64,000 nucleotides of DNA. It comes from Paraflavitalea sp. CAU 1676. Its GTDB lineage: Bacteria; Bacteroidota; Bacteroidia; Chitinophagales; Chitinophagaceae. Below the pieces are notes generated by a model that searched no databases, had not been told where the DNA came from, and worked only from the letters and a program-made list of their open reading frames with translations. The stretch spans positions 868,001 through 932,000 of the forward strand of contig NZ_JARHUJ010000003.1 in the NCBI RefSeq assembly GCF_029223285.1, given 5' to 3'. Shown here in pieces: positions 1 through 64,000 of the stretch. Position 1 is the stretch's first letter. Every line of letters starts with the position of its first letter. The translations under genes were made by a program, and so were the position numbers.

Positions 1-867
1 GGTACCGATCTTGATGCCACCATCCGACTCGATCAGCGATGCGCCGATACCAAAGAAGGTGCCGCTCATCTGCTCATCGAAATAGCGTTTATCCACGGGT
101 GGGAAGAAGGTAGTATGCGGATCCATCGACTCGGTGATGGTCTTTACGAATTCATTGAAACGGTCGTCGTCGGTCACTTTCAATTTCAGGCGCTCGAATG
201 AGCGGTCCATGATCTTCAGTACGCGGTCGCGCGCCTCTTTCTCCAGTTCGGCATCGGTCTTCGCCTTGACACTGTCTTTGCCCTTGTTCTTATCACGGGC
301 TTCGACCAGGTCGACATAACGGTCGAGCACCATGTATTTAAGGCGCTTGCGCCAGATCTCTTTGCGTTCTGCTTCATTTTTAGGGAAGTCGAGCTTTTCG
401 GGATCCAGGTTAACCGTTTCGTCTTTATTAAATTCGAATGGTTTGCTCAGGATGTCTCTGTATACCTGCTCGGTTTCCAGCACGCGCTTTTTTACGATTT
501 CGGATACAGCCGGCACAAATTGTACAGGCTCGCCGAGTATTTCGTTATCGATCTTCGTTTCGTATTTCTTCAGTTGCTGAATATCAGACTGCAGCAGGAT
601 GTTCTTGTTTTCGTCTACGTACCTGTTCGTCAGGAACTTTTTGAAGACCTCTTTGGAGAAGTTGTCATCGATCTTTTTGGGACTATAATGAACCTCGGAG
701 AGCATTTCTCCCACATTACGGAGGATCTTTTCATATTTCGTAGCGGGTGGATTGCTGCCACCTCCTATTCCAAGCGACCGGAAAGCCACAAAAAGGCCGG
801 CCCCCAGCACGATCAACACAATGGGCAGATTCTTCTTTTTTACCATATAGCGTAATACTTTAGTCAT
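1..867 (-). CDS. prc: Tail-specific (C-terminal processing) protease Prc/CtpA, 5' part
   Basis: Partial gene that runs off the left edge; 289 codons are present, starting at the ATG at 867. After a short basic N-terminus there is one membrane/signal segment (about residues 13-33), then the helical N-terminal region of tail-specific proteases. The DPHT motif followed by YFDEQMSGTFFGIGASL is the segment that leads into the PDZ domain of Prc-type S41 serine proteases. The family degrades or trims periplasmic proteins from their C-termini; the Ser/Lys dyad would lie outside the window. An in-frame ATG eight codons downstream is an alternative start. Family assignment is firm; the substrate is unknown. 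Confidence 0.9.
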   Translation of the reverse strand, partial: MTKVLRYMVKKKNLPIVLIVLGAGLFVAFRSLGIGGGSNPPATKYEKILRNVGEMLSEVHYSPKKIDDNFSKEVFKKFLTNRYVDENKNILLQSDIQQLKKYETKIDNEILGEPVQFVPAVSEIVKKRVLETEQVYRDILSKPFEFNKDETVNLDPEKLDFPKNEAERKEIWRKRLKYMVLDRYVDLVEARDKNKGKDSVKAKTDAELEKEARDRVLKIMDRSFERLKLKVTDDDRFNEFVKTITESMDPHTTFFPPVDKRYFDEQMSGTFFGIGASLIESDGGIKIGT

Positions 868-1014
868 TACTACCAAAAATAACGATAATTAAGATGGGTT
901 GTTGTGAACTAAAATGAATATTAACAATCGGTTTTGGCCCTTGTTCGCCTTTCCGGGAAGAGGGGAAAATTGGCTGCCATGAGCGGCAATCCGTCTTCCA
1001 TAACCCGATGGGGC

Positions 1015-2688
1015 TCAATCCATCCTGCTAAAAACGAGATGACTGATGGCCCCATCATTCAAAGTGAGTGTGGTAACCCGGCCGGCGGGGTCTTTTTTCA
1101 CCGTAAAATGGCGCATAGCAGGCAGGTCCGTTGCCAAATGCCCCGAACCTATCAGGGTAACTTTAGCTTCCCCCCGACGGCCGTCGATGATGACCAGTTG
1201 CTGGTCTTTCCAGGCCAGGCGGAACATCGTTTCCAGTTCGGGGCTGTAATACATGCCGAGGTAGGCTTTGGCCGTATTTTCGTTGATCTCCTGCCGCTCG
1301 ATCTTTTCCAGTAACCATGGTTCGTCCAATACCGGAGAGTAAAACCGGAGGTATTGAGCGGCGGGCTTTCTTCCTGGCCCGAAAGCGAATTGGATCCTCT
1401 TGTTGCCATACAGGGAGAAAGAATCGACCCCTTCGGGCACCAAAGCATTCGGTCCTACCCGGAATTGTCCGTTTACACGGGAAAAATCGAAACGCGCGCC
1501 GTTTTCACTAAAGTAAATGCCTTCCCATTGTTTCAGTTTTCCGGTGTCTTTGATCAACAGCGCAGATGAGTCGGTTTTGACAGAGGTGGCTATCGTGGAC
1601 TTCACACTGCGGTCGGGTATAAACAAGACAGCCAGTTGATCGGGTTTATTATAAATGTCGTTGTCACCTCCATTGCCAAATACTATAAAACCTGTTTTCA
1701 GTTCGGGATATACGACCTGTATGGTTCGATAACCATTGAGGCCACCGTTGTGCATAAAACGTTTCCAGCCTCTCGAGGAGTCAACACTGATGCCGAGCGC
1801 ATAACTGATGACCTTACCATTGTTGAGCTTACCTCTTTCGGTGAGTTGCTCAATGTCTTTGCTGTCGCCAGCTTTAGGAGCATAAAAATTCATGACCCAT
1901 TTTGTCATATCGAGCACATTGACGAAGAGCCCACCGTCACCGAGTGTGTATACGTGCTGAAGACTGTTGTTGTAGTTCCCTTTACTGTCTTTACTATACG
2001 AGGCAACCCTGCCGGGGATCGTTTCGGTGCTTTGGTCGATAAAGACAGCGCTCGACATTCCCAACGGCTGGAAGATCTGCTCATTGGTGAATGCCCTGAA
2101 TGATTGACCACTGACTGCCTGTACGATCTCGGCCAACAATACATAATTGGAATTCGAATAGGCATATTTGTCGCCGGGTTCAAAATTGAGGCTGCGTTGT
2201 TTTTTGAGCAGGTTGATGGCAGCTTCCTGCGTCAACATGCCTTCGAGCGGCAGGCCGGTGATGGCGGCCATGGAGATATCATCACGGATACCGCTGGTGT
2301 GATTGAGTAAGTGGCGTACTGTTATTTTTTTACCGGGTATCTGCATCCAGGGCAGGTACTGGCGGATATCGCTGTCGAGGTTCAGTTTGCCTTGCCTGGC
2401 CAGTAAGGCGATGGCGTAGCCCGCGAATTGTTTGGAGACCGAGCACATATAATAAACGCTTTGGGGCGTATTGGCTACCTGTTGTTCAAGGTTGGCCAGG
2501 CCAAACCCTTGCGCATAGAGGACGGTGTCGCTCCTTACGATGGCCACTACACAGCCGGGCTTACCGGGATCATTCCATTTATTAAATAGTTGCTCAACCT
2601 GCCGGCGGGTTGTATCGGGAAGATGGGATTGCGCGTGGCTCGCTATGAGGCAGCCGATGCCGAAAAACAAAAGGAGGATGGGTTTCAT
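1015..2688 (-). CDS. Secreted beta-lactamase-family serine hydrolase
   Basis: 557 residues with a clear signal peptide ending near residue 20. The class C beta-lactamase/DD-peptidase motifs are visible: SVSK at 83-86 (catalytic Ser and Lys), YSN at 177-179 and HNGG near 313, which replaces the KTG box as in many esterase or peptidase members. A C-terminal beta-rich extension of roughly 180 residues follows, as often seen in Bacteroidota members. It probably acts on peptides or esters in the periplasm. True beta-lactam resistance cannot be inferred from this family alone. It is transcribed toward the Prc gene, 147 bp upstream of it. Confidence 0.85.
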   Translation of the reverse strand: MKPILLLFFGIGCLIASHAQSHLPDTTRRQVEQLFNKWNDPGKPGCVVAIVRSDTVLYAQGFGLANLEQQVANTPQSVYYMCSVSKQFAGYAIALLARQGKLNLDSDIRQYLPWMQIPGKKITVRHLLNHTSGIRDDISMAAITGLPLEGMLTQEAAINLLKKQRSLNFEPGDKYAYSNSNYVLLAEIVQAVSGQSFRAFTNEQIFQPLGMSSAVFIDQSTETIPGRVASYSKDSKGNYNNSLQHVYTLGDGGLFVNVLDMTKWVMNFYAPKAGDSKDIEQLTERGKLNNGKVISYALGISVDSSRGWKRFMHNGGLNGYRTIQVVYPELKTGFIVFGNGGDNDIYNKPDQLAVLFIPDRSVKSTIATSVKTDSSALLIKDTGKLKQWEGIYFSENGARFDFSRVNGQFRVGPNALVPEGVDSFSLYGNKRIQFAFGPGRKPAAQYLRFYSPVLDEPWLLEKIERQEINENTAKAYLGMYYSPELETMFRLAWKDQQLVIIDGRRGEAKVTLIGSGHLATDLPAMRHFTVKKDPAGRVTTLTLNDGAISHLVFSRMD

Positions 2689-2741
2689 TCTCCAAACATA
2701 GGAAATATTTCGTACGATTCAATTCTTACCTTATGGGCAAT

Positions 2742-2767
2742 AAAAAACCCGGAACAATAAGTCCGGG
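2742..2767 (-). terminator. Rho-independent terminator, probably of the original tRNA-His transcript
   Basis: Inverted repeat CCCGGA (2748-2753) / TCCGGG (2762-2767) with an 8-nt loop, followed on the minus strand by a run of six T. It lies just beyond the leftover tRNA-His 3' half at 2780-2828, so before phage insertion it would have ended the tRNA-His transcript. Confidence 0.7.
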
Positions 2768-2779
2768 AAATCTATAATA

Positions 2780-2828
2780 TGGGTGGCCAACCGGGTTCGA
2801 ACCGGCGACCCTCAGAACCACAATCTGA
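2780..2828. repeat. attL: left 49-bp attachment core
   Basis: 49 bp identical to 52379-52427. It holds the tRNA-His 3' half from the 3' side up to the 5' strand of the anticodon stem, then diverges at 2829. It is a tRNA fragment, not a functional tRNA. Confidence 0.95.
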
Positions 2829-2918
2829 AGGCATGGCCCTTTGAAACTTCTAATTAATTGATTACGGCGGTATTACAGATAGATATTTTGGTTACTTTGC
2901 CTCCGGTTTCTGCCCCAA

Positions 2919-2936
2919 GTGACATAATGTGTGACA
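2919..2936. promoter_or_regulatory. Candidate integrase arm-type site (left)
   Basis: GTGACATAATGTGTGACA, identical and in the same orientation to 52288-52305 near the other end. It contains two GTGACA half-sites 12 bp apart. Its position 91 bp inside the core fits an arm-binding site of a tyrosine recombinase or its directionality factor. Confidence 0.6.
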
Positions 2937-2957
2937 GGGTAAGAGGCGCTCAAATAT

Positions 2958-3200
2958 ATGCCACAACTGCATCAAATCAAATTCAATGACTCCCTCGGTC
3001 GACAGGTCGAGATATCTCCCGTCAATGGCAGCGGTGGCAACTGGCACGTCTATATCGACCACTATTATATAGGTCAGATTTTTAAGCGAAGTGGTGAGTG
3101 GGTATGCGTGCCGCACAATACGGAAGGAATACACGGGGACGACCTGCAGATCCTGGCCGACCTGGTTGCGGCTGTCATGGAAAAGGAAAAGCCCAGGTAG
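2958..3200 (+). CDS. Small hypothetical protein at the left prophage end
   Basis: 80 residues, not recognised. It is one of few plus-strand genes in the prophage and lies between attL and the minus-strand late operon. The sequence is well composed, with mixed charged and aromatic residues (HVYIDHYYIG, then GEWVCVPHN), unlike a shadow frame, and could be a small beta-rich fold. An overlapping minus-strand frame at 2892-3134 is less plausible. Its position and strand suggest an independently transcribed accessory gene (moron). Confidence 0.6.
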   Translation: MPQLHQIKFNDSLGRQVEISPVNGSGGNWHVYIDHYYIGQIFKRSGEWVCVPHNTEGIHGDDLQILADLVAAVMEKEKPR

Positions 3201-3248
3201 AAACCCAGGCCTGTAACCAAAATTGCTGCTTATGAGAATCTTCCGCCC

Positions 3249-3494
3249 CTATTCCGGAGCTTCGGTGATATCGAGATAATAACTTTTGTTGGGCTGCCAC
3301 TTTTCATAGGCCTCCGTTCCCTTGTCAACTGTAAGCAACAACTCACCGTTGGGAGTCGCCTTCGAGAACCCGGCGTTTTCACCGGTTGTACCGTAAACTG
3401 CGCGAAAGCGGAATTGCCTGAAAGCGTAGCCGGCCCCATTGTCTGTATCGATCCGAGCCTCGCAGCGGACTTTTGCTCTTATTTTTTCACTCAT
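3249..3494 (-). CDS. Conserved small phage protein
   Basis: 81 residues. It resembles small proteins common in Bacteroidota phages that carry a pattern like YGTTGENAGFSKATPNGEL followed by a Y-Y-L-D-I end, probably a small beta barrel. Function is unknown. It is the last gene of the late minus-strand operon, downstream of the endolysin. Confidence 0.7.
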   Translation of the reverse strand: MSEKIRAKVRCEARIDTDNGAGYAFRQFRFRAVYGTTGENAGFSKATPNGELLLTVDKGTEAYEKWQPNKSYYLDITEAPE

Positions 3495-3528
3495 TGTATA
3501 AGGTGTTCGGTGACCCCGTCCCCGGCTT

Positions 3529-3783
3529 TTAATGTTTTAGTATTGGCGACCAGTCCCAGTGATCAGCGCCTGCAGCCGCTTCGCTTTTATGAGGCACATC
3601 CTTCCGGGTGATCCTTTCTTCGGCATCAGGGTTTACCCAGGTAAATTCAACGTCGACCGTAAGACCTCGTGCAGCCTTAACGGTAACGTGATGTTCTTCA
3701 GTGACCGATTTGCCAGCTTCGTCTTTCCGCTGGAGGAAATAAAGGACAATCTGGTCCTTCTGTGGTTCGATTATTTTGTTCAT
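3529..3783 (-). CDS. Hypothetical phage protein
   Basis: 84 residues from the ATG at 3783 (MNKIIEPQKDQIVLYF). An upstream in-frame ATG at 3825 would run into the neighbouring gene and gives an unlikely N-terminus. Function not recognised. It lies two bases after the preceding gene in the lysis/late operon. Confidence 0.65.
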   Translation of the reverse strand: MNKIIEPQKDQIVLYFLQRKDEAGKSVTEEHHVTVKAARGLTVDVEFTWVNPDAEERITRKDVPHKSEAAAGADHWDWSPILKH

Positions 3784-3785
3784 GA

Positions 3786-3977
3786 TCAAGTGTTTAATTC
3801 TGGTACGTCCTCTAAAGTATCCCATCGCCAGAGCTCACCCTTAGGCACCGGCACCTGGCTTTGTCCCTGGGCTGCCTTAGGTACCTCCTTCGGCTCCATG
3901 AGGGCCTCAAACCGGCGCCGGATCTCGTCGCTCATGACGTGGTTATCTTTCGGGTATTTTATCCAGCGCCTCGGCAT
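3786..3977 (-). CDS. Hypothetical small phage protein
   Basis: 63 residues with a basic N-terminus and a Pro/Gln-rich middle. It begins two bases after the endolysin stop and ends two bases before the next start, so it belongs to the same transcript. Function not recognised. Confidence 0.6.
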   Translation of the reverse strand: MPRRWIKYPKDNHVMSDEIRRRFEALMEPKEVPKAAQGQSQVPVPKGELWRWDTLEDVPELNT

Positions 3978-3979
3978 TT

Positions 3980-4441
3980 TTAAAATCTTAGGTATCCGGC
4001 GATCTTGTTTCGCGGGCGCTTCCGGCGGCAGACCTCGTAACCTTCCCGGCTGCCCTCATCGTTGGTGTTGCCTTCGATGGTGTGAACGAAGTCGTTCTCC
4101 ACACTCTCAACAATACCGGTATGGCCGAGGCCTTTCCCGTAGTCCATGATGAACACGTCACCAGGTTGCGGGGTGAGTACCCGATATTTGCCTTTCTTGG
4201 TTTGCCATTGAAGCATTACCCGCCCGGTTTTGAGCATGTTGATTGGAACGCCCATCTTATCGCCTGCCTGGACGTGGCACCAGTAAACGAAAGCCATGCA
4301 CCAGGGATGCTTGCCGGCAGGATCCAGTCCAACCGATTGGATATATTTATCGACCTGCGGGCCCCGATTGGAGCCACGCGGCTGCTCTTCAACGCCCAGC
4401 TGGGAGACGGCCTCTTCAACTACTTTATCCTGTAAGGTCAT
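3980..4441 (-). CDS. Phage endolysin, CHAP-type peptidoglycan hydrolase
   Basis: 153 residues with a single CHAP/amidase-like domain. The catalytic Cys is in PWCMAFVYWC (Cys48), followed by QPGDVFIMD and the catalytic His in GLGHTGIVE (His107), then a polar residue in the EGNTND segment. CHAP enzymes cut peptide cross-links or the amide bond of peptidoglycan and release phage from the cell. No signal peptide or cell-wall binding domain is present, so export probably depends on a holin; the adjacent membrane genes supply candidates. Its start overlaps the stop of the upstream membrane gene by four bases (ATGA), indicating translational coupling. Confidence 0.85.
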   Translation of the reverse strand: MTLQDKVVEEAVSQLGVEEQPRGSNRGPQVDKYIQSVGLDPAGKHPWCMAFVYWCHVQAGDKMGVPINMLKTGRVMLQWQTKKGKYRVLTPQPGDVFIMDYGKGLGHTGIVESVENDFVHTIEGNTNDEGSREGYEVCRRKRPRNKIAGYLRF

Positions 4442-4839
4442 AGAAACGTTTTAATGAGTAAGCAAATAAGCCAGCCGGCAGCGTAGACCGTCGCGATCCA
4501 CTTGCCGGAAAGGTTGCCGAAGATCTTTCGCTCGATCCGGTCCATTAAAGCTTTGGGAGGATTGGCCGTTGACTGATAATACCAGGGAAGTTTACGCCTC
4601 AAGTTGAGCGGGATGTCGAAAGACAACTGCCGGTTAAAAAACGCCGACACAGAAAAAAGGGTAATTACCCCAACGTTCCAGCGCGACAACAAGCATAGCA
4701 ATGCACAAAAAAGGGTAAATACCCCAAAGTTTAGGCCGTGGGCAATGGCCTTATGTTTAGTGATCCTGTAGGCGTCGTGCTTTACGTTTAGCAGGTTGAA
4801 GCCGACGAGCAGCGCGTGCATGATAAGATAGGTTATCAT
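4438..4839 (-). CDS. Membrane protein of the lysis region
   Basis: 133 residues with about three hydrophobic segments (N-terminal, residues about 35-65, and C-terminal). It overlaps both neighbours by four bases, inside a tightly coupled lysis cassette directly before the endolysin. A holin-like or accessory lysis role is possible, but no family is recognised. Confidence 0.65.
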   Translation of the reverse strand: MITYLIMHALLVGFNLLNVKHDAYRITKHKAIAHGLNFGVFTLFCALLCLLSRWNVGVITLFSVSAFFNRQLSFDIPLNLRRKLPWYYQSTANPPKALMDRIERKIFGNLSGKWIATVYAAGWLICLLIKTFL

Positions 4840-5294
4840 GGCGCGATGATTTCGCCAATGTAGATAATCGAACTCTCCAGCTTGCCTGCCCCTTTTGCAG
4901 ATCGGATCATAACCGTTTCCTTCTTGATAAAATCAACCCCTCCATTAGCCTTGTGACCGAATGCCGGTATCCATGGACATATAATCAGCAGGATGCCCGC
5001 AGCAAACCAGGCGATCGGCGCCCAGTCTGAAGGGTTCTTATTCTTTCCGGGCCCAACGCCGGCTTCCAGGCAATGGCTGTAACAAATGCACCCTCCACCG
5101 ACGACGCCCCCTAAAAGCACGAATACCCAGAACCAGGCAGACTCATTTTTAACCACCTCGAGCCCGCTGATTTTGTAGGTGTGCGTATACGATGAATACT
5201 CCGAAGTGGAAAACAGAAACGCAAAAAAGCCTATAAGGACCAGCAGTCCCATCAGGCCCACCACAATGATTTTGGTGTTGTCTTTCTTTGACAT
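4836..5294 (-). CDS. Membrane protein of the lysis region
   Basis: 152 residues from MSKKDNTK at 5294. The alternative start at 5351 overlaps the upstream stop (ATGA) and adds 19 residues with no obvious structure, so the start is uncertain. There are three hydrophobic segments: near the N-terminus (IIVVGLMGLLVLIGFFAFLF), in the middle (WFWVFVLLGGVVGGG) and after it (IAWFAAGILLIICPW). Function is unknown; the context suggests lysis. Confidence 0.65.
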   Translation of the reverse strand: MSKKDNTKIIVVGLMGLLVLIGFFAFLFSTSEYSSYTHTYKISGLEVVKNESAWFWVFVLLGGVVGGGCICYSHCLEAGVGPGKNKNPSDWAPIAWFAAGILLIICPWIPAFGHKANGGVDFIKKETVMIRSAKGAGKLESSIIYIGEIIAP

Positions 5295-5347
5295 GTTTTT
5301 AATTTTCAGGTTATTGTAATAGGTCAGCGACATTTGTGTCGTCGACC

Positions 5348-6007
5348 TCATTTGCTTATCAGTAATCCTCCAATGATGAGAAGACCGCCAGCGAGCACCC
5401 GTCCAAGGTTGCGTTCGCGCTTGACTTTTTTGGTGAGCTTGGTATTCTCTGCTGCAGCGGCGTAATACTTTTCTTCAAGGCTGGTATTGGCGCTTCGGAA
5501 ATCGGCAAGAAGCGATTGCTGAATAGATATGATGGTGTCCTTTAATGCCAGCTGCTCCTTGCGTACATGGTCAAGGCTATCTGCAGAGGCCTGAGTTCGG
5601 GATATTGTAAAGTCTTTTTCCTCGGCAAGTAGCTTTAGGCTATCACAGGTATTGATATACGCGGCTGTGTCCCGGTCCTGCTTTGCCCGATCAAGCTCGG
5701 CCGTCAGTCGTCTGGTCTTTTCCTTACTGACTGCCGCTTCTTTTTTGAAGTTGTCCAGCTCCTTCTGCAGGGAGCTTGCTCGCTTCTGAAGGCTATCGTT
5801 TTCCGCCATGAGGCCACCGATCACCTGATGAGCTTGCTCGTCTTTTTGTTTTAAAGAAGCCTGCTCCTGCTTTGTCTGCTTCACTTCTGCTGGCACAGTT
5901 GATTGATCCGGACCAGGGCGAACCATGAGCCATAAAAGGAGTAAGCCAACAACTACTCTAACTATGAGGAGGTAGCGACGATCGGAGATTTTGGGGTTTG
6001 GTGTCAT
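5348..6007 (-). CDS. Membrane-anchored coiled-coil protein, spanin-like
   Basis: 219 residues. An N-terminal membrane segment (about 13-30) is followed by about 150 residues of charged heptad-like coiled coil and a C-terminal hydrophobic segment (GGLLIIGGLLI). A membrane-anchored periplasmic coiled coil beside an endolysin matches the architecture of spanins, which disrupt the outer membrane at lysis. A membrane segment at both ends is atypical, since classical i-spanins have one and u-spanins use a lipid anchor. The spanin call is an inference from position and architecture. Confidence 0.6.
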   Translation of the reverse strand: MTPNPKISDRRYLLIVRVVVGLLLLWLMVRPGPDQSTVPAEVKQTKQEQASLKQKDEQAHQVIGGLMAENDSLQKRASSLQKELDNFKKEAAVSKEKTRRLTAELDRAKQDRDTAAYINTCDSLKLLAEEKDFTISRTQASADSLDHVRKEQLALKDTIISIQQSLLADFRSANTSLEEKYYAAAAENTKLTKKVKRERNLGRVLAGGLLIIGGLLISK

Positions 6008-6252
6008 GAGTCTGCTTTTTGTTGACCGGAGGTTTCCCGCTCTTTGAAGGACGAACCGAACCAGAAGTTCATCACCAGGGAGAAGCCGATCGTGTTTAAG
6101 GCCCCGAAGGCTGCGTTGGCTATGTCCTTATTGCCGACAGGGATTTCTTTAAGAAAAAACAGGTAGTCGAAGAGGAATACGCCCAAGACTACAATGGTAG
6201 ATAGTACTACCTGGTATTTAAGCCGGCTCATCCGGCTTGCGATCTCTTTCAT
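6004..6252 (-). CDS. Small two-TM protein, holin candidate
   Basis: 82 residues with two predicted membrane segments (about 12-34 and 47-64) and a charged C-terminal tail, the shape of a class II holin. Its start lies within the end of the upstream gene, overlapping 35 bp, or 14 bp if the Met at 6231 is used. Its end overlaps the coiled-coil gene by four bases. Confidence 0.6.
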   Translation of the reverse strand: MKEIASRMSRLKYQVVLSTIVVLGVFLFDYLFFLKEIPVGNKDIANAAFGALNTIGFSLVMNFWFGSSFKERETSGQQKADS

Positions 6253-6517
6253 CGTGAACAGATTTTTGAGGTTTTAGAATATGTTTCAGCCAGGCCTTGA
6301 CGCTACCATGTTGCTCCACATGCCTGAGTATGTGCCGACGGACGAACCAGGCACCAATAGCACCGATGCCGCCAAGGAGTAGGGCTTCCAATGCCTTCAG
6401 AAATTCACCCAATACCCAAGGGTCGGGCAATCGTAGAAACCAAACAGTAATACCTACACCGAAGCCGACGGCTGTTTCCAGGAGAGTGGCGTTGTTATGA
6501 TCCATTGTTCGTTGCAT
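6218..6517 (-). CDS. Small membrane protein, holin candidate
   Basis: 99 residues with two hydrophobic segments (about 13-30 and 43-60) and a highly basic, charged C-terminus, another holin-like layout. Two tandem holin-like genes could encode a holin/antiholin pair; this is inference. A second in-frame Met at 6505 is a possible start. Confidence 0.6.
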   Translation of the reverse strand: MQRTMDHNNATLLETAVGFGVGITVWFLRLPDPWVLGEFLKALEALLLGGIGAIGAWFVRRHILRHVEQHGSVKAWLKHILKPQKSVHDERDRKPDEPA

Positions 6518-6584
6518 GATAGAATCCGTTTAAAGTTGCGGTATCGGATTCGGGTTAGTAAGTCAGAGGATCGGAGGATATTTG

Positions 6585-7424
6585 TTATAGTGTTTCAATT
6601 CTTACCGAGTCAATACCACCATCCTTCCGGATGATCTTATGAGTTGGCTTGAACGGGACTGGTTGAGGAGTTGGATCGGGCACGATATTGCTGTTTGTCT
6701 GAGAAAGCATCCAGGTATACAGAGCATCGGTACCATATGCCGTACCCCATACGGCATGCCCACCCTTAGCATATTCAGTGTATCGAGGTTCCGGCTTTGC
6801 TGCACTTGCCTTGATGTTGGAAATTGCTTGCTGTGTTGCTTTGACAGATACGGTCTCATCATCGGCCGCGTGGAAAGCCCACACAGGGATATTGGAGGAA
6901 CCAATAAATCTCCAGTCCCCGCTGATCCATGTACCGCATATGGGGATGAGCGCGGCCACCCTATTGGCATTTTCGATCGAGCTGGTTACATATTCCCAAC
7001 AGGCACCGCCGCCCATACTGAGACCGGTCATGTACATTCTTTGTGGATCAACCTTGTAATTGGCGAGCGCGTAGTTGATCGCCTGGTTAATATACGCTGG
7101 TCTGAAGCCTGGCATCCACTCGTTGAGCGATAGGACAAGTTGAGGTTGAACAACCAAAAAGCCCAGCCTATCCGCCCGCGAAAGGAGGTTAGAAAAATTG
7201 TAATTGTTGACGATTTTGCTGGTCAGCTGGGCATCAGATCCATCGGCGGACACTTCACCCGCGCCATGAAGTGCAACCACCCACGGGTATACTTTGGAGC
7301 TGTCAAAATTCGCAGGTGTCCATATAACACAGGGAATTTTACCGATGAATACTTTTTTGCTGCGGATCTGCCCCTGCACCTGCAGGGAGAGAAAAGCGAG
7401 TAAGAGGAAGATAAAACGTTTCAT
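6585..7424 (-). CDS. Secreted alpha/beta-hydrolase esterase
   Basis: 279 residues with a signal peptide (cleavage near residue 19) and an alpha/beta-hydrolase domain. Visible features are the oxyanion region LHGAGE, the nucleophile elbow GLSMGG (Ser136), an acidic residue in HAADDETV and a His in KGGHAVW. It is closest in style to feruloyl-esterase/PHB-depolymerase-like enzymes that act on carbohydrate esters. It lies three bases after the tail SGNH gene, so it is expressed with the late genes. An esterase with a Sec signal in a phage tail module is unusual. It may remove acyl groups from surface polysaccharide at infection or release. Confidence 0.75.
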   Translation of the reverse strand: MKRFIFLLLAFLSLQVQGQIRSKKVFIGKIPCVIWTPANFDSSKVYPWVVALHGAGEVSADGSDAQLTSKIVNNYNFSNLLSRADRLGFLVVQPQLVLSLNEWMPGFRPAYINQAINYALANYKVDPQRMYMTGLSMGGGACWEYVTSSIENANRVAALIPICGTWISGDWRFIGSSNIPVWAFHAADDETVSVKATQQAISNIKASAAKPEPRYTEYAKGGHAVWGTAYGTDALYTWMLSQTNSNIVPDPTPQPVPFKPTHKIIRKDGGIDSVRIETL

Positions 7425-7427
7425 GTC

Positions 7428-8594
7428 TTAGATTTTAGGTAACCAGGCATCGAGTGCCGGCTTTATACAGTTATCGAATATGGCCGCGTGGCCACGTATT
7501 GCATTGGGGTGTAGACCATCGCCGATGCCAAGGCTGTTGTCGTACCAGGTGGTTTGGCTCCTGTTGAAGGCAGTACCGCAGTTGATCACCAGAATCTTCC
7601 CTTTTGAAGTCTCATTGAGAAGTGAACCCGGATTTGCGAATGGTCCAGGTAGCGATGTTCCGGGCGTCTTGGTTCCTGGCAACGCGTTGATCATGTCGTA
7701 TAGATCTTGCCGGAGAACGACGGCATTTGCTTCGTGTGTATTGTCACTGATCGGCGTACAAGACAGCAGGATGATCGGCTTCTTACGATATTTTGCCTGG
7801 TGTTTCGTGACTGTTGAAAGCACGTTAGCCTTATAAGTGTCCCTCACACCTGCATTGAATGGGTTGCTGGCGGCGTCGTTTACGCCGTAATTGTACACGA
7901 GCAGGTCGGACTGCTGAGTATTGAAGTAGCCGGCTTCCTGCCAGGCCTCCCCGGTTGCAGAAATACGTCCGCCTTCGGCTTTGTTGTTCTTTCGAACATT
8001 GATATTTTTATTGATGTAGTAGTCGCGGATCCTGGTGAAGAATATCTGAGAGTCCGTATAGTTGGTGCCGCCGTTCAAAGGCGAAAGAATGCTATCGCCA
8101 CGGCCTATCATGACTTTTTCGGCCGTCCAGTTGGTATCCGCATCTAAAAGCCGGGCTCCGACGAATGTTGTTATTATGCGTCCGGTAACGGTGACTGTGG
8201 TGTCTCTGGTCCCAAGGATCAGCGTACTTCTATCATACATTTCAAATTGACCGCATCTAAGGTCCTTCCCGTCCTTTACAAAGCCACGCTGATCGATACG
8301 AACACTTTCTACGGAACGCAGACCAACGTTATTATTGGCTGTCTGGTCCAGGTTGGCAGGATTGACCGTTGACGATACTTGAAAAGCCAGCTCAACAGGA
8401 GTCGAAATATTACTACTCGCAAGAATCTCTGGAATGTATAGGTACTTTCCGATAGGAATGGGAACGGTTGTGAATGTAGCGTTGCCGACTGCTGTATTCG
8501 AGTAATTGAGCTCAAACTGGAAAGGAAATGGTTTGCCTTCCTGGAGCCACCGCTGGAGGGTGAAATTGCCAAAATCTTCAACCTTGACACCCAT
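7428..8594 (-). CDS. Tail protein with C-terminal SGNH hydrolase domain
   Basis: 388 residues. The N-terminal 160 residues are beta-rich with no recognised family, probably the virion attachment part. The rest is an SGNH/GDSL esterase domain: block I GRGDSI, block II near GGRIS, block III YGVNDA with its Asn, and block V DGLHPN with the catalytic Asp and His. The family removes O-acetyl or other acyl groups from polysaccharides. Its place after the tail fibre genes suggests a receptor-modifying tail enzyme. It is the second of two SGNH proteins in this tail module. Confidence 0.8.
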   Translation of the reverse strand: MGVKVEDFGNFTLQRWLQEGKPFPFQFELNYSNTAVGNATFTTVPIPIGKYLYIPEILASSNISTPVELAFQVSSTVNPANLDQTANNNVGLRSVESVRIDQRGFVKDGKDLRCGQFEMYDRSTLILGTRDTTVTVTGRIITTFVGARLLDADTNWTAEKVMIGRGDSILSPLNGGTNYTDSQIFFTRIRDYYINKNINVRKNNKAEGGRISATGEAWQEAGYFNTQQSDLLVYNYGVNDAASNPFNAGVRDTYKANVLSTVTKHQAKYRKKPIILLSCTPISDNTHEANAVVLRQDLYDMINALPGTKTPGTSLPGPFANPGSLLNETSKGKILVINCGTAFNRSQTTWYDNSLGIGDGLHPNAIRGHAAIFDNCIKPALDAWLPKI

Positions 8595-8596
8595 GG

Positions 8597-8881
8597 TTAT
8601 AGAGTTTCGTCGTTTACTAATTCGTATGGGATGGCGATAATGCCCTTCCCAGGTATTCGCATCAACAACACATCGTCTTCGAACTTGTATTTGTCGTCCA
8701 CCTTCACAAAAGCCGAAACGGTCATATTCGGGAACTGAGCAACACGAGCGTCGAACTGTTCAGCGGTGTCCAACTCTGCGGGGATACCAGAAAGCAACAA
8801 AGCGGTAAGCGGCTCCATGATTGGGCCGTAGTTGTTGTAATACTTCTGGAGCTGCTCTAAGTATTCATCGCTGGTTGGCAT
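8597..8881 (-). CDS. Hypothetical tail-region protein
   Basis: 94 residues from the ATG at 8881 (MPTSDEYLEQ); the two codons upstream only extend to a TTG. It is acidic, with no recognised domain. Packed between two tail fibre/enzyme genes, it may be a tail fibre chaperone or a small virion component. Confidence 0.6.
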   Translation of the reverse strand: MPTSDEYLEQLQKYYNNYGPIMEPLTALLLSGIPAELDTAEQFDARVAQFPNMTVSAFVKVDDKYKFEDDVLLMRIPGKGIIAIPYELVNDETL

Positions 8882-8892
8882 TCTCAAATAGT

Positions 8893-11730
8893 TTAAGGTT
8901 GATCAATCAGTTTGGCCCACAGCTTAACCCTCGCACCACTGGAAAAAGCAGTGCAGGTAATCTCCCAGGTGTACCCTGCTGAGGAAAGAGTAAAGAGGAC
9001 TTTGTCTATGGTGCTGCCTTTAATTGTAGTGGCCCATTCATCCGGAGAGGTACCGAGAGTATATCCGTTAAATGCCGCATTTGTGACGGATGTAGCAGAC
9101 ATTAAAAAGGCTGAGGCATCGATGGATTGTGTACCTGTTATTGTACGCAGGTGCCCCCGCAAGTCAGTGCCATCCTTATAGGCCACACTCACCCGAATAT
9201 TCTGGAGATCGATGCTTACGGAGTCGCCTGGGCTGGAAACTGCCCCTTCAGCGTAGGTGATGCCAAGGGTAGGTGACGGGCTGCCGCCTGCATTTGCTCT
9301 GACCCAATCACGGGAAGCCATAGCCTTCCATGCTGAGCCATCGTAGTATTCGAAGGCCGTGCTGTCAGTATTCCAACGCAGATATCCTGCAGCACCGGTC
9401 GGACGTTGTGCAGTCGTTCCCCCGTTGATTCGAACAGCATCGGTACCACCTATATCTAGGGTCACAAGTGGATTGTTGTTTACGATGCCGATTAAGCCCG
9501 CTGCAGTCGAACCTTGCCCGCTGGTATTTCGACCCCAGATTGCGTTGTTGACGTTCATGAAGTTGCTGACTGTGGGGTCAGGCATACCGGCATTGTAACC
9601 TGCAAGAAAATTCTTGCCGCCTGAGATATTTTGGCCAAATCCAGAGCCAGCTCCGAAAAAGGTATTGTTATCGGCCCTATTACCCTGGCCTGCTGCGTAA
9701 CCAAACGCCGTGGAGCTGTTAAACGGGTAGCTAACGTTGCCATTAAGGGCTGATAAGCCAACGGCAGTATTCCCAGTTCCCGCGCCAAACTGATTGGCAC
9801 CAGAACCGATTGCAATGTTTAGTCCGGTGGTAGTATAAGCGTTTGTGAAAGAACCTATACTTATGTTACTTCCTGTTGTGCAATTAAGGCAAGCAGATGG
9901 TCCAATTGCGATATTGTTGTTGGCAGAGGTGAGGTTAAGGCCGGCGCCCTCCATTGCAAGGTAATTCCCCCCACCCGTGAGCGTTGGGTTTCCCCCTCCT
10001 GCAAGACGAAAGTTCTGCAAAACAGCATCATAGTTAGTTAGCAGGATGCTTCCCTGATACAATCCATAAGCTTTGGAACTGGGGATTGTTATTTTCCCTG
10101 CAAAAAGAATGTTGTCATTGCTTTTCAAATGGACATCTTCCGCGTAAGGTACCTGCTTGCTAATACCATTCGATGTCGCGTACAACCATTGATCCCAGGT
10201 CAGTACCCCGTCCGGCAGATTGGCCAAGATTGGGTCGAATTGATCCCGCATCTCATAGAAGTAATGCAGGTGGCCGAGGTTGTTTGGGTGCACTCCATCA
10301 ATGTCCATGTCTGTCGCCTCGACAAAGTAGTTGTTGATCTTGAATACTGCGAACGGGTAACCCGCCGGCAAGGTTGCAACCATGCTATCTACCTTCGAGT
10401 TGCTGGCGATGTAATACGACTGTATCGCGATGAGGTGGAAAACACCGAGAGGCGGTTTAGTAGACGCTGGCGCGAGCGTAGTGAAGTAATCTGCAAACAT
10501 CCGCTGGCCAGTGTTCGACTTATTGACTAGCTTTAGTTTATGTGATCCATTCGATAACCCATGAATCAAAACAGGGTAACAAAAAACTGAGTCTGTGTGA
10601 TTCGGATTTGCGAAGACGACAGCCCCGTCGGTCTGGTTGTTCGCGTTGTAGGTTGCGTGTAGAACGCCATCGATGTATGCATCAAAGGACGCATAATTTG
10701 AAACGATCCCATCACTGCCCATCATACCAACCCCAACAGATGTACCTGTAAAGGAATATACAATCGAATCGTTTAACGTGCTGGTGTAAGCAGCGTTTGC
10801 CGATTTGCCTGCATGGTTTGTAGCATTAACCCCCGTTGTCCAGGTGCCGTACCTCGTAACTCCTGTGCCGCCGGCATCAACATATACAGAGGCAAAGTGA
10901 TTAAGAAACGCCGCCTTGTAAGCGTTGACGTTTTTTGCATACGTCTTAACATTTGTTCCAGTAGCCCGCAAGTCATTGTACCCGACATTGATAATCTGGA
11001 ACTTATCGTTTGAAAGCCCAACGGTTGCATGGAAGTTTTTGATATTGTAAAAGCAACCAGTTCCACTTAGCGCCTGCTGGTCTATAGGCAACCCCATATA
11101 GTTCGCGAACAGGTAAGCAAAGCCGGAATCGGTTCTTGGCGTTGCATAGCTGCCGAATGTGAACGAATCCCCACGAACCCCCAGGCCTGTAGGAAGGTAA
11201 GTGAAGAATTGCCGTGCCAGCTTAATAGAGTCTCCTCGCCAAAGCTTTGAAAAAAGGGAGTCCGAAGCGATTCGACCCGATGAGGGATTGATAACGACCT
11301 TGTTTGTTCCTCCAAACGTGCCACCAGGTACTTTGTATTGAAGACTGAAATCCGTCCCGCCAGGGGCAGCTCCCCCACCAGTACCGCCGACGATCGTAAA
11401 GGTATCCTTTCCGAAAGTGTAGGTCGAATCGTTGAGCTTGTTTAGGCCCCAGTCCACCCATTTGGTGGATAGCTTAAGATAAAACCTGCCATTCTTATAT
11501 GCAACGTCGCCGCTGTCGACGGTAGAGAAAGTATCCAGCGGAATATAAAGATGTTGACGGAAGGCTCCGGCCTTATAGTTGTAGTAAGTGTCGTTTCTAA
11601 TCAACTCAACTCGTGTCTGCGAGGAGGCAGATAAACTGAAGATAAGGGCCGCCACAGTGAGTAGTAGGTGGAAGGACTTACCCTTCAAACCTTTCGACTG
11701 TTTTGGCCCTTCCTGCAAGGGCTTATTCAT
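8893..11730 (-). CDS. Large tail fibre with SGNH hydrolase domain and YadA-like head repeats
   Basis: 945 residues. A basic N-terminus and hydrophobic segment (20-38) resemble a Sec signal peptide, which is odd for a tail protein. An SGNH hydrolase domain follows: block I GDSFTFG with Ser189, block III GYNDL (Asn252) and block V DGVHPN near 490. A beta-rich, probably carbohydrate-binding insert sits between blocks III and V (about 285-410). At about 590-730 there are short repeats of the type NIAIG / NTAVGLSA / NTFFGAGS, like the left-handed beta-roll of YadA-type trimeric adhesin heads. A beta-rich C-terminus ends the protein. It is probably the receptor-binding fibre with built-in deacetylase activity. 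Confidence 0.8.
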   Translation of the reverse strand: MNKPLQEGPKQSKGLKGKSFHLLLTVAALIFSLSASSQTRVELIRNDTYYNYKAGAFRQHLYIPLDTFSTVDSGDVAYKNGRFYLKLSTKWVDWGLNKLNDSTYTFGKDTFTIVGGTGGGAAPGGTDFSLQYKVPGGTFGGTNKVVINPSSGRIASDSLFSKLWRGDSIKLARQFFTYLPTGLGVRGDSFTFGSYATPRTDSGFAYLFANYMGLPIDQQALSGTGCFYNIKNFHATVGLSNDKFQIINVGYNDLRATGTNVKTYAKNVNAYKAAFLNHFASVYVDAGGTGVTRYGTWTTGVNATNHAGKSANAAYTSTLNDSIVYSFTGTSVGVGMMGSDGIVSNYASFDAYIDGVLHATYNANNQTDGAVVFANPNHTDSVFCYPVLIHGLSNGSHKLKLVNKSNTGQRMFADYFTTLAPASTKPPLGVFHLIAIQSYYIASNSKVDSMVATLPAGYPFAVFKINNYFVEATDMDIDGVHPNNLGHLHYFYEMRDQFDPILANLPDGVLTWDQWLYATSNGISKQVPYAEDVHLKSNDNILFAGKITIPSSKAYGLYQGSILLTNYDAVLQNFRLAGGGNPTLTGGGNYLAMEGAGLNLTSANNNIAIGPSACLNCTTGSNISIGSFTNAYTTTGLNIAIGSGANQFGAGTGNTAVGLSALNGNVSYPFNSSTAFGYAAGQGNRADNNTFFGAGSGFGQNISGGKNFLAGYNAGMPDPTVSNFMNVNNAIWGRNTSGQGSTAAGLIGIVNNNPLVTLDIGGTDAVRINGGTTAQRPTGAAGYLRWNTDSTAFEYYDGSAWKAMASRDWVRANAGGSPSPTLGITYAEGAVSSPGDSVSIDLQNIRVSVAYKDGTDLRGHLRTITGTQSIDASAFLMSATSVTNAAFNGYTLGTSPDEWATTIKGSTIDKVLFTLSSAGYTWEITCTAFSSGARVKLWAKLIDQP

Positions 11731-11779
11731 AAATCAAATGTCGTTTTAATTTTCAATTCTTTCAAAATATTTCGAAACA

Positions 11780-13177
11780 TCATATTAGCATCAACGGTAT
11801 TAACCCAGTGTTGCGCATAACTGTTTCACCTGTAGGATTGTGGAAGCCGGTTTGACTTAGGCTACTTATCCCTTCGTCGGAATTTGATGTTGGCACCAAG
11901 CTCTGAATATCGAGCACTCCGCCTCCATCTCGTGGTAAGCTGTGGCTGTGACGGCCTACATAGTGATGCTGATAGCCTCCTGGCGTTTGATTAACACGAG
12001 AACTATCAGAGCCCGACTTCAAGAAGCGCACGCCTTGATTGTTCAAGTCTGGCACTTTCACCATGTTGTTCACCAGATCCCGCGCAAAAAACCCATGATT
12101 CACATACACGGCTTCATCATTGATGGTCGCGAGGTAGTCAAATTGCCCTTCCAGATTTCCGTATGGGACGATCTGGTCGCCAGGCAGGTCGTTGACTATG
12201 TCTGCCAGCCTTAATTGAACACTAAGATCATACTCGGTACCATCAAGGCGAATGGAGTTCGGCAGTACTTTCCGCGCCATAACTATCAAACCCAACTGAT
12301 CCCAATGCCCTTTACCTGGCTCAACAAATAGGTAAGCTGTGCCGCTGATCGTCTTTTTTGTGCAGCGGATCCAGTCGCCAATGCCGAGCTTGATATTGTT
12401 GTAGTTGCCACCAAGGAAGCGAGCTGTTTCGCCTGCCTGTAACTGCAGGACTACATTTATCGAATTGCCCCCGTCGTGCACAAGGGTAAACCCTTTATTC
12501 TCAGGAATGCTCGCCAAGGCTGGCGCGGTAAGGATCAGTTTATTTGATGCTCCACGGCCATAAATATTCATGTTCCAGTGCGCCGCGCTCAGGGTGGTAT
12601 CGGCCGTTACGATCACTACATCCCCGTATTTTTGAGAGCCGCCACCTGTGTCCGATTGTATATACGAGATCTCAACTGCCCAAACAGTATCAGCCCAGTT
12701 CTTGATCTGAACCCCTCCGATTGAGTCAACGCCGAACTCGATTTCACCATCCACATTGATTGACCACTCGCTTTTATCCTGGCGCAGGTAGCGATTACCC
12801 TGTTGGAAGATGCCTGTAATGTTCTTACCCTGAAAATATGGGTCGCTAATCTTTATAGTGTCGGCAGCTGGATCATAAGTATCTGAACCACCTACGCGAT
12901 AGAACCTGCGTTCCAGGAGAATTTGATTGGTCACCGCATCAACCCAGAAATCGTGACGCAGGTTTCCAAGGGTAGTTCCGTCGGCGCTCTCATGGATCTT
13001 GGTTATATAGACCCCTGGTTCCAGGTCGCTGAACTGGAAGTTTCGGGGCGCAGTGTGATCGGTGCTGTCCAGTATCCGGTCAACTTCAGCTCCCGGCGCC
13101 GTTGTCTTGTAGATCACGGCTATTAACTTGTTTAAGATGGACGGAGCCGGAGATATTTGAAATGAAACCTTTCCCAT
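11780..13177 (-). CDS. Tail fibre/collar protein
   Basis: 465 residues. The N-terminal 100 residues look like a fibronectin-type or baseplate-binding domain. The C-terminus resembles phage tail-collar fibre tips: a His-rich segment (GGYQHHYVGRHSHSLP), a Gly/Ser region, and an end (NTGLIPLML) like the common N-x-x-hydrophobic ending of such fibres. It is likely a side fibre or receptor-binding component. It lies between the unknown tail gene and the SGNH fibre. Confidence 0.7.
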   Translation of the reverse strand: MGKVSFQISPAPSILNKLIAVIYKTTAPGAEVDRILDSTDHTAPRNFQFSDLEPGVYITKIHESADGTTLGNLRHDFWVDAVTNQILLERRFYRVGGSDTYDPAADTIKISDPYFQGKNITGIFQQGNRYLRQDKSEWSINVDGEIEFGVDSIGGVQIKNWADTVWAVEISYIQSDTGGGSQKYGDVVIVTADTTLSAAHWNMNIYGRGASNKLILTAPALASIPENKGFTLVHDGGNSINVVLQLQAGETARFLGGNYNNIKLGIGDWIRCTKKTISGTAYLFVEPGKGHWDQLGLIVMARKVLPNSIRLDGTEYDLSVQLRLADIVNDLPGDQIVPYGNLEGQFDYLATINDEAVYVNHGFFARDLVNNMVKVPDLNNQGVRFLKSGSDSSRVNQTPGGYQHHYVGRHSHSLPRDGGGVLDIQSLVPTSNSDEGISSLSQTGFHNPTGETVMRNTGLIPLMLI

Positions 13178-13179
13178 TA

Positions 13180-14133
13180 TTAGAGACTTTGAATTTGAAT
13201 GATGTTAGTGCTTGCGCTGCCCGTCATTGTGCCGAAGCCCTTGCCCTCGATGTTGTAAACCACGGTTAGAGCGCCATCTATGTTTCCGTCGACTTCAAAT
13301 CGCTTTTTTGCGCTGGCCTTCGCCGGCCGAACATCGAGAGACCATCCGGCCAGCGGGTACTCCTCCTCAGTGATCGCCTCAAGCTCTGCGCCTTCACTCG
13401 CAACGAACTGTTTGCCGTCAATCAGGACTGTGCTGCAGTTGAATATCTCGTTGATGCGTTCGATCACCCATTGAGGCAAACCGAAGCTATCGCCCAGCAG
13501 GAGCTTCCAGACACTGAAAGAGCGGGCCGATAATTGCGTAATGTTGTTGGGCTGGTCGATGAATACCGTGCGGTTGCTGCCTGGCTTATATTTCTCCGGA
13601 GGAAATCCGCCCTGAACTCTGAAATTCATTTTAATGCCGGTCTCCCAGACCACTTCTAAGTCGTTCTCATCATGCCAGTACTCAAGGAGGATAGATCCTT
13701 CATGCTTCTCCTTCAAGTGGAACCATTCACTCACATAGGTTTTCAGCACCGGATCGCCGGCACGCAACCGGTACCGGAAATACCCCTCCTCGTATGTATT
13801 CAGGCCGAGGTTAACCTGCAGAGCTTTTTGTCCAGTTCCCTCAATAGAGCTGGGGATATGGTTAAAAACAAACGATGCCCCGGATACGGGATCATCATTG
13901 CAGTCGTATAGCTGGAGGTTGTGCGGCGCGTAGTTGGAGAGGATCTGCAGGGGAATATTGTCGTTTTTCTGCCAGATTGCGCGGTAGCACTGCTTCGAGT
14001 AAAAGTCGGGAATGGTGTCTTCATACAAGAAGTCCTCGAAGTACTTGGTATTGTACTTCGCTGGTTGCGTAAGATCCTCCTCTACGAACTTTAGAGGGGA
14101 GCAAATTGCGATATCAAGGATGTTTTGAGCCAC
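13180..14133 (-). CDS. Tail/baseplate protein of unknown function
   Basis: 317 residues, beta-rich, not recognised. The position between the distal tail gene and the fibre gene, two bases from the latter, makes it a baseplate or fibre-adaptor candidate. The start overlaps the preceding small gene by 20 bp. Confidence 0.65.
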   Translation of the reverse strand: MAQNILDIAICSPLKFVEEDLTQPAKYNTKYFEDFLYEDTIPDFYSKQCYRAIWQKNDNIPLQILSNYAPHNLQLYDCNDDPVSGASFVFNHIPSSIEGTGQKALQVNLGLNTYEEGYFRYRLRAGDPVLKTYVSEWFHLKEKHEGSILLEYWHDENDLEVVWETGIKMNFRVQGGFPPEKYKPGSNRTVFIDQPNNITQLSARSFSVWKLLLGDSFGLPQWVIERINEIFNCSTVLIDGKQFVASEGAELEAITEEEYPLAGWSLDVRPAKASAKKRFEVDGNIDGALTVVYNIEGKGFGTMTGSASTNIIQIQSL

Positions 14134-14323
14134 GTTTCAATGCTTTTGTGGCGATCCGAAGGACACGCCAGTGATAGTATTTCATTACAAGCCGGCAAAG
14201 CGGGGGACATCGTTCTACCCAAGTCCCATTTATCAATTCAAGTTGACGGCGGATCTGCTTAAATTGGCAATCGAGATATTCCCGATCGAGGAACCCTTTC
14301 ATTTCTTCAATTTTACCTGCCAT
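14114..14323 (-). CDS. Small basic tail-region protein
   Basis: 69 residues, Cys-containing and strongly basic at the C-terminus. It overlaps both neighbours (20 bp downstream, 11 bp upstream), which supports translation as part of the operon. Function not recognised. Confidence 0.55.
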   Translation of the reverse strand: MAGKIEEMKGFLDREYLDCQFKQIRRQLELINGTWVERCPPLCRLVMKYYHWRVLRIATKALKRGSKHP

Positions 14324-16385
14324 AGGTTATAAGCTTTGTAAGGTCAGTCTGCGGCGAGCAGAGTAATGTTGTTTCCTGGGCTGGGCGGTTAGCCGGCTGA
14401 ATGCCTACTTCCATAGGAAAGCCGTAAAACGTCGCCCCGTCATAGTCGAGCGATATCGTTCCATCCGGGCCTTCATCCATCACTTTCGTGGTATTATTAG
14501 GCATTGGTCCTTCCGCTCGAATATCCAACGGGATGAAGAGCGGCGGCGCCAAGCTACCTATGACGACATTGGCCTTCTCGCTAATCGTAACTCCTCCCTT
14601 TACCGTAACTACATCCGCGTTCTTGTCGTTGGTTTGGAATACAAGCTGCCCACCTTCCAACCAATAGAAATATCCGCGGAGTTCATTGCCATGGTTGTAC
14701 AGGCAGCGTTTGGGGGAAATCGGTAAATTGAAAGCCGTATCCCCACTGATCAAGCCGTTAAGACTGTCGTACGTCTCCCGGTAAAGTTTATGATAGGTCG
14801 CCGGCTCACCGTCGGCGCCTGTCGTGGCATCCTTTTCCACGTATAGAAAAAAACTCCGCTTGTCGCTCGCATCGTCGGTCGTATCCTGGCCATCCAGCCG
14901 GATCCGCAGCTTTTCAATTTCATACATCGATGCGATAACCTTGGAGACCAGCGTGAGCTCCTTTTTAACTCGAGTAACTGGAGAGGTGTAGACCTGCGTT
15001 ACATTAAACTCGTCCCGGCCATTCACTTCCTTGGTGTCAACATCCGGATATCCAATCTTCAAAACATTGTATTGGTAGTCTTTCGAAGGCTTGACCTTCA
15101 TCTTTCGGACGGTTCCTAAATGCAGCAGGATGTTCGACTGATAAGCCGCTTCCTTCTTTTCCACCCAAAGCTTTTGATCGCGAATACCGGATGAAAGATT
15201 GCACGGTACGTTGTAGGAATCGAAGAAGTCGGCCCATGATATTCTTAGTTTAGGGGAATCGATGCCTCGGATACCATCGCCTGATGTGAGGAGTAAATTG
15301 TTCCAGTCATTGGAGAGGTAATTGCTTTCAAAAGTGTATCCTCCACCAGTCAGCTTATCCAGCAGCTTTTGACCTACATAGGCCGGCCGAAGCCCTTTGA
15401 TAAAGGTCGTTGTGTATCGATAATTGAAGTTTGCAGTAAAAATTGTCTCAACGTATTCCACTTCTCGTTGATTAACCGTCCCGGGGTTTCCTCCACAGGT
15501 CACACTTATGATCAGTTCCTCATCCTCGTTCAATGGGTAGTCGGCATAATTGAAGTTGAAAGAATAAACCACTCCGGGGGTTGGAGGGTTAACTGTGTCG
15601 GTAGTAAGGGTAACCAAAGAATTATCCTGCAGCCTTTTGATCAACCGGACCTGCAGCAGCAAAACAAATGAATTCACCTTCAACTTTAATGGGCCCGACC
15701 AATTGAACTGCTGACCATTGGTATCTGATCGGACAAAGTAGCTGTTGGTATCTCCAGGTGATTGGGAGCTCCCGATTATGCCCACGTCCGTAAGTTCACC
15801 ATTCACATACCGTATAGGTGCAAAGTGGCCAGCTGCGGCAGTGCCTTGAAGTTTGACGTCGGTAACAATCCACTTACGTGATCCTTTCAGTCTCAGACCG
15901 TCCATTTTCACGGTGACCGCCTCCGGAACATTCAGATCGAGCTCGTATTCGGTATTCTCGTTCGCATTAACCAGCTTGCTCAGATCACCCTCCATGATGT
16001 TCGTCTCGACATAGTTGTCCTCGTCCTCAGTCTGGGTAAGATCCAGCTCGCCCCGGTAGAAGAATCGATGAACCCAACCACCGTTAAAGGATTTGTCGAG
16101 CCAATGAGAGACGTAATAGAGCTTTGTTTCTGTGCCCTTCCTGTATAACTGGTCACGGATGATCAAAGCCGCGTCCTTCACCCATTTGAGGGGATTGGTG
16201 TAAGTTCGAAACAACCCGCTGTAGCGAATATTCCTTTTGTATTTTATAGACTTTTCCTGCCAGCCATCGGGGCCTACTGGTATCGGTGTGGGTGTGCTCA
16301 CAGCCTCGACCATTCCGTTATTGACCCGGAATGATTTGCCCGTCTCGTCGGTGATGAAATCCAAAAAGTCCTTCGGCTGTGCCAT
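14313..16385 (-). CDS. Distal tail / baseplate structural protein
   Basis: 690 residues, directly after the tape measure and sharing the base at 16385 with its stop. That position is where distal tail and tail-associated lysin-type proteins are encoded in siphoviruses. The sequence is beta-rich, with a C-terminal half resembling late-control/hub-like folds in spacing but without a diagnostic motif. The name is from position. Confidence 0.65.
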   Translation of the reverse strand: MAQPKDFLDFITDETGKSFRVNNGMVEAVSTPTPIPVGPDGWQEKSIKYKRNIRYSGLFRTYTNPLKWVKDAALIIRDQLYRKGTETKLYYVSHWLDKSFNGGWVHRFFYRGELDLTQTEDEDNYVETNIMEGDLSKLVNANENTEYELDLNVPEAVTVKMDGLRLKGSRKWIVTDVKLQGTAAAGHFAPIRYVNGELTDVGIIGSSQSPGDTNSYFVRSDTNGQQFNWSGPLKLKVNSFVLLLQVRLIKRLQDNSLVTLTTDTVNPPTPGVVYSFNFNYADYPLNEDEELIISVTCGGNPGTVNQREVEYVETIFTANFNYRYTTTFIKGLRPAYVGQKLLDKLTGGGYTFESNYLSNDWNNLLLTSGDGIRGIDSPKLRISWADFFDSYNVPCNLSSGIRDQKLWVEKKEAAYQSNILLHLGTVRKMKVKPSKDYQYNVLKIGYPDVDTKEVNGRDEFNVTQVYTSPVTRVKKELTLVSKVIASMYEIEKLRIRLDGQDTTDDASDKRSFFLYVEKDATTGADGEPATYHKLYRETYDSLNGLISGDTAFNLPISPKRCLYNHGNELRGYFYWLEGGQLVFQTNDKNADVVTVKGGVTISEKANVVIGSLAPPLFIPLDIRAEGPMPNNTTKVMDEGPDGTISLDYDGATFYGFPMEVGIQPANRPAQETTLLCSPQTDLTKLITYGR

Positions 16386-19300
16386 TAGAAATTGTTATTT
16401 ATATAGTCCGCGGTATTGAACCCTTTCGTAACCTGGTGCTTAAATCCCTCCTCTGTAACAATGGTCTTATGCTCCGGTCTGCTGAGGTACGCAGCCTTTA
16501 GGCCCTGTATCTGCCTGGCCATCGATTTGATCAGCGCACTGTTGTCATTATGGACCGGGAGAGGTTGAAGGATAGGAACATCCTTTGGCGCCTTTGCAGC
16601 AATCATTTTATTGAAGTCCTCGATGCTGGGAGCGATCCCATACCCTTTCGGAATAAAAGTCAGTGTATCGGTCGCAGGGGTCACGAGCGCTTTAGTTAAG
16701 TCCTGGGAATACATAACCTCACGCCGACCGCCGTCACCTACAATACCCCAGGTGGCCTCTCCCCCATCGCGGCCAGTCCTGAACTTTGGAACAGGTGTAG
16801 CGATCGCTGCAGCCAGTTGGGTGGCGCCGATGGCACCAATAAGCGAAGCCGAGGCAATATTGGCTGGTGTCCATGGCTTTGCCCCGAGTGCCGCTATCAC
16901 AGCAGCAGCTGTATCAGCTACAATCCGCGCAATAGTTGCAGCTTTCTCGAATCGAGCGCGCTCTATATCAAGCTCTCGTTGGCGGCGCTCCAGTGCTTCA
17001 CGTTGTACCTGCGCGCGGATATTTATGGATTCGATAGCAGCAGCCTTCTCTTCCTCGTTAGTAATCGTTTGATCGACCAGCTCGATGTCCTTTTCCTTCT
17101 TTTTATCGAGGGCATCAATCTCGACCTGGATATCGTTTTTCCGCTTGGTAACACTGGCATCGAGAATAGCGCCAATGGCTGAAAATATCTGTTGCGACGC
17201 CTCCCCTGCCTTATTAATCTTCGCGATCAGTTCATCAAGTTCTTTTTGGGCGTCCTTGGTGCTGAGTTTTATCTCAGGAATTTTCGTGATTTTGTCCAAG
17301 GCCTGCGCCATCTTGGAAAGCTCCGGCGCGACAACATCAACGATCCCTTCCACGGTCGAGGCTACAATCTTTCTTCTGCGCTTTTCCGCCTCTGCAGTCA
17401 GTTCAGTAAGTTTATCCTGAAAGTCCCGATCTGCGAGGATTCGATCTTTATTTGCATCGTCTTCAGCCTGCTTTCTTTTCTCACGGTTGTCGGCTGCTGC
17501 GGCCAGCTGCAGGTCGAGGTTCGCTTGAATTGATTTGAGTTGCGCAGCTAAGTCTGCAGAGAGCGCCTTCTTTCCTTCCCGTAAAAACTCGCCTTCGAAA
17601 ATCTTTCTCTCTTCGAATGACTTTTTAATCTGATCGAGCCGGCGTTGGGCAGCATCCCTTTCGAGCTCTGACAGGTTCGATATGGCATTTTGGCTGGTCT
17701 CGAACATATCCTGCAGATGCTTCTCGACGTCTTCAAAGCCTTTACCATTCACGTCACCGCCCAGGTTGTTCAGCTGCTTTCTTGTATCCAGGATGAACTT
17801 TGTCACAATGGAACCGGTCTGGCCAGCTTCTTTGTTCAGCTCTTCGATATCCGCTGTCAGCTCTTTTATCACCGGATCCTGCGCTTGCAGGTTTGCAGGC
17901 AGACTCGCCAGCTGCTTTCTACGGGCGGCCAGCTTCTCTTCTTTATCGAGGATATCGAGTAGTCGTTTTTGCTCGTTCTCCTGGAGAATTGCTTCGGCAG
18001 CTTTGACCTTAGCGGAAAGCACCAGGGCCTCGGTATATTTCGCATAGGCAGTCGGCAGCTTTTCAATGAGATCTTTTTCGGTTTTGATCCCGCCGAAGTA
18101 TGTGGGGGAAATCTCGTTCAGCTCCGCGATGATCTCCTTCTTGCGCTCTTTGGAGGTAACTTCGCTATTGACCTCCTCTACCAGCAGGCCAACAGCCACC
18201 TTCTCTTTTACATAACCGTCTACCGCCTGCTTATTGATCTCATTCATCAACTTTTGCTGAGCAGACAATTGACTAAAGAGGTCCTTTAATTTGTTGAAGT
18301 TTGCAACCAAGTAACCGGCAGCGATCACCAGGGCCCCAATACCCAAGGTCGTGAACAATGCTTTGAGGCGGGCCCCAGCTGCAGCGGTGCTATCCATTGC
18401 AATCGCGACTTGACCTTGAACAAAGGCGTAGGCCTTATTTGCGGCAGTTCCTTTGGTAGTAAGCTCGTTGGCTATGCCGCGAACGCCATTGGCGACATTC
18501 TCGATCGCTACGAGGTTCTTTGTGGCTTCGGCCGCGTCTTCCTCACTTGCCCCCATTGCCACAGCAGCACCTGCAGCGGCCTGGAATGTCGAGGCTACAA
18601 ATGATACAGAGGAAGCGAACAGGTCGAATGCTCTGGTATCGCTGGACAATGCCTTTATCTCCGCGCGGGTGTCGCCGATCTGGTCGGTGAGCTCAGCCAG
18701 TCGCTGCTTCAATTCTTTTATGACTTCGGGGCTACCGGTACCGCTGGATTCAAGTTTGATAAGTTCTTTCTGAAAAAAGCGCACTTCCTGAATGGCGTCG
18801 CCCATATTGGCAACCTTTTCGAATCGGGGATTGTCCGTGACCTTTCGAAGATCTTCGAAATCTTTGCGCGCCTGAACGGCCGCTGGATGGCTGGCGCCTA
18901 ACGCCTTGGTCACCTCCTGAGCCTTTACGCGATATTTTTCGAGTGCATCGACAATGATCTTAGCAGAGCCTGCGTAGTTGCCGACGTTTCTCTGGAACCG
19001 CTTGGTGCCGAATTCGAGTTCCTTAACTTGATCGCTAAGGCCATTTACCACGGTCTCCAGCCTTTTCCCCTGGGAAGATTCGCGCTCCTGAGGGGAAAGC
19101 TTATCATAAACGGCGGTAAGCCTGATCAGGGCAGCCCTTCGTTGTTCGAGCGAGCCTTTTACATTGGACTCCTCACGCACCTGGTTCTTTAGCTCCTGGT
19201 TGCGCTTCCGGATCAGTTCGTTGTTTGCAGCTACTTCCTTGGCTTCCTGTGTTTCTAGGTAGAGGAGCTTTTCTTTGGACTTCGCCAGTGCGTCTGTGGC

Positions 19301-19588
19301 ACCTTTGCCCTCTTTTTGCTTTTTGGCCAGGTTATCATATTTAGAAGAGAGATCATCGATCGATTTTTTAAGCTTCTCGTTTTCGACCCTCAATGCCTGG
19401 AGTTGGGCCTGCATTTCCTTTGAACCGGTATTCAGACCCTTAAGTGACGTGTTACCACCGAGATCGATCTTCGTGCCTTTTACCTTGTCCATTAATGCAA
19501 TCAGAGATTCGAGGTTCTTGGTGAAGAACTTCGTATCCTCGGCAATGGCCTCACGGTCGATATACTGGTTTATGAGTTCGGAGTTCAT
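16385..19588 (-). CDS. Tape measure protein
   Basis: 1067 residues. The N-terminal 300 and central regions are long charged coiled coils. There are hydrophobic helices at about 408-430 (IGALVIAAGYLVANF) and near 900-930 (Ala-rich), followed by GIVGDGGRREVMYS, a Gly/Arg motif seen in tape measure C-termini. This is the longest gene of the prophage and sits between the tail chaperone region and the distal tail gene. Tape measures set tail length; at the usual 0.15 nm per residue this predicts a tail of about 150-160 nm, a rule-of-thumb estimate. Confidence 0.9.
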   Translation of the reverse strand: MNSELINQYIDREAIAEDTKFFTKNLESLIALMDKVKGTKIDLGGNTSLKGLNTGSKEMQAQLQALRVENEKLKKSIDDLSSKYDNLAKKQKEGKGATDALAKSKEKLLYLETQEAKEVAANNELIRKRNQELKNQVREESNVKGSLEQRRAALIRLTAVYDKLSPQERESSQGKRLETVVNGLSDQVKELEFGTKRFQRNVGNYAGSAKIIVDALEKYRVKAQEVTKALGASHPAAVQARKDFEDLRKVTDNPRFEKVANMGDAIQEVRFFQKELIKLESSGTGSPEVIKELKQRLAELTDQIGDTRAEIKALSSDTRAFDLFASSVSFVASTFQAAAGAAVAMGASEEDAAEATKNLVAIENVANGVRGIANELTTKGTAANKAYAFVQGQVAIAMDSTAAAGARLKALFTTLGIGALVIAAGYLVANFNKLKDLFSQLSAQQKLMNEINKQAVDGYVKEKVAVGLLVEEVNSEVTSKERKKEIIAELNEISPTYFGGIKTEKDLIEKLPTAYAKYTEALVLSAKVKAAEAILQENEQKRLLDILDKEEKLAARRKQLASLPANLQAQDPVIKELTADIEELNKEAGQTGSIVTKFILDTRKQLNNLGGDVNGKGFEDVEKHLQDMFETSQNAISNLSELERDAAQRRLDQIKKSFEERKIFEGEFLREGKKALSADLAAQLKSIQANLDLQLAAAADNREKRKQAEDDANKDRILADRDFQDKLTELTAEAEKRRRKIVASTVEGIVDVVAPELSKMAQALDKITKIPEIKLSTKDAQKELDELIAKINKAGEASQQIFSAIGAILDASVTKRKNDIQVEIDALDKKKEKDIELVDQTITNEEEKAAAIESINIRAQVQREALERRQRELDIERARFEKAATIARIVADTAAAVIAALGAKPWTPANIASASLIGAIGATQLAAAIATPVPKFRTGRDGGEATWGIVGDGGRREVMYSQDLTKALVTPATDTLTFIPKGYGIAPSIEDFNKMIAAKAPKDVPILQPLPVHNDNSALIKSMARQIQGLKAAYLSRPEHKTIVTEEGFKHQVTKGFNTADYINNNF

Positions 19589-20325
19589 CGCATTTTCTGA
19601 TTTTCATTGCGGTTTTTGATCTCTTCGTTATAATCTACAAGCCGGCGCAGGCGATCGCAGTAATCGAATACCGACATGTTCTCAGACAGCTGATAGCCAG
19701 CAAAATCGCTCAGCGTGATAAGGTGCTTAGCGAAGTACTCCCGCGTGTATGGCTGCCCAGTGCTTTGCTTTTTGATCTTTTCTTCGATCGCCTGGTACTC
19801 GATCACCTTTAGATCCAGGTTGATTTTGATACTCCTTGATCGGTTCCAGCACTTATCGAGCAGGGTGGAATATTCTTCGGGGTTGTCGGGGTCAAACTTG
19901 TAATTGCCTTTTAGTATGCTGTTTAGGGTATCTGCGAAATATGGGTGATACAGCCTTTTCATTTGGTATACTGATACTTCTGCGAGAAGGAGATCAGCCT
20001 GCAGCGTTTCGATTTGAGTACGAAGTTTTATTTCAGCCTTCTGCTCATTACTCCCGATTGCGTCTATGTATTCGATTTCAATATCCTGCCAGGCCTGGGC
20101 AATCCGTTCTGTAGATACCGGACCCTCGATCACGATCGCCTGCAGGTTGCCGTCCACCTTGGCGGAAATGAACTTACTCAGCGGCAGGTCAACTATACTT
20201 TGATAGCACCGTCCGGACGACGGGGCCGAGGCCTCGCTGGTAGACCGAGAAAGCTTCTCCGATTTTCCATTCTCCGTTTTCTTTGTAAACGGCAACCGAA
20301 ACCTGGTCTTTTTTCTTGAGCTCAT
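19585..20325 (-). CDS. Tail assembly chaperone-like protein (start uncertain)
   Basis: The open frame is 246 codons from the ATG at 20325, but its first 40 residues overlap the preceding gene in another frame and are basic, Ser-rich and unconvincing. The believable protein begins around the YQSIVDLPLSKFI segment, just where the preceding gene stops, with no nearby ATG in frame. Either this is a long overlap, a non-ATG start, or a programmed frameshift product, as tail chaperones immediately upstream of the tape measure often are. It overlaps the tape measure start by four bases. The rest is helical and charged. Confidence 0.6.
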   Translation of the reverse strand: MSSRKKTRFRLPFTKKTENGKSEKLSRSTSEASAPSSGRCYQSIVDLPLSKFISAKVDGNLQAIVIEGPVSTERIAQAWQDIEIEYIDAIGSNEQKAEIKLRTQIETLQADLLLAEVSVYQMKRLYHPYFADTLNSILKGNYKFDPDNPEEYSTLLDKCWNRSRSIKINLDLKVIEYQAIEEKIKKQSTGQPYTREYFAKHLITLSDFAGYQLSENMSVFDYCDRLRRLVDYNEEIKNRNENQKMR

Positions 20326-20401
20326 CTGCGGCTTTTAAAGCGTTTTCGAAAGCGATGTCCTGACCTTGTTGCGATGCAGAACATCCTGGGCATCCTTCCA
20401 T
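20189..20401 (-). CDS. Small Cys-motif protein upstream of tape measure, possible chaperone first frame
   Basis: 70 residues beginning MEGCPGCSASQQG, with an N-terminal CPGC pair and a well-formed body (ELKKKDQVSVAVYKENGEW). It begins one base after the preceding stop. Its last 137 bp overlap the next open frame, offset by one base. The placement before the tape measure matches the short product of a tail chaperone pair; alternatively it is an independent small protein. Confidence 0.65.
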   Translation of the reverse strand: MEGCPGCSASQQGQDIAFENALKAADELKKKDQVSVAVYKENGEWKIGEAFSVYQRGLGPVVRTVLSKYS

Positions 20402-20402
20402 C

Positions 20403-20888
20403 TTATTCCATTTTGAGCCTGGTGGCTATTTCCATGTACCGCTTCCAGAGAGGCCGGAGAACGTTTTCAATAAAGTGCTTCCGGCTGGCTGGATTGAGGC
20501 CATCGAGCTTATGATGATACTTGCGATCGATCTCATCTGCTTCTTCGAATGTGGAGTCGTAGACGATCTTGTCCCCCATTACCTTTACCGTTCGCGTTGA
20601 ATGGTAAAACCCGTTGATATACAGGTTCGGGGCTTCCGGCGGCCGTATAGCGCTGAAAGGTGAAATCTTCCGCTTGTATTCCATGTACCCCACGGCTTCC
20701 TCGACTGTATCGAAGTAGGGATCTTCGAGGTAGGTAGGGCGTATCATCTTTCCCTCGTTGTCGAGACCGTTTAAGAGCTGATCCAGGTTATAGTCACGGA
20801 TATCGTTGGTAGTTTGCTTTACAGCTTCCACCGCTATCAGGTCCGTTTGAACCCCCTCGATTCTATTTAGCATTCCCTGGATTGTCAT
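20403..20888 (-). CDS. Conserved phage protein of the tail region
   Basis: 161 residues. The pattern (an N-terminal helix LNRIEGVQTDLIAVEAVKQT, a central NLYINGFYHSTRTVKV strand region, and a C-terminal RPLWKRYMEIATRLK helix) matches an unnamed protein common between tail tube and tape measure in Bacteroidota phages. Function is not established; tail completion or chaperone roles are possible. Confidence 0.7.
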   Translation of the reverse strand: MTIQGMLNRIEGVQTDLIAVEAVKQTTNDIRDYNLDQLLNGLDNEGKMIRPTYLEDPYFDTVEEAVGYMEYKRKISPFSAIRPPEAPNLYINGFYHSTRTVKVMGDKIVYDSTFEEADEIDRKYHHKLDGLNPASRKHFIENVLRPLWKRYMEIATRLKME

Positions 20889-20954
20889 AAAAAGTAAGGC
20901 GGCGATTTAGTCACCGCCTTACAGCACACTCGAAACGAAAGAAAAGAAGCACCA

Positions 20955-21170
20955 CTATGAAGGCAACTGATCCGTAGGCTGCTCAGTTTCTTTTTTTGAA
21001 GGCTTCACGGCCTCTTTGCAGAGTTTGTGAGCTTCCTTCAATTGATCTTTTGATAAGCCATGATGGCTTTCATGCTTGACAAAGTCAGTTTCGGACAGTC
21101 CTGCAGCCCAGTCGGCATTGAGCGTAATTGGTCCTTCAGGACCTTCGATGGTTACTTTATTGGTTTTCAT
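20955..21170 (-). CDS. Hypothetical small phage protein
   Basis: 71 residues with a short beta N-terminus and a Lys/Glu-rich tail, sitting between the tail tube candidate and the conserved tail gene. The 66-bp gap downstream has no visible signal. Function not recognised. Confidence 0.6.
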   Translation of the reverse strand: MKTNKVTIEGPEGPITLNADWAAGLSETDFVKHESHHGLSKDQLKEAHKLCKEAVKPSKKETEQPTDQLPS

Positions 21171-21215
21171 AAATGAAATATGAAAGTGATCGAATAATGT
21201 TTACTGCTATACGGC

Positions 21216-22187
21216 TTACTTGATTACCACAACCGGCAGCAGTTCGAACCCTGTTATACCTGCAGCATAAAGAGTAGCAACCGTTGGCGGTACGAGCCTG
21301 ATCTTCGCCCCTGAACCTAAGGCCGTAAATGCGGTACTGTCGAACGTCACGGTAAAGCAACCGAGCGTATTGTCAGCAGCAACTGACGTGATCGTAAGCG
21401 CAGTACCATAACCTGTGCCGGTGCCTGCGGTGAAAGTCATCGCAGCTATCGCGGCGCCGATCTCTGCCCATGGGTTTAAGTCCTGGCCAATCTTTGCCGT
21501 GGGGATCTTAAGGCCGATCTTGTACACGTTTGCCGCGTGGGCCTGTACATCGTATAGCGAGGTATTCTTAAGAGGAACCAAGTCAGAAATAGCCAGGTTG
21601 TTGAACTCGGCATAGGCAGACCGTTTCTTGAATGCTTCAACGTCGTTAAAAGCAATAGTGATCTGGACAACACCGGAAGTAGCGTCAGTACCGTTTTCAA
21701 AGCCGCCGCCCAGTATACCGATAGTCGCCATCTCACCTTTTAAATTGCCAGTGGTTTTGTTTTTGTTGGCCCAGAACTGACTGGCATCATCATATGTATA
21801 AAGGGGTACCTTTTTACCATGATAAGTGAGCAACGCCTGGTAAGTAGAATGGCCAACTTCGACGCTGTAGGTGTAGCCATACTTTCCATTCCCGAGGTAT
21901 CTGATCGGTCCGAATGCTAGGCTACCAGTAGTGGGCGCCTCGCTGTTATCGTCCACTTGAAGGATCTCAGGAAAAGGAAACAGTTTGCCGGCCACACCGG
22001 TATTCAGGTTAATGGCTGCGAGGATAGCTGCAGTGAATGTTGCTTCATCCCATTTGCCGTTTACGAGATACTCAGCGGGCGTAAATTCCTTGGAACCCGC
22101 CAGGAACATCCTGGGCCTGGCCCTTTTTCCTTCGCAGTCAATGACTGGCACGTTATCACCAACTGTTACACAGAGATTGGTAGACAT
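21216..22187 (-). CDS. Major tail tube protein candidate
   Basis: 323 residues, beta-rich, with a C-terminal Ala/Gly/Thr-rich Ig-like segment (about 245-323) of the kind often appended to tail tube or decoration proteins. Its position after the tail terminator-like gene and four genes before the tape measure matches the tail tube gene of siphoviruses. The name is an inference from order. Confidence 0.65.
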   Translation of the reverse strand: MSTNLCVTVGDNVPVIDCEGKRARPRMFLAGSKEFTPAEYLVNGKWDEATFTAAILAAINLNTGVAGKLFPFPEILQVDDNSEAPTTGSLAFGPIRYLGNGKYGYTYSVEVGHSTYQALLTYHGKKVPLYTYDDASQFWANKNKTTGNLKGEMATIGILGGGFENGTDATSGVVQITIAFNDVEAFKKRSAYAEFNNLAISDLVPLKNTSLYDVQAHAANVYKIGLKIPTAKIGQDLNPWAEIGAAIAAMTFTAGTGTGYGTALTITSVAADNTLGCFTVTFDSTAFTALGSGAKIRLVPPTVATLYAAGITGFELLPVVVIK

Positions 22188-22206
22188 TTTATTAACGTTT
22201 AAAGAG

Positions 22207-22782
22207 TTAGCAAATATTTTTATGGTACATCAAATCGAAATTGAGCCTGAAGCAGTGCCTTGGGTGCATATCGACGGCGACCATGCGATTTTCACGCCGG
22301 CTTCCTGGATACTCTCTCAGGACATTGTCTACACCAGTATCGAGACCGGTATAGGTGAACCCATGGAGAACATTCCCAACCAGACTCAGCAGATCCTTGT
22401 GGACCTCTTCGTCGGCCCGGTGTGCGATCGTAGGCTTTACCTTGGCGAGATCCAGGAAGTAGACCAGGTGAACCGATGCGAGTTCCTTTGTGCCTTCATG
22501 GCGTATTGAGTTCGCCACTCCGAAAAAAGAAACCACCGTCATGTTATCGTCCCAGTAGGTCTCCTCGTAGTCAACCCCGCCGGTAATAGAATCGCCTTTG
22601 TAGTTCTCGGCGATGTAACCGTACTTTTGGTCGCGATTCCGGTAACACCTGCCATAAGCCATGTACTTAGGGCCATTCGTTTCGTCTATGTTCCAAAGAG
22701 CTATAAGCTTGTTATGAATGAACGTCTGCATCTTCTGGATGGGGACGTCTATTCCAACGGGCTTTGTTTTCAGTTTTAACAT
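22207..22782 (-). CDS. Tail terminator / neck protein candidate
   Basis: 191 residues. Mixed alpha/beta composition and position between the large neck gene and the tail tube match tail terminator or tail completion proteins. It overlaps the upstream gene by seven bases. No diagnostic motif. Confidence 0.55.
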   Translation of the reverse strand: MLKLKTKPVGIDVPIQKMQTFIHNKLIALWNIDETNGPKYMAYGRCYRNRDQKYGYIAENYKGDSITGGVDYEETYWDDNMTVVSFFGVANSIRHEGTKELASVHLVYFLDLAKVKPTIAHRADEEVHKDLLSLVGNVLHGFTYTGLDTGVDNVLREYPGSRRENRMVAVDMHPRHCFRLNFDLMYHKNIC

Positions 22783-24110
22783 AGGTTGACGTTCATGGGC
22801 TTTTGCCGTGGAAAGAAAGAGTCGCGCATCCGCTTGAACTCGGCTTCGATCTTTTGGGCAAGGCCCTTTATCCTGGGTGAATCCTGAATCGGTACGGCAC
22901 CTAACAGTTCGAGCTGTAGCCCAAATCTGTCAAGCTGGTCCTTCAGGATCCTTTCAGTTGCGTTGCTGCGTACTGCGTAAAGGATCTGCTCGATCACGAT
23001 ATAGGCATTGGTCAGGCCGATAACTTCGTCGAACAGGTGAGCCTTCTTAACGATCACATTGGTGAAGTCGCGGAAAACAGACATCTCCAGGTTGATACCA
23101 TACGGCTCTACGGTGTAGCTCCGCTGGTCCCGGTTGAAGTCATACTCGCCGGCATTCTTCTTCATGTAAACCGGTTCAGCTGAATAGCATAGTGGCTGAC
23201 CTGCGCGGCATACCTGCTCCCTGATCGCCTTGGCTGGTCCGAGATCATCCTGGAAGTAACCCAGGTAGAATCGTCCGCCTTTGGTAGTTGCGCCGTAATA
23301 GCTCAGCACCAGGTCAGCGAAATTGACCACAGTCGCCTCATAGGCCACTGCAGCAACTTCAACCACGCGGATCGGGCTTTTCTTCCCGTCCTTGAAGAGG
23401 TAGAGGTTGAAGGTGACGTCCTGATCAAAGAGCAACGTCGCCGCCTCCACTTGCACCGAAATGTTGTTCGCGGGCGCGAGGTTGATTTCATACCCAACAA
23501 ACTGCCCGGTATTGGTGACAGGCGTATCGTTCTGACCTATACGATTGAACAGTAAGAGCTCCTGCAGATACTCAGGCTTTTGAAACACTGCGTTTAAGCA
23601 GCGCAGGACGCAGGACCTTTGCAGGTTGGTCAGGTGCTGATTGAGGTTGGCATCGTTGGCGCCGATCTCCTCCATTGTTTGCCTCACATTGGCCACCGTT
23701 ACGATGTTGTGAAACTCCTGGAAGTATCGACCGCTTTTGCTCTCCTGGTTCGTTGGATTGACAACAGGAGCACCTGCAACCAGTGATTGGCTCCACCCTA
23801 CCCTTCCGAAAAGAGCGGGGATTACCCGAGCCTTATCGAACCCGTTGGTATATCCACTACTGCCGGGAAGTGTTGAAACAAATCCTGAATAGTGGATGTA
23901 AAAACGCTCGCCTGCGAGGAACGTGCTGCCTTCCAGTTGAAACCCTCCAGAACCTTTTGGGGACCACAGGTCATAGTTCCAGGTACCGTAGCCGACTTTC
24001 TCGACGTAGATCTCCTGGCCAGCAAGCCATGGCACATTCACTGCAGATGAGCCCGCAATGGGGTCATACAGCTGGCCACGGCCTACTACTATGTCAACTG
24101 GTTTTGGCAT
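22776..24110 (-). CDS. Virion structural (neck/connector) protein
   Basis: 444 residues. The N-terminal 80 residues (LAGQEIYVEKVGYGTWNYD and onward) resemble a beta module found in Bacteroidota phage structural proteins; the rest is mixed with a helical C-terminus ending in a basic tail. It follows the exported-looking capsid-region gene, sharing the base at 24110, and precedes the tail terminator candidate. The precise role is unknown. Confidence 0.6.
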   Translation of the reverse strand: MPKPVDIVVGRGQLYDPIAGSSAVNVPWLAGQEIYVEKVGYGTWNYDLWSPKGSGGFQLEGSTFLAGERFYIHYSGFVSTLPGSSGYTNGFDKARVIPALFGRVGWSQSLVAGAPVVNPTNQESKSGRYFQEFHNIVTVANVRQTMEEIGANDANLNQHLTNLQRSCVLRCLNAVFQKPEYLQELLLFNRIGQNDTPVTNTGQFVGYEINLAPANNISVQVEAATLLFDQDVTFNLYLFKDGKKSPIRVVEVAAVAYEATVVNFADLVLSYYGATTKGGRFYLGYFQDDLGPAKAIREQVCRAGQPLCYSAEPVYMKKNAGEYDFNRDQRSYTVEPYGINLEMSVFRDFTNVIVKKAHLFDEVIGLTNAYIVIEQILYAVRSNATERILKDQLDRFGLQLELLGAVPIQDSPRIKGLAQKIEAEFKRMRDSFFPRQKPMNVNLC

Positions 24111-24529
24111 TACTGCAGAGGGGGCTTAAGTAAATACCACACTTTTACCTGGGCATTCATCGTACCCGACCCGGTACTTAGCACCCGTAATCGTGACCAC
24201 GTGACCCCTCCCGTAATCTGGAATGCAGTTGACTGGGTGGCTACGTCGGTATTCGTGTAGGCGCTTCCTATATCAACCCAGTTCGTCCCGTTAAGGGTGC
24301 CCTGGAGTTTAGTGGTGCCGGCTACCGTACCGTTAATTTTGGTGATCACGACCTGGGCGTTGGCCAGGCTATAGTTGCCGGTAACAGGGAACTCCTTGCT
24401 CACTGTGCCGGCATTGGCGATCGTGTCGCCAGCCACTAAGGGCATGGCGACTGAGTTCTGTGCTGAGGCAGTAAAACCCATACTGGACAACAGCAGAGCC
24501 GCTCCTAAAAAAGCAATACTCTTTTTCAT
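24110..24529 (-). CDS. Capsid-region protein with signal peptide, possible decoration protein
   Basis: 139 residues. The first 23 form a textbook Sec signal peptide (MKKSIAFLGAALLLSSMGF then ASAQ). The remainder is a small beta domain with LQGTLNGTNWVDIG, a pattern common in phage head or tail decoration proteins. It lies directly after the major capsid gene in the same operon, where decoration proteins are found. An export signal on such a protein is unexpected. It could be a periplasmic or surface protein expressed late, or a domain shared between virion and cell envelope. Confidence 0.65.
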   Translation of the reverse strand: MKKSIAFLGAALLLSSMGFTASAQNSVAMPLVAGDTIANAGTVSKEFPVTGNYSLANAQVVITKINGTVAGTTKLQGTLNGTNWVDIGSAYTNTDVATQSTAFQITGGVTWSRLRVLSTGSGTMNAQVKVWYLLKPPLQ

Positions 24530-24572
24530 ATCTGTTTGAGAGATTGAAACCTTGTTAAAAAATTGGGTTGAC

Positions 24573-25592
24573 TTACGAAGCTTGAGCGAACTCGATGATC
24601 ACAGAATCCGTTCTGCTGGTGGTGTAGACGAGCGGCGCCTTGTTGTACGAGCTATCCAGAGACAACTCGAATTCCAGCGTTACGTCCTGCGCACTTCCGT
24701 TAGTACCGGATGTATCGCTCCTTTGAGCATAGCCATGCAAGGCGAAAGTGAAGCCCAGGTACGTGAACGTTCCAAAGCCTCCGTTGTAGGTGTTATAATC
24801 ACCCCAACCCCTGATGTTCAAAGGAGGAACCCAGTTGAATGCGCAAGCTCCACCTTGAGGCATCGCCATTACGATACCTGACGCATAGTTCGCGTCTTCG
24901 AGCTCTACACTTTCAACGATGTTGGTGCCAGGGAACTGGAATGCCAGGTTTGTGGCGTTGTTTCCGCCTTGGGCTGCTTGGTTGTCAAACGCGATTTGCA
25001 TGTTGCTATCAGCGATCACGTCAACCAGTCCGCTGAAATAATTCTGCTTGAATACAGACTTCAACCGCTGCAGGAACGAAGTGGCCTTCGCTGCTTCGAT
25101 CTCTACCGCGTCATTAGCCGCGTTGAAGCTTGCTCCCTTAAGTGTAGGCTGTTGAGTGGCACGCTGTGCGCGTAAGAAGGCGATTGCTTCGGTCTCCTTG
25201 TCTTCGAGGATGTTCATGCAACACTGCTCCAGCTTATTTGCTAGAACGGTATTGAAATCTAACACTGAGCGATCCAGCAGCTTCAGACTGATGGTGGTTT
25301 TATCGCTTTTGGAGGTCCAGGCGAGGGTGACCTTCGCGCTGTCATCAATCGTTCCTGTGTGGTTGTGAGTACGACCGTTGCCGGAAGCCCTTTTCGTACG
25401 AGTGAGTAAGTGCGCCTCGATGGGGCGATCTTCTCTCGTCCGAAGGATTTGAGCATCTTCCACCAGGAATTGCTCGTTGTTAGTAAGGAGATTGAAAGCG
25501 GGGGCGGGCTTCATACGCATTTCAGGGTTCGCGTATCGGTCCGCTAACATAGTTTGAGCAACCACGAGGTTACTCGTATCAAAGTTTGCCAT
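24573..25592 (-). CDS. Major capsid protein
   Basis: 339 residues from MANFDTSNLVVAQ at 25592; the upstream in-frame Met at 25625 adds 11 residues and is less likely. The order scaffold then capsid, the length, and the mixed composition with a long internal helix (DNMILEDKE-like region at about 135-155) fit an HK97-type major capsid protein of the Bacteroidota phage type. A plus-strand gene interrupts the operon between scaffold and capsid. Confidence 0.8.
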   Translation of the reverse strand: MANFDTSNLVVAQTMLADRYANPEMRMKPAPAFNLLTNNEQFLVEDAQILRTREDRPIEAHLLTRTKRASGNGRTHNHTGTIDDSAKVTLAWTSKSDKTTISLKLLDRSVLDFNTVLANKLEQCCMNILEDKETEAIAFLRAQRATQQPTLKGASFNAANDAVEIEAAKATSFLQRLKSVFKQNYFSGLVDVIADSNMQIAFDNQAAQGGNNATNLAFQFPGTNIVESVELEDANYASGIVMAMPQGGACAFNWVPPLNIRGWGDYNTYNGGFGTFTYLGFTFALHGYAQRSDTSGTNGSAQDVTLEFELSLDSSYNKAPLVYTTSRTDSVIIEFAQAS

Positions 25593-25639
25593 TGATTTGA
25601 GGCTGTGTAGAAAGTGGGACCTCAATACCCTGAGGAAAA

Positions 25640-25690
25640 TACCTTGGAGACGTACCTTGCTCCGGAGAACACCTTAGCCCGCGTACCTTG
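25640..25690. repeat. Short TACCTTG direct repeats in the capsid leader
   Basis: Exact TACCTTG at 25640-25646, 25653-25659 and 25684-25690, with a CACCTTA variant at 25670-25676, spaced 13-17 bp. On the minus strand they read CAAGGTA and lie in the capsid gene leader. Possible protein or RNA regulatory repeats. Confidence 0.35.
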
Positions 25691-25799
25691 GGGCTGGTGT
25701 AAAATTGAGAAGAAGAAATGAATCAGCAAAATTTATTTTCAAAAACTTCTGAAAGTTCGTGCAGCAACTTTGCTTCATATCTTCAGCAAAACCTATTTT

Positions 25800-26000
25800 A
25801 TGAGCGAGTACAAAGCCGAGAGCCAGTATCAAGTATTCCAATTGACAGATTCAAATCTTTCTTCTGCCGGCAGGCGGATTTACGGGCTAATCGATACCCA
25901 TGCCAAATTCGATGACTTCGGCGATGCAGAACAGTGGATCCAAGCCAACGGAGAGCGGCAGGTAGACTATACTATACTGGAAATCTATAGAAAGAAATAA
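25800..26000 (+). CDS. Plus-strand moron between scaffold and capsid
   Basis: 66 residues from the ATG at 25800 (MSEYKAESQYQVFQL); an upstream Met at 25770 is in frame but less likely. It ends in a YTILEIYRKK segment of the kind seen in small cytoplasmic Bacteroidota proteins. It points against the surrounding late operon and has room for its own promoter, the classical layout of a moron expressed in the lysogen. Function is unknown. Confidence 0.65.
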   Translation: MSEYKAESQYQVFQLTDSNLSSAGRRIYGLIDTHAKFDDFGDAEQWIQANGERQVDYTILEIYRKK

Positions 26001-26045
26001 CCGCCCGTGGACACGAGCGGTTGATAGGAGGCATGACAGGTGATG

Positions 26046-26867
26046 CTATTCGTTTGCTTTGAAGTCTTTGTCTTTCATTGCTTCGGAAGCTGCGGACATA
26101 AACTCCTGACCATTCAGGCTTTTACCCTGATCAGTAAATTGCTTTTTTAGCTCGGTCATGTTGGTCGCCTTGGTAGTGGAATGCTTGTCCTTTCCTTCTC
26201 GGCCACCCGGATCCGGCGCAGGAATACCAATTTTCTTTTCATTCATAAAGGCTTTCACGACGTCACCAACCGGAACAGCATTACCCAGCTTATCGGTCTG
26301 CAGCTGACCACCTTTATACGGCTTCATTGTCCCATTTTCGCGTTTAAACTCGTACCCGTTACTCTTCATTAAGGCGATTACCTCATCCTGCGAAAGGGCT
26401 GGACCTTTGTCACCAGGTGCCGGAATATGCTTGTACAGTTCGCCATTGATGTGGACGGCTTCTACTTCGGTCTCCTTGGTCGCCAGCTTCGTTTCCAGGT
26501 CAGTCACTGTGCTCGTGAGGGTAGCGATCTTGGTTTCATATTCCTTAACCTTTGCGTCCGGAGCTTTGCCCTCGTCGGCGATTACCTTGGTTTTGTATGC
26601 TCCAAGCAGGCCATCAATCGTTTTTCCGGTGAAATCGAGGCTGTGCTTTGTTTTGGCTTCCTTAATCTCCATCTCGACACCTGCTTCTTTGCCGCGGGTG
26701 TATTCGTTGTTCTTGAGCGTGGTCACCTCGGCTTCGGTGAAGGCCTGGAGCTTATCATCGATGGTCAGGTCGACCTCTTTTTCATCCTTAATAGCAGTTT
26801 CAAGATCAGCCTCCTTGATCTTAAGAATTGTCGCGATCTGGGCCAGCGTGTGCTTCTTCAGTGCCAT
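26046..26867 (-). CDS. Capsid scaffolding protein
   Basis: 273 residues. It is Lys/Glu/Thr-rich, with a long coiled coil at about 100-145 and an N-terminal helical domain starting MALKKHTLAQIATILK. The disordered charged composition and position upstream of the major capsid gene match phage scaffolds. No protease motif is visible. Confidence 0.75.
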   Translation of the reverse strand: MALKKHTLAQIATILKIKEADLETAIKDEKEVDLTIDDKLQAFTEAEVTTLKNNEYTRGKEAGVEMEIKEAKTKHSLDFTGKTIDGLLGAYKTKVIADEGKAPDAKVKEYETKIATLTSTVTDLETKLATKETEVEAVHINGELYKHIPAPGDKGPALSQDEVIALMKSNGYEFKRENGTMKPYKGGQLQTDKLGNAVPVGDVVKAFMNEKKIGIPAPDPGGREGKDKHSTTKATNMTELKKQFTDQGKSLNGQEFMSAASEAMKDKDFKANE

Positions 26868-27126
26868 TTGTATTTTCGTTTTGTGCGTTAGTAAATGGGT
26901 TACGTGTCGTCAGCAGTATCGGATGATAGAGCTTTCCGAACGTCCGTTGTGTATTATATATCCGACGGGTCGCCACAATTTCCGCCACCTCCTCATCGGA
27001 AAGTTCAAAGCAGGCCGTCATGGGGGTACTGGGATCACTACGATCGAGGAAGACCGGCGGCGGTCTATACTCTGGTTGATCCTTGCCAAGTATCAGGTTG
27101 GCTTCGGGAAATTCAATTGGCTGCAT
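26821..27126 (-). CDS. Conserved small phage protein (MQPIEF family)
   Basis: 101 residues from MQPIEFPEANLILGK at 27126, chosen because this N-terminus looks like a recurring small Bacteroidota phage protein; the Met at 27159 overlaps the upstream gene. The C-terminal 15 codons overlap the scaffold start by 47 bp. Function is unknown; it lies in the head morphogenesis region. Confidence 0.65.
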   Translation of the reverse strand: MQPIEFPEANLILGKDQPEYRPPPVFLDRSDPSTPMTACFELSDEEVAEIVATRRIYNTQRTFGKLYHPILLTTRNPFTNAQNENTNGTEEAHAGPDRDNS

Positions 27127-27136
27127 GCAGTTTCGG

Positions 27137-27391
27137 TTAATCGGTCCGTAATATGCCAAACTTCCCGGTGTTGGACTTGGTCATCTTCGAGTATGCCTCA
27201 AGCATCGCCTCAAACTGTGACTCCTCCAACGCAAGCAGGAAACTTTGGCCTGATTTGGTTACGACAACTACCCCATTATAAAAGCCCGGGTAGTAGTAGG
27301 CTATTTCGGTTGGTAGGCATTTGCCCATGACCACCTTCTCCTTTTTCTCGGAATTGGCGAGACACATGGGCACCTCAAGGAATGGCTGCAT
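27137..27391 (-). CDS. Hypothetical phage protein
   Basis: 84 residues from MQPFLEVPMCLANSEK at 27391, one base after the upstream stop; upstream starts overlap the neighbour. A second Met eight codons later is possible. Not recognised. Confidence 0.6.
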   Translation of the reverse strand: MQPFLEVPMCLANSEKKEKVVMGKCLPTEIAYYYPGFYNGVVVVTKSGQSFLLALEESQFEAMLEAYSKMTKSNTGKFGILRTD

Positions 27392-27392
27392 A

Positions 27393-27836
27393 CTATTCCT
27401 CCGACTTGAGGTACATAACGGGATTAGTTGCCTCAGGACCAGACGCAGCACTGTTTAAGGCCTCCGCCTCCTTTTCAGAGATCTTCACGTTTTTGCGTAC
27501 CAGCTTCAGCTTTTCGAGCTTTCCATTAACCCGCTCCATACGCCACTCTTCGTAACCTGTGGTCGCTTCGCTTTCCTCCTTGGCAACCTCTTTCTTCTTC
27601 GGTGCTGGCTTCTCTTTGCTAGGATTCTGCACCTTACTACCCTCGCCGCTTTTATCCGATTCTGGGTTGAACAGAGTGTCGAGTATTTCAGCGATCTCGT
27701 CAGGTGTGTAGGACTTTTCATCCATGCCTAGCTGCAGCGAAAGATCTTCGCGGAGAATACCCTGCTCTTTGAGGGGCTGGTACTTCTCGATTGCGCTTTT
27801 TTTGCGCAGGTGGTTCATTTTCTTTCCTTGTGACAT
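27393..27836 (-). CDS. Head-region protein of unknown function
   Basis: 147 residues. The N-terminal 70 are helical and the middle is a Lys/Pro/Glu-rich linker (disordered). It sits directly after the portal and before the scaffold cluster, so a head assembly role is plausible. No recognised family. Confidence 0.6.
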   Translation of the reverse strand: MSQGKKMNHLRKKSAIEKYQPLKEQGILREDLSLQLGMDEKSYTPDEIAEILDTLFNPESDKSGEGSKVQNPSKEKPAPKKKEVAKEESEATTGYEEWRMERVNGKLEKLKLVRKNVKISEKEAEALNSAASGPEATNPVMYLKSEE

Positions 27837-27872
27837 TGTTAACTATTTATGTTAAAAAATGAGTGAACGTAG

Positions 27873-29777
27873 TTACACTATCGGGTCAGGTTGTTGTTGA
27901 GGGCCACCTGGTGCAGGCAGCTGCTTTTTTGCAACGATCTTCGGGGCCACCTCGGGCTTAACACCAAACACGAACACTGCTGCATTTTCCTTGGCCTCCG
28001 GATCCATGTTCGGGTCAGCCATCCATGCCTGCAATGCCTGAGTACCGCCGACACCGAGCTTCACTGCCAGGGGCGTATCGTCCTTCAGTCCTACCCCTTC
28101 CTCGACTTTTTTGATGGTATATGTTGTCAGGTCGCTTTTAAGCTCTTCAACCGTGTGGACCAGAATAAAGGCCATGGTTCTCGAAGTGCGCCAATCCAGG
28201 TAATAGGCCTTCCTTACGCGTTCGAATGGCGGGATCGGCCATGTCTCAAGCTCCTCATTTGTATTATGGATATAGGGCTCCACGTCCTTGAGTTTAATCA
28301 AAACGTTTAGCTTGACCTCGTCATTGTAATACTTCGCCTCATAGTACTCGACCAGTAAATCGTTCAGCACTTCCTGACTTACATTTTTCTCACGCGACTC
28401 ACTGTATTTGGTCCAGATCACGTCAGGTCCTTCGATCAAATAGCGCCGGCCGTAGTTGACTGAACTGCCTTTATACGTAGGCATCGACATGTTAAGGCGG
28501 ATGGTGAAGTCCAGTATCATCCTGTGGCGACGCTCTGCCATGTCGCTGAATGGATGAAGGCGATCGGCCTGCGGCTTCAGTTCGTCCATAATCTCGGTCG
28601 CAGTCTTCGCCGCGCCGTCTCCATTGATGGCCATGCCCTGGGATCTTACCCTTGACATCGTGCCCCATATGGTCACGTTCATCACATCCTCGAGCAGCTG
28701 CAGGTCTGAAGTCGCGATCTCGTAGTAATCCTTTGAGGGGGTAATATAGCCAGCGACGTCGGGAGTTACCTTCACATCTTCCTCGCCACCTGTCTTTTTG
28801 GGATAAGGCAAAAGTTTCACATCCGACACCTTAGTCATGGCAGACTTGCCGGTCCCCTTACAGGTCGGGCACTTATCCTCACCCTTCCAGCCGGTTCCGG
28901 AACATTCCCCGCAGTCGTCCGCGTACTCATAGTACTTCGGAAAGCCATGCATGATGTCGTGCGTGATCTTGATGCTGCCCTTCATGCAGAAGTGCTCGGC
29001 AAGTTCCACCGCTTTGTCATAGGGAGAAAGAAAGCCTACGGCAAACTGCGGATCGACTATATCGCTATTTACCAAGGCTGGTACCTCGCCAAAGAAATTC
29101 GGGATGGTGAATTTGTCCAGGATCCGCACTCGATCCTTGTCTGTGCGCTTAACGATGTAATCGTTCGCATCATCTACCAGGCGGTAGATCTGCTCGTCTT
29201 CCTTCAGACCCATTTCGCGCTTCTCTGCAGCGGTGACATTGAACACCACATAATCAAGCTTTTGCCCTTTCGGCAGATAATCGTAAATGCAGGTAATCGA
29301 TTTATAGGTAGGGTAAACGAATGAACGGCCTTGGGTTCTTGCCTGCAGGGCGTTCTGCACCGACATCATCTCCACGAATACCAGGCCATACGGATCGTCT
29401 ACAACGTGCGGGCGCCAGAACATCTCAACCCATTTGCGGATACTGTAGCCGTCCCGAACGTCCATGGCCAATGCAGCTGCGCGCTGATTGAGTTCGTCGG
29501 GAAGGTTAAAGTAGATCGATCCACCTCGTGCCGAAAACACTTTGTCGACGGGTCGATCTATACGGGCAAACAGGTCCTTGTTTGACCTGGTGTACTTTAC
29601 CCGAAGCTTGTGCAATGCCTCCTTTTCATACCCCTCGATTGTTGATAGATGCACCTCAAGGCCTTCGCCATACACGTGCCGCCGCATTGTCTTATTGTAT
29701 GCTTTGCCCTTATTGACGAGGTCCTTATTGGGGTTCCCTACAATAATGTCCTGAATCTGTTGCTGATTGAGTATCAT
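27873..29777 (-). CDS. Portal protein with DnaJ-like zinc motif insert
   Basis: 634 residues, following the large terminase and preceding the head genes, as portals do. Portal-like features include the N-terminal helical domain, a central mixed domain and a C-terminal helical region with Asp/Pro-rich end. Unusually, residues 289-311 carry two CxxCxGxG-type motifs (CGECSGTG and CPTCKGTG, Cys289/292/303/306), the pattern of a DnaJ zinc-binding module. This probably forms a zinc knuckle projecting from the portal ring. Confidence in the portal call is from size and order. Confidence 0.8.
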   Translation of the reverse strand: MILNQQQIQDIIVGNPNKDLVNKGKAYNKTMRRHVYGEGLEVHLSTIEGYEKEALHKLRVKYTRSNKDLFARIDRPVDKVFSARGGSIYFNLPDELNQRAAALAMDVRDGYSIRKWVEMFWRPHVVDDPYGLVFVEMMSVQNALQARTQGRSFVYPTYKSITCIYDYLPKGQKLDYVVFNVTAAEKREMGLKEDEQIYRLVDDANDYIVKRTDKDRVRILDKFTIPNFFGEVPALVNSDIVDPQFAVGFLSPYDKAVELAEHFCMKGSIKITHDIMHGFPKYYEYADDCGECSGTGWKGEDKCPTCKGTGKSAMTKVSDVKLLPYPKKTGGEEDVKVTPDVAGYITPSKDYYEIATSDLQLLEDVMNVTIWGTMSRVRSQGMAINGDGAAKTATEIMDELKPQADRLHPFSDMAERRHRMILDFTIRLNMSMPTYKGSSVNYGRRYLIEGPDVIWTKYSESREKNVSQEVLNDLLVEYYEAKYYNDEVKLNVLIKLKDVEPYIHNTNEELETWPIPPFERVRKAYYLDWRTSRTMAFILVHTVEELKSDLTTYTIKKVEEGVGLKDDTPLAVKLGVGGTQALQAWMADPNMDPEAKENAAVFVFGVKPEVAPKIVAKKQLPAPGGPQQQPDPIV

Positions 29778-29818
29778 TTTTTTAAACTGCCGATACTGAC
29801 ATCGGAAAGATTAAAAGG

Positions 29819-31258
29819 TTAAGCTGCTGTTGAGCCCTTGCGAGGCCTGTAAACTTCGAAATACATGCCCATGATCAACATGTCCATGTAGTCGGGCGAT
29901 CTGCCCAGTAATTCCTTCATATCCTTTTTCTGCAGGATCTTCTTCGGGGCTTCATCCTTGTCGACATCGATCCGCTTTAGTACGCCCAACTCCTCGATAA
30001 TCTTTTGCTTTTGTTCCTCGGTACATATCACCCTTATTTCCCGGTTGTTGATCTTAGCAGCCAAGGTGAAGGCACATTCGCTTTTAAGGTTGCCGTAGTC
30101 CTTGATGTTGATTGCCCGGCTGCCACCGTGAAACTCTTTGATACCAACCAGGTAACTCTCCAGGTAAGCACCGAGGCCGTCACTGTCGACCACCGTCTTG
30201 CTGTGTGGCGTTGCCCTGGCCACCATCACCTTCTTCAGGTCGGTCTCAATCTCCTTCCCCTTGGCCAGCGGTTTGTCAACCGGTATCGTCACTACCATGC
30301 CCGTCCAGGCGCCAATGATGAAGCGATCGCGGCCATGCATGGCTAAGTCGGCGCTGATCCGCTTCTCCCCTTTCGCGATCACGTGCGCGTTTGTGAACAT
30401 GTCGCATATCGCATCAAACTCACACAACGCAGCAGGATCGTCGTCGTAGTCCCAGTTACCGAACAGCAGGCGCTCCTTCTTTACCTTATCATTTAGCGAC
30501 TGCAGTTGCTCCAGGTAAGTGCTTTCGTTGGCCGGGTTGTCCTGAACAAAGGCCTGAATGAACATCCGTTTCGCGGACAGGGTCTTACGCTTCCATGGGG
30601 TGTAGAACTCGTAATAAAGCCAGTTCTTCTTCGGGTTGCAGGTGATGAAGAGTAAAGGCCTCAGTCCATACTTATCGTTAAGGTGCCGGCCTATACGGCT
30701 CTTCAGGACGTCGTACGCACCAAAGTTCACCTCACCAGCTTCTTCGATCCATCCTTGCGTATACTCAAAGGACCCGAAGCGCTCGTACATTTTATCCGTA
30801 GGCAAAAACCGTAACGCAATGAAGTCAATTCGGCTGCCGTTGGAAAACTCCAGATAGTGGTCCTTTTCCCGATACTCAACCCAGTCAACATCTTCTGGAG
30901 GGCTGCCCTTGGCACCTGCGACGTAGTGTACACCATAGGTCTTAAATACCTTCTGGAAGGTCGAGAGCGTCGCGTTTCGCAGATCCGTGAGCTTATCCCG
31001 GCCGACAAAGTACCTGGTGCCTGGATAAAGCAGCGCCATGAACGTGAAGTACGTGGCACCCGTCCAACTCTTCGCACCACCTGCCGCGCCTCCATACAGT
31101 ATCTCCCGAACATCGCCTGAAAGGAGAGCTTTGAAGGCCTCCTGCTGCTTCACGTTGTTACCCCGCTCCGTGATCGTTATAAAGTCAAAGTCACCCCGTT
31201 TAAAGAGCTCCTTATTTAGTTCAATCAACGGTATGTTAAGCAGGTCGAGGCCATTCAT
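29819..31258 (-). CDS. terL: Terminase large subunit
   Basis: 479 residues. The ATPase domain has a Walker A-like loop YGGAAGGAKSW (Lys63) and an acidic Walker B region; the C-terminal half is the RNase H-like nuclease with acidic residues such as the D-S-D-G segment. It packages DNA through the portal. Its start overlaps the small terminase stop by four bases (ATGA). Confidence 0.92.
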   Translation of the reverse strand: MNGLDLLNIPLIELNKELFKRGDFDFITITERGNNVKQQEAFKALLSGDVREILYGGAAGGAKSWTGATYFTFMALLYPGTRYFVGRDKLTDLRNATLSTFQKVFKTYGVHYVAGAKGSPPEDVDWVEYREKDHYLEFSNGSRIDFIALRFLPTDKMYERFGSFEYTQGWIEEAGEVNFGAYDVLKSRIGRHLNDKYGLRPLLFITCNPKKNWLYYEFYTPWKRKTLSAKRMFIQAFVQDNPANESTYLEQLQSLNDKVKKERLLFGNWDYDDDPAALCEFDAICDMFTNAHVIAKGEKRISADLAMHGRDRFIIGAWTGMVVTIPVDKPLAKGKEIETDLKKVMVARATPHSKTVVDSDGLGAYLESYLVGIKEFHGGSRAINIKDYGNLKSECAFTLAAKINNREIRVICTEEQKQKIIEELGVLKRIDVDKDEAPKKILQKKDMKELLGRSPDYMDMLIMGMYFEVYRPRKGSTAA

Positions 31259-31878
31259 CCGGCCGATTTTTGCTTCATAGCCTGCAAGGCCTTCAAATCC
31301 GTATCACTCAAAGAACTTAAGTTGATATTGTTCACTGGTGCCGGCGCCGGCTTCTTTATTCCAAAGTGGTCAGCCAACAGGCCCAATGCCTGCAACTTCG
31401 ACCAGAGCTTCACCTTCGTAGTTGATGTACCAACCATCTTCGGGCCCTTCGGAGCCTTTGGTCCTGCAGGAACAGGTGGTGCCGCGCCGTCTTCGTCTCC
31501 TTCCTCCAGATCAATGTCGTCGTCCCCCATGCTTACATCCTCATCAACTTCAATGTGTGATATAACGGCGGCAGTATCGTCGTCAAGCTCGGTTATTGGC
31601 TTCAGCCGGCCCTCTTCATCGAACAGCCGGCGCGGATCCGAGTAAGCCACACGCGCGATCTCCAGGAGCGTCCGCTCCATGCTGATATCGAGCTTTGCGG
31701 CTACCTTTTCCTTTTTCTTAGACAGGTAAGCCTGAATATTGACTTTTGTTAACAAACGAGAAGCGATGGAAGCGGCGGTCTTTTTGGAATAGCCGGCAGC
31801 AACTGCCGCACGGGAAGCGTTGAAGTCAACGAGGTACTCGTTGCAAAAGTGTATTTGCTGATCTGATAGTGAAGTCAC
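31255..31878 (-). CDS. terS: Terminase small subunit
   Basis: 207 residues. The N-terminal 60 match Terminase_2 small subunits (SDQQIHFCNEYLVDFNASRAA and then AGYSKKTA), a DNA-recognition helix-turn-helix. A long acidic and Pro-rich linker (about 110-155) separates the core from the C-terminal terminase-binding part. It is the first gene of the late operon, with a good promoter upstream at 31910-31917. Confidence 0.9.
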   Translation of the reverse strand: MTSLSDQQIHFCNEYLVDFNASRAAVAAGYSKKTAASIASRLLTKVNIQAYLSKKKEKVAAKLDISMERTLLEIARVAYSDPRRLFDEEGRLKPITELDDDTAAVISHIEVDEDVSMGDDDIDLEEGDEDGAAPPVPAGPKAPKGPKMVGTSTTKVKLWSKLQALGLLADHFGIKKPAPAPVNNINLSSLSDTDLKALQAMKQKSAG

Positions 31879-31909
31879 GCTGGAAACTATTTATGTTTCA
31901 AAGCTTGTT

Positions 31910-31917
31910 CAAAGGTA
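31910..31917 (-). promoter_or_regulatory. Late promoter -7 element upstream of terS
   Basis: On the minus strand this reads TACCTTTG, a perfect match to the Bacteroidota TAnnTTTG element, about 32 bp before the terS start. The -33 TTG is not well placed, so a phage activator may be needed. Confidence 0.5.
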
Positions 31918-31981
31918 GGGAGTTAGTTCACAACTTTCAGTTTTTTGTGAAACATTATTCTTATCGGTTATGTATGAGCAC

Positions 31982-32007
31982 AAAAAAGCCCGGCGTTAAT
32001 CCGGGCC
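31982..32007 (-). terminator. Rho-independent terminator after the RNA ligase gene
   Basis: Stem GCCCGG (31988-31993) / CCGGGC (32001-32006) with a 7-nt loop, followed on the minus strand by a T run. It separates the early/middle transcript from the late operon. Confidence 0.8.
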
Positions 32008-32017
32008 AAAACTTCAT

Positions 32018-32737
32018 TTAAAAATAGACGTTGTATATCGGCTTATCGGTGCCGTTCTTTTCCGGTAGATAATTTCCATCCTGTTTGAAGTGGTGCACGA
32101 ACTTGGTAAGGAAATCGACCTTCCCGCGGCGCTCCACTCTCCAGATGGCACCTTCGACAGGATCAAGCGCACCATGACCGGAAACCTTTATCGCTTCACA
32201 GGCCGCTTCTATTGAATATGCCGGCCCGTAGCTGAGCAATTTTGGAACCGTGAAGTCGAACCCTTTTACCCTGCTCTCAAATTCCATATACGGCAACCGC
32301 ACCTTGTTCTTGAAGACGTCGAACGGAACAAACGGTTCATGCGGCAGATCGTACCTGGTGCCATGAGCCTGAACGAGCCACTCTCCGCAAATCCGCTCAT
32401 TATCACCCAATAACCGGTCGAATCGTTCGATGTTGGCCTTTACCCACTGCGAAAACATAATATGCTGCTCATATGGCGAGCTTAGAGCCGGATATCCCGC
32501 GCGCGTTAATGCTTGAATGGCCCCGTCCTTTACACGCGCCACACAAACATTGCTGCCGTCGAGCTTCTCCTGGACGATCACGACATCATGCCGATCGCGG
32601 GTCTTTTCAGTTGCTATGCGTGCCTGCCCATGCTCGCAGTGGTGATCACCGGAGCCAAGCCGGCTGCCAGGCAGGTGAGGTATCGATCCATATGCCTTAT
32701 ATCCCAAAGGCTTCTCAAACTTGACCTTTTCGTTCAT
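32018..32737 (-). CDS. RNA ligase family protein
   Basis: 239 residues. It has the nucleotidyltransferase lysine motif EKLDGSN (Lys58), a GEWL motif and a downstream EGAIWRVERRGKVDFLTKF segment, the motif series of Rnl-type RNA ligases. The N-terminal YGSIPHLPGSR with HHCEHGQ resembles a phage RNA-ligase subfamily. Such enzymes seal nicked RNA and can repair tRNAs cut by host anticodon nucleases. The phage also carries tRNA-like genes. It is the last gene before the late terminator. Confidence 0.75.
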   Translation of the reverse strand: MNEKVKFEKPLGYKAYGSIPHLPGSRLGSGDHHCEHGQARIATEKTRDRHDVVIVQEKLDGSNVCVARVKDGAIQALTRAGYPALSSPYEQHIMFSQWVKANIERFDRLLGDNERICGEWLVQAHGTRYDLPHEPFVPFDVFKNKVRLPYMEFESRVKGFDFTVPKLLSYGPAYSIEAACEAIKVSGHGALDPVEGAIWRVERRGKVDFLTKFVHHFKQDGNYLPEKNGTDKPIYNVYF

Positions 32738-32754
32738 GGTGCTAATTTAAAGGT

Positions 32755-33366
32755 TTAGTTAATCGGTCGCTTTGGCTCCCACCTGATTAGTAGCTCGACC
32801 TTACCGTCGTACCGGTACCGGTCGGCGTCGATCTCGCGCACCGTTTTGATCTCGATGTCGACGTTCTCCTCCAGCAGGATCGTAAACCAGCCCTCCCCTA
32901 GTTTCTCGATGTGGTGCGACCTGGTGCGCAGGCCTGCCTCATTTAAAGCCTTAAGAAGGGGTACAGCTGCTTTATTGGCCACGAACTCGCCATCGCCGAA
33001 ATTGACGATTTCATAGTCCTCTGTGAGCTCGTGGTGGTGGTTGCAGTACTTATACTGATCGGAAGGGGCTGGCTCCGACTTCACTGGGATAGTAGACGAT
33101 TGCGGGTTACCTGAAATGCCCACAGTTATCGAATCGGGGTTGTACACTGCTACCACCTTAGGGCCTGCATCGAAATCATGGCGATAATACCACTTGTTGG
33201 TCCCGCGGTCGTTCGTGATCAGGACCTGTTCGTCGCGGCCCTCGTCCTTAAAATCGATCACTGAGTAGGGTTTACCAACTGTAAGGGACGGCGCTGGGCC
33301 CGATCGCTGCTTTCTCCGGTATACCACAAAAACAGTCTCTTTTCCATCTGTATTTACTGTATCCAT
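32755..33366 (-). CDS. Hypothetical phage protein
   Basis: 203 residues, mixed alpha/beta, with a C-terminal segment (FGDGEFVANKAAVPLLKALN) that looks like a small alpha/beta domain. Not recognised; part of the accessory run between the terminase operon and the replication genes. Confidence 0.6.
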   Translation of the reverse strand: MDTVNTDGKETVFVVYRRKQRSGPAPSLTVGKPYSVIDFKDEGRDEQVLITNDRGTNKWYYRHDFDAGPKVVAVYNPDSITVGISGNPQSSTIPVKSEPAPSDQYKYCNHHHELTEDYEIVNFGDGEFVANKAAVPLLKALNEAGLRTRSHHIEKLGEGWFTILLEENVDIEIKTVREIDADRYRYDGKVELLIRWEPKRPIN

Positions 33367-33405
33367 AGTGGTTATATTAGTCGCTGAATTGACTGGTTTG
33401 TTACG

Positions 33406-33717
33406 TTAATTATCCTCCGGATCGATGGCCTCATACCGGTCGAAGTACTCCTCGTTACTCTCGTAGGGGTCGGTGTCTTCGTCCCAGTTGTCTGCCTGTT
33501 CGATCTCATCCCAGCAGTCGTCGCAGTAGCCAGGATGCACAAAGTCGAAATTGGCCGTGCCTGAGCAATACAGCCCACAGGAGAGGCAAAAGCTGCCATC
33601 TTCCTTCAGGCAATCTGGGCAAAGTGTCGTCGTCGAGTCATCGAAGTACGTGCAGGTCATCAGACCTTCACTGCGTTTGCCGCAGTTGTCGCAGGTACCT
33701 GGTTTATTGAGGCACAT
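33406..33717 (-). CDS. Cys-rich zinc-ribbon-like protein
   Basis: 103 residues with multiple CxxC pairs (CDNCGK, CPDCLK, CLSCGL, CDDCW), enough for two zinc sites, and an acidic C-terminal tail. Such small zinc proteins in phages bind nucleic acid or host proteins. The target is unknown. Confidence 0.65.
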   Translation of the reverse strand: MCLNKPGTCDNCGKRSEGLMTCTYFDDSTTTLCPDCLKEDGSFCLSCGLYCSGTANFDFVHPGYCDDCWDEIEQADNWDEDTDPYESNEEYFDRYEAIDPEDN

Positions 33718-33720
33718 TGC

Positions 33721-33945
33721 TTACCGATTTAGTCGTTGTTCAGCCTCGGGCTTGTGTTTCCTGATCAGCTTGAATAGCGGTTCAAAATGCTCTGGCAGGA
33801 TGCTTATACAACCATTCTCGCCCTGGTCGAGGCATATGGATCCATTGTAGTATTCGACACGAATGGGCCGTTCGCAGCGCTGATCTCCACCGAAAGGGTC
33901 GCCCTGCTCATAGGTGAAATTTGGGACAGTTAAAAGCTGTTTCAT
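33721..33945 (-). CDS. Hypothetical small phage protein
   Basis: 74 residues, compact mixed alpha/beta. It fits between its neighbours with 2-3 bp spacing, so it is co-transcribed. Not recognised. Confidence 0.6.
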   Translation of the reverse strand: MKQLLTVPNFTYEQGDPFGGDQRCERPIRVEYYNGSICLDQGENGCISILPEHFEPLFKLIRKHKPEAEQRLNR

Positions 33946-33947
33946 TG

Positions 33948-34289
33948 TTATACATTTTGGGTTGATATTTTGGACATATTTTCGGGCGGATTATTGGGCT
34001 GCTTTTCCTGAAAGATGTGAACGGTGACCGGACCGTCACGCATGTTGCCGGTTATTGCTCCGTGTACCGTCAATTCGTCGGCGCGGGTGAAATTCTTCCA
34101 CTTTTGGGGCAGATCATAGTTGCCATATTCCCCCTTAACCACAGGCGTCGGATCCATGGCGCTGGTAGATCCGTAATCGTATCCATTTTGCTTCAACCAA
34201 GCCTGCGCGGCGTACATGCTTTTAAATGTGCCAGGAACAAGAAACTCTTTCGAAATGGCCACGATGCGGCCCTTTATTTTGTTGCTCAT
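33948..34289 (-). CDS. Hypothetical phage protein
   Basis: 113 residues. The C-terminus (NNPPENMSKISTQNV) is polar and probably disordered. The start overlaps the upstream stop by four bases. Not recognised. Confidence 0.6.
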   Translation of the reverse strand: MSNKIKGRIVAISKEFLVPGTFKSMYAAQAWLKQNGYDYGSTSAMDPTPVVKGEYGNYDLPQKWKNFTRADELTVHGAITGNMRDGPVTVHIFQEKQPNNPPENMSKISTQNV

Positions 34290-34870
34290 GCAGATACCTC
34301 CTCATCCAGCTCGGCTGGTTTACCGGCATATTCAATTTGATCATTCCAACAAATTATTTGGCCGTGAAACTCCATTTCCTTGGCTTTTGGATGGATGGCG
34401 AACCAGGCTATGAAGTCTTCGATCAATAGGCCGTCGTTGGAGGCGACGGGAGCAATAACCTTATTGTCGGTATGAAAGGGGCCAATATTCCACCCCGCAA
34501 CAAATAGATGACCTTCCAAAATCACAAACTCCCAAACCTTCTTCACATCCACCTGCGCGAACTCTATCTGCTTACTTGCATAAGGCCTTCCGGACCATAC
34601 ACGAAGGCTGACCTGGTCACCTACCTTGAATCGGGTACCTGTTCGGATAGTATGGCCTTTGCTCAATTCTGATTTGTACTCCCTGAATGTATCTTCATAA
34701 TACATAGGATGAGAATCAGGGACTAATTGCCGCATTATTTCACAAATCTTGCTTCTTTGATATAACCTTTGGGCGTATAGGTTTAACAACACTTTCTCTA
34801 CGAATTCAGTCGGTTGGCCTGCTTTCGGATGTCCAGTCGGGTATTGCCGGGAAAATGTGAGTACTTTCAT
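34286..34870 (-). CDS. ASCH/PUA-like phage protein
   Basis: 194 residues. The segment GTRFKVGDQVSLRVWSGRP followed by a K-Q-I-x-x-A strand is the pattern of ASCH/PUA-like RNA-binding folds used by phages. The specific target is unknown. Overlaps both neighbours by four bases. Confidence 0.55.
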   Translation of the reverse strand: MKVLTFSRQYPTGHPKAGQPTEFVEKVLLNLYAQRLYQRSKICEIMRQLVPDSHPMYYEDTFREYKSELSKGHTIRTGTRFKVGDQVSLRVWSGRPYASKQIEFAQVDVKKVWEFVILEGHLFVAGWNIGPFHTDNKVIAPVASNDGLLIEDFIAWFAIHPKAKEMEFHGQIICWNDQIEYAGKPAELDEEVSA

Positions 34871-35334
34871 TGTTTTATTAATTCAGGTTGATCGTAAATG
34901 TTACCGAGTACACGGAGCGAGTCGTAGTAATCGCCGTCCTTGCGGTCAACGCTTGAGCCGTGGATGTTCCACATTTGGTTATTCTGCCATGCGGGATATA
35001 GATAAAATCGAGGCGTACTCTCTCCGCTCCATTTGATAACGAAGGTTGCCCTGCTACCCTGGCTGAAGGCTTCCACAACATCACCCTCGAATAGCTTCAC
35101 CTCCAGATCGACCTTGTGCTGGGTTGTTCCAATGAAGCCCTTCACACCGATATACTGACCGACAGTTTTCGGATCGATCTCGTAGGCCCGGCATTCCAAC
35201 TTATGGTCACTCGTGCCAGGTGTCCAGCTCGTAGCCAGGTCGATGTAATTAAGGATGTAGTCGCCGTCGATCAGCGAGCCCATCACCCATTCGCCGTTGT
35301 CCTTGCGCTTTGCGCGATAGATATGTTGCCTCAT
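34867..35334 (-). CDS. YopX family protein
   Basis: 155 residues. Beginning IYRAKRKDNGEWV, containing DPKTVGQYIG and GDVVEAF, and ending VLGNIYDQPEL, it matches the YopX family common in Firmicutes and Bacteroidota phages. Function is unknown. Part of the middle gene run. Confidence 0.85.
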   Translation of the reverse strand: MRQHIYRAKRKDNGEWVMGSLIDGDYILNYIDLATSWTPGTSDHKLECRAYEIDPKTVGQYIGVKGFIGTTQHKVDLEVKLFEGDVVEAFSQGSRATFVIKWSGESTPRFYLYPAWQNNQMWNIHGSSVDRKDGDYYDSLRVLGNIYDQPELIKQ

Positions 35335-35747
35335 GCTTCCAACCTTTTATTGACCTCTTCGGCCGTAATCACCTTCTTTTCCAGCAGGTAAATGAGCATC
35401 GTTGCCCGGACCTGTGCTTCGGTCTGACCTGAGAAATATTTCTTAGCGACTACCGGCTTTTCGTGGGCCCATGTCGTGTGGATGCCCGCCAACCAAGTGA
35501 TGTCTGTACAATACTTCGTTGAATCGACAAAACACTCCTCGTCTTTGTACTGGAACTTGCCGGGTAGCATTGCGCCAAGTTCTGCGACGGTGAAAGAACT
35601 TGCTGGATCAACGGGGTCCCAGTTATTGTAATCGTCGGGTTTGAGCTCACCGGTTTTTGACCAAAGGAAATAACCACATTGCATTACCCCCAGTTCCTTC
35701 AGGCGCTTTGCCTGCTCCAGGGTACAGACTTGGTTTTCTATTTTCAT
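35331..35747 (-). CDS. Conserved Bacteroidota phage protein
   Basis: 138 residues; starts with CTLEQAKRLKELGV and ends with AEEVNKRLEA, a pattern shared by many Bacteroidota phage proteins of unknown function. Overlaps both neighbours by four bases. Confidence 0.7.
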   Translation of the reverse strand: MKIENQVCTLEQAKRLKELGVMQCGYFLWSKTGELKPDDYNNWDPVDPASSFTVAELGAMLPGKFQYKDEECFVDSTKYCTDITWLAGIHTTWAHEKPVVAKKYFSGQTEAQVRATMLIYLLEKKVITAEEVNKRLEA

Positions 35748-36007
35748 GCTTCTGACTTGTATTTTAAATCGTTACGGTATCTGAAATAAATTCGTTGACC
35801 TTTGTAGTTGCCATCTACCCAAATTGGCTCATTGCGGCGCTCTACGAGATCCCACTCGTACAGGTGAGAGAATAAGGCGTACATGTCGCCGGTCGGCATA
35901 AACCACTCTCCTTCCGGCTGGGTTGACAATTGTTCATGGTAGTGATCGGCGTCAAGTCCGGGGCGATCCTCTTCCATCTTCTTTAATACGGCTTTTAGCT
36001 TGCTCAT
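35744..36007 (-). CDS. Hypothetical phage protein
   Basis: 87 residues from MSKLKAVLKKMEEDRPG at 36007, two bases before the upstream stop; an upstream Met at 36058 would run into that gene. The core (PTGDMYALFSHLYEWDLVERR) is helical and winged-helix-like in spacing, perhaps a small DNA-binding protein. Speculative. Confidence 0.55.
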   Translation of the reverse strand: MSKLKAVLKKMEEDRPGLDADHYHEQLSTQPEGEWFMPTGDMYALFSHLYEWDLVERRNEPIWVDGNYKGQRIYFRYRNDLKYKSEA

Positions 36008-36009
36008 CG

Positions 36010-36339
36010 TTAGAACAGTTTTCTTTGAATGTCTTTGTTGTAGCCGGCGCCCTGGCAAGCCATACCAACATGGTTATGGGAAAAGGTTAGGATCGGATTT
36101 ACGTTGCAGGGTAGACCGACCAGTGTGCACCAGTCGCGGTCTTTATGCTTGCAGCCGACGCAGGCGCCAAGGTTGTCCTTTGCCCACCAGTCAACTCCTT
36201 CTTGCTCCCCGTCCTTGATCAAAAGATCTTTCCACACCTCCCAGCGCTTGCGCCGTTCCTCTACCGGTATTTCGCTCCCATCTCTTCCAAATAGTTGAAA
36301 CCACCGTATTTGCTTTGTCACTGTTATCACCTGGCTCAT
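36010..36339 (-). CDS. Cys-containing phage protein
   Basis: 109 residues with several conserved-looking Cys (GACVGCKHKDRDWCT, LPCNVN, MACQG), suggesting one zinc site. Overlaps the upstream start by one base. Not recognised. Confidence 0.6.
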   Translation of the reverse strand: MSQVITVTKQIRWFQLFGRDGSEIPVEERRKRWEVWKDLLIKDGEQEGVDWWAKDNLGACVGCKHKDRDWCTLVGLPCNVNPILTFSHNHVGMACQGAGYNKDIQRKLF

Positions 36340-36542
36340 TACTTCTTCTTTGGTGATTGCTTATCGTTGGGAACGTATTTGCTGACCGTGTCCTCCCATG
36401 AGGGGTTACTGTACTTCGCTGGTGGTCGCTTGAAGGAGGTTTTCTGCCGGCCTTCGTAAGGGCGCTTCCCGTTACTCCCACGGTTATTGTAGTTTGGCCG
36501 CCACCCTTCGGCGCGCGATCGTGAGTTTAGACTTGTACTCAT
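36339..36542 (-). CDS. Small basic, disordered phage protein
   Basis: 67 residues, rich in Arg, Asn, Ser and Lys, without hydrophobic core; probably disordered and nucleic-acid binding. TAATG overlap with the next gene supports translation. Function unknown. Confidence 0.5.
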   Translation of the reverse strand: MSTSLNSRSRAEGWRPNYNNRGSNGKRPYEGRQKTSFKRPPAKYSNPSWEDTVSKYVPNDKQSPKKK

Positions 36543-36562
36543 TTTGCGTTCAGTTTTGATTT

Positions 36563-37009
36563 TTAGAAATTGAATACCAGCATGGCGGCGTCGCGGCCGT
36601 GCTCATCGGCGCTACCCTTCCAGTTCGTCATCTTCCGGAATAGGCCTGCGGTAAGCTTCGTCTTGTTGTTCTTCGGTGCTACCGGTTCGAAGGGAATATT
36701 GTTGTCTTCCAGGAAAGCCTCCCAGATCGTGGCGTCACGCTTTACACTACCCACACCCTGCAGTACTTCCCGATCGGCATTCCCGAACCAGGTGCGCAGG
36801 CGGGCATCTTCAAACCTGATCATCACCTCGTTCTCGTGAACCTCGTGCAGCATCTTCACACAGTCCATTGCCCGGTGTATCGGCATCGTCTCGACGGTGA
36901 CCAATTTCTTTTCTTTCCGGTTCCATAGGGCTATGCCTGTATGGGTACCTGTATCGATGCCTATGATCCAGGTGTACTTGCTTTTCGAAGGGATTGTCTT
37001 TCGCTTCAT
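36563..37009 (-). CDS. RuvC-like Holliday junction resolvase
   Basis: 148 residues of RNase H fold: GIDTGTHTGIAL (catalytic Asp19), a strand with a conserved Glu in RFEDAR, and a C-terminal ADEHGRDAAML with Asp/His. This is the RuvC-type resolvase layout. Phage resolvases trim branched DNA before packaging. It follows the XRE regulator and replication gene. Confidence 0.75.
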   Translation of the reverse strand: MKRKTIPSKSKYTWIIGIDTGTHTGIALWNRKEKKLVTVETMPIHRAMDCVKMLHEVHENEVMIRFEDARLRTWFGNADREVLQGVGSVKRDATIWEAFLEDNNIPFEPVAPKNNKTKLTAGLFRKMTNWKGSADEHGRDAAMLVFNF

Positions 37010-37023
37010 CGTTTAGGGTTTGA

Positions 37024-37248
37024 TCAGTGACGAATGTCTTCAGTGAGTAGCCGGTAGATGTCGGTAAAGCCCAACAGGTTGACCAGCGGTACGAGGATCG
37101 TCATCTTCGGGTAGTTCGTTCCCGCTTCCCAGTGCCTTAAACGATCCTCCTGGATGCCCAGCTCTTCGGCCAGTTCCTTCTGACTCTTGCCCTGCTTTGT
37201 TCGCAGGTGAACCAGGTTATTAGCGAAAAAAAGTCGGTTTGCTTTCAT
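37024..37248 (-). CDS. XRE-family DNA-binding protein
   Basis: 74 residues with a helix-turn-helix (QKELAEELGIQEDRLRHWE) and a conserved Cro/CI-type end. Next to the replication gene, it may regulate the middle genes. Target unknown. Confidence 0.75.
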   Translation of the reverse strand: MKANRLFFANNLVHLRTKQGKSQKELAEELGIQEDRLRHWEAGTNYPKMTILVPLVNLLGFTDIYRLLTEDIRH

Positions 37249-37256
37249 GGTTTGAA

Positions 37257-38513
37257 TTATCGGGTTGGTACTGTTTGAAGTTTATTGGTTTTCATGATCC
37301 CGAAGGCCTCCCATACGGCCAGGCATTTCAGCGCAGGTATGTCGGCTTTTCGCTCGTCAGTGTTTTTGCCTTCGGTGTAGGCCTGCAGCAGGCGCAGCTC
37401 GTTGCCTTGGTTGCTTCCGTTCAATTGGCGCTTTCGTTTCTCGACCATGCTCTCGTAGTATCCCTTGTCCATGATCCCGCGGCCGACCAGCTGCTCGTAG
37501 TGATCCGCTGTTACTACTTTCAGCTGCAGGCCTCCCTCCAGGTACCGGTCGTACAGGTACTGGATGTCCGTCTGTTCGGCCTTCTTGGATTCTTTCGCGC
37601 GCGCCGTCTGGTTTTGGATCACTTTGTCGAACTGCGTTTCGAGATTCTTCAGCAGGAAATGTTCTTTCAGCCACGGATCCGCATATGCACCATCGAGGAA
37701 GTAGCGCAGGCGCTGCGGCGCCGTGGTTTCGCTCCACTCCTTCCCTGCTTTCTCTGCACGCTTTTTCAGCATGCCAATGAGGCGCTTGAAGATCTTCGGG
37801 TCATCCCGTACGAAGCTGGGCTCCACACCAAACTTTTCTTTCCCGAAGTCAAACCACACCTTCACGAGCTGATCCCAATACGGCTCGGTCTCCTCGGCTT
37901 TGTCTTTTGCCCCTTTCCTACCCTCCTTTCCTGCACGCGACGGCTTTGCCGGCGCACCTCCGGTAGGACTCTGTTCTAATCTCATCTCCTCTACTCTACT
38001 CTCTTCTTCTCTACTCTGTGTATTCTTCGGCTGATTTTCGGAATTGTTCGGCTGATCTATTCCTTTCTTCGGCTGAACTATCACTAAATTCAGCGGAACA
38101 TCATCTGAGAATGATAACAGCAGGTAATTTTCGTGTATGGAGACCCTCGTACCGGCCGACCTGCGTTCAGCTGTCGCCTTGACGAATGTGTCCTGCATCA
38201 TATCACTGGTAAGTACTCCGAACATCTCATATACGACCTGGTTGAACAGATCACGCCTGAGGCACCCGTCAATAACTTCCTTTACCTTGGTTACCTTCTT
38301 CTTACAGAATTCCGATGCAAACAATTCCAGCTCTTCCTTATCGTTACAATCAAAATAGTATCCCCACTTCTCGTACGCATAGTCCAGCAAACAACTCCAG
38401 ATGTAATACCCATCACTATCAAACTCGTTATATAGCAGCCTGACCTTCTTGTTACGTATGTGGCCGCTGTTCATCCTGTAAAAGCTTATCCCTTGTTTAG
38501 CGGTCCGTCCCAT
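37257..38513 (-). CDS. DUF4373 (Lin1244/Lin1753-like) replication-initiation protein
   Basis: 418 residues. The N-terminal 110 (GISFYRMNSGHIRNKKVRLL) form the DUF4373 domain used by phage replication initiators; the middle is charged and the C-terminus is a helical domain of the DnaT/DnaB-interacting type. It probably starts phage DNA replication. The start overlaps the upstream gene by 28 bp. Confidence 0.75.
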   Translation of the reverse strand: MGRTAKQGISFYRMNSGHIRNKKVRLLYNEFDSDGYYIWSCLLDYAYEKWGYYFDCNDKEELELFASEFCKKKVTKVKEVIDGCLRRDLFNQVVYEMFGVLTSDMMQDTFVKATAERRSAGTRVSIHENYLLLSFSDDVPLNLVIVQPKKGIDQPNNSENQPKNTQSREEESRVEEMRLEQSPTGGAPAKPSRAGKEGRKGAKDKAEETEPYWDQLVKVWFDFGKEKFGVEPSFVRDDPKIFKRLIGMLKKRAEKAGKEWSETTAPQRLRYFLDGAYADPWLKEHFLLKNLETQFDKVIQNQTARAKESKKAEQTDIQYLYDRYLEGGLQLKVVTADHYEQLVGRGIMDKGYYESMVEKRKRQLNGSNQGNELRLLQAYTEGKNTDERKADIPALKCLAVWEAFGIMKTNKLQTVPTR

Positions 38514-38881
38514 AGGTTGATTTGTTCGTGTCTGCGTTTTAACTCCTCAATTGAATAGCCCAGCTGGTTAAGCAGGATCTTCACTGCGTGGTCAACCTGG
38601 TGCTCGGCAACCTTGGCCTTCGGTAGCTTACCCCGCTGGCCAGCCCAGTACTCCTTCTGCAGGGTGCGCATGGTATCTACCAGGTAGATTAAGCGCTCCA
38701 TGTGCTTTCGGGTCATCTCCTGGTTGTACAGCATCTGCTTCCATACCCAGCTGCCGACCTGCGTGGCTTTCTTCTGCGTCAGCGCAGGATCGCCGTTAAA
38801 GGCACTCAGCTGCTCATGAATCGCCAAAACCAGTTGCTCCCAGGTGATTGCTACTTGCTCCTTTTTTGCCTGCCCAGACAT
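38486..38881 (-). CDS. Hypothetical phage protein
   Basis: 131 residues, almost entirely helical. Located between the replication gene and the PRTRC cassette, with a 28-bp overlap of the replication gene start. Not recognised. Confidence 0.65.
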   Translation of the reverse strand: MSGQAKKEQVAITWEQLVLAIHEQLSAFNGDPALTQKKATQVGSWVWKQMLYNQEMTRKHMERLIYLVDTMRTLQKEYWAGQRGKLPKAKVAEHQVDHAVKILLNQLGYSIEELKRRHEQINLWDGPLNKG

Positions 38882-38883
38882 GG

Positions 38884-39225
38884 TTAAAGTTTGATACAGA
38901 ACTTTTTTCTCAGGGCCTCGATGTCAGCACCCGGCTTGTCGTATACGATCGTTTTATGATTGAGCCGATACGAAACCATCCCGGTAAGATCAACCTTGCG
39001 GGTCTCATACTTCTTGGTGCTGGCCCTACCAAATGTTAACTGGCGCGGCGCCGAGGCCACCTTAACCTCCTTCTTTGGAGAGTTGATCTTTACCTTCCTC
39101 GGCCCCTCTTTTCCTCGAGGTTCAGAGTATACCGCCTTCATCATTTTTGCTACGACATCGGGCGGAAGTTTATTCTTCGCAGGCCTGGCATTCTTGCCAG
39201 TGGCCATTGCAGCTACTTTAGACAT
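38884..39225 (-). CDS. Small basic protein at the PRTRC cassette end
   Basis: 113 residues from the ATG at 39225, which overlaps the ThiF gene stop (TAATG). Lys-rich N-terminal half, more structured C-terminus (VSYRLNHKTIVYDKPG). Not recognised. Its tight coupling with ThiF suggests it belongs with the cassette. Confidence 0.6.
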   Translation of the reverse strand: MSKVAAMATGKNARPAKNKLPPDVVAKMMKAVYSEPRGKEGPRKVKINSPKKEVKVASAPRQLTFGRASTKKYETRKVDLTGMVSYRLNHKTIVYDKPGADIEALRKKFCIKL

Positions 39226-39980
39226 CACTTTATTTTTATCGGGTTTACAATCATGGTGGCCAGGTTGAGGTAGCAGCCGTGAACTGTTATCATACCTTCC
39301 CGAAACAGCTTCCAAAGAAGGTTGGCGCCCAGCTGGGCAAGTGTGCTGTTGATGAACAGATCCTGTCTGTTGATAGACTGCGCTACGGAGCAGCTGGGGC
39401 CCTCATCTTCCTTTTTCACTTTCTTGAGCTCAGGGAATTGCTTAATGACCGTTGGCAGGATCCGTGCAGTCTTGTGTTCACTTTTTGGCTGCTTACAATA
39501 TGACAGGGTACCCAAAACAGCCTGGCCGGTAGTTTGCCCATTGCCCATATCCAACCAGTAGTATTGAACATTCATGGGTTCGGCGAGCTTTGGGAACTTC
39601 ATGTTACCCGCGATCGTAACCCTCCCGGCGGCTGTGTCGATACAGGTGATCAATATGTTGGCCGGTGCGTCGGTGTACTGTTCAGGTCTGGCCTCCCAGT
39701 TTGTTCCGAAAAACCGATTGACCCTGGTCACAAGGACAGTTGCTTTATTCAGGCCCAAATCCGCCGGCGAGAACAGCTGGCGACCAATGTTTGCCATGGT
39801 CACTTCATCAGCGTCCCACGCGTACACGTGTAACCCAGGGTGGCTAAGCGCGATCAGCGTCTCGTTCATTCGCGCCAGACAGGTGAGCACCTGCGAACCG
39901 GTACCGCCAAGGCCAACGAGATTGACGGTGATCTTATGCTGCGGGTTAAGCAGGTACGGTGCTGTATAATGTACTTTCAT
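39225..39980 (-). CDS. PRTRC system ThiF-family protein (E1-like)
   Basis: 251 residues. Rossmann-type nucleotide site GLGGTGS (residues 23-29), an acidic loop WDADEVTMANIGRQ that matches the E1/ThiF ATP-binding region, and a SCSVAQSINRQ motif around Cys197, the region where adenylating E1-like enzymes place their catalytic Cys or Arg/Gln residues. E1-like enzymes adenylate the C-terminus of ubiquitin-like proteins and pass them on. It overlaps gene B by four bases. Assigned to PRTRC by sequence and neighbourhood. Confidence 0.8.
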   Translation of the reverse strand: MKVHYTAPYLLNPQHKITVNLVGLGGTGSQVLTCLARMNETLIALSHPGLHVYAWDADEVTMANIGRQLFSPADLGLNKATVLVTRVNRFFGTNWEARPEQYTDAPANILITCIDTAAGRVTIAGNMKFPKLAEPMNVQYYWLDMGNGQTTGQAVLGTLSYCKQPKSEHKTARILPTVIKQFPELKKVKKEDEGPSCSVAQSINRQDLFINSTLAQLGANLLWKLFREGMITVHGCYLNLATMIVNPIKIK

Positions 39981-40705
39981 AACAGGTTTGCGAGTTTGAG
40001 GTGCTTCTTTCCTGCCATGTAGGGCAGCAGCTCCTGATTATCGAATGCGTTATTCGTACCGATGAGGCCCTTCCAGATCAGGTTGAGGTTCGTACGTGTC
40101 GGGTTTTGCGCATGAGCGAGGTGCGTGAATTCACTCTTCCAGAACATCGCTTCCCAGTACTCCATTTCAGCCTGATAGGTGCGCGTAGTGGGTTTCTTCA
40201 CTTTAGCCGAACCGAGGCACACATCGCCATCACTACTTACATTGTGGTACGGTGCGTTGTACAATTCTGTGGTCAGAGCTGGGCGTTCATCGGATGTCAG
40301 CGCGTACACGTAAAGACCTTTTCGTTTCACCTGGTAGAGCATGGCTGGCACCATGGCCTCACCTGACGGAATATGCAGCCCATCCACGAAAAACAAGTGT
40401 CGTTTCTCTGCAGGCCTGAACCAGGTCATATCGTAGTACCCACCCGGCCGGACATCGAAATGGATCATATTGGCAGGGATGATGCCCCCGATCTGTACGC
40501 GGTTCTGCCTTTCATCGAAAAACACGTCGACAAGGCCCTGAATGGTCTCCTGCTTTAAAGGTTTGCCCTCCAAGAGCTGACCTTTATCGTTGAAAGCATG
40601 ACTTTCGAGGTATGCGTCGTGCCATTCGTCCATTCCATTGGTGTACACCACAATTGCGAGTGACGGCCGGTAAGTCTTCATCAGTGTTTCCGTCAATTGA
40701 TTCAT
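39977..40705 (-). CDS. PRTRC system protein B (E2-like)
   Basis: 242 residues. The segment SSDGDVCLGSAKV around Cys163 resembles the active-site loop of E2 ubiquitin-conjugating enzymes, and a preceding F-F-V-D-G strand region fits the UBC-like fold described for PRTRC-B-type proteins. In this model it accepts the Ub-like protein from ThiF and transfers it. Overlaps both neighbours. The E2 role is from published family analyses of the PRTRC group and has not been tested here. Confidence 0.75.
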   Translation of the reverse strand: MNQLTETLMKTYRPSLAIVVYTNGMDEWHDAYLESHAFNDKGQLLEGKPLKQETIQGLVDVFFDERQNRVQIGGIIPANMIHFDVRPGGYYDMTWFRPAEKRHLFFVDGLHIPSGEAMVPAMLYQVKRKGLYVYALTSDERPALTTELYNAPYHNVSSDGDVCLGSAKVKKPTTRTYQAEMEYWEAMFWKSEFTHLAHAQNPTRTNLNLIWKGLIGTNNAFDNQELLPYMAGKKHLKLANLL

Positions 40706-41820
40706 TTCTTAAAGGTTTCAGTGAGCTCCCAAGCGCGGGAAAAGAATTGCGATAACTCGTCTGGCCACGTGGCCTTTTTCCTCAAGGCATCAAAGTCGTA
40801 ATCCTTTGTATTGGTGAAAATGTTCAGGGCTGCTACCGGATCCTGTGTGCCTTCCTGGGCCATGCCGTCAAGCATATACTCGCAATGAGCCGTAACCTTG
40901 TCGTTTAGGTCCCAGGCAACGTTTAGTTGTAGGTCCAAATCCAGGTAGGGATGATCCACTTCGCCGGCGGGGATGTAGGTAAATTCGTGGACGCTGTGTC
41001 CTCGAGTAAGCAGCTGGGCTCCCTGGTATATGAGGTTGGCTATCGGATTTCCAGCCTTATATCGTCGCGCCCTCTTTAATAGTTCCGCGGGCTTCATCAC
41101 TGGTGCGCGCTTGATCCGCTGCAGGTAATCGTGAATGTATCCCTTCTCGTACAGGTGAATGCATTCTAATGCCTCAGCCCGCCCCTTTTCATCATCTTCG
41201 GCCAAATAATCATCCATCGATTCAGCTGCATAACCAAGTTCGCCGCTGTCCCACAATCCAACCCCCGCAGACTGTGAAAACGTCCTGATGAAAGACAGGT
41301 ACAGGTCGTGCAAAGGCTTGTTGCACTTTGCCAGCTTCAGCAGAACCGGGCCCACTTCGAGGCAATGCCACATCCGTTGAAAATCGCAGAACTGATAAAC
41401 CACGATGAAAAAGACTCCCTTTGAATGCTCGATGTTGAACTCGAAATCTGCCGGTATCAAAGCTCGCAGGCCTCGTAATGCCATGGTAAGCGCGGTAGCA
41501 GGGGAAAGGCCCGCCGCCAATGGATCAAGGGAAAGCTTTTCCTTTTTGATTTTGGCCAACATGTTCCTGTAAATCGTCCAGATCTCGTCGCACATATCGT
41601 TGACCTCGTCCTCTTCAACGGTCGCGTTCGACTGGTTACAGAAAACATAGATGCCGGACTTAGTCTCAAGCTTTACGCTATGAATGGAATCTGCGATGGT
41701 GGCGGCAGCCGTCGCTCCTTCTGCTCCTCGTTGGCATACAACCTTCGATCCCGGCTTTCGGCCTGTAACAGCCTTCCGATATTTGTGTGCAGCTCTTTTG
41801 TGTTCCATTTTCGCCGGCAT
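40702..41820 (-). CDS. PRTRC system protein F-like
   Basis: 372 residues, mostly helical, with a basic N-terminus. It sits between C and B, where PRTRC protein F is usually found, and its length is in the right range. I do not see a diagnostic motif, so the name rests on neighbourhood. Confidence 0.6.
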   Translation of the reverse strand: MPAKMEHKRAAHKYRKAVTGRKPGSKVVCQRGAEGATAAATIADSIHSVKLETKSGIYVFCNQSNATVEEDEVNDMCDEIWTIYRNMLAKIKKEKLSLDPLAAGLSPATALTMALRGLRALIPADFEFNIEHSKGVFFIVVYQFCDFQRMWHCLEVGPVLLKLAKCNKPLHDLYLSFIRTFSQSAGVGLWDSGELGYAAESMDDYLAEDDEKGRAEALECIHLYEKGYIHDYLQRIKRAPVMKPAELLKRARRYKAGNPIANLIYQGAQLLTRGHSVHEFTYIPAGEVDHPYLDLDLQLNVAWDLNDKVTAHCEYMLDGMAQEGTQDPVAALNIFTNTKDYDFDALRKKATWPDELSQFFSRAWELTETFKK

Positions 41821-41839
41821 GACTTCTTAAGATCTTTTT

Positions 41840-42061
41840 TCATCCTTTGGTTCCTACTGTGGTTTTGAACGTGTATACAGCCTTATTGCCGTCGGGCACC
41901 GGGCCGGAGATCGTGGAGGTGGTCAGTTCCGGATAGCTGCCAGAATGGAACTGCAAAACCTCTTCGATCGTCATATCGGGGTTGGGATCAGGCAGGATGA
42001 TTTCCTTGCCATCCTTCTTCATCTTGAAAGCCCTTTTGAGGCTGGTCACTTGTAAAGCCAT
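41840..42061 (-). CDS. PRTRC system protein C (ubiquitin-like)
   Basis: 73 residues, compact beta-grasp-type pattern (N-terminal strand LQVTSLKRAF, central helix region, closing strands AVYTFKTTV) ending in Gly-Thr-Lys-Gly. Published analyses of PRTRC describe protein C as ubiquitin-like. A C-terminal Gly is the expected point of activation by an E1-like enzyme. It lies 19 bp from gene F. Confidence 0.75.
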   Translation of the reverse strand: MALQVTSLKRAFKMKKDGKEIILPDPNPDMTIEEVLQFHSGSYPELTTSTISGPVPDGNKAVYTFKTTVGTKG

Positions 42062-42081
42062 TGTATTTGGAATTTTAAAGT

Positions 42082-42588
42082 TTACGCTTCGGTTTGCTCA
42101 TCATCGCCAGTCTCTTCGGCCGCGTCTTCAGCCAGGTTTGCGGCCTCGAGTTCTGCGTCGACTTCCTGGTCTGTTTTATCGTCGTCAGCCGGCTGGTCGA
42201 ACATTGATACCTCGCGCGGGGCCGCAGGCTTTGGCTTTGCTGGCTTTTCCTTCTTCTCTGGCTTTTGGGCTGCCTGCTTGGCCTTGCCTTTATCCTTGCC
42301 CTTTTTGGCAGCTGCAGGGCTTTCCTTTTTAGCCGGCTGCTCCTTCTTTTCCGAAGATTCAGTGGGTAGATCCTGAACGGACAGACCTGCCTGCGGTTCA
42401 GGCTTTTTTGTGATCGCCTGCAGGAAACCGTCTGCAAGCTCTTCAGGAGTACCGGTGAGGATCTTCGGAGTGAGGCCGGTGCGTGCACCTGGGCGCACGT
42501 CGATCGTAAGCTTGTCATCCTTCCGGACGATCCGGAGGGTCAGGTCGGCATCATCGCCGAGGTTGTGTATTTGGTGAAAGAAACTCAT
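42082..42588 (-). CDS. PRTRC system protein E
   Basis: 168 residues. The N-terminal 60 residues (FFHQIHNLGDDADLTLRI, then PKILTGTPEELADGFLQAI) match PRTRC-E; the rest is a Lys/Ala/Pro-rich linker with an acidic tail, probably disordered. First gene of the cassette, 13 bp after the sliding clamp. Confidence 0.75.
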   Translation of the reverse strand: MSFFHQIHNLGDDADLTLRIVRKDDKLTIDVRPGARTGLTPKILTGTPEELADGFLQAITKKPEPQAGLSVQDLPTESSEKKEQPAKKESPAAAKKGKDKGKAKQAAQKPEKKEKPAKPKPAAPREVSMFDQPADDDKTDQEVDAELEAANLAEDAAEETGDDEQTEA

Positions 42589-42601
42589 AGTTGATGTGGT
42601 T

Positions 42602-43684
42602 TTAATCGATGAGTAAAGGCATTATCAGTCCGAGGTAATTCGAATCCTCCTGAGAGCTCAATAGAACCGCTCTGCGGGGCGAATCGATGTGCAGGGCTAC
42701 ACGATCATACTCCACCTGAGAAAGTAGCGTAATGAGCCTCTTTGGGTTTAAGGAGAAGAGTTTAGTGTCGCCAGAGTACACCCCTGCCACAACACTTTCG
42801 ACTTCGCGCTCGAGGTCCATGTCGTTCGCCGTGATCTTCATGCGATCAGGATTCGGGTGCAGCAGGCAACTCTTTGAATTGCCCAGCAGGACCTTTTCCA
42901 GCGAGGTGATCAACTCGTTACGGTTGACCTCCAAATTGGCCTCGTGGTTGGGAATAGCTACCCTGTAATCTGGAAACTTGCTTTCCTGTCTGGTGATGAT
43001 CACGGTCAGGTTCTCGGCCTTGAAAGCTGCGTGCTTCTTTTGCCAGTACAGTTCCGTGTCGCCGGCGCCATCCAAGGCTGCAGCCAGTTTTTGTGAAACC
43101 AAAACCTGGTCTTTAGGGATCGCAGGATCACAAACCACTTCGTAACGGTAAAGGATTTGCGCGTCGGTGGCCACGATCGTGATCTTGCCATCTTCGATAT
43201 CGAGGCAGGAGTAAGTCATTGAAGGGCGCAGGTCGTCGTGACTGCAGGCCTGCATCGATGCAATCACCCGCTTCATGGTTTCCGGGCTGAGCTTGACGCT
43301 GTTCTTTTTAGGGATGTTCGGGAGCTTCGGGAAATCGGCAACCGGTTCCAGGCTCTTCAAGTCGTACACATCCTCGCCTGCTACTATCCGCGCACGCTTC
43401 TCCGCGGGATGCTCGATCGTGATCGGCATATGACCAGTGAGAGCGACAACCTTCTTCAGGAAGTCGAATGGTAATAGGATTTCAAAGGGCCCTTCTTCGG
43501 ATTCGCAGGGACATTTGTAGATGATAGTGAGCTCCAGGTCGGTGGTGACCAGCTCGACCTCATTTCCACTCACCCGGCACAGCAAGTTGGAAGTTGCAGG
43601 GATGACAGGCTTTGCCGGTACCGCCTGACCCAGTTTCTTCAGCGCAGGTTTTAAGTGCTCCTGGCTGATGATCATTTTTTTCAT
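42602..43684 (-). CDS. Phage DNA sliding clamp (DnaN-like)
   Basis: 360 residues from the ATG at 43684; MKKMIISQEHLKPALKKLG is a typical clamp N-terminus. The three-domain clamp pattern is visible, with the VATDAQILYRYEV segment and a C-terminus ending GLIMPLLID, in place of the usual MPMRL ending. Such clamps tether a polymerase to DNA. A phage-encoded beta clamp is uncommon. It is directly upstream of the PRTRC genes, in the same transcript. Confidence 0.8.
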   Translation of the reverse strand: MKKMIISQEHLKPALKKLGQAVPAKPVIPATSNLLCRVSGNEVELVTTDLELTIIYKCPCESEEGPFEILLPFDFLKKVVALTGHMPITIEHPAEKRARIVAGEDVYDLKSLEPVADFPKLPNIPKKNSVKLSPETMKRVIASMQACSHDDLRPSMTYSCLDIEDGKITIVATDAQILYRYEVVCDPAIPKDQVLVSQKLAAALDGAGDTELYWQKKHAAFKAENLTVIITRQESKFPDYRVAIPNHEANLEVNRNELITSLEKVLLGNSKSCLLHPNPDRMKITANDMDLEREVESVVAGVYSGDTKLFSLNPKRLITLLSQVEYDRVALHIDSPRRAVLLSSQEDSNYLGLIMPLLID

Positions 43685-44006
43685 GCTTAAGCTTTTTGTA
43701 ACGTTTGTAAATCCAGGTGTTGCCATGTTGTTGGCGGATGATCGAGAGGTTCAGCGTGATTCGGCCTTTCCGGTCTTCTTTGAACAGGTAGCGCAGATCC
43801 TTTACTTGGGTGGTCTCCTGCTGCTGCTCGCCGAACAGCTCGGCCTGCGCCCTTAATGGCTGGAAAAATCTGATTGGGTAGTAAGCGACGACTTCGGCTC
43901 GGTCGTTGTAGACCTTGAAGACCTCGTCCCCTTCCAGGTTCTTGCTGTACCGCATGTAGCGGCCGGTAAGCAGGTGATCGAAGCAAGCGCGTACATACTG
44001 GTTCAT
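43560..44006 (-). CDS. Hypothetical protein overlapping the clamp gene
   Basis: 148 codons, of which about the last 41 overlap the clamp gene start by 125 bp in another frame and look like read-through of the clamp sequence. The convincing part is residues 1 to about 107 (MNQYVRACFDHLLTGRY onward). A lost stop codon or an indel is possible. Function not recognised. Confidence 0.55.
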   Translation of the reverse strand: MNQYVRACFDHLLTGRYMRYSKNLEGDEVFKVYNDRAEVVAYYPIRFFQPLRAQAELFGEQQQETTQVKDLRYLFKEDRKGRITLNLSIIRQQHGNTWIYKRYKKLKHEKNDHQPGALKTCAEETGSGGTGKACHPCNFQLAVPGEWK

Positions 44007-44009
44007 GGC

Positions 44010-44420
44010 CTAAACAACTGCTTCCTCCGGAGCGTAGGTGGTGCGATCCTTCTTTGTCACCTGCAGGCGGCTGATCGATAGGCAAAGTGCCTTGGCCTCC
44101 ACCGGGTGTGTCTCGATCCAGTGGTGACACTCAGGGCAGACAGCCAGGAAATTGTCCACGTCGGTCAGGTCGTCACCGATCCGGCCGGCCATATGGTGAA
44201 TATGCTCAGCCTTGCCGGAACATCCACATACGTTAGCCTGGCAGTCAGGATTAGCCTGCAGGAACCTCTTGCGCAGACCTGTGTATTGGCGTTCCTGCTT
44301 TGCCCGTTTCTTCGAAGCGCGACGGATTGGGGTACGTACCGGCATTTCCTTCTTTGCCCGGCGGCATTCACCTTGGCAGGTAGCGTGATTACAATTCCGG
44401 CTTGCGAGTACTGTTGCCAT
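44010..44420 (-). CDS. HNH endonuclease-like protein
   Basis: 136 residues from the ATG at 44420; the listed upstream TTG is not needed. The C-terminal half has the HNH signature: AEHIHHMAGRIGDDLTD, NFLAVCPECHHWIETHP, with paired Cys before it (CQANVCGC). HNH proteins in phages act in packaging or recombination, or as homing nucleases. The location in the replication region rather than next to terminase is less usual for a packaging HNH. Confidence 0.8.
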   Translation of the reverse strand: MATVLASRNCNHATCQGECRRAKKEMPVRTPIRRASKKRAKQERQYTGLRKRFLQANPDCQANVCGCSGKAEHIHHMAGRIGDDLTDVDNFLAVCPECHHWIETHPVEAKALCLSISRLQVTKKDRTTYAPEEAVV

Positions 44421-44422
44421 GA

Positions 44423-44689
44423 TCAAAACAGTGTTTGTATAGATGAAGATTTTACAGTCTTTCCGTGAGATCGAGGTTTTACTGTGGCCAGCTGGGGTGC
44501 AGTGTTCGTTGAGTCAATTTCGGTGAGCGCTTCGGTCAGCTTCTCGGTCGGTACGGAAAACCGTATTCCGTCTTTCCCTTCTACGATCTGAACGTTGCCG
44601 CGATCGCTGATCCGTGTTACCGGATCGCCCGCTGCGCCGTACTGCCGGCCGCCGAAATTGCTGTATATGTTACACTGCAGGTAAGGCAT
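44423..44689 (-). CDS. Hypothetical phage protein
   Basis: 88 residues, polar C-terminus. Three bases after the preceding gene and two before the HNH gene start, so co-transcribed. Not recognised. Confidence 0.6.
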   Translation of the reverse strand: MPYLQCNIYSNFGGRQYGAAGDPVTRISDRGNVQIVEGKDGIRFSVPTEKLTEALTEIDSTNTAPQLATVKPRSHGKTVKSSSIQTLF

Positions 44690-44692
44690 GAC

Positions 44693-45085
44693 TTAGTAGG
44701 GGTAATCAGGTCCTTCGTATCCGGTTTCATCATCGTCGTCTTCGGCTGCCGGCGTTGCGATCGGTGCACATGAAGAAGTAAGAAGAGCCTTTTTAAGGGG
44801 TTCGTTCTTATCGAGCATTGCTCGCACGTCCCAAATCTGGACCGGCGTGGCCGTAAAGCTTTCAGCCAGTTCCTTCGCGGTCTTTTCATCGACAGGTGTC
44901 ACGCTATAGATTGCAGACGTACCATAGAAGCGAGAAAAAGCAGGTTGCTTGCTAGTTTCGGGGATATCCACGCGAAGCATTGCGCCGCCGAAAACTGTTT
45001 GCTCTGAGCACAGGCCTGCGAGCTTTACGTGGCCCATGAGTTCGACCAGTGCCCAGGACTCAAAAGCGGTAGTTTCTTTATTCAT
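44693..45085 (-). CDS. Conserved phage protein of unknown function
   Basis: 130 residues. The pattern (WALVELMGHVKLAGLCSEQ, then FYGTSAIYSVTPVDE) recurs in phages of several phyla, without known function. The acidic C-terminal tail (DDDDET) is notable. Confidence 0.65.
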   Translation of the reverse strand: MNKETTAFESWALVELMGHVKLAGLCSEQTVFGGAMLRVDIPETSKQPAFSRFYGTSAIYSVTPVDEKTAKELAESFTATPVQIWDVRAMLDKNEPLKKALLTSSCAPIATPAAEDDDDETGYEGPDYPY

Positions 45086-45104
45086 TGGTTATTGATTAAG
45101 AAGG

Positions 45105-45326
45105 TTATTCCGGGATGTAGGTCTTTGTGGTGTTGATCACATCAGCGCTATCCTTACTCTTGCCATCGCGAATGAAAAAGCCGTCACGAATCAACTCTTT
45201 ATAGTCAGCCTCTTGCATCACTATTTGCACGCACCGACCACCGGTATACATGTTGCACCTGGCAAAACCGTCTTTGATGTTTTTCACATCGATCTGAACA
45301 TAGTTGTCTGGCATGTATGCTCCCAT
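45105..45326 (-). CDS. Hypothetical small phage protein
   Basis: 73 residues (MGAYMPDNYVQIDVKN). A second Met at 45314 is possible. First protein gene after the tRNA-like region. Not recognised. Confidence 0.55.
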   Translation of the reverse strand: MGAYMPDNYVQIDVKNIKDGFARCNMYTGGRCVQIVMQEADYKELIRDGFFIRDGKSKDSADVINTTKTYIPE

Positions 45327-45429
45327 TTTGCAAGCTTTTAATTGTTTTTATGGCAAGGGAAAAAGAGCCCGGCCGTGAGGCAGAGAGCTGCCGCCGGGGA
45401 GATTGCTTGCCATATGAAAAAAGTAATGT

Positions 45430-45500
45430 GGAGAAAGAGGGATTCGAACCGACGACCTTCACCGTATCAGGGTGCTGCTCTACCTCTGAGCTACTTCTCC
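45430..45500 (-). tRNA. tRNA-Ile(GAT), phage-encoded
   Basis: Minus-strand cloverleaf: acceptor GGAGAAG pairing with CTTTCTCC, D-arm GCTC...GAGC, anticodon loop CTGATAC giving anticodon GAT, and a TTCGAAT T-loop. The T-stem has two mismatches, so the molecule may be partly degenerate. Confidence 0.65.
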
Positions 45501-45554
45501 AGAACCGGCGTATCACACGCTTCATTGCCGGTACACAAAACCATTGAGCTACTT

Positions 45555-45888
45555 CTATCTTCTACCCATCATCCCCAGCAAGGCGCCCAACGGGCTGCAC
45601 ATCATGCTAGTCCATTGCTCCGTCTTAACTCCAGCCATGTACATCAAATAAAAGGCTTCATTCATGCTTTTCGCCAACCTCGCGAGCGATACTGGTATTG
45701 AAGTGTTATCCGCCTCTTTATTCTCAGTGAATTGTTTTAGACAATCACTCATAAGCGGCCTCAACTCCTCAGCCCGTTCGGTGGTTAGGCCAAAAACTTC
45801 AGGAATATTTGTTCCTTCCGGATTCAGCTCTAAACTGAATTGGGGGGGGGATATTTACCTCTTTTTCCATCTGAATTTCTGTTGTCAT
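45555..45888 (-). pseudogene. Frameshifted small gene with a poly-G tract
   Basis: The frame starts at the ATG at 45888 (MTTEIQMEKEVNIPPP) and the downstream frame ends at 45555 (…LGALLGMMGRR). A run of nine G (45842-45850, C on the coding strand) breaks it: eight or eleven would keep a single open frame of about 110 residues. The tract may be phase-variable, a sequencing error, or a true mutation. Function not recognised. Confidence 0.55.
45842..45850. repeat. Homopolymer G(9) tract
   Basis: Nine consecutive G (C on the gene strand) at the point where the gene at 45555-45888 changes frame. Tracts of this length are prone to slipped-strand changes. Confidence 0.6.
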
Positions 45889-46160
45889 GTATGATTGATT
45901 TAATGATGACAGTCAAAAGAACCGGCCCCATATTTCACTACATCCTTTTGCCGGTTCTGCGTTGAACAACTCGAAAAAACCAAGAGCTATTTCATAACCT
46001 TATGTTTTCGTCACACTCTCCAGTCTTTCCTCTGGGCCGGGAGGTTATGTTTGCCGGCTCCCTGGTGAGTGATCAATACCTCCGAAAGATTAATCAAGGG
46101 AGCCACGCGCAGGTGGCGAGCCTGCTCGCTTTGTCGTCAACAGGACTCCTTTGATCAGGT

Positions 46161-46236
46161 GGTTGCGGCGGGAATCGAACCCGTTTATTTACCTCATCGG
46201 CTTATCGCATCCAACGCGCTCCGCTACCAATTACCT
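46161..46236 (-). pseudogene. Degenerate tRNA-like remnant
   Basis: On the minus strand there is a good T-arm (CGGGTTCGATTCCCG) and a D-loop-like AATTGGTAGC segment, but the acceptor and anticodon stems do not pair with a normal 7-nt loop. It looks like a decayed or unusual tRNA; no isotype is assigned. Confidence 0.35.
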
Positions 46237-46287
46237 GTGCCCCAGGTGCACCCAAAACACAGGCGTTCATCTGTAAATAAAGAGTGT

Positions 46288-46357
46288 TGCGAGGGAGGGA
46301 CTTGAACCCCCGACCTCTGGGTTATGAGCCCAGCGAGCTACCTCTGCTCTACCTCGC
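46288..46357 (-). tRNA. tRNA-Met(CAT)-like, phage-encoded
   Basis: Minus-strand cloverleaf with anticodon loop CTCATAA (anticodon CAT), anticodon stem CTGGG/CCCAG and T-loop TTCAAGT. The acceptor stem (GCGAGG/CCTCGC) appears one pair short, at about 70 nt total, so the fold is slightly atypical. Confidence 0.6.
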
Positions 46358-46581
46358 GGTGTGCCGACATCCGCTCTTTAAAAGATGCCGGCCAATTCGA
46401 GAAATGTTCCCACTTTGTCAAGGTGGATGATGATGTAAAGAACTGTCCCGGTGATGACTGCCCACCGTCAGGCAAAGAGTTTTAAAAATGGGGCGGCAAC
46501 CCTATAACCGCCCCTACAGTGACCCCATTAAACCACGGCGCCCATGCGCCTATTTCTTCAGTGCCTTAACCGATCGCGAAC

Positions 46582-46686
46582 TCACTCGTCGTCTCTTTGC
46601 AGTGGCCACTCCTCGGGAGCGATCACTATCGAAGCCACGATCATAAGCGCGATGTATTCGAGAAAAAGGCGCAAATACTTTTTCAT
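46582..46686 (-). CDS. 34-residue membrane peptide (too short for ORF track)
   Basis: ATG at 46686 to stop at 46582. It begins basic (MKKYLRLFLEYIALM), has one hydrophobic span, and ends acidic. Its start overlaps the stop of the upstream gene (46683) by four bases, the same ATGA coupling seen elsewhere in the phage. Function unknown. Confidence 0.45.
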   Translation of the reverse strand: MKKYLRLFLEYIALMIVASIVIAPEEWPLQRDDE

Positions 46687-46964
46687 AGATTCACTCTTTT
46701 ATAGTTCAGGGCGCTATTGAGGCGGCCGAATAATCCGTTCAGTGTAGTGCCGTCAATCTTGTTTACATAGTAGTCGTAGAAGTCGTCAACGGAATCTTCA
46801 GCCTTGCCCAGCTCCTTGTGATTCTGGCACTTCCCAATGCGTTCCAGCAAGTCGTCGTAAGCGTCTTCACACTCCTCCATGATAGTTGTCTTTCCCTTCG
46901 AAAAAGCCTTCCACAGTGAGACTATGCCCAAGATCAAAAAGAGGAAGATGATGATGTAGTACAT
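46683..46964 (-). CDS. Small membrane-anchored protein
   Basis: 93 residues with an N-terminal membrane segment (YYIIIFLFLILGIVSLW) and a charged helical cytoplasmic domain. Not recognised; early region. Confidence 0.6.
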   Translation of the reverse strand: MYYIIIFLFLILGIVSLWKAFSKGKTTIMEECEDAYDDLLERIGKCQNHKELGKAEDSVDDFYDYYVNKIDGTTLNGLFGRLNSALNYKRVNL

Positions 46965-47082
46965 TGGTTGCCTTGTTTAAGGGTTATGCGTAACAGGTTA
47001 AGGGTAAGTGCGAGTACGATTGCTGAGAAACAGAACAGAATTATCATACGGTTAGGATTTACGAGGGCTGCGTGACCAATTT

Positions 47083-47370
47083 TTATAAGTTCATGGCTGT
47101 TAGCCGTCGGTCCTGCCGCTTGAGATCGAATTCTTCCCAGAACGACTTCGCGTTGTTCTCGGCGGCAGCTTCAGCCAGGCGCATGAGCTCTGCAGTATTG
47201 TTCAACTCCTTCAGTAAGGCCGGCTCGATCTCGACCTTATCCAGGTGCACGGAGATCTTCTTGTTACCGAACGTGCGGAACGTGTGGTACCTGACCAGGA
47301 TCGACTGTACATGCTTAAACTTGAATGTGTACAGCGAAGCGTCTACCGGCATGATGAACTTACTTTCCAT
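47083..47370 (-). CDS. Hypothetical early phage protein
   Basis: 95 residues, mixed. The start overlaps the upstream gene end by 11 bp. Not recognised. Confidence 0.6.
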   Translation of the reverse strand: MESKFIMPVDASLYTFKFKHVQSILVRYHTFRTFGNKKISVHLDKVEIEPALLKELNNTAELMRLAEAAAENNAKSFWEEFDLKRQDRRLTAMNL

Positions 47371-47599
47371 TGGCTTTTGCTTTATTTTGGCTTCTCAATA
47401 ATCTCGCTTTCCGCTTGCCGAGCACCTCCGCCTTAAACTTCAAATCATCGAGGCCCTGTTGGACGGCTGGTGTAGAAACACCGGCCAAAATCTTCGTTCG
47501 TTGATTGCGGCAAAAAGTTGCGATCTCCTCCGCCTTCTCTCTTGTCTTCTCGGCGTAGGCCTCTAATTCGATTAAGTCGTTTATAGACAGGTTAAGCAT
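47360..47599 (-). CDS. Hypothetical early phage protein
   Basis: 79 residues, almost entirely helical and charged. One of the first genes of the early minus-strand transcript. Not recognised. Confidence 0.55.
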   Translation of the reverse strand: MLNLSINDLIELEAYAEKTREKAEEIATFCRNQRTKILAGVSTPAVQQGLDDLKFKAEVLGKRKARLLRSQNKAKANGK

Positions 47600-47600
47600 T

Positions 47601-47660
47601 TTACTTGCGGTTTGGGTCCATTATCCTGGCACAGGCGGCCAGAGCTTGATCAGCGGTCAT
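47601..47660 (-). CDS. Possible 19-residue leader peptide
   Basis: ATG at 47660 to TAA at 47601, MTADQALAACARIMDPNRK, ending one base before the next gene. Translation coupling is possible, but the size makes this weak. Confidence 0.25.
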   Translation of the reverse strand: MTADQALAACARIMDPNRK

Positions 47661-47773
47661 ATTAAAAAGTTTTAAGCTCTCTGTAACATTTATCAAACCT
47701 CACCGACTGATTGCATAATTCGATTTTCGGTGCTTTCTTTGCGTATATCAGTAACCTACTCTCAGTCCATAGT

Positions 47774-47977
47774 TCAAAATCCCAAAGCCAGTTTGATCTT
47801 GGCAATAGTCTCAGGAGAACCAGAGCCGGTAAGCATGACCCTTTCTAACACATTACGGTCAATGCCGATCGAAGTCGCGCAGGCTACCGACGTGCCGAAC
47901 CTTGCCCGGTAAGTTTGTAAGGCCTTAAATTCCTGTTCAGCCAGCGCCTCGCTCTTTTTCTTTGTTACTGTTTCCAT
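47774..47977 (-). CDS. Early DNA-binding (Cro-like) protein
   Basis: 67 residues from METVTKKK at 47977; an ATG at 47998 is an alternative. The part FGTSVACATSIGIDRNVLERVM has a helix-turn-helix-like spacing. It faces the plus-strand repressor across operators and carries the first early promoter, so a Cro-type role is the natural reading. Confidence 0.6.
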   Translation of the reverse strand: METVTKKKSEALAEQEFKALQTYRARFGTSVACATSIGIDRNVLERVMLTGSGSPETIAKIKLALGF

Positions 47978-48000
47978 GTATCTTTGATTGCTTTGCATAG

Positions 48001-48008
48001 CAAATATA
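48001..48008 (-). promoter_or_regulatory. Early promoter -7 element
   Basis: Reads TATATTTG on the minus strand, a perfect TAnnTTTG match, directly next to the first operator (48012-48024). A bound repressor there would block the promoter. Confidence 0.55.
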
Positions 48009-48011
48009 GTA

Positions 48012-48024
48012 TTGCTTTTTGCAA
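48012..48024. promoter_or_regulatory. Operator copy 1 (TTGC-5-GCAA)
   Basis: TTGCTTTTTGCAA, an inverted repeat. Thirty bp from copy 2, about three helical turns, and beside the early promoter. Confidence 0.65.
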
Positions 48025-48041
48025 TAATCACAATAAAAGTA

Positions 48042-48054
48042 TTGCTTTTTGCAA
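48042..48054. promoter_or_regulatory. Operator copy 2 (TTGC-5-GCAA)
   Basis: TTGCTTTTTGCAA, identical to copy 1. It lies in the intergenic switch between the two divergent regulators. Confidence 0.65.
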
Positions 48055-48092
48055 CATTTAGATAACATTCAATAAACAAGCCATTCTGTTAA

Positions 48093-48650
48093 ATGGAATT
48101 GAAAGAACAGATCGAAGTGCTTTTAGTAAATCTCAAAAAAGAGGGTTGGGAGCGTTCTGCAATTGAGAAGGAGCTTAACTACTCAGAGAATTATATAGAC
48201 CAGGTTTTAGCCAAAGGTGGCAATTTAAGATTCTTGGGTGCCCTCGAAAAGTTCTCGAAAGATGTATTGCAAAAAGCAACACCACAACATAGGGAGAACT
48301 CCTCACTAAATCCCTCAGAAACAATACTGGAGGGCCCGACAAACGCGACCCTCCAGGACTACATAGACATTTTACAGCAAAATGATAAGTTTTTCAAGGA
48401 TACTTTCGCATCTTTTGCGTCGAACTTGTCTAACCTAACAGCTAATTTAACTGCACTTGTGACAATGGTTTCGGCAGGTCACCGAATTGAATCGGCGTAT
48501 CACGATGTGATGCTTCAATCCCTCGCTCGGCTTGAGAAGAGACCTGAAAATTCCCTGATCGAAGTCGCGCACAATAACGATGCTGTAGAGCAAGATCGAG
48601 AACTAGATAGGGGCATGAAGAAAGATAAGAGCAAGTTAAACAAGGCGTAG
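48093..48650 (+). CDS. Lysogeny repressor candidate
   Basis: 185 residues. The N-terminal 60 (KKEGWERSAIEKELNYSENYIDQVLAKGG) form a helix-turn-helix-like DNA-binding part; the rest is a helical, coiled-coil-like dimerisation region. It is divergent from the early gene across the operators and is plus-strand like the other lysogeny genes. A third operator copy lies within it (48267-48279). It is not a LexA/CI-type autoprotease, so induction is probably not RecA-dependent cleavage. Confidence 0.65.
   Translation: MELKEQIEVLLVNLKKEGWERSAIEKELNYSENYIDQVLAKGGNLRFLGALEKFSKDVLQKATPQHRENSSLNPSETILEGPTNATLQDYIDILQQNDKFFKDTFASFASNLSNLTANLTALVTMVSAGHRIESAYHDVMLQSLARLEKRPENSLIEVAHNNDAVEQDRELDRGMKKDKSKLNKA
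48267..48279. promoter_or_regulatory. Operator copy 3 inside the repressor gene
   Basis: TTGCAAAAAGCAA, the reverse complement of copies 1 and 2. Located in the repressor coding sequence, it could allow looping or autoregulation. Confidence 0.5.
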
Positions 48651-48924
48651 CCAGACCGTTACCGTTTAGCATGGTACAATGGTTTTGAGGTATGAGAATA
48701 GGATTAAGGGATACTGGATCTTAGTGGTTGACGCCTTATAATAGTTCGAGTAGTGCCAATAAATTTAGTAATTACCTTTCGAATAAATGCTGTGATCGGT
48801 TGCTTTTAATAAAATTTTTAATAGGAAACACCTAGACCATACCAACTTCAGGGTATTGGACGTTTCACACAAAAAAACCACATTCGTAAACTATTGTAGA
48901 CTTGCTTTCCAAACACCCCTCTCA

Positions 48925-49605
48925 ATGAAAAGACTTACTTACTTATCATTGGCCCTAAACGCAGCTTTTATTTTGTTCTTTGCTGGCAAACGTATTTATT
49001 ATTCGAGCACTGGCCAGCCTAAAGAAAGCAATCAATCATTCGCTTCTAAATGGAATTCTGGCCGAGTGGACGCATTTAAGTCGTCGAAAATTGATACCAC
49101 TGATATCGTTTTTGTTGGCACCAGCATTACTGAAGGATTTTTAGTTTCCGAGGTATTTGGACCTAAAGTGAAAAATAGAGGAATTACCCTAAATACTAGC
49201 GCGCATCTCGTTGATCGAATTGATTTTATTGCAACTTCAAGGCCTAAGAAAATCGTCATTGAATGTGGAATAAATGATATTCAGGGGGATATTTCAACGG
49301 ATTCCATAATTGCCAATTATTCAAAGATCATTACCAGGATCAAAGCTCAATCTCCTGGAACTCAGATTGTCGTAAATTCTGTCTTTCCCACCTGCGGGGA
49401 TTATTTTATGTTAGAATCGAGGGTTGTTGAGCTTAATAAAGCCTTAGCCGAATTGGTTACCAAGGAAAGTGTTCAATTTGTCGATGTACACAGCGCACTA
49501 TTAAAGGGGCAATATTTAGACAGCACCTTCACCTACGACGGGCTGCATTTGAATGGAGCTGGTTATTTGGTTTGGGAGCATGAAATCAGTCGGTTTATCA
49601 ATTAA
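48925..49605 (+). CDS. Membrane-anchored SGNH hydrolase (lysogenic conversion candidate)
   Basis: 226 residues from the Met at 48925 (MKRLTYLSLALNAAFILFF), which gives a membrane anchor or uncleaved signal. The longer ORF start at 48856 is less likely. SGNH blocks: GTSITEG (Ser67), GINDIQ (Asn117) and DGLHLN near the C-terminus. It follows the repressor on the same strand, so it can be expressed in the lysogen. A host-surface deacetylase could alter the phage receptor. Confidence 0.75.
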   Translation: MKRLTYLSLALNAAFILFFAGKRIYYSSTGQPKESNQSFASKWNSGRVDAFKSSKIDTTDIVFVGTSITEGFLVSEVFGPKVKNRGITLNTSAHLVDRIDFIATSRPKKIVIECGINDIQGDISTDSIIANYSKIITRIKAQSPGTQIVVNSVFPTCGDYFMLESRVVELNKALAELVTKESVQFVDVHSALLKGQYLDSTFTYDGLHLNGAGYLVWEHEISRFIN

Positions 49606-49712
49606 CATACTGGCATCCTATATTCGCTTGATATGCTCTGCGCCGGTTTAAAGAATGCTATTTTTTATGAAACAGATTGCTGATTTGTCGACTAATATTA
49701 AAACATTCTATC

Positions 49713-50102
49713 ATGCGGAACATTGCTCTTTTGGCTGTCCTTCTTTTATCCTTTGTAGCATGCAAAAAAGAAAATGACGAAGCTGCAGGCGACAACCATA
49801 GGGTTATGAGTATTTTCATATATCAGTACCAGCCGCCAAACATAGGTAATCGATACTGGGCAATTGACGCAAAATTCGATAAACCTGTTACATTGAAGGG
49901 GACCGTAGTGGTTACTTTCGACGTGTTCGATAGGGGTGCCTTGTACAAAAGCCACGAGATAACGGTTCCCCTAGACCTCAATAATGAACTCTTCGAATTC
50001 TACCAGACTGATATTAATCCCAATACTGGAGACCCGTCAATTAAAAATGTCAAAATAAAGGCCTTGACTGTAACCTCGGGTGACTACCACATTGATTATT
50101 AA
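49713..50102 (+). CDS. Phage-encoded lipoprotein
   Basis: 129 residues from MRNIALLAVLLLSFVACKK (lipobox LSFVAC, Cys at residue 17). The mature part is a small beta-rich domain with no recognised family. It is in the lysogeny block, downstream of the SGNH gene. Lipoproteins in this place commonly act as superinfection-exclusion factors; inference only. Confidence 0.6.
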   Translation: MRNIALLAVLLLSFVACKKENDEAAGDNHRVMSIFIYQYQPPNIGNRYWAIDAKFDKPVTLKGTVVVTFDVFDRGALYKSHEITVPLDLNNELFEFYQTDINPNTGDPSIKNVKIKALTVTSGDYHIDY

Positions 50103-50149
50103 ACATTTAATTTTAACACCTCCAGACCCCTACCATTTTGTTATCTCAA

Positions 50150-50416
50150 TTACTTCTTTTCGTTAAGCTGGTTATGAATTATCAGGGAGATCACGGAAGG
50201 AGGAACATCGAAGTAATCAGCCATCCTGCCGGCTTCCTCGTAGGTCAACTGTGATGGGTCTTTAATGATATTGCTCAGGCGCCTGGTGCCCATCTTCATG
50301 TATAGGGCCATAACTGTAACTGGGAACTTCTGCCCAGTGAAGATCTCGTGGAATTGCTTGATGTGATTGTTCAGCAGCAACATTTTGATGGCTAGGAAAC
50401 GCGGGTCTTTCAACAT
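50150..50416 (-). CDS. Small helical DNA-binding-like protein
   Basis: 88 residues; MKMGTRRLSNIIKDPSQLTY and the following AGRMADYFDVPPSVIS look like a compact XRE-type fold. Near the integrase, it may be an excisionase-type or regulatory factor. Confidence 0.5.
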   Translation of the reverse strand: MLKDPRFLAIKMLLLNNHIKQFHEIFTGQKFPVTVMALYMKMGTRRLSNIIKDPSQLTYEEAGRMADYFDVPPSVISLIIHNQLNEKK

Positions 50417-50425
50417 AGGCGCAAT

Positions 50426-50689
50426 TTACTCAAAGCCTTCTGAAAAGAACTCGGCCATTGTCATGCCGTGAGCCTGGCACAGCCGCTCCAGGGAGGACAA
50501 TCTAAGATCTACTCCTTTCTCGTAAGTAATGTATTGCGACCGGTTAAAACCGTTGTTAAAAGCGAACATTTCTGCAGAAGTAAAGCCCTTTGCCAGGCGC
50601 AAGGATTTGATCCGCGCGGCCGTCTTCTCAGACAGCGGCAGCCCCTTATGTATTTTCCCCGACTTAGCCTTTCCTTTCTTTGTTGCCAT
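50426..50689 (-). CDS. XRE-family regulator
   Basis: 87 residues from MATKKGKAKSGKIHKG at 50689; the ORF start at 50707 is in frame. HTH: GFTSAEMFAFNNGFNRSQYI, followed by an LSSLERLCQAHGMTM end. Target unknown; it may share control of the integrase region. Confidence 0.65.
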   Translation of the reverse strand: MATKKGKAKSGKIHKGLPLSEKTAARIKSLRLAKGFTSAEMFAFNNGFNRSQYITYEKGVDLRLSSLERLCQAHGMTMAEFFSEGFE

Positions 50690-50816
50690 GCCCCGAAACT
50701 GCCACAAAGCCTATAATTACACAACCTATTATTGCCGATGTGCTTATAACCAGTTCGGTAAATAACGTCTTTTTTCAACATTAAATTGTACCTTGCTCGC
50801 AGCTACAGGATCCGCA

Positions 50817-50996
50817 ATGATTACTGGGGCTTATTTCAAATCTCCCGACTGCTGGCTGGTTCAAGGCGGAACTGCGCAGCAGTGCAAAAGCTACCGCGAC
50901 CAGCTGGCGCCATCGGGGGCTTGCTTTACCTACTTCATTGATCCGTACCAACCTGTACACAGGATAGGATTAATGGATGGGGGCACTCCAGGTTGA
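50817..50996 (+). CDS. Small plus-strand protein ending in a terminator
   Basis: 59 residues from MITGAYFKSPDCWLVQG at 50817. Its stop (50994-50996) falls in the loop of a strong terminator hairpin in the correct direction, which supports real transcription. Function not recognised. Confidence 0.45.
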   Translation: MITGAYFKSPDCWLVQGGTAQQCKSYRDQLAPSGACFTYFIDPYQPVHRIGLMDGGTPG

Positions 50997-51018
50997 CGCC
51001 GGTGCCCCCTTATTTTTT
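50979..51018 (+). terminator. Rho-independent terminator between convergent genes
   Basis: Perfect 8-bp stem GGGGGCAC (50979-50986) / GTGCCCCC (51002-51009), followed by a T-rich tail to 51018. It ends the plus-strand gene and overlaps its stop; it also lies at the 3' end of the integrase gene. Confidence 0.7.
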
Positions 51019-52270
51019 AGTTCGCATGGCCAAATCCCACCACTGTCTTCTTCAGTTTATCGAGTTTTCGCTGCTTCTCTCCTACCGCATACACCATGGC
51101 CATGCCTGCAGTGGTGTGGCCGGTGGCAGCCTGCGCAGTTTCGATATCGAACATGGCAGCAACGTTATCAGTATGGAGGTGTTTAAGGGAATAGAAATCT
51201 TTATCGATATTCAGGCCCCCCCGATCAACGGGAGCTTTGACATGGCGGGCCCAGCGGCGCCCGATCTGCTCCGGCCTGATCGTAGTTGGCCCGGGTGCCA
51301 GGTTCACACTGAACAGATAATCACCGGCAGCCGCCTGGTCCCAAACCTCCTGCCACAAGGTCAACACATCAGCAGGAATAGGCCGTACGCTTTCGGTATA
51401 CTCCTTGCCCTTTTTGATCAGGACAATGAACTCTTGTTTTTTGAGGTTGATCTTGTTATTCTTCCGCAGTGATAGCATTTCAGTTGTGCGTGAGCCGGAC
51501 CGGTAAAAGATCTGCATGTATCGCCAGAAATTGTAACACTTGCTTTTCAGGTGCGCATCGATCTTCAGCTGCTCCTCGATGGTCAGGATAGCCCTTACCT
51601 TTTTGGTTTTCTTCCTGGTCGGAATATCCCTGGCCGGGTTGCCGTCGATGGCTTCGATGGTCAGCAGTTCCCGGAAAAGCATGCTCAGGTAAGCCTTGTA
51701 CTTGTTGTACCGACTGTTGCTCCAGTTGGGATTATTCTTTTCGCACCTGTCCAGGATGTACTTTATGTGCTTTGTGCGGATCTCGCAGATCGGCAGCTCG
51801 TCGTACCGTACCCGGAACTTCGTTTCCACCAGCTGGCCGGCGGCTTCGGCAACTCCCTTTATCACGCTTTTGATATCGAGCTTCACCTGGTGTACTGCCA
51901 CTACCCTATTCCGGGCAGCTTCCAACGCCTGAATAAAAAGGGTGTCGGGTCTGATCTCGTACTCCAGAATCTCGTCAGCAGGGGCCATATACTGCCGGGT
52001 AATCGGGTTCCATCCCTGTTTATCGAGCCGGTCGAGTTCCTCGGCTAAAAGGTGCTTTGTGGCCTTCTGCCGGTCCTCGACGGTACTCCACTCATTCATG
52101 CCGCGGAGCTGGGACTGGTGTCCCCATTTCGGGGTGTCCTTAAAAGCGGGATCGTAGAACCTGTAGGTGATTCTCCAGGGCTCCGAAGCGGTAGCCCTTT
52201 TTGTGTTCCAATTTTTTGGGGTGACTGTTAAGGCGCTGCGCGAGCAGCCATTGAAAGTAGTAGAAAGCAT
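51017..52270 (-). CDS. int: Tyrosine recombinase (integrase)
   Basis: 417 residues from the ATG at 52270; the listed 52279 start is a TTG. N-terminal arm-binding and core-binding domains precede the catalytic domain: Arg in FYRSGSRTTEML, the YSLKHLHT box where the usual HxLRH Arg position is Lys, GHTTAG and the nucleophile Tyr in MVYAVGEK. The family is common in Bacteroidota phages. It lies 109 bp inside attR and must act on the tRNA-His core. The altered HxxR box is the usual state in this subfamily. Confidence 0.85.
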   Translation of the reverse strand: MLSTTFNGCSRSALTVTPKNWNTKRATASEPWRITYRFYDPAFKDTPKWGHQSQLRGMNEWSTVEDRQKATKHLLAEELDRLDKQGWNPITRQYMAPADEILEYEIRPDTLFIQALEAARNRVVAVHQVKLDIKSVIKGVAEAAGQLVETKFRVRYDELPICEIRTKHIKYILDRCEKNNPNWSNSRYNKYKAYLSMLFRELLTIEAIDGNPARDIPTRKKTKKVRAILTIEEQLKIDAHLKSKCYNFWRYMQIFYRSGSRTTEMLSLRKNNKINLKKQEFIVLIKKGKEYTESVRPIPADVLTLWQEVWDQAAAGDYLFSVNLAPGPTTIRPEQIGRRWARHVKAPVDRGGLNIDKDFYSLKHLHTDNVAAMFDIETAQAATGHTTAGMAMVYAVGEKQRKLDKLKKTVVGFGHAN

Positions 52271-52272
52271 AA

Positions 52273-52320
52273 GCGGCAATTAAAAGTGTGACATAATGTG
52301 TGACATCTTGTAATTGCCGC
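52273..52320. repeat. Inverted repeat enclosing the right arm site
   Basis: Perfect 10-bp inverted repeat GCGGCAATTA (52273-52282) / TAATTGCCGC (52311-52320) around an inner GTGACATAATGTGTGACA (52288-52305) that is identical to the left-end copy. It spans the integrase start region, so it may control int and bind the recombinase. Confidence 0.6.
52288..52305. promoter_or_regulatory. Candidate integrase arm-type site (right)
   Basis: GTGACATAATGTGTGACA, same sequence and orientation as the left-end copy at 2919-2936. Confidence 0.6.
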
Positions 52321-52378
52321 AATCAACGAACGAAGAATCAAATTTGCTGAAACCTTTGTCTGTGGCGGTTTTCAGCGT

Positions 52379-52427
52379 TGGGTGGCCAACCGGGTTCGAA
52401 CCGGCGACCCTCAGAACCACAATCTGA
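52379..52427. repeat. attR: right 49-bp attachment core
   Basis: Identical to 2780-2828. It is part of the intact tRNA-His, so the phage supplies the tRNA 3' half and restores the gene after integration. Confidence 0.95.
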
Positions 52428-52455
52428 TGCTCTAACCAACTGAGCTATGGCCACC
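52381..52455 (-). tRNA. tRNA-His(GTG), prophage integration site
   Basis: Minus-strand cloverleaf: 5' G(-1) at 52455 pairs with C73 at 52381, as required for tRNA-His. Anticodon stem TCAGA/TCTGA, loop TTGTGGT, anticodon GTG at 52420-52418. No CCA is encoded. The prophage starts just beyond the 3' end. Confidence 0.95.
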
Positions 52456-52501
52456 GTATTGGGAGTGCAAAAGTAAAGCAATTCACATTGCCGCCAAAAA
52501 A

Positions 52502-53464
52502 TCATGCATCATTTTTTTTCAAAGCTGTGATTTTTTTCACACCGATCGTATTGGCAATCATTCCAAAGCAAGGCCCACGGCGCTCCGTGCGTTGCTGCTG
52601 ACCGGTTATAATAGTAACCGCTTTGCCGCGAACATACCTACATCCCGGCAAAGCGTTTTCGACGGGCCTGCTTACTCGGGCCTTTACTCCTTCGGTCAGT
52701 ACATGGAAAAGATTCTGGAAATCGCTTACGGAGCGGATCTCTTCGCTCACTACTCCTCCATAAATGGTGTACAAGGAAACGGTCTCCTTGCTTTTGCGTA
52801 CCTGTAAAACCCCTTCATGGCCGGTAATACGTTGATTATCGATGAGCCCCAGGTTGGCCAGCATGGTGGCGGTGGCAGGGAGTTCTTCCACTTCCAGGGC
52901 GCTTGCGATCCTCCTGAATGCTTCTTCTGCAAAGGCATCGCCGGAAGCCTCCAGACTACTTTCGGGCGCCTGGTAATTGGCGGACTCGCTTACCCAGGTT
53001 ACCTGGTCGGGCCTGATGGATTTGAGCGAACCGGCTTGTCCCTGGTAACAAACCATATTGCCCGCACGGTATTTAGCAAATGGAGAAATGCTGGCTGTTG
53101 GCAGTAACTCATCGCCCGTCAGCGCATAATACAGGTTTTGAAGCTGGTGCAGGTGGCGGAGGGCGCAACGCACGGTGTAATCGGAGGGGTTTTGCCAGGT
53201 GAAATGGTCGCCGTGCTGAATGAGGATAATTGCTCCGCGTTGAAAGCAGCTGGTTCCGTGGTGTTCCTGCCGTTGAAATCCAATATTGTGGAGCGTGGAG
53301 GAGTTGATTGTAATGGGCGAAAGGTCGGTCCAATTAATGTTTTTATCCTTTACAGCATTTACAGGAAGCTCAAATAGCGGGAGTAAGTCGATACCTGTTA
53401 TTTCCACTTCATAATCCAGGTAGCGCACCCTGCTGCCAAGGCGCACTTCGTGCATGGTAATCAT
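52502..53464 (-). CDS. Hypothetical host protein
   Basis: 320 residues; contains HLHQLQNLYYALTGDELLP, seen in uncharacterised Bacteroidota proteins, but no functional motif. A second Met at 53455 is possible. It lies just outside attR, upstream of the tRNA in the same direction, and appears host-derived. Confidence 0.65.
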   Translation of the reverse strand: MITMHEVRLGSRVRYLDYEVEITGIDLLPLFELPVNAVKDKNINWTDLSPITINSSTLHNIGFQRQEHHGTSCFQRGAIILIQHGDHFTWQNPSDYTVRCALRHLHQLQNLYYALTGDELLPTASISPFAKYRAGNMVCYQGQAGSLKSIRPDQVTWVSESANYQAPESSLEASGDAFAEEAFRRIASALEVEELPATATMLANLGLIDNQRITGHEGVLQVRKSKETVSLYTIYGGVVSEEIRSVSDFQNLFHVLTEGVKARVSRPVENALPGCRYVRGKAVTIITGQQQRTERRGPCFGMIANTIGVKKITALKKNDA

Positions 53465-53632
53465 AGCAAATCAAATTTTGGTTTTAAGATTATTTTCAAA
53501 AGGATCCAGGTCGATCAAGTAAACTATCAGGAAATATACATTATTTAATTCTACATGTATCATATTAGCAGCCTGAAAAATTTCTTACCGGTCGTTTAAT
53601 TCCCCTTTCTTTGCACCCTCAATTCAGCACAC

Positions 53633-54205
53633 ATGAGTTCCTGGTGGTTAATGCTGCCGATCCTCACCGCCCTTACCGGCTGGCTGAGCGTTCAATTGGC
53701 AGCGTATCTCTTTTTTAATTATGCTTTGCCCCGCCGCCGACAGGCGTGGACGGCTGCTTTAGCCCAAAAAGTAAGTACCGAATTCTTCGATCCTGCCGTA
53801 CTGGAACAGAAGATCGCCGATCCGGCCAACTACCAGAAGATCCAACCCATGGTAGAGGTTCATGTGGATGACTTTCTCCGTAAAGGTTTACCCAAGGCTT
53901 TCCCGATCATCGGGTCTTTGATCGGCGACCGCACCATTAATCAATTAAAGGAGATATTCCTGAAAGAACTGGAAACCATTTTCCCGGTGGTAATGCAGGG
54001 ATATGTCAAAAACCTGCAGGAGGAGCTCAATCTCGAGCGCATGATCGCCGAAAAAATCGACGGGATCAGCAGGGAGACCGTTCAAACAGCTGCTTATCAG
54101 GCTATAGGCAATGGACTCACCAAAGTGGCCGCACTGGCCGCTGCGCTGGGTTTACTGATCGGTCTGGGTCAGTTGGCGATCGTGATGTCTACCGTTACCT
54201 ACTGA
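53633..54205 (+). CDS. DUF445-like membrane protein
   Basis: 190 residues with N-terminal and C-terminal membrane segments. The middle (VEVHVDDFLRKGLPKAFPIIG, then IGDRTINQLKEIF) matches DUF445/YheB-like proteins. Function unknown. Confidence 0.75.
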   Translation: MSSWWLMLPILTALTGWLSVQLAAYLFFNYALPRRRQAWTAALAQKVSTEFFDPAVLEQKIADPANYQKIQPMVEVHVDDFLRKGLPKAFPIIGSLIGDRTINQLKEIFLKELETIFPVVMQGYVKNLQEELNLERMIAEKIDGISRETVQTAAYQAIGNGLTKVAALAAALGLLIGLGQLAIVMSTVTY

Positions 54206-54298
54206 GGTACTTACCACTCATCACAATGTCATGAGCACGTCACAAGTTCTACAGCCAGTTTTGCGTCTAACCCCGTACAATTATAATTAACCACAGGT

Positions 54299-56935
54299 AT
54301 GAGAAGTTTTCTATTTATTGCTTTATGTGTTGTTCTGTGTAATACCAGTATAGCCCAGTTTCCAGGAGGAGGTGCACCCGGTGGTGGCCGCCCCGGTGGT
54401 GGAGGCGTTCCGAATATCGGCCACTTTTATGGCCGTATCCAGGATGCCAAAACCAATAAAGGGATTGAAGCTGCTTCTGTGCAGTTGATCCTTTCCAAAA
54501 TGGACCCTGTAACCAAAAAGCCGAAAGATACCGTTATCAGCGGTATGCTTACCCGCGGCAATGGCGACTTCAGCCTCGAGAACCTGCCGATCTTCGGCAA
54601 TTTCCGGTTGAAGATCACCGCCATCGGATATAAAACGATAGACCAGAAGGTTGCCTTCGAAATGAAGATGGGCGCCGGACGTGATATGAGTCAGGCTATG
54701 AATGCCGTTGACAAAGACCTTGGCAACTTCAAGCTCGAGCAGGATGCGCAGGTGATGGACGCCGTAACCGTTACCGGTTCCAAGCCCCTGGTAGAAATGG
54801 GTATCGACCGTAAAATATTCAACGTAGAGAAGAATATCAACTCTGCCGGCGGTACCGCGGTCGATGTTATGCGCAATGTACCTTCCCTGAATGTGGACAT
54901 CGACGGTAATGTGACGCTGCGCAATGCTGCACCGCAGATCTTTGTGGATGGCAGACCCACTACCCTTACGCTCGACCAGATCCCGGCCGATGCGATCCAA
55001 AGTATTGAAATGATCACCAACCCTTCTGCCAAGTACGATGCAAGTGGCGGACAGGCAGGTATCCTGAATATCGTGTTGAAGAAGAACCGCAAGGCGGGTT
55101 ACAACGGTAGCATCCGCGCCGGTATCGATTCGCGTGCACGCATCAATGCGGGTGGCGACATCAACGTGCGCCAGGGCAAGCTGAACGTATTTGCCAATGC
55201 GATGTACAACCAGCGTAAGTCTATTGGATGGGGCTGGAGCGATCAATCCAGTTCGCTGAACGGTAAAACAACCCACACTTACCAGGATAATGACCAAACC
55301 AATCGCGGTTCGTTTGCCTTTGGCCGTTTTGGGTTGGATTATTTCATGGACAACCGCAATACCCTGTCGATCTCACAATCGCTGGTACGTGGTCAATTCA
55401 AGAATAATAACCTGGAAAATTATACCATCGACACGATGGGCATTTTCTCCGAATCACAATACCGCAATACACAGGGTGAGTTTGAATTCCGCAACTACGG
55501 TACGCAACTGAGCTTTAAGCACCTGTTTGCGAAGTCTGGTAAAGAATTGACGGCCGATGTGAACTACAACATGAGCAGGAACGACAACGAAAGCAATATC
55601 CTCTTCCGCTCGTTCGATGACCGTGGTCAACTCAATCCTAAAGGACCGGAGGGACTGCAAAAGTCGATCGGCGAAGGCAAGAATACATTTGTAGTTGTTC
55701 AAACAGATTACGTGAACCCCATTACCGAGACCATGAAATGGGAAGCCGGTTTGCGTGGACAAATGCGTAAGTCGGAAAGCGAGCAGCTGATCTCTACCAA
55801 TGGTAATCAGAATGCCGGCCTGAGCAATAAGTTCGAGTATACCGATTACGTATGGGCAGGTTATGCGACCTTCTCTCAAAAGATCAAGGATAAATGGAGC
55901 TACCAACTGGGTCTGCGTGCCGAGAGCTCCAACTACGAAGGTGAGCAACTGAACAAGCAGGAGTACAGCAACAGCTTCCCCATCAGCCTGTTCCCCAGCG
56001 TATTCATTACCCGGAATTTCGAGAACAAGCAGGATTTTCAGGTGAACTATTCCCGCCGTATCAACAGGCCCAACTTCTTCCAGTTGATGCCGAACTACGA
56101 CATCTCGAATGTGCTGAGCTACCAAACCGGTAACCCGAACCTGACGCCGGAGTTCACGCATTCACTCGAACTGTCATACCAAAAGACCTACGGTAAAAGC
56201 AACAATACATTCCTCGCGACCATTTTCGGTAAATACACGACCGACCTTATCGCCCGTTACCAGGATTCGCAGGTAGTGGATGGTACCAAGCGTTATGTTA
56301 CGAGCTGGATCAATGCATCTGATGCTTATGCAGCTGGTGTGGAACTGGTGTTCCGTAACAACTGGACCAAATGGTGGGATATGAACTTCAGCACCAACGT
56401 GTATTACTCCAAGATCAGCGGCGATGTGGAGAAACAACAGTTGTCGAATGAGCGTACCAGCTATTCGGCCAAACTCAACAACACCTTCAAGATCGCCAAA
56501 GGCTGGAGCATTCAGCTGAGCGGTGATTATATTTCTAAGAGTGCACTGCCGGTGAGCACCAGCAACAGCGGCGGCGGTGGTGGCCGTGGTATGGGCGGCG
56601 GCGGTGGCTTCATGGGCCCTGCTCCTTCTTCTGTACAGGGTTTCATCGATGCCAACTATGGCGCCGACCTGGGCCTGCGCAAAGAGTTCCAGTTGTGGAA
56701 GAATACGGCGACTGTATCGGTTAACTGGAGCGATATCTTCCGCAGCCGTCGTTACTATACCTTCTCCGAGTCGGCCAGCTTCAGCCAAACCGATTGGAGA
56801 AGAAGAGACCCGCAGGTGGTGCGTGTTAACTTCAACTATCGTTTCGGCAAATTCGATATCGGCCTGTTCAAGCGCAAGAACATGAAGGGCGAATCGGAAG
56901 GCATGCAGAATGGTATGCAAGGGGTAGGACAATAA
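54299..56935 (+). CDS. TonB-dependent outer-membrane receptor
   Basis: 878 residues. Signal peptide, a Gly/Pro-rich stretch, a carboxypeptidase regulatory-like beta-sandwich domain (about residues 40-130), a plug-like region (residues about 150-260) and a large beta barrel with an aromatic C-terminal strand. A Gly-rich loop near residue 760-775 faces outside. This is the outer-membrane beta-barrel family common in Bacteroidota, importing glycans or siderophores. There is no SusD partner next to it, so the substrate is not clear. Confidence 0.8.
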   Translation: MRSFLFIALCVVLCNTSIAQFPGGGAPGGGRPGGGGVPNIGHFYGRIQDAKTNKGIEAASVQLILSKMDPVTKKPKDTVISGMLTRGNGDFSLENLPIFGNFRLKITAIGYKTIDQKVAFEMKMGAGRDMSQAMNAVDKDLGNFKLEQDAQVMDAVTVTGSKPLVEMGIDRKIFNVEKNINSAGGTAVDVMRNVPSLNVDIDGNVTLRNAAPQIFVDGRPTTLTLDQIPADAIQSIEMITNPSAKYDASGGQAGILNIVLKKNRKAGYNGSIRAGIDSRARINAGGDINVRQGKLNVFANAMYNQRKSIGWGWSDQSSSLNGKTTHTYQDNDQTNRGSFAFGRFGLDYFMDNRNTLSISQSLVRGQFKNNNLENYTIDTMGIFSESQYRNTQGEFEFRNYGTQLSFKHLFAKSGKELTADVNYNMSRNDNESNILFRSFDDRGQLNPKGPEGLQKSIGEGKNTFVVVQTDYVNPITETMKWEAGLRGQMRKSESEQLISTNGNQNAGLSNKFEYTDYVWAGYATFSQKIKDKWSYQLGLRAESSNYEGEQLNKQEYSNSFPISLFPSVFITRNFENKQDFQVNYSRRINRPNFFQLMPNYDISNVLSYQTGNPNLTPEFTHSLELSYQKTYGKSNNTFLATIFGKYTTDLIARYQDSQVVDGTKRYVTSWINASDAYAAGVELVFRNNWTKWWDMNFSTNVYYSKISGDVEKQQLSNERTSYSAKLNNTFKIAKGWSIQLSGDYISKSALPVSTSNSGGGGGRGMGGGGGFMGPAPSSVQGFIDANYGADLGLRKEFQLWKNTATVSVNWSDIFRSRRYYTFSESASFSQTDWRRRDPQVVRVNFNYRFGKFDIGLFKRKNMKGESEGMQNGMQGVGQ

Positions 56936-56985
56936 TCAGTTCCGGCAGCAGTCTTCGGGCTGATGCGCCTTTAGATAAGTTTTGG

Positions 56986-57025
56986 CAAAAGCCGCCTCGT
57001 TATCCGGGGCGGCTTTTGCTTTTTG
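56986..57025. terminator. Strong terminator after the TonB receptor
   Basis: 12-bp stem GCAAAAGCCGCC (56986-56997) / GGCGGCTTTTGC (57009-57020) with a T-run on the plus strand and an A-run before it, so it can act in both directions. Confidence 0.8.
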
Positions 57026-57201
57026 GGGAAAGTTTCAAATTGGGTGATCCCACTTCATAATCATCCACCGCCGGATTTGCAGTCTCACAGGAATCAATTA
57101 ACTATTGCTTTTTAACGAGCATGTCAATGTAAACCATGGCCGCAATGATTATTCCCTACAATTAACATCAACACTATAACTAATTTGTTAGCCAAATTCA
57201 T

Positions 57202-60015
57202 CTAATTTCCGAACGAATCACTAAAGATTATCCTTTTATAATCCTCAGGATCGACAACCGACGTTTCATTATTGGGGTCCTCCAGAGACCTCTCGGAATC
57301 ATCTTTATCCTTCAACATAACAAAGTTCTGGCTTTCCACTTCAGGATACCACAACTTAATCTGTTCTAAGGAATACGCATCGATACTAGATTGGTTAAAT
57401 TCGCATTCCGATATTACAGTTTTATACTTTTGGGAGACTTCTGCACTTTCATATTCAGAAACATCAAGCCACCTTACTTCAGCCGATCCAAAATTGATAT
57501 TCTTCAATACACAACTTCTTAGTTGCAAGTTGCCCAAGTAAGCTCCACCAACTTTACTTGCAATAATTTCACACCCGGAAAACCAAACATCGTCTATGTA
57601 TGAATCCTTGAAACTAACCTGTTTTATTTCACTCTTAATGAATCGGCAACCATGAAAGTCGGTGTTTGTAAAATCAGTGTTAATAAACCGGCAATCATAG
57701 AAACTCAACCTATCAAAATACAGATTAGAGAGATCTTGGTAACTAAAATCAAACCCCGCAACATCGTACTTATCAGATCTCCTAAGGTGCTTAAACAAAT
57801 GAGCGACATTCTCTTTCGTAGAATTGCTTTTAAGATAATTTTTTTCCAACCCCAAACAAGAAATAAAATACCAAAACCCATAAAAAGTACGCAGGGCAAT
57901 ATTCACAGGCTGTCCTTGAGAATCCATTCTATACTCAATCAAAAAATCAGTCAAAGCCATGTCATCCAGATACAAACACATCCTGTCCACCACTTCTTCC
58001 TTTGGAAGCCCCTCTGAATTGTTTATAATCTCCTTTAAATGATACATAATTTCTCCAGTCAAATCCTGTTTTCCAAAAATATCGTTTATCAATAGAAGAG
58101 CTGATTTAGGATTGTCTATTATATATTTTCCGTTTGTCCTTTTATCCAAAAACTGCGTTGTAATCGAGTGGAATATCTTTTCAGCAGTCATATACTCTCT
58201 AAGAGATTTGTGCAAGAACTCAATCGCATAGTTGCTCCTATCTTCATCAAACCCTATTTCTTTTGTTTTTTCAGTTTCTTTAAAATAAAAAGAAATCATT
58301 ATACCTTTAATGCTATCTCTAAAATTTGTTTCCGGAAGTAAATTCAGAAATGTCTGTGCTGCGGGAAGCTTCAAGAGCTCAGTTTTCGTTATATACTCAT
58401 TACCACTCTCAAAAATCGCGAAAGCAACTTCTCTAATTAAATCTCTCAGATCTTCCTTTTGAATATTTCTTAGAATTTCAATTTGTCCTTCTTTAGCATA
58501 TTTCCGTTCAATAAGCTCGTCAAACAATTGACTATAAACCTTGGCCCTATTTGTATTCTCATCAATTTCATTGCTAACAGAGGCAATCATATGCAACAAC
58601 AATGGCTGCTCTAGAAGCTCCTTTATATGACCATATCTTCCTTCAACATTAAGCGCCTGAAGTTTGGAACTTGTCAGCCACGTTTCAGGATGATATACAC
58701 TGTATTTAGATAACCAATCTTGTTGCAAGTTTAGGGTAAGCGATGACAAATGCATAATCAAAACATTCTCTCTAGTTAGCTTCTCATCATCAACATACCC
58801 ATACCTGGAGGTAACTATAATTTGTAGATTATTAAATTTCTCTGTGAGTCTAACCAACTCAATACAAAGCCTATCAATTTCATCCAATTTTAGGTTTTCC
58901 CTCATGTACAATTCATCCAATCCATCCAATATTAATAGCGACTTGTTAAATTCAGACTTATCAAGCGGCTTCTCTATAAAGGAACAAGCTTCTGAGTAAA
59001 GAACTGATAAAGGATTATATATAAACTCCCTTACCTGCCTAACACTTCTTAAAGGGAAGTAAAATATTTGCCTTAAATCAGTTTTCGATTTCAATATATA
59101 ATCGTTAATAAACTTTTTACAAAACGACGACTTGCCTTGACCTGGGTAACCCAATATTAATATTAACTTGTTTGTCTTCTGTAGGCACAATGGATTTCGA
59201 CCTTCCTCTAAATCTTCGAAAAATTCTATTATCTTATACCTAGCATCTGCTTCGTAGAACTTTTGCTTATCTTTATTTCGAAACCTATCATCGTCCCTAG
59301 AAAAGGCGGAATGCAAGATAGAGAACGAAGGTTCAGTGTAAATCTGATCCAACGTCATCCCCCTTTCATCGCTCATAACTGTATCGTAGTACATATCTTT
59401 TAGCCCTCGATAATATTCGGACAACTCTTGCTTTTCTTCAATTATACCATACTGCTTTTGAATATATTTCTCTAATTGAAAGATCTTTTCCAAATCATTG
59501 TCACTATTTAGCTTTTTATACAGGTCAGTTTTGTCTATTATATTAATTTCTGGTTCAAAAGTGAAATTAAACGCCTCTTTATTAAAGCTTGGATCCTGAC
59601 TCTTTACTAGATTAATTTCCTCTTCAATCTTGTGCTGAATCGATTGCCGCGAGTAGCTTCTCTGCTTGTTGGTCAGTATATAAATATTAAGCTCACTCGC
59701 GTCCTTGTAAACTCCGTTCCTAAAGAACTTTTGAATACAGTCTTTCACTTTATCAATGGAACTTGTACTTGTCACCTGGAACGACACTTTTTTCACCTGA
59801 CTAACATTCAATAAATCAATCGCTGAATAATTCCCATTCTTACTTTGATTTAGGTTTACAAGATTTAAATCATACACGATATTTAGAACTTTTACAATTA
59901 AATTCTCAGCATGAATATTAATATGGAATTCATTATTGCCATTTAATATTTTGACCTGTTCTGAAAACCTGGCAAAATACTTTGATATGCTTTGAAGTAA
60001 ATCTATCTGATTCAT
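57202..60015 (-). CDS. SMEK-NACHT-pentapeptide NTPase, candidate anti-phage protein
   Basis: 937 residues. N-terminus (about 1-120) is a SMEK-type nuclease-like domain, with N-Q-S-K-N-G-N-Y-S-A-I-D-L, K-V-S-F-Q-V-T-S and flanking helices. A NACHT NTPase follows: Walker A LGYPGQGKSS at 289-298 and Walker B LLILDGLDEL. The C-terminal 750-845 region has pentapeptide-like repeats (for example FINTDFTNTDF). It is much more AT-rich than its neighbours, suggesting transfer. NACHT and other STAND proteins with nuclease-like domains are known antiphage sensors in bacteria. The exact trigger is unknown. Confidence 0.8.
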   Translation of the reverse strand: MNQIDLLQSISKYFARFSEQVKILNGNNEFHINIHAENLIVKVLNIVYDLNLVNLNQSKNGNYSAIDLLNVSQVKKVSFQVTSTSSIDKVKDCIQKFFRNGVYKDASELNIYILTNKQRSYSRQSIQHKIEEEINLVKSQDPSFNKEAFNFTFEPEINIIDKTDLYKKLNSDNDLEKIFQLEKYIQKQYGIIEEKQELSEYYRGLKDMYYDTVMSDERGMTLDQIYTEPSFSILHSAFSRDDDRFRNKDKQKFYEADARYKIIEFFEDLEEGRNPLCLQKTNKLILILGYPGQGKSSFCKKFINDYILKSKTDLRQIFYFPLRSVRQVREFIYNPLSVLYSEACSFIEKPLDKSEFNKSLLILDGLDELYMRENLKLDEIDRLCIELVRLTEKFNNLQIIVTSRYGYVDDEKLTRENVLIMHLSSLTLNLQQDWLSKYSVYHPETWLTSSKLQALNVEGRYGHIKELLEQPLLLHMIASVSNEIDENTNRAKVYSQLFDELIERKYAKEGQIEILRNIQKEDLRDLIREVAFAIFESGNEYITKTELLKLPAAQTFLNLLPETNFRDSIKGIMISFYFKETEKTKEIGFDEDRSNYAIEFLHKSLREYMTAEKIFHSITTQFLDKRTNGKYIIDNPKSALLLINDIFGKQDLTGEIMYHLKEIINNSEGLPKEEVVDRMCLYLDDMALTDFLIEYRMDSQGQPVNIALRTFYGFWYFISCLGLEKNYLKSNSTKENVAHLFKHLRRSDKYDVAGFDFSYQDLSNLYFDRLSFYDCRFINTDFTNTDFHGCRFIKSEIKQVSFKDSYIDDVWFSGCEIIASKVGGAYLGNLQLRSCVLKNINFGSAEVRWLDVSEYESAEVSQKYKTVISECEFNQSSIDAYSLEQIKLWYPEVESQNFVMLKDKDDSERSLEDPNNETSVVDPEDYKRIIFSDSFGN

Positions 60016-60347
60016 AGTATTCGTTACAGATGCTACGTTAAAATTATTACGGAATTAAATGCAGGATGATTTTCAGCTACATTTTAGGCATTTCCGGCTG
60101 CCTGAAAAAGGGTAGTTTTCACCTTTTTTAATTCCCAAACTATTATCCACAAACTTTTTTCATATATTTCTAATTCAAATTAGACTTTACCTAAATTCGG
60201 CAAAACAAACTGTCACCAATATTTTCTAGAGTAACATTATAGTTTTAAAGATAGCTCAATCTATCATCGGAAAAATTGCCATTTTCCCTACATTTAACGA
60301 TAATTAATAATCGAAACCTGATTTCAGCTAAACTAGCCAAACCTCCC
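60016..60347. other. Intergenic region upstream of RDD gene
   Basis: About 330 bp between divergent genes. AT-rich with no convincing ORF or clear promoter match found by eye. It must contain the start signals of both the NACHT and RDD genes. Confidence 0.4.
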
Positions 60348-61244
60348 ATGAACCACCCCCACTCCGTTAGTGCCGGCTCGCGCATCGGCTCCATGCTCCT
60401 CGATCATATTTGTATGACAGTGGTCGCAATGATCTTCTTGTTCATACCGTTCATTGGTTCCTTTTCGGAAATTTTCAATGTAGGGCATGAGCAGCCCGGC
60501 GAAACGCCTGTTTTCAGTGGCCCGTTGATGTTCATAGCCATCATCGGCTTTGCCTTGTACTTCTGCAAGGATAGTTTCAATGGCAGAAGCATTGGTAAAC
60601 GCGCCGCCCGTTTACAGGTTCTCAACAGCCATACCGGCGAAGTGGCATCACCCCTCAAATGCCTCGTACGTAATTTGTTTATCATTATTTGGCCCATTGA
60701 AGTGATTGTTACGCTCATTAACCCGGAACGCAGGATTGGCGACCGGGTAGCGGGTACACGCGTAGCGCCGTATGAACCCACACTGCGCGAGCAGCGCAAA
60801 GCAGGGCTCGGGCAATTGTTACTGCCTTTGGTGATTGCGTACGCTATGTTTGCCGTATTCGCCTTTCCGATGCAGGCCCTCACAGCGACCGAACAGGTTC
60901 GGTTTGATGAAAAATCATACAACGAGGCGGCCAGTAAGGAACTGGAACAACTATTCAACCAACAACTCGGCGAGTACTGCACAGCCAGTGTGCGCGTTTA
61001 TGACAAAATAGAAGGGCAGTCTTTGAAATACATCTCCATTCTATTGCGTCTTAAGGAGAATTACCTCGAAGCCGACAATGGCAGCGAAGAGCTGCTGGCA
61101 CAATCTTTACCTGTGCTGTACGAAAAGGTAGACAAGGAAACATTTACCGGCATGATCAAATTCGTTTATCAGCGGGAAGGCACTATGCGTATCTATAGTA
61201 CTTCTATCGGAGGAAAGGTGCGCATTACGCATATTGATGATTAG
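60348..61244 (+). CDS. RDD-family membrane protein
   Basis: 298 residues from MNHPHSVSAGSRIGSMLLDH at 60348; the ORF start at 60276 is in frame but lacks the typical beginning. Three to four membrane segments, with the RDD pattern (AGSRIGSMLLDHICM and GKRAARLQVL). Possible transporter; substrate unknown. Confidence 0.75.
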   Translation: MNHPHSVSAGSRIGSMLLDHICMTVVAMIFLFIPFIGSFSEIFNVGHEQPGETPVFSGPLMFIAIIGFALYFCKDSFNGRSIGKRAARLQVLNSHTGEVASPLKCLVRNLFIIIWPIEVIVTLINPERRIGDRVAGTRVAPYEPTLREQRKAGLGQLLLPLVIAYAMFAVFAFPMQALTATEQVRFDEKSYNEAASKELEQLFNQQLGEYCTASVRVYDKIEGQSLKYISILLRLKENYLEADNGSEELLAQSLPVLYEKVDKETFTGMIKFVYQREGTMRIYSTSIGGKVRITHIDD

Positions 61245-61453
61245 TGACAGCACTCATCACCGGACTTGCCAATTCCATTTAAGTCTTTACATATGAATCT
61301 TTTAGGCAGGCAATTCAAACGCAGCCTGGTACGCTTTCGACACAGGTACCGTTCAGTTTTGCCAGGCCGGCGCTAAAGGTAAACCTGTAATTTTCAAGAT
61401 CGGCAAGCCAAACCGGGCCCTTCTTCCGTATATACTGGCAAAGGCATCTGATT

Positions 61454-62143
61454 GTGAACAAAGTAATATTGTTCGTATACCTTTGTCTGTCTATGCTATA
61501 CCCATTAACAGCACAGGATATGAACCCCAACCACCAAACATACCTCGCCCTGGGCGACTCTTACACGATTGGCGAGGGCGTAGCCGAGGCCGACAACTTC
61601 CCCCATCAGGCAGTGCAGTTATTGAAAGACGCAGGCTACGCATTCGATGATCCGCAGATCATCGCGAAGACTGGCTGGACCACCGACGAACTGGTCGATG
61701 GCATCCGTGCAGCATCACCTCAAGGTCAGTACAGCATCGTATCGTTGCTGATTGGCGTAAACAATCAATACCGTGGGCGTAGCCCTGAAGAATATGCCAA
61801 GGAATTTGAAGGGTTGTTGAAACAGGCCATCGCCTACGCGGGCGCCGATGCCAACAGGGTGTTTGTTTTATCAATCCCCGACTGGGGCGTTACGCCTTAT
61901 GCCGAGGGGCGCGACCGTGCGCAGATTGCCCGCGAGATCGATGCATTCAATGCCGTCAACAAAGCCATCGCTGCACAATACCAGGTTCACTATATCGATA
62001 TTACGCCCGGCACTCGCGAAGCAGCTTCCGATCACTCGCTGCTGACAGGCGATAAACTGCATCCATCCGGTAAGGACTATGGCCGCTGGGCGGCGAAATT
62101 GGCTGAGGAAGTGAGGAAGGTTAAGGGGAGCCAGGAAAAATGA
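61454..62143 (+). CDS. Secreted SGNH/GDSL hydrolase
   Basis: 229 residues, signal peptide to about 20. Blocks: GDSYTIG (Ser36), IGVNNQ (Asn in block III) and DKLHPSG (Asp, His). A periplasmic or secreted esterase; related to lysophospholipase/TesA-type enzymes. Host-encoded. Confidence 0.8.
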   Translation: MNKVILFVYLCLSMLYPLTAQDMNPNHQTYLALGDSYTIGEGVAEADNFPHQAVQLLKDAGYAFDDPQIIAKTGWTTDELVDGIRAASPQGQYSIVSLLIGVNNQYRGRSPEEYAKEFEGLLKQAIAYAGADANRVFVLSIPDWGVTPYAEGRDRAQIAREIDAFNAVNKAIAAQYQVHYIDITPGTREAASDHSLLTGDKLHPSGKDYGRWAAKLAEEVRKVKGSQEK

Positions 62144-62290
62144 CAAATGCAATTGAGGTAGCAACTAACGAAGATTTGGCAATAAGCATTCTATCAGTTT
62201 GCCTGGCGTTATTCGTCAGCCGGAACGGCAGCTGGGCAGCGAACGAGACGATGAGTATATATCCTTCGGCCGCCATAGCGTCCAACCAAT

Positions 62291-62302
62291 GTTAGCGGCA
62301 GT
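62291..62302. repeat. Left inverted repeat of the gene module
   Basis: GTTAGCGGCAGT, which with AATTGCCGCTTAC (62844-62856) brackets the gene at 62292-62840 with imperfect inverted repeats. Confidence 0.4.
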
Positions 62303-62840
62303 ACTTTTTCAATACTTCAATCTCATCTATGTCTTTTGAAACAAAAATAAAGTTATTGCCGTCTGCGATTATACTCGTTGGATTCATTGTCAATACCTCA
62401 TCCCAAAATTGTTCTACTAATTGTTCGTGATATTCAATTTGCTTTTCAATACCTACTTTATCCCATGTTGGATCTACATCAACAAGTTCTTGTTGTCGAC
62501 TGGATAATGTAAAACCTCTATAGTTAACAAAATATGTCATCCCTGAAATTTCAGTTGGCGTTTTAAATAAACACCATTGATCGTGTTGCTCTGTCGGCAG
62601 GGCGGCTATTATATTATCTGTAAGTTTCGGTGAGAATGCGACATTGTTCTTTTCATACCAGCCTAAGTCTTCCTCTTCGTTTATCAACCTAAGTGGGCCA
62701 CTGTCAAAGCAAATTATAGCTAGGTATTTATCTAGTAGGACATTTGAACAGCGATTCAATAGGTCACATAATGTAAACCTGTTTCCAGAAAACTCGATCC
62801 AGAAATAATCTTGATATTGTCCTTTTTTATAAGCTGTCAT
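62292..62840 (-). CDS. Hypothetical protein
   Basis: 182 residues; mixed alpha/beta with aromatic-rich segments (WCLFKTPTEISGMTYF). Resembles small immunity-type proteins in composition, but not recognised. It is framed by imperfect inverted repeats. Confidence 0.6.
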   Translation of the reverse strand: MTAYKKGQYQDYFWIEFSGNRFTLCDLLNRCSNVLLDKYLAIICFDSGPLRLINEEEDLGWYEKNNVAFSPKLTDNIIAALPTEQHDQWCLFKTPTEISGMTYFVNYRGFTLSSRQQELVDVDPTWDKVGIEKQIEYHEQLVEQFWDEVLTMNPTSIIADGNNFIFVSKDIDEIEVLKKYCR

Positions 62841-63037
62841 TAGAATTGCCGCTTACCTACGCGCATTCCCGATGTACCGGCATTCCGTAATTCTTCCTAC
62901 CCGAACGTCGGCTGAAACTAGTACGAAAGTTGATATTAAGCAATTAGCTAGGATTTATTCAGTCGCCTGGACTAAAGGTGATCCCAGTTAATGTCGATAA
63001 AGATTTATTCGTCGCCCCGGTATATTCCAAATGCGAT

Positions 63038-63051
63038 GTTAGCTGCCATTA
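63038..63051. repeat. Left 14-bp inverted repeat of the lipoprotein module
   Basis: GTTAGCTGCCATTA, perfectly complementary to 63714-63727. The stop codon of the lipoprotein gene lies within it. Confidence 0.6.
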
Positions 63052-63678
63052 ATATTGATAAATGACCTTCCCTTGCCCGACTATGTTTCCAGTCTTTGCG
63101 TCAATGTCTAAATATAAACAGCCGTCACAATCATTTTTACATTCCCAATAAAATTTGTCAGCTAAGCAATTGAGAATAGGGTCTAAGCCTTTTCTTTTCA
63201 TACCATTTTTCAAGGCAATCTCAATCGCCTTTGTTCTTGTTATGGTCAATTTTTTATCTATGAATTGTCTAAATGCAGTTAAGTGAAAAATACGATAATC
63301 GACAACTTTTAAACTGGAATCAAAGTCAGCCCAAAATAGGCTAAGCGTGTCGCCTTTGTATAGAAAGTCATATAAAATTTGGTATCTGCTTGGCAATTGT
63401 GTCAAAGTGTCCTTTACACTTAAAACAACATTCTCGTATTCAAAGCCTGTTGCTCGTCTGTCAAAACTGAAGTATTCGTAAAACTCTTTATCACTAACCT
63501 TTGACTTTAATAATTGCTGTGTCAAACGTAAACAACTGTCAAAATTTGATTGTAACTGTTTGTTGGAAGTTGTAAGTTTAACCGAGGTACTCACATGCTT
63601 TTGTTGCGCGTCAGTCGAGCAGCCAACCAACAAGAGTGTTAACAAGAAAGAAAAGAGTAAATGTATTTTCAATGTCAT
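63049..63678 (-). CDS. Hypothetical lipoprotein
   Basis: 209 residues from the Met at 63678. The signal and lipobox (LLLVGCS) are clear; the rest is not recognised, with a C-terminal strand region (CLYLDIDAKTGNIVGQG) like a small beta-barrel end. Framed by a perfect 14-bp inverted repeat, so it forms a discrete module. Confidence 0.65.
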   Translation of the reverse strand: MTLKIHLLFSFLLTLLLVGCSTDAQQKHVSTSVKLTTSNKQLQSNFDSCLRLTQQLLKSKVSDKEFYEYFSFDRRATGFEYENVVLSVKDTLTQLPSRYQILYDFLYKGDTLSLFWADFDSSLKVVDYRIFHLTAFRQFIDKKLTITRTKAIEIALKNGMKRKGLDPILNCLADKFYWECKNDCDGCLYLDIDAKTGNIVGQGKVIYQY

Positions 63679-63713
63679 TTTTATCAGCAAGATGCTTAAT
63701 TAATGTGTTCCCA

Positions 63714-63727
63714 TAATGGCAGCTAAC
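63714..63727. repeat. Right 14-bp inverted repeat of the lipoprotein module
   Basis: TAATGGCAGCTAAC, the reverse complement of 63038-63051. Confidence 0.6.
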
Positions 63728-63787
63728 GGTTTGCAGCTTGCCGAAGGCGGGGCTTCGAAGCACCATCTGTCAAGCTACGATTAATGT

Positions 63788-64000
63788 TTATTCGGAGCCG
63801 AAAAGTTTCTGCCACCACGTCCGCCCCGCTTTTGGAAAGGTGCTATTAGTGGCTGGGCTTTCTTCTCGGTTCGCATTATACTCAAGTCTTTGTCTAATGT
63901 AGTCGTTTAATAGCTCCTGTTCTTCAGGATCATTCGACTTTGATTTTAATTCGTCAAAATAGTCCAACAGTTCCTTTGCTTTTTGTTTTGAAATTGTCAG
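63788..64000 (-). CDS. C-terminal part of a hypothetical protein, cut by the window edge
   Basis: 70 residues to the stop at 63788; the start is beyond the window. Charged helical region ending in a Trp-rich GRTWWQKLFGSE tail. Not recognised. Confidence 0.6.
   Translation of the reverse strand: MTISKQKAKELLDYFDELKSKSNDPEEQELLNDYIRQRLEYNANREESPATNSTFPKAGRTWWQKLFGSE

Follow-up and report, generated by a model that had tools for sequence, protein, structure and literature searches.

A prophage PRTRC cassette encoded next to a sliding clamp gene and lacking the JAB protein

PRTRC cassettes are predicted or mentioned in the literature, in the passages that refer to them, without a tested target. 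On proteobacterial plasmids the genes are arranged ParB-E-C-F-B-A-ThiF, A being a JAB protein. The corresponding operon type 6d of Iyer et al. 2006 (PMC1779556) combines a small ubiquitin-like protein with a C-terminal Gly, an E1-like protein, an E2-like protein and a fast-diverging helical protein, all of which have counterparts in the cassette described here. The type 6d row of that paper includes Pelobacter propionicus, Polaromonas, Rhodoferax and Bacteroides, and we found PRTRC plasmids in the first three of these. According to the relevant text, a JAB gene is always adjacent to the type 6d genes where it is not fused to them, and the type 6d description itself mentions no E-like protein, DnaN or phage (PMC1779556). 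Burkholderia phage BgVeeders33 (OK665841) carries E, C, B and ThiF arranged as in the present cassette; it is distinct in possessing A and in a 62-residue extension that follows GTKG in its C protein, whereas the C protein described here ends at GTKG. No DnaN was found beside the BgVeeders33 cassette.

Here, we describe a PRTRC cassette within a 64,000-nucleotide stretch of DNA (the window), where it is carried by an apparently complete prophage of ~49.6 kb integrated in a tRNA-His gene (Table 1). An initial annotation had read five consecutive PRTRC genes in a phage replication module beside a sliding clamp; five consecutive ORFs, E, C, F, B and ThiF, do lie on the minus strand at 39225-42588, and the replication-module setting is borne out. 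The att repeats, integrase and structural genes of a temperate phage are all present, virion proteins being encoded in addition to terminase and portal. The prophage cassette shares the E, C, B and ThiF families and the order E-C-F-B-ThiF with the proteobacterial plasmid cassettes but lacks JAB protein A and PRTRC ParB; moreover, DnaN takes the upstream position and the carrier is a temperate phage. Carriage by a phage, which had seemed exceptional, is not so: 67 viral-collection contigs carry a cassette relative, a search for terminase succeeded in 20 of the 50 relative-bearing viral contigs examined, and BgVeeders33 is a further case. A PRTRC-type ThiF match was obtained on 377 of 72,556 plasmid records, and cassettes also occur on Bacteroidota plasmids.

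Table 1. Prophage features and the PRTRC gene run, by position in the window
Feature	Position	Strand	Remarks
attL, left prophage end	2780..2828	.	49-bp direct repeat, exact copy of 52379-52427
Portal protein	27873..29777	-	phrog_7376 E=3e-36
Terminase large and small subunits	29819..31878	-	phrog_979 and phrog_2; phrog_51
Phage replication initiation protein (Lin1244_N)	37257..38513	-	PF14297 E=4e-17, phrog_2562 E=1e-27
Conserved phage gene downstream of cassette	38486..38881	-	weak phrog_15937 E=5e-4
Gene downstream of ThiF, same gene run	38884..39225	-	present in locus L005
PRTRC ThiF, E1-like	39225..39980	-	TIGR03736; GLGGTGS nucleotide site, Cys197
PRTRC B, E2-like	39977..40705	-	PF14460, TIGR03737; Cys163; 4-nt overlap with F and with ThiF
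PRTRC F-position protein, rapidly evolving and largely helical	40702..41820	-	AF2 pLDDT 89.2; profile similarity to plasmid F
PRTRC C, 73-aa ubiquitin-like	41840..42061	-	PF14454, TIGR03738; ends GTKG
PRTRC E	42082..42588	-	PF19556 E=1e-11, 45 vs 26 bits (over cut-off)
Phage sliding clamp DnaN	42602..43684	-	phrog_947 E=1e-47; PF00712 over cut-off; TIGR00663 E=5e-35, under cut-off
Prophage tyrosine integrase	51017..52279	-	PF00589 E=1.3e-8
attR	52379..52427	.	49-bp direct repeat over 3' part of tRNA-His gene (52380-52454)

Family models support the identification of E, C, B and ThiF. ThiF matched TIGR03736 strongly (E=7e-77, 258 bits, cut-off 144.75) and NF006395 more weakly (E=2e-6), and a search of the PDB with its profile retrieved E. 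coli ThiF and UBA5 (best E=1.2e-4). C exceeded the cut-offs of both TIGR03738 (E=4e-18, 65 vs 46 bits) and PF14454 Prok_Ub (E=8e-25, 87 vs 25 bits), the latter match predicting a beta-grasp fold for this modifier, which has a free C-terminal Gly. B matched Pfam Prok-E2_D PF14460 (E=5e-35, 121 vs 25 bits) and fell narrowly under the 131.45 cut-off of TIGR03737 (E=2e-35, 121.9 bits), while E fell under the cut-off of TIGR03741 (E=3e-6, 27 vs 38 bits). The F-position protein had no family match at E<=1 in NCBIfam, Pfam or PHROGs, and its predicted structure had no Foldseek match in the PDB at E<=0.001; it is assigned by position and by weak similarity between a 73-member profile and eight plasmid F-position proteins (hhalign E=1.3e-4, probability 54%, against E of 0.5 and 0.69 for two unrelated pairs). 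A protein D is also included in the PRTRC family. The sequence elements listed in the initial annotation, GDVCLGS around Cys163, GLGGTGS, SCSVAQSINRQ and the C-terminal Gly of C, are all present as described. Spacing of the cassette genes is operon-like, with gaps of 13-20 nt and overlaps at F/B and B/ThiF; a scan for promoters (sigma-70 type only) and terminators in 36000-46500 did not rise above shuffled sequence.

The absence of JAB and ParB-type members had been noted from the window and extends to the whole genome. TIGR03735, the model for A, gave no match in the genome and none in the 50 viral contigs searched, which departs from the adjacency rule stated for type 6d; in positive controls this model matched 4 of 6. 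PRTRC ParB had no match over the cut-off in the genome, where three weaker ParB-like matches lie on other contigs. Both proteins are usual on proteobacterial plasmids, yet A is absent from two Bacteroidota plasmids whose records annotate PRTRC genes, and the clusters examined from Bacteroidota and Deinococcus have no PRTRC ParB annotated next to them. The form that had been suggested to be minimal is no defect of the present copy: with respect to A, it recurs in 50/50 viral contigs and the two Bacteroidota plasmids. The sole JAB of another kind found in the genome lies elsewhere, in a cluster that reads as cysteine synthase-JAB-ThiS-ThiF-like.

A new observation concerns the C-terminal end of C, where residues beyond the Gly were seen only in clusters that have A. 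Such a tail was present in five of nine A-bearing clusters (L003, L200, L202, L203 and L207, as against L185, L186, L190 and L205) and in none of five plasmid clusters lacking A (L001 and L187, in which A is absent by model, and L188, L201 and L204, by annotation only). No clear tail was seen in 137 clusters without a match to a purpose-built A model, a set in which L113 was flagged by regex with three residues although its C ends in Gly, the C of L177 has no recognizable end, and L190 in fact carries A, located across the record start. The view that tails and JAB are unlinked, based on L185 and L186, was dropped once plasmids were added. A C protein made with its Gly already exposed would need no processing peptidase, and the association would explain how phage versions manage without JAB.

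The second new observation is the conserved adjacency of DnaN and E. The phage DnaN, whose likely start at 43684 was chosen by inspection (the listed ORF reaches 43726), is a second clamp in the genome besides that of the host. In 25 of 115 scoreable loci, the window included, E is immediately preceded by DnaN, and the arrangement is spread over several cassette lineages: a minimum of 8 label changes, each a possible gain or loss of DnaN adjacency, is required on the ThiF+B tree, and by group count 5 are forced by well-supported branches. For 23 of the 24 relatives the DnaN-E gap lies between -14 and +32 nt; the remaining one has 108 nt. Where a viral record has any DnaN, it is the neighbor of E in 21 of 25 cases. 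Distances among clamps correlate with those among cassettes (Mantel r 0.60 for ThiF and 0.67 for B, reached in 0 of 5000 permutations; ThiF and B themselves give 0.83). A linked clamp is not required, because 90 of the 115 loci are without adjacent DnaN and none was found in 25 of 50 viral records, many of which are fragments. A C-terminal hydrophobic-M/L-P element, which we take to be part of the binding pocket, is kept in 22 of 25 phage clamps; no lysine is universally conserved among them, the best being present in 20/25.

Protein E consists of an N-terminal domain and a charged tail that bears, at residues 126-130, the sequence EVSMF, which resembles the clamp-binding pentapeptide QL(S/D)LF (PMC9690074). 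We report this tail element as a candidate clamp-binding motif. The pattern [SDTNG][LMI]F was found in the tails of 84/102 E proteins against a shuffled mean of 14.0 (max 24), and Qx[SDTNAG][LMI]F in 24/102 against a mean of 1.2 (max 5). As in QL(S/D)LF, Gln is the commonest residue at position F-4 (24/88 E proteins, a count inflated by picking the Gln-bearing site where a protein had several candidates); the E protein of the window itself lacks it. In 13 E proteins from annotated records, the tripeptide lies near the C-terminus in four and further inside in two. When entire sequences are scanned, F (55/94) and B (41/102) also contain the relaxed pattern, and ThiF conserves [SD][LM]F (91/102), although a clamp motif is improbable there; such tripeptides can therefore persist for other reasons. 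We think it somewhat more likely than not that E binds a clamp. The relevance of the clamp, which the initial annotation had proposed from proximity, is strengthened by the conserved adjacency and by the E motif, which it had not noticed.

The residues expected to act in conjugation are strongly conserved. Cys163 and Asn155 of B are invariant in 161 relatives, as is Cys197 of ThiF in the 165 that were readable, and C ends in Gly in 136/140 relatives, with GTKG in 119/140. The predicted E2 fold of B is drawn from the Pfam model and from Iyer et al. 2006 (PMC1779556), and was not confirmed independently. The B model (pLDDT 92.7) had no Foldseek match in the PDB at E<=0.001, and no E2 was among the best 50 of the 316 PDB matches listed; in BFVD its four matches at E<=0.001 are all unnamed or uncharacterized viral proteins. 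Profile comparison of B with PDB sequences gave nothing at E<=1 (for C, nothing meaningful, best E=1.1), and hhalign found no match between B and six Prok-E2_A proteins. A Prok-E2_B model matched nothing in 149 genomes of the order, but no positive control either, so that this result is uninformative. An E2-like pattern occurs in 30/162 B proteins and 1/17173 other ORFs. A downstream His of the E2-like protein, called absolutely conserved in the pertinent passage of Iyer et al. (PMC1779556), was found in only 142/161 relatives of B, which counts against the E2 reading. Even so, we consider it probable that the cassette proteins carry out ubiquitin-like activation and transfer.

Since the cassette forms one gene run with DnaN and E has a clamp-binding-like tail, it may act at the replication clamp. 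The explanation we prefer, though only tentatively as a whole, is that the JAB-less phage PRTRC system is an E1-E2 cascade tethered to the clamp by E. ThiF would adenylate the C-terminal Gly of C and take C as a thioester, probably on Cys197; C would then pass to Cys163 of B, which would attach it to a target lysine. E would serve as the address, its N-terminal domain docking the machinery and its flexible tail placing E on a sliding clamp, in this prophage the phage DnaN encoded just upstream. The most likely targets would be the clamp or clamp-bound proteins; that the target is a clamp or replisome protein is a still more tentative proposal. Speaking against the scheme are the lack of an E2 among the PDB matches listed for B, the 90 of 115 scoreable loci with no DnaN beside E, and the failure of any DnaN lysine to be shared by all the clamps. 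The tag might regulate traffic at the phage fork, through polymerase exchange, clamp unloading or the exclusion of host partners. The outline resembles that of ubiquitin or SUMO on PCNA, where ubiquitin acts in our own cells; the proposed shared logic is a ubiquitin-like tag at the sliding clamp, with no homology claimed. PRTRC in general might be a prokaryotic counterpart of PCNA ubiquitination, in which E brings the cascade to the beta clamp, B conjugates C to the clamp or a clamp-bound replication protein, clamp-bearing phages have joined both in one operon, and the plasmid JAB trims or reverses the tag; we regard this broader analogy as speculative and somewhat unlikely. If true, ubiquitin-like signaling would operate at the replication clamp of bacteria and phages, in parallel to PCNA. 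The DnaN-E pairing and the E tail offer a concrete and cheap handle on PRTRC function.

The same E1-E2 chemistry could instead place the tag on proteins of the host (its polymerase, its clamp, or nucleoid or partition proteins) and hand the fork to the phage, with E only bringing the machinery to DNA under replication. The dock could then be the host's own DnaN, because the E motif is kept in 58 of 71 loci without adjacent DnaN; we nevertheless think a host target unlikely, as the clamp neighbors the cassette in 21 of 25 clamp-bearing viral records, which points to a role at the phage's own clamp. Slightly less probable is replicon maintenance, whereby PRTRC would act in plasmid partition or copy control, be kept by phages and conjugative elements for stability, and sense newly replicated DNA through clamp contact. 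PRTRC ParB is annotated in 9 of 11 Pseudomonadota and Thermodesulfobacteriota plasmid stretches examined, and cassettes are found on Bacteroidota plasmids and, as relatives, in an ICE of Acidithiobacillus caldus according to the part of the report that concerns them (PMC3826726). Also in keeping are the 115 proteins scanned from the region before E in 64 loci that lack an adjacent DnaN, which include matches to DUF932 (7), Toprim_Crpt (4), DEAD (3), ResIII (3) and SSB (2). Against this, the integration site of the prophage is a tRNA gene, the cassette is grouped with replication genes of the phage, and the genome has no PRTRC ParB match over the cut-off.

An improbable alternative is a ThiS-ThiF-like sulfur carrier, in which C would be thiocarboxylated and used by F or B in nucleotide or tRNA modification. 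ThiS ends in Gly-Gly. The C protein mostly ends in T-K-G instead, the Cys of the E2-family protein B is invariant, and no sulfurtransferase family matched among the ten cassette and neighbor proteins scanned; what speaks for such a carrier is the ThiF homology (NF006395) and the suggestion, in the passage on the helical protein in Iyer et al. 2006 (PMC1779556), that it is possibly an enzyme. Finally, the cassette could be an anti-defense or superinfection-exclusion module placed in the replication operon by chance. Bacterial cGAS ubiquitin-like conjugation is described as acting in anti-phage defense (PMC10097602, in part) and the BilABCD system as having an E2 (PMC11354881, in part), and here it is a phage that carries the cassette. 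This is the least probable of the alternatives, in view of the tight spacing with DnaN, the replication initiation gene downstream, and the failure of any PADLOC family to match B, C, E or F at E<=0.01.

The gene immediately downstream of ThiF encodes a product with no NCBIfam or Pfam match at E<=1. For the conserved phage gene that follows it, a purpose-built HMM found matches in 6 sources, the window and duplicates included. Comparison with the nearest relative gave pN/pS of 0.18-0.28 for DnaN, C, F, B and ThiF, with synonymous sites near saturation, which indicates purifying selection.

An apparently complete temperate phage, about 49.6 kb long, is indicated by an exact repeat in the tRNA-His gene, an integrase gene adjoining the attR-side copy of that repeat, and terminase, portal and further virion genes situated between the two copies. 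The host genome (8.84 Mb) also has a chromosomal DnaN, and its only PRTRC ThiF match is the one carried by the prophage; nine of 298 genomes of the order, this one counted, have a PRTRC ThiF over the cut-off. Two tRNA genes lie within the prophage, and the product of a gene adjoining attL is matched both as a beta-lactamase-family protein and by phrog_382, a tail-protein family. Immediately outside the prophage, a SMEK-NACHT-pentapeptide protein, possibly encoded by a defence gene, matches PADLOC model PDLC02399 with its N-terminus (E=3.5e-39). On another contig of the genome, a cysteine synthase-JAB-ThiS-ThiF-like cluster (locus L193, 6640-9641) gave the only Prok-JAB match found in this genome.

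Features of the prophage and its immediate surroundings, in window positions
Feature	Position	Strand	Remark
49-bp exact repeat	2780-2828 and 52379-52427		covers 3' part of tRNA-His gene
Five-ORF cassette	42588 down to 39225	minus	matches to PRTRC E, C, B and ThiF models; fourth ORF in F position
DnaN (phage sliding clamp)	42602-43684	minus	
Integrase	51017-52279	minus	
tRNA genes (Ile, Met)	45428-45500 and 46286-46358	minus	
Beta-lactamase-family protein	1015-2688	minus	
SMEK-NACHT-pentapeptide protein	57202-60015	minus	

The initial annotation had read the cassette as five PRTRC genes. This holds for E, C, B and ThiF, with B and E passing the Pfam but not the NCBIfam cut-offs, whereas the ORF in the F position matched no family in searches of the NCBIfam, Pfam and PHROGs libraries. 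The F-position protein is a member of a fast-evolving family, which our own HMM detected in 151 of 191 sources and whose profile is similar to eight plasmid proteins occupying the F position (E=1.3e-4). For the window protein AF2 predicts a confident, mostly helical fold beyond residue 55 (pLDDT 89.2), which had no match in the PDB at E<=0.001. From DnaN through ThiF the genes are separated by 13-20 nt or overlap by 4 nt. Amino-acid identity to the nearest relative, L005, is 82% for C, 66% for F, 78% for B, 79% for ThiF and 72% for DnaN, and pN/pS for these five genes (E left out) is 0.18-0.28, with synonymous sites near saturation. The key residues of B and ThiF are universal within the sample: Cys163 and Asn155 of B are kept in 161/161 relatives and Cys197 of ThiF in 165/165 (one further row is truncated). 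The C-terminal Gly of C is kept in 136 of 140, 119 of these ending in GTKG. The phage PRTRC cassette is real, apparently intact, and lies within a cluster that includes a clamp gene.

The E2 pattern N-[LIV]-x(3,4)-G-x-[LIVP]-C-[LIV] matches 30 of 162 B proteins versus one of 17,173 other ORFs, and by inspection the window B fits it; the Asn-...-Cys-x-Gly motif is kept in all eight plasmid B proteins checked. In the confident model of B (pLDDT 92.7) a helix is followed by a strand run, the loop with Asn and Cys, and C-terminal helices. We take this succession of elements to be compatible with an E2, but a Foldseek search of the model against the PDB gave no E2 among the matches listed. An E2 role of B appears likely. 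Passages of Iyer et al. 2006 (PMC1779556) report significant E2 profile matches for the B family and call its downstream His absolutely conserved, whereas we find this His in 142 of 161.

The lack of a JAB peptidase proposed for this cassette was borne out, in that PRTRC A, the PRTRC JAB protein, was found neither in the genome itself nor in 50 viral records with a model that matched four of six control records; Prok-JAB matched none of 25 viral records. Phage cassettes are not JAB-free without exception, since A is present in Burkholderia phage BgVeeders33. In that JAB-bearing cluster (L003), C (16821-17210) extends 62 residues past GTKG. A C tail past the GxKG end is present in five of nine clusters with A (L003, L200, L202, L203 and L207, not L185, L186, L190 or L205) and in none of five plasmid clusters without A, annotation being the sole evidence that L188, L201 and L204 lack A. 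Exceptions aside, no clear tail was seen in 137 clusters without a match to our A model. Because the clusters are related, these counts are not independent. The occurrence of C tails with A suggests that A is probably a processing peptidase and that C of the window phage is probably born mature.

Comparison with phage genomes confirmed carriage by phages. ThiF alignment searches gave 67 loci in viral contigs and 284 in genomes (the best 80 of 284 were kept), while ThiF matches were limited to four of 50,697 phage records, two of which had B and C matches as well. The cassette is thus widespread in metagenomic viral contigs and nearly absent from deposited phages. Other mobile elements may be among these contigs, as a terminase (phrog_2) was detected in 20 of the 50 searched. 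ThiF matched 377 of 72,556 plasmid records. A Deinococcus plasmid (L188, 5013-10675) has two ThiF genes and two B-like matches within one PRTRC cluster, and a Tunicatimonas plasmid (L187, 12975-17259) has a multiubiquitin-ThiF system and a Pol V-like pair near its cluster. Passages on PRTRC occur in PMC10434189, PMC7466150 and PMC3826726, the subject of the last being an ICE. A literature search, with most subscription journals and preprints outside its scope, gave no title on phage PRTRC and, among the papers listed, none that joins PRTRC with a clamp, a silence that falls short of proof of novelty.

The gene order DnaN-E-C-F-B-ThiF was recovered with our own HMMs in the window and many relatives. 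The position of DnaN was scored on 146 distinct ThiF+B rows, a set from which 15 identical rows, four duplicate loci, short rows and those loci lacking B had been removed. DnaN lies immediately upstream of E in 25 loci, the window counted, does not in 90, and could not be judged in 31. At least eight changes of the adjacency label are needed among the scored rows of a quick ThiF+B tree (LG+G4, several long branches). Treated as a group versus all rows, the label needs nine changes; well-supported branches force five of these, and shuffles give a mean of 23.5. DnaN is present in 25 of 50 whole viral records searched (50 of the 67, 17 left out), beside E in 21 of these 25 and elsewhere in L059, L063, L068 and L096. 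The pairing is thus not obligatory, and either recurs or is old and has been lost repeatedly. Terminase occurs in viral records both with and without DnaN. By distance comparison DnaN and the cassette diverged together, and 23 of 24 relatives have a DnaN-E gap between -14 and +32 nt, the remaining one a gap of 108 nt. Where DnaN is not adjacent, DUF932 proteins recur upstream of E (7 of 115 upstream proteins), those of L160, L170, L177 and L182 being named by mutual likeness.

The most useful new lead is a clamp-binding-like tail on E, which opens the long-standing question of PRTRC function to testing. The bacterial clamp-binding motif is given in a review (PMC9690074) as QL(S/D)LF at the C-terminus, possibly more variable. 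Beyond about residue 75, E consists of a charged tail whose length varies. The set comprised 102 E proteins, reduced from 135 by removal of near-copies and with those below 100 residues left out; in these the tail contains [SDTNG][LMI]F in 84 (mean 14.0 and maximum 24 in 500 shuffles), [SD][LM]F in 58 (shuffled mean 4.8, maximum 11) and Qx[SDTNAG][LMI]F in 24 (mean 1.2, maximum 5). At the fourth position before Phe, Gln occurs most often (24/88, a Gln-bearing site being preferred where a protein had several); the window motif, EVSMF, is without Gln. In several relatives the motif is the exact C-terminus, as in SQTSLF (L012), TQSSLF (L110) and HPSLF (L010). Six of 13 annotated E proteins (from 12 plasmids and BgVeeders33, seven of the 13 from sources already within the set of 102) have the tripeptide, four of them near the C-terminus, and some of the remainder terminate in similar hydrophobic sequences, for example ASLL, DELF or DDLQLF. 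Caution on specificity is warranted, as a search over whole proteins found the relaxed pattern in F (55 of 94) and B (41 of 102) too, and DLF is conserved in ThiF (91/102). The E motif is as common without an adjacent DnaN (58/71) as with one (22/25), which fits use of the host clamp.
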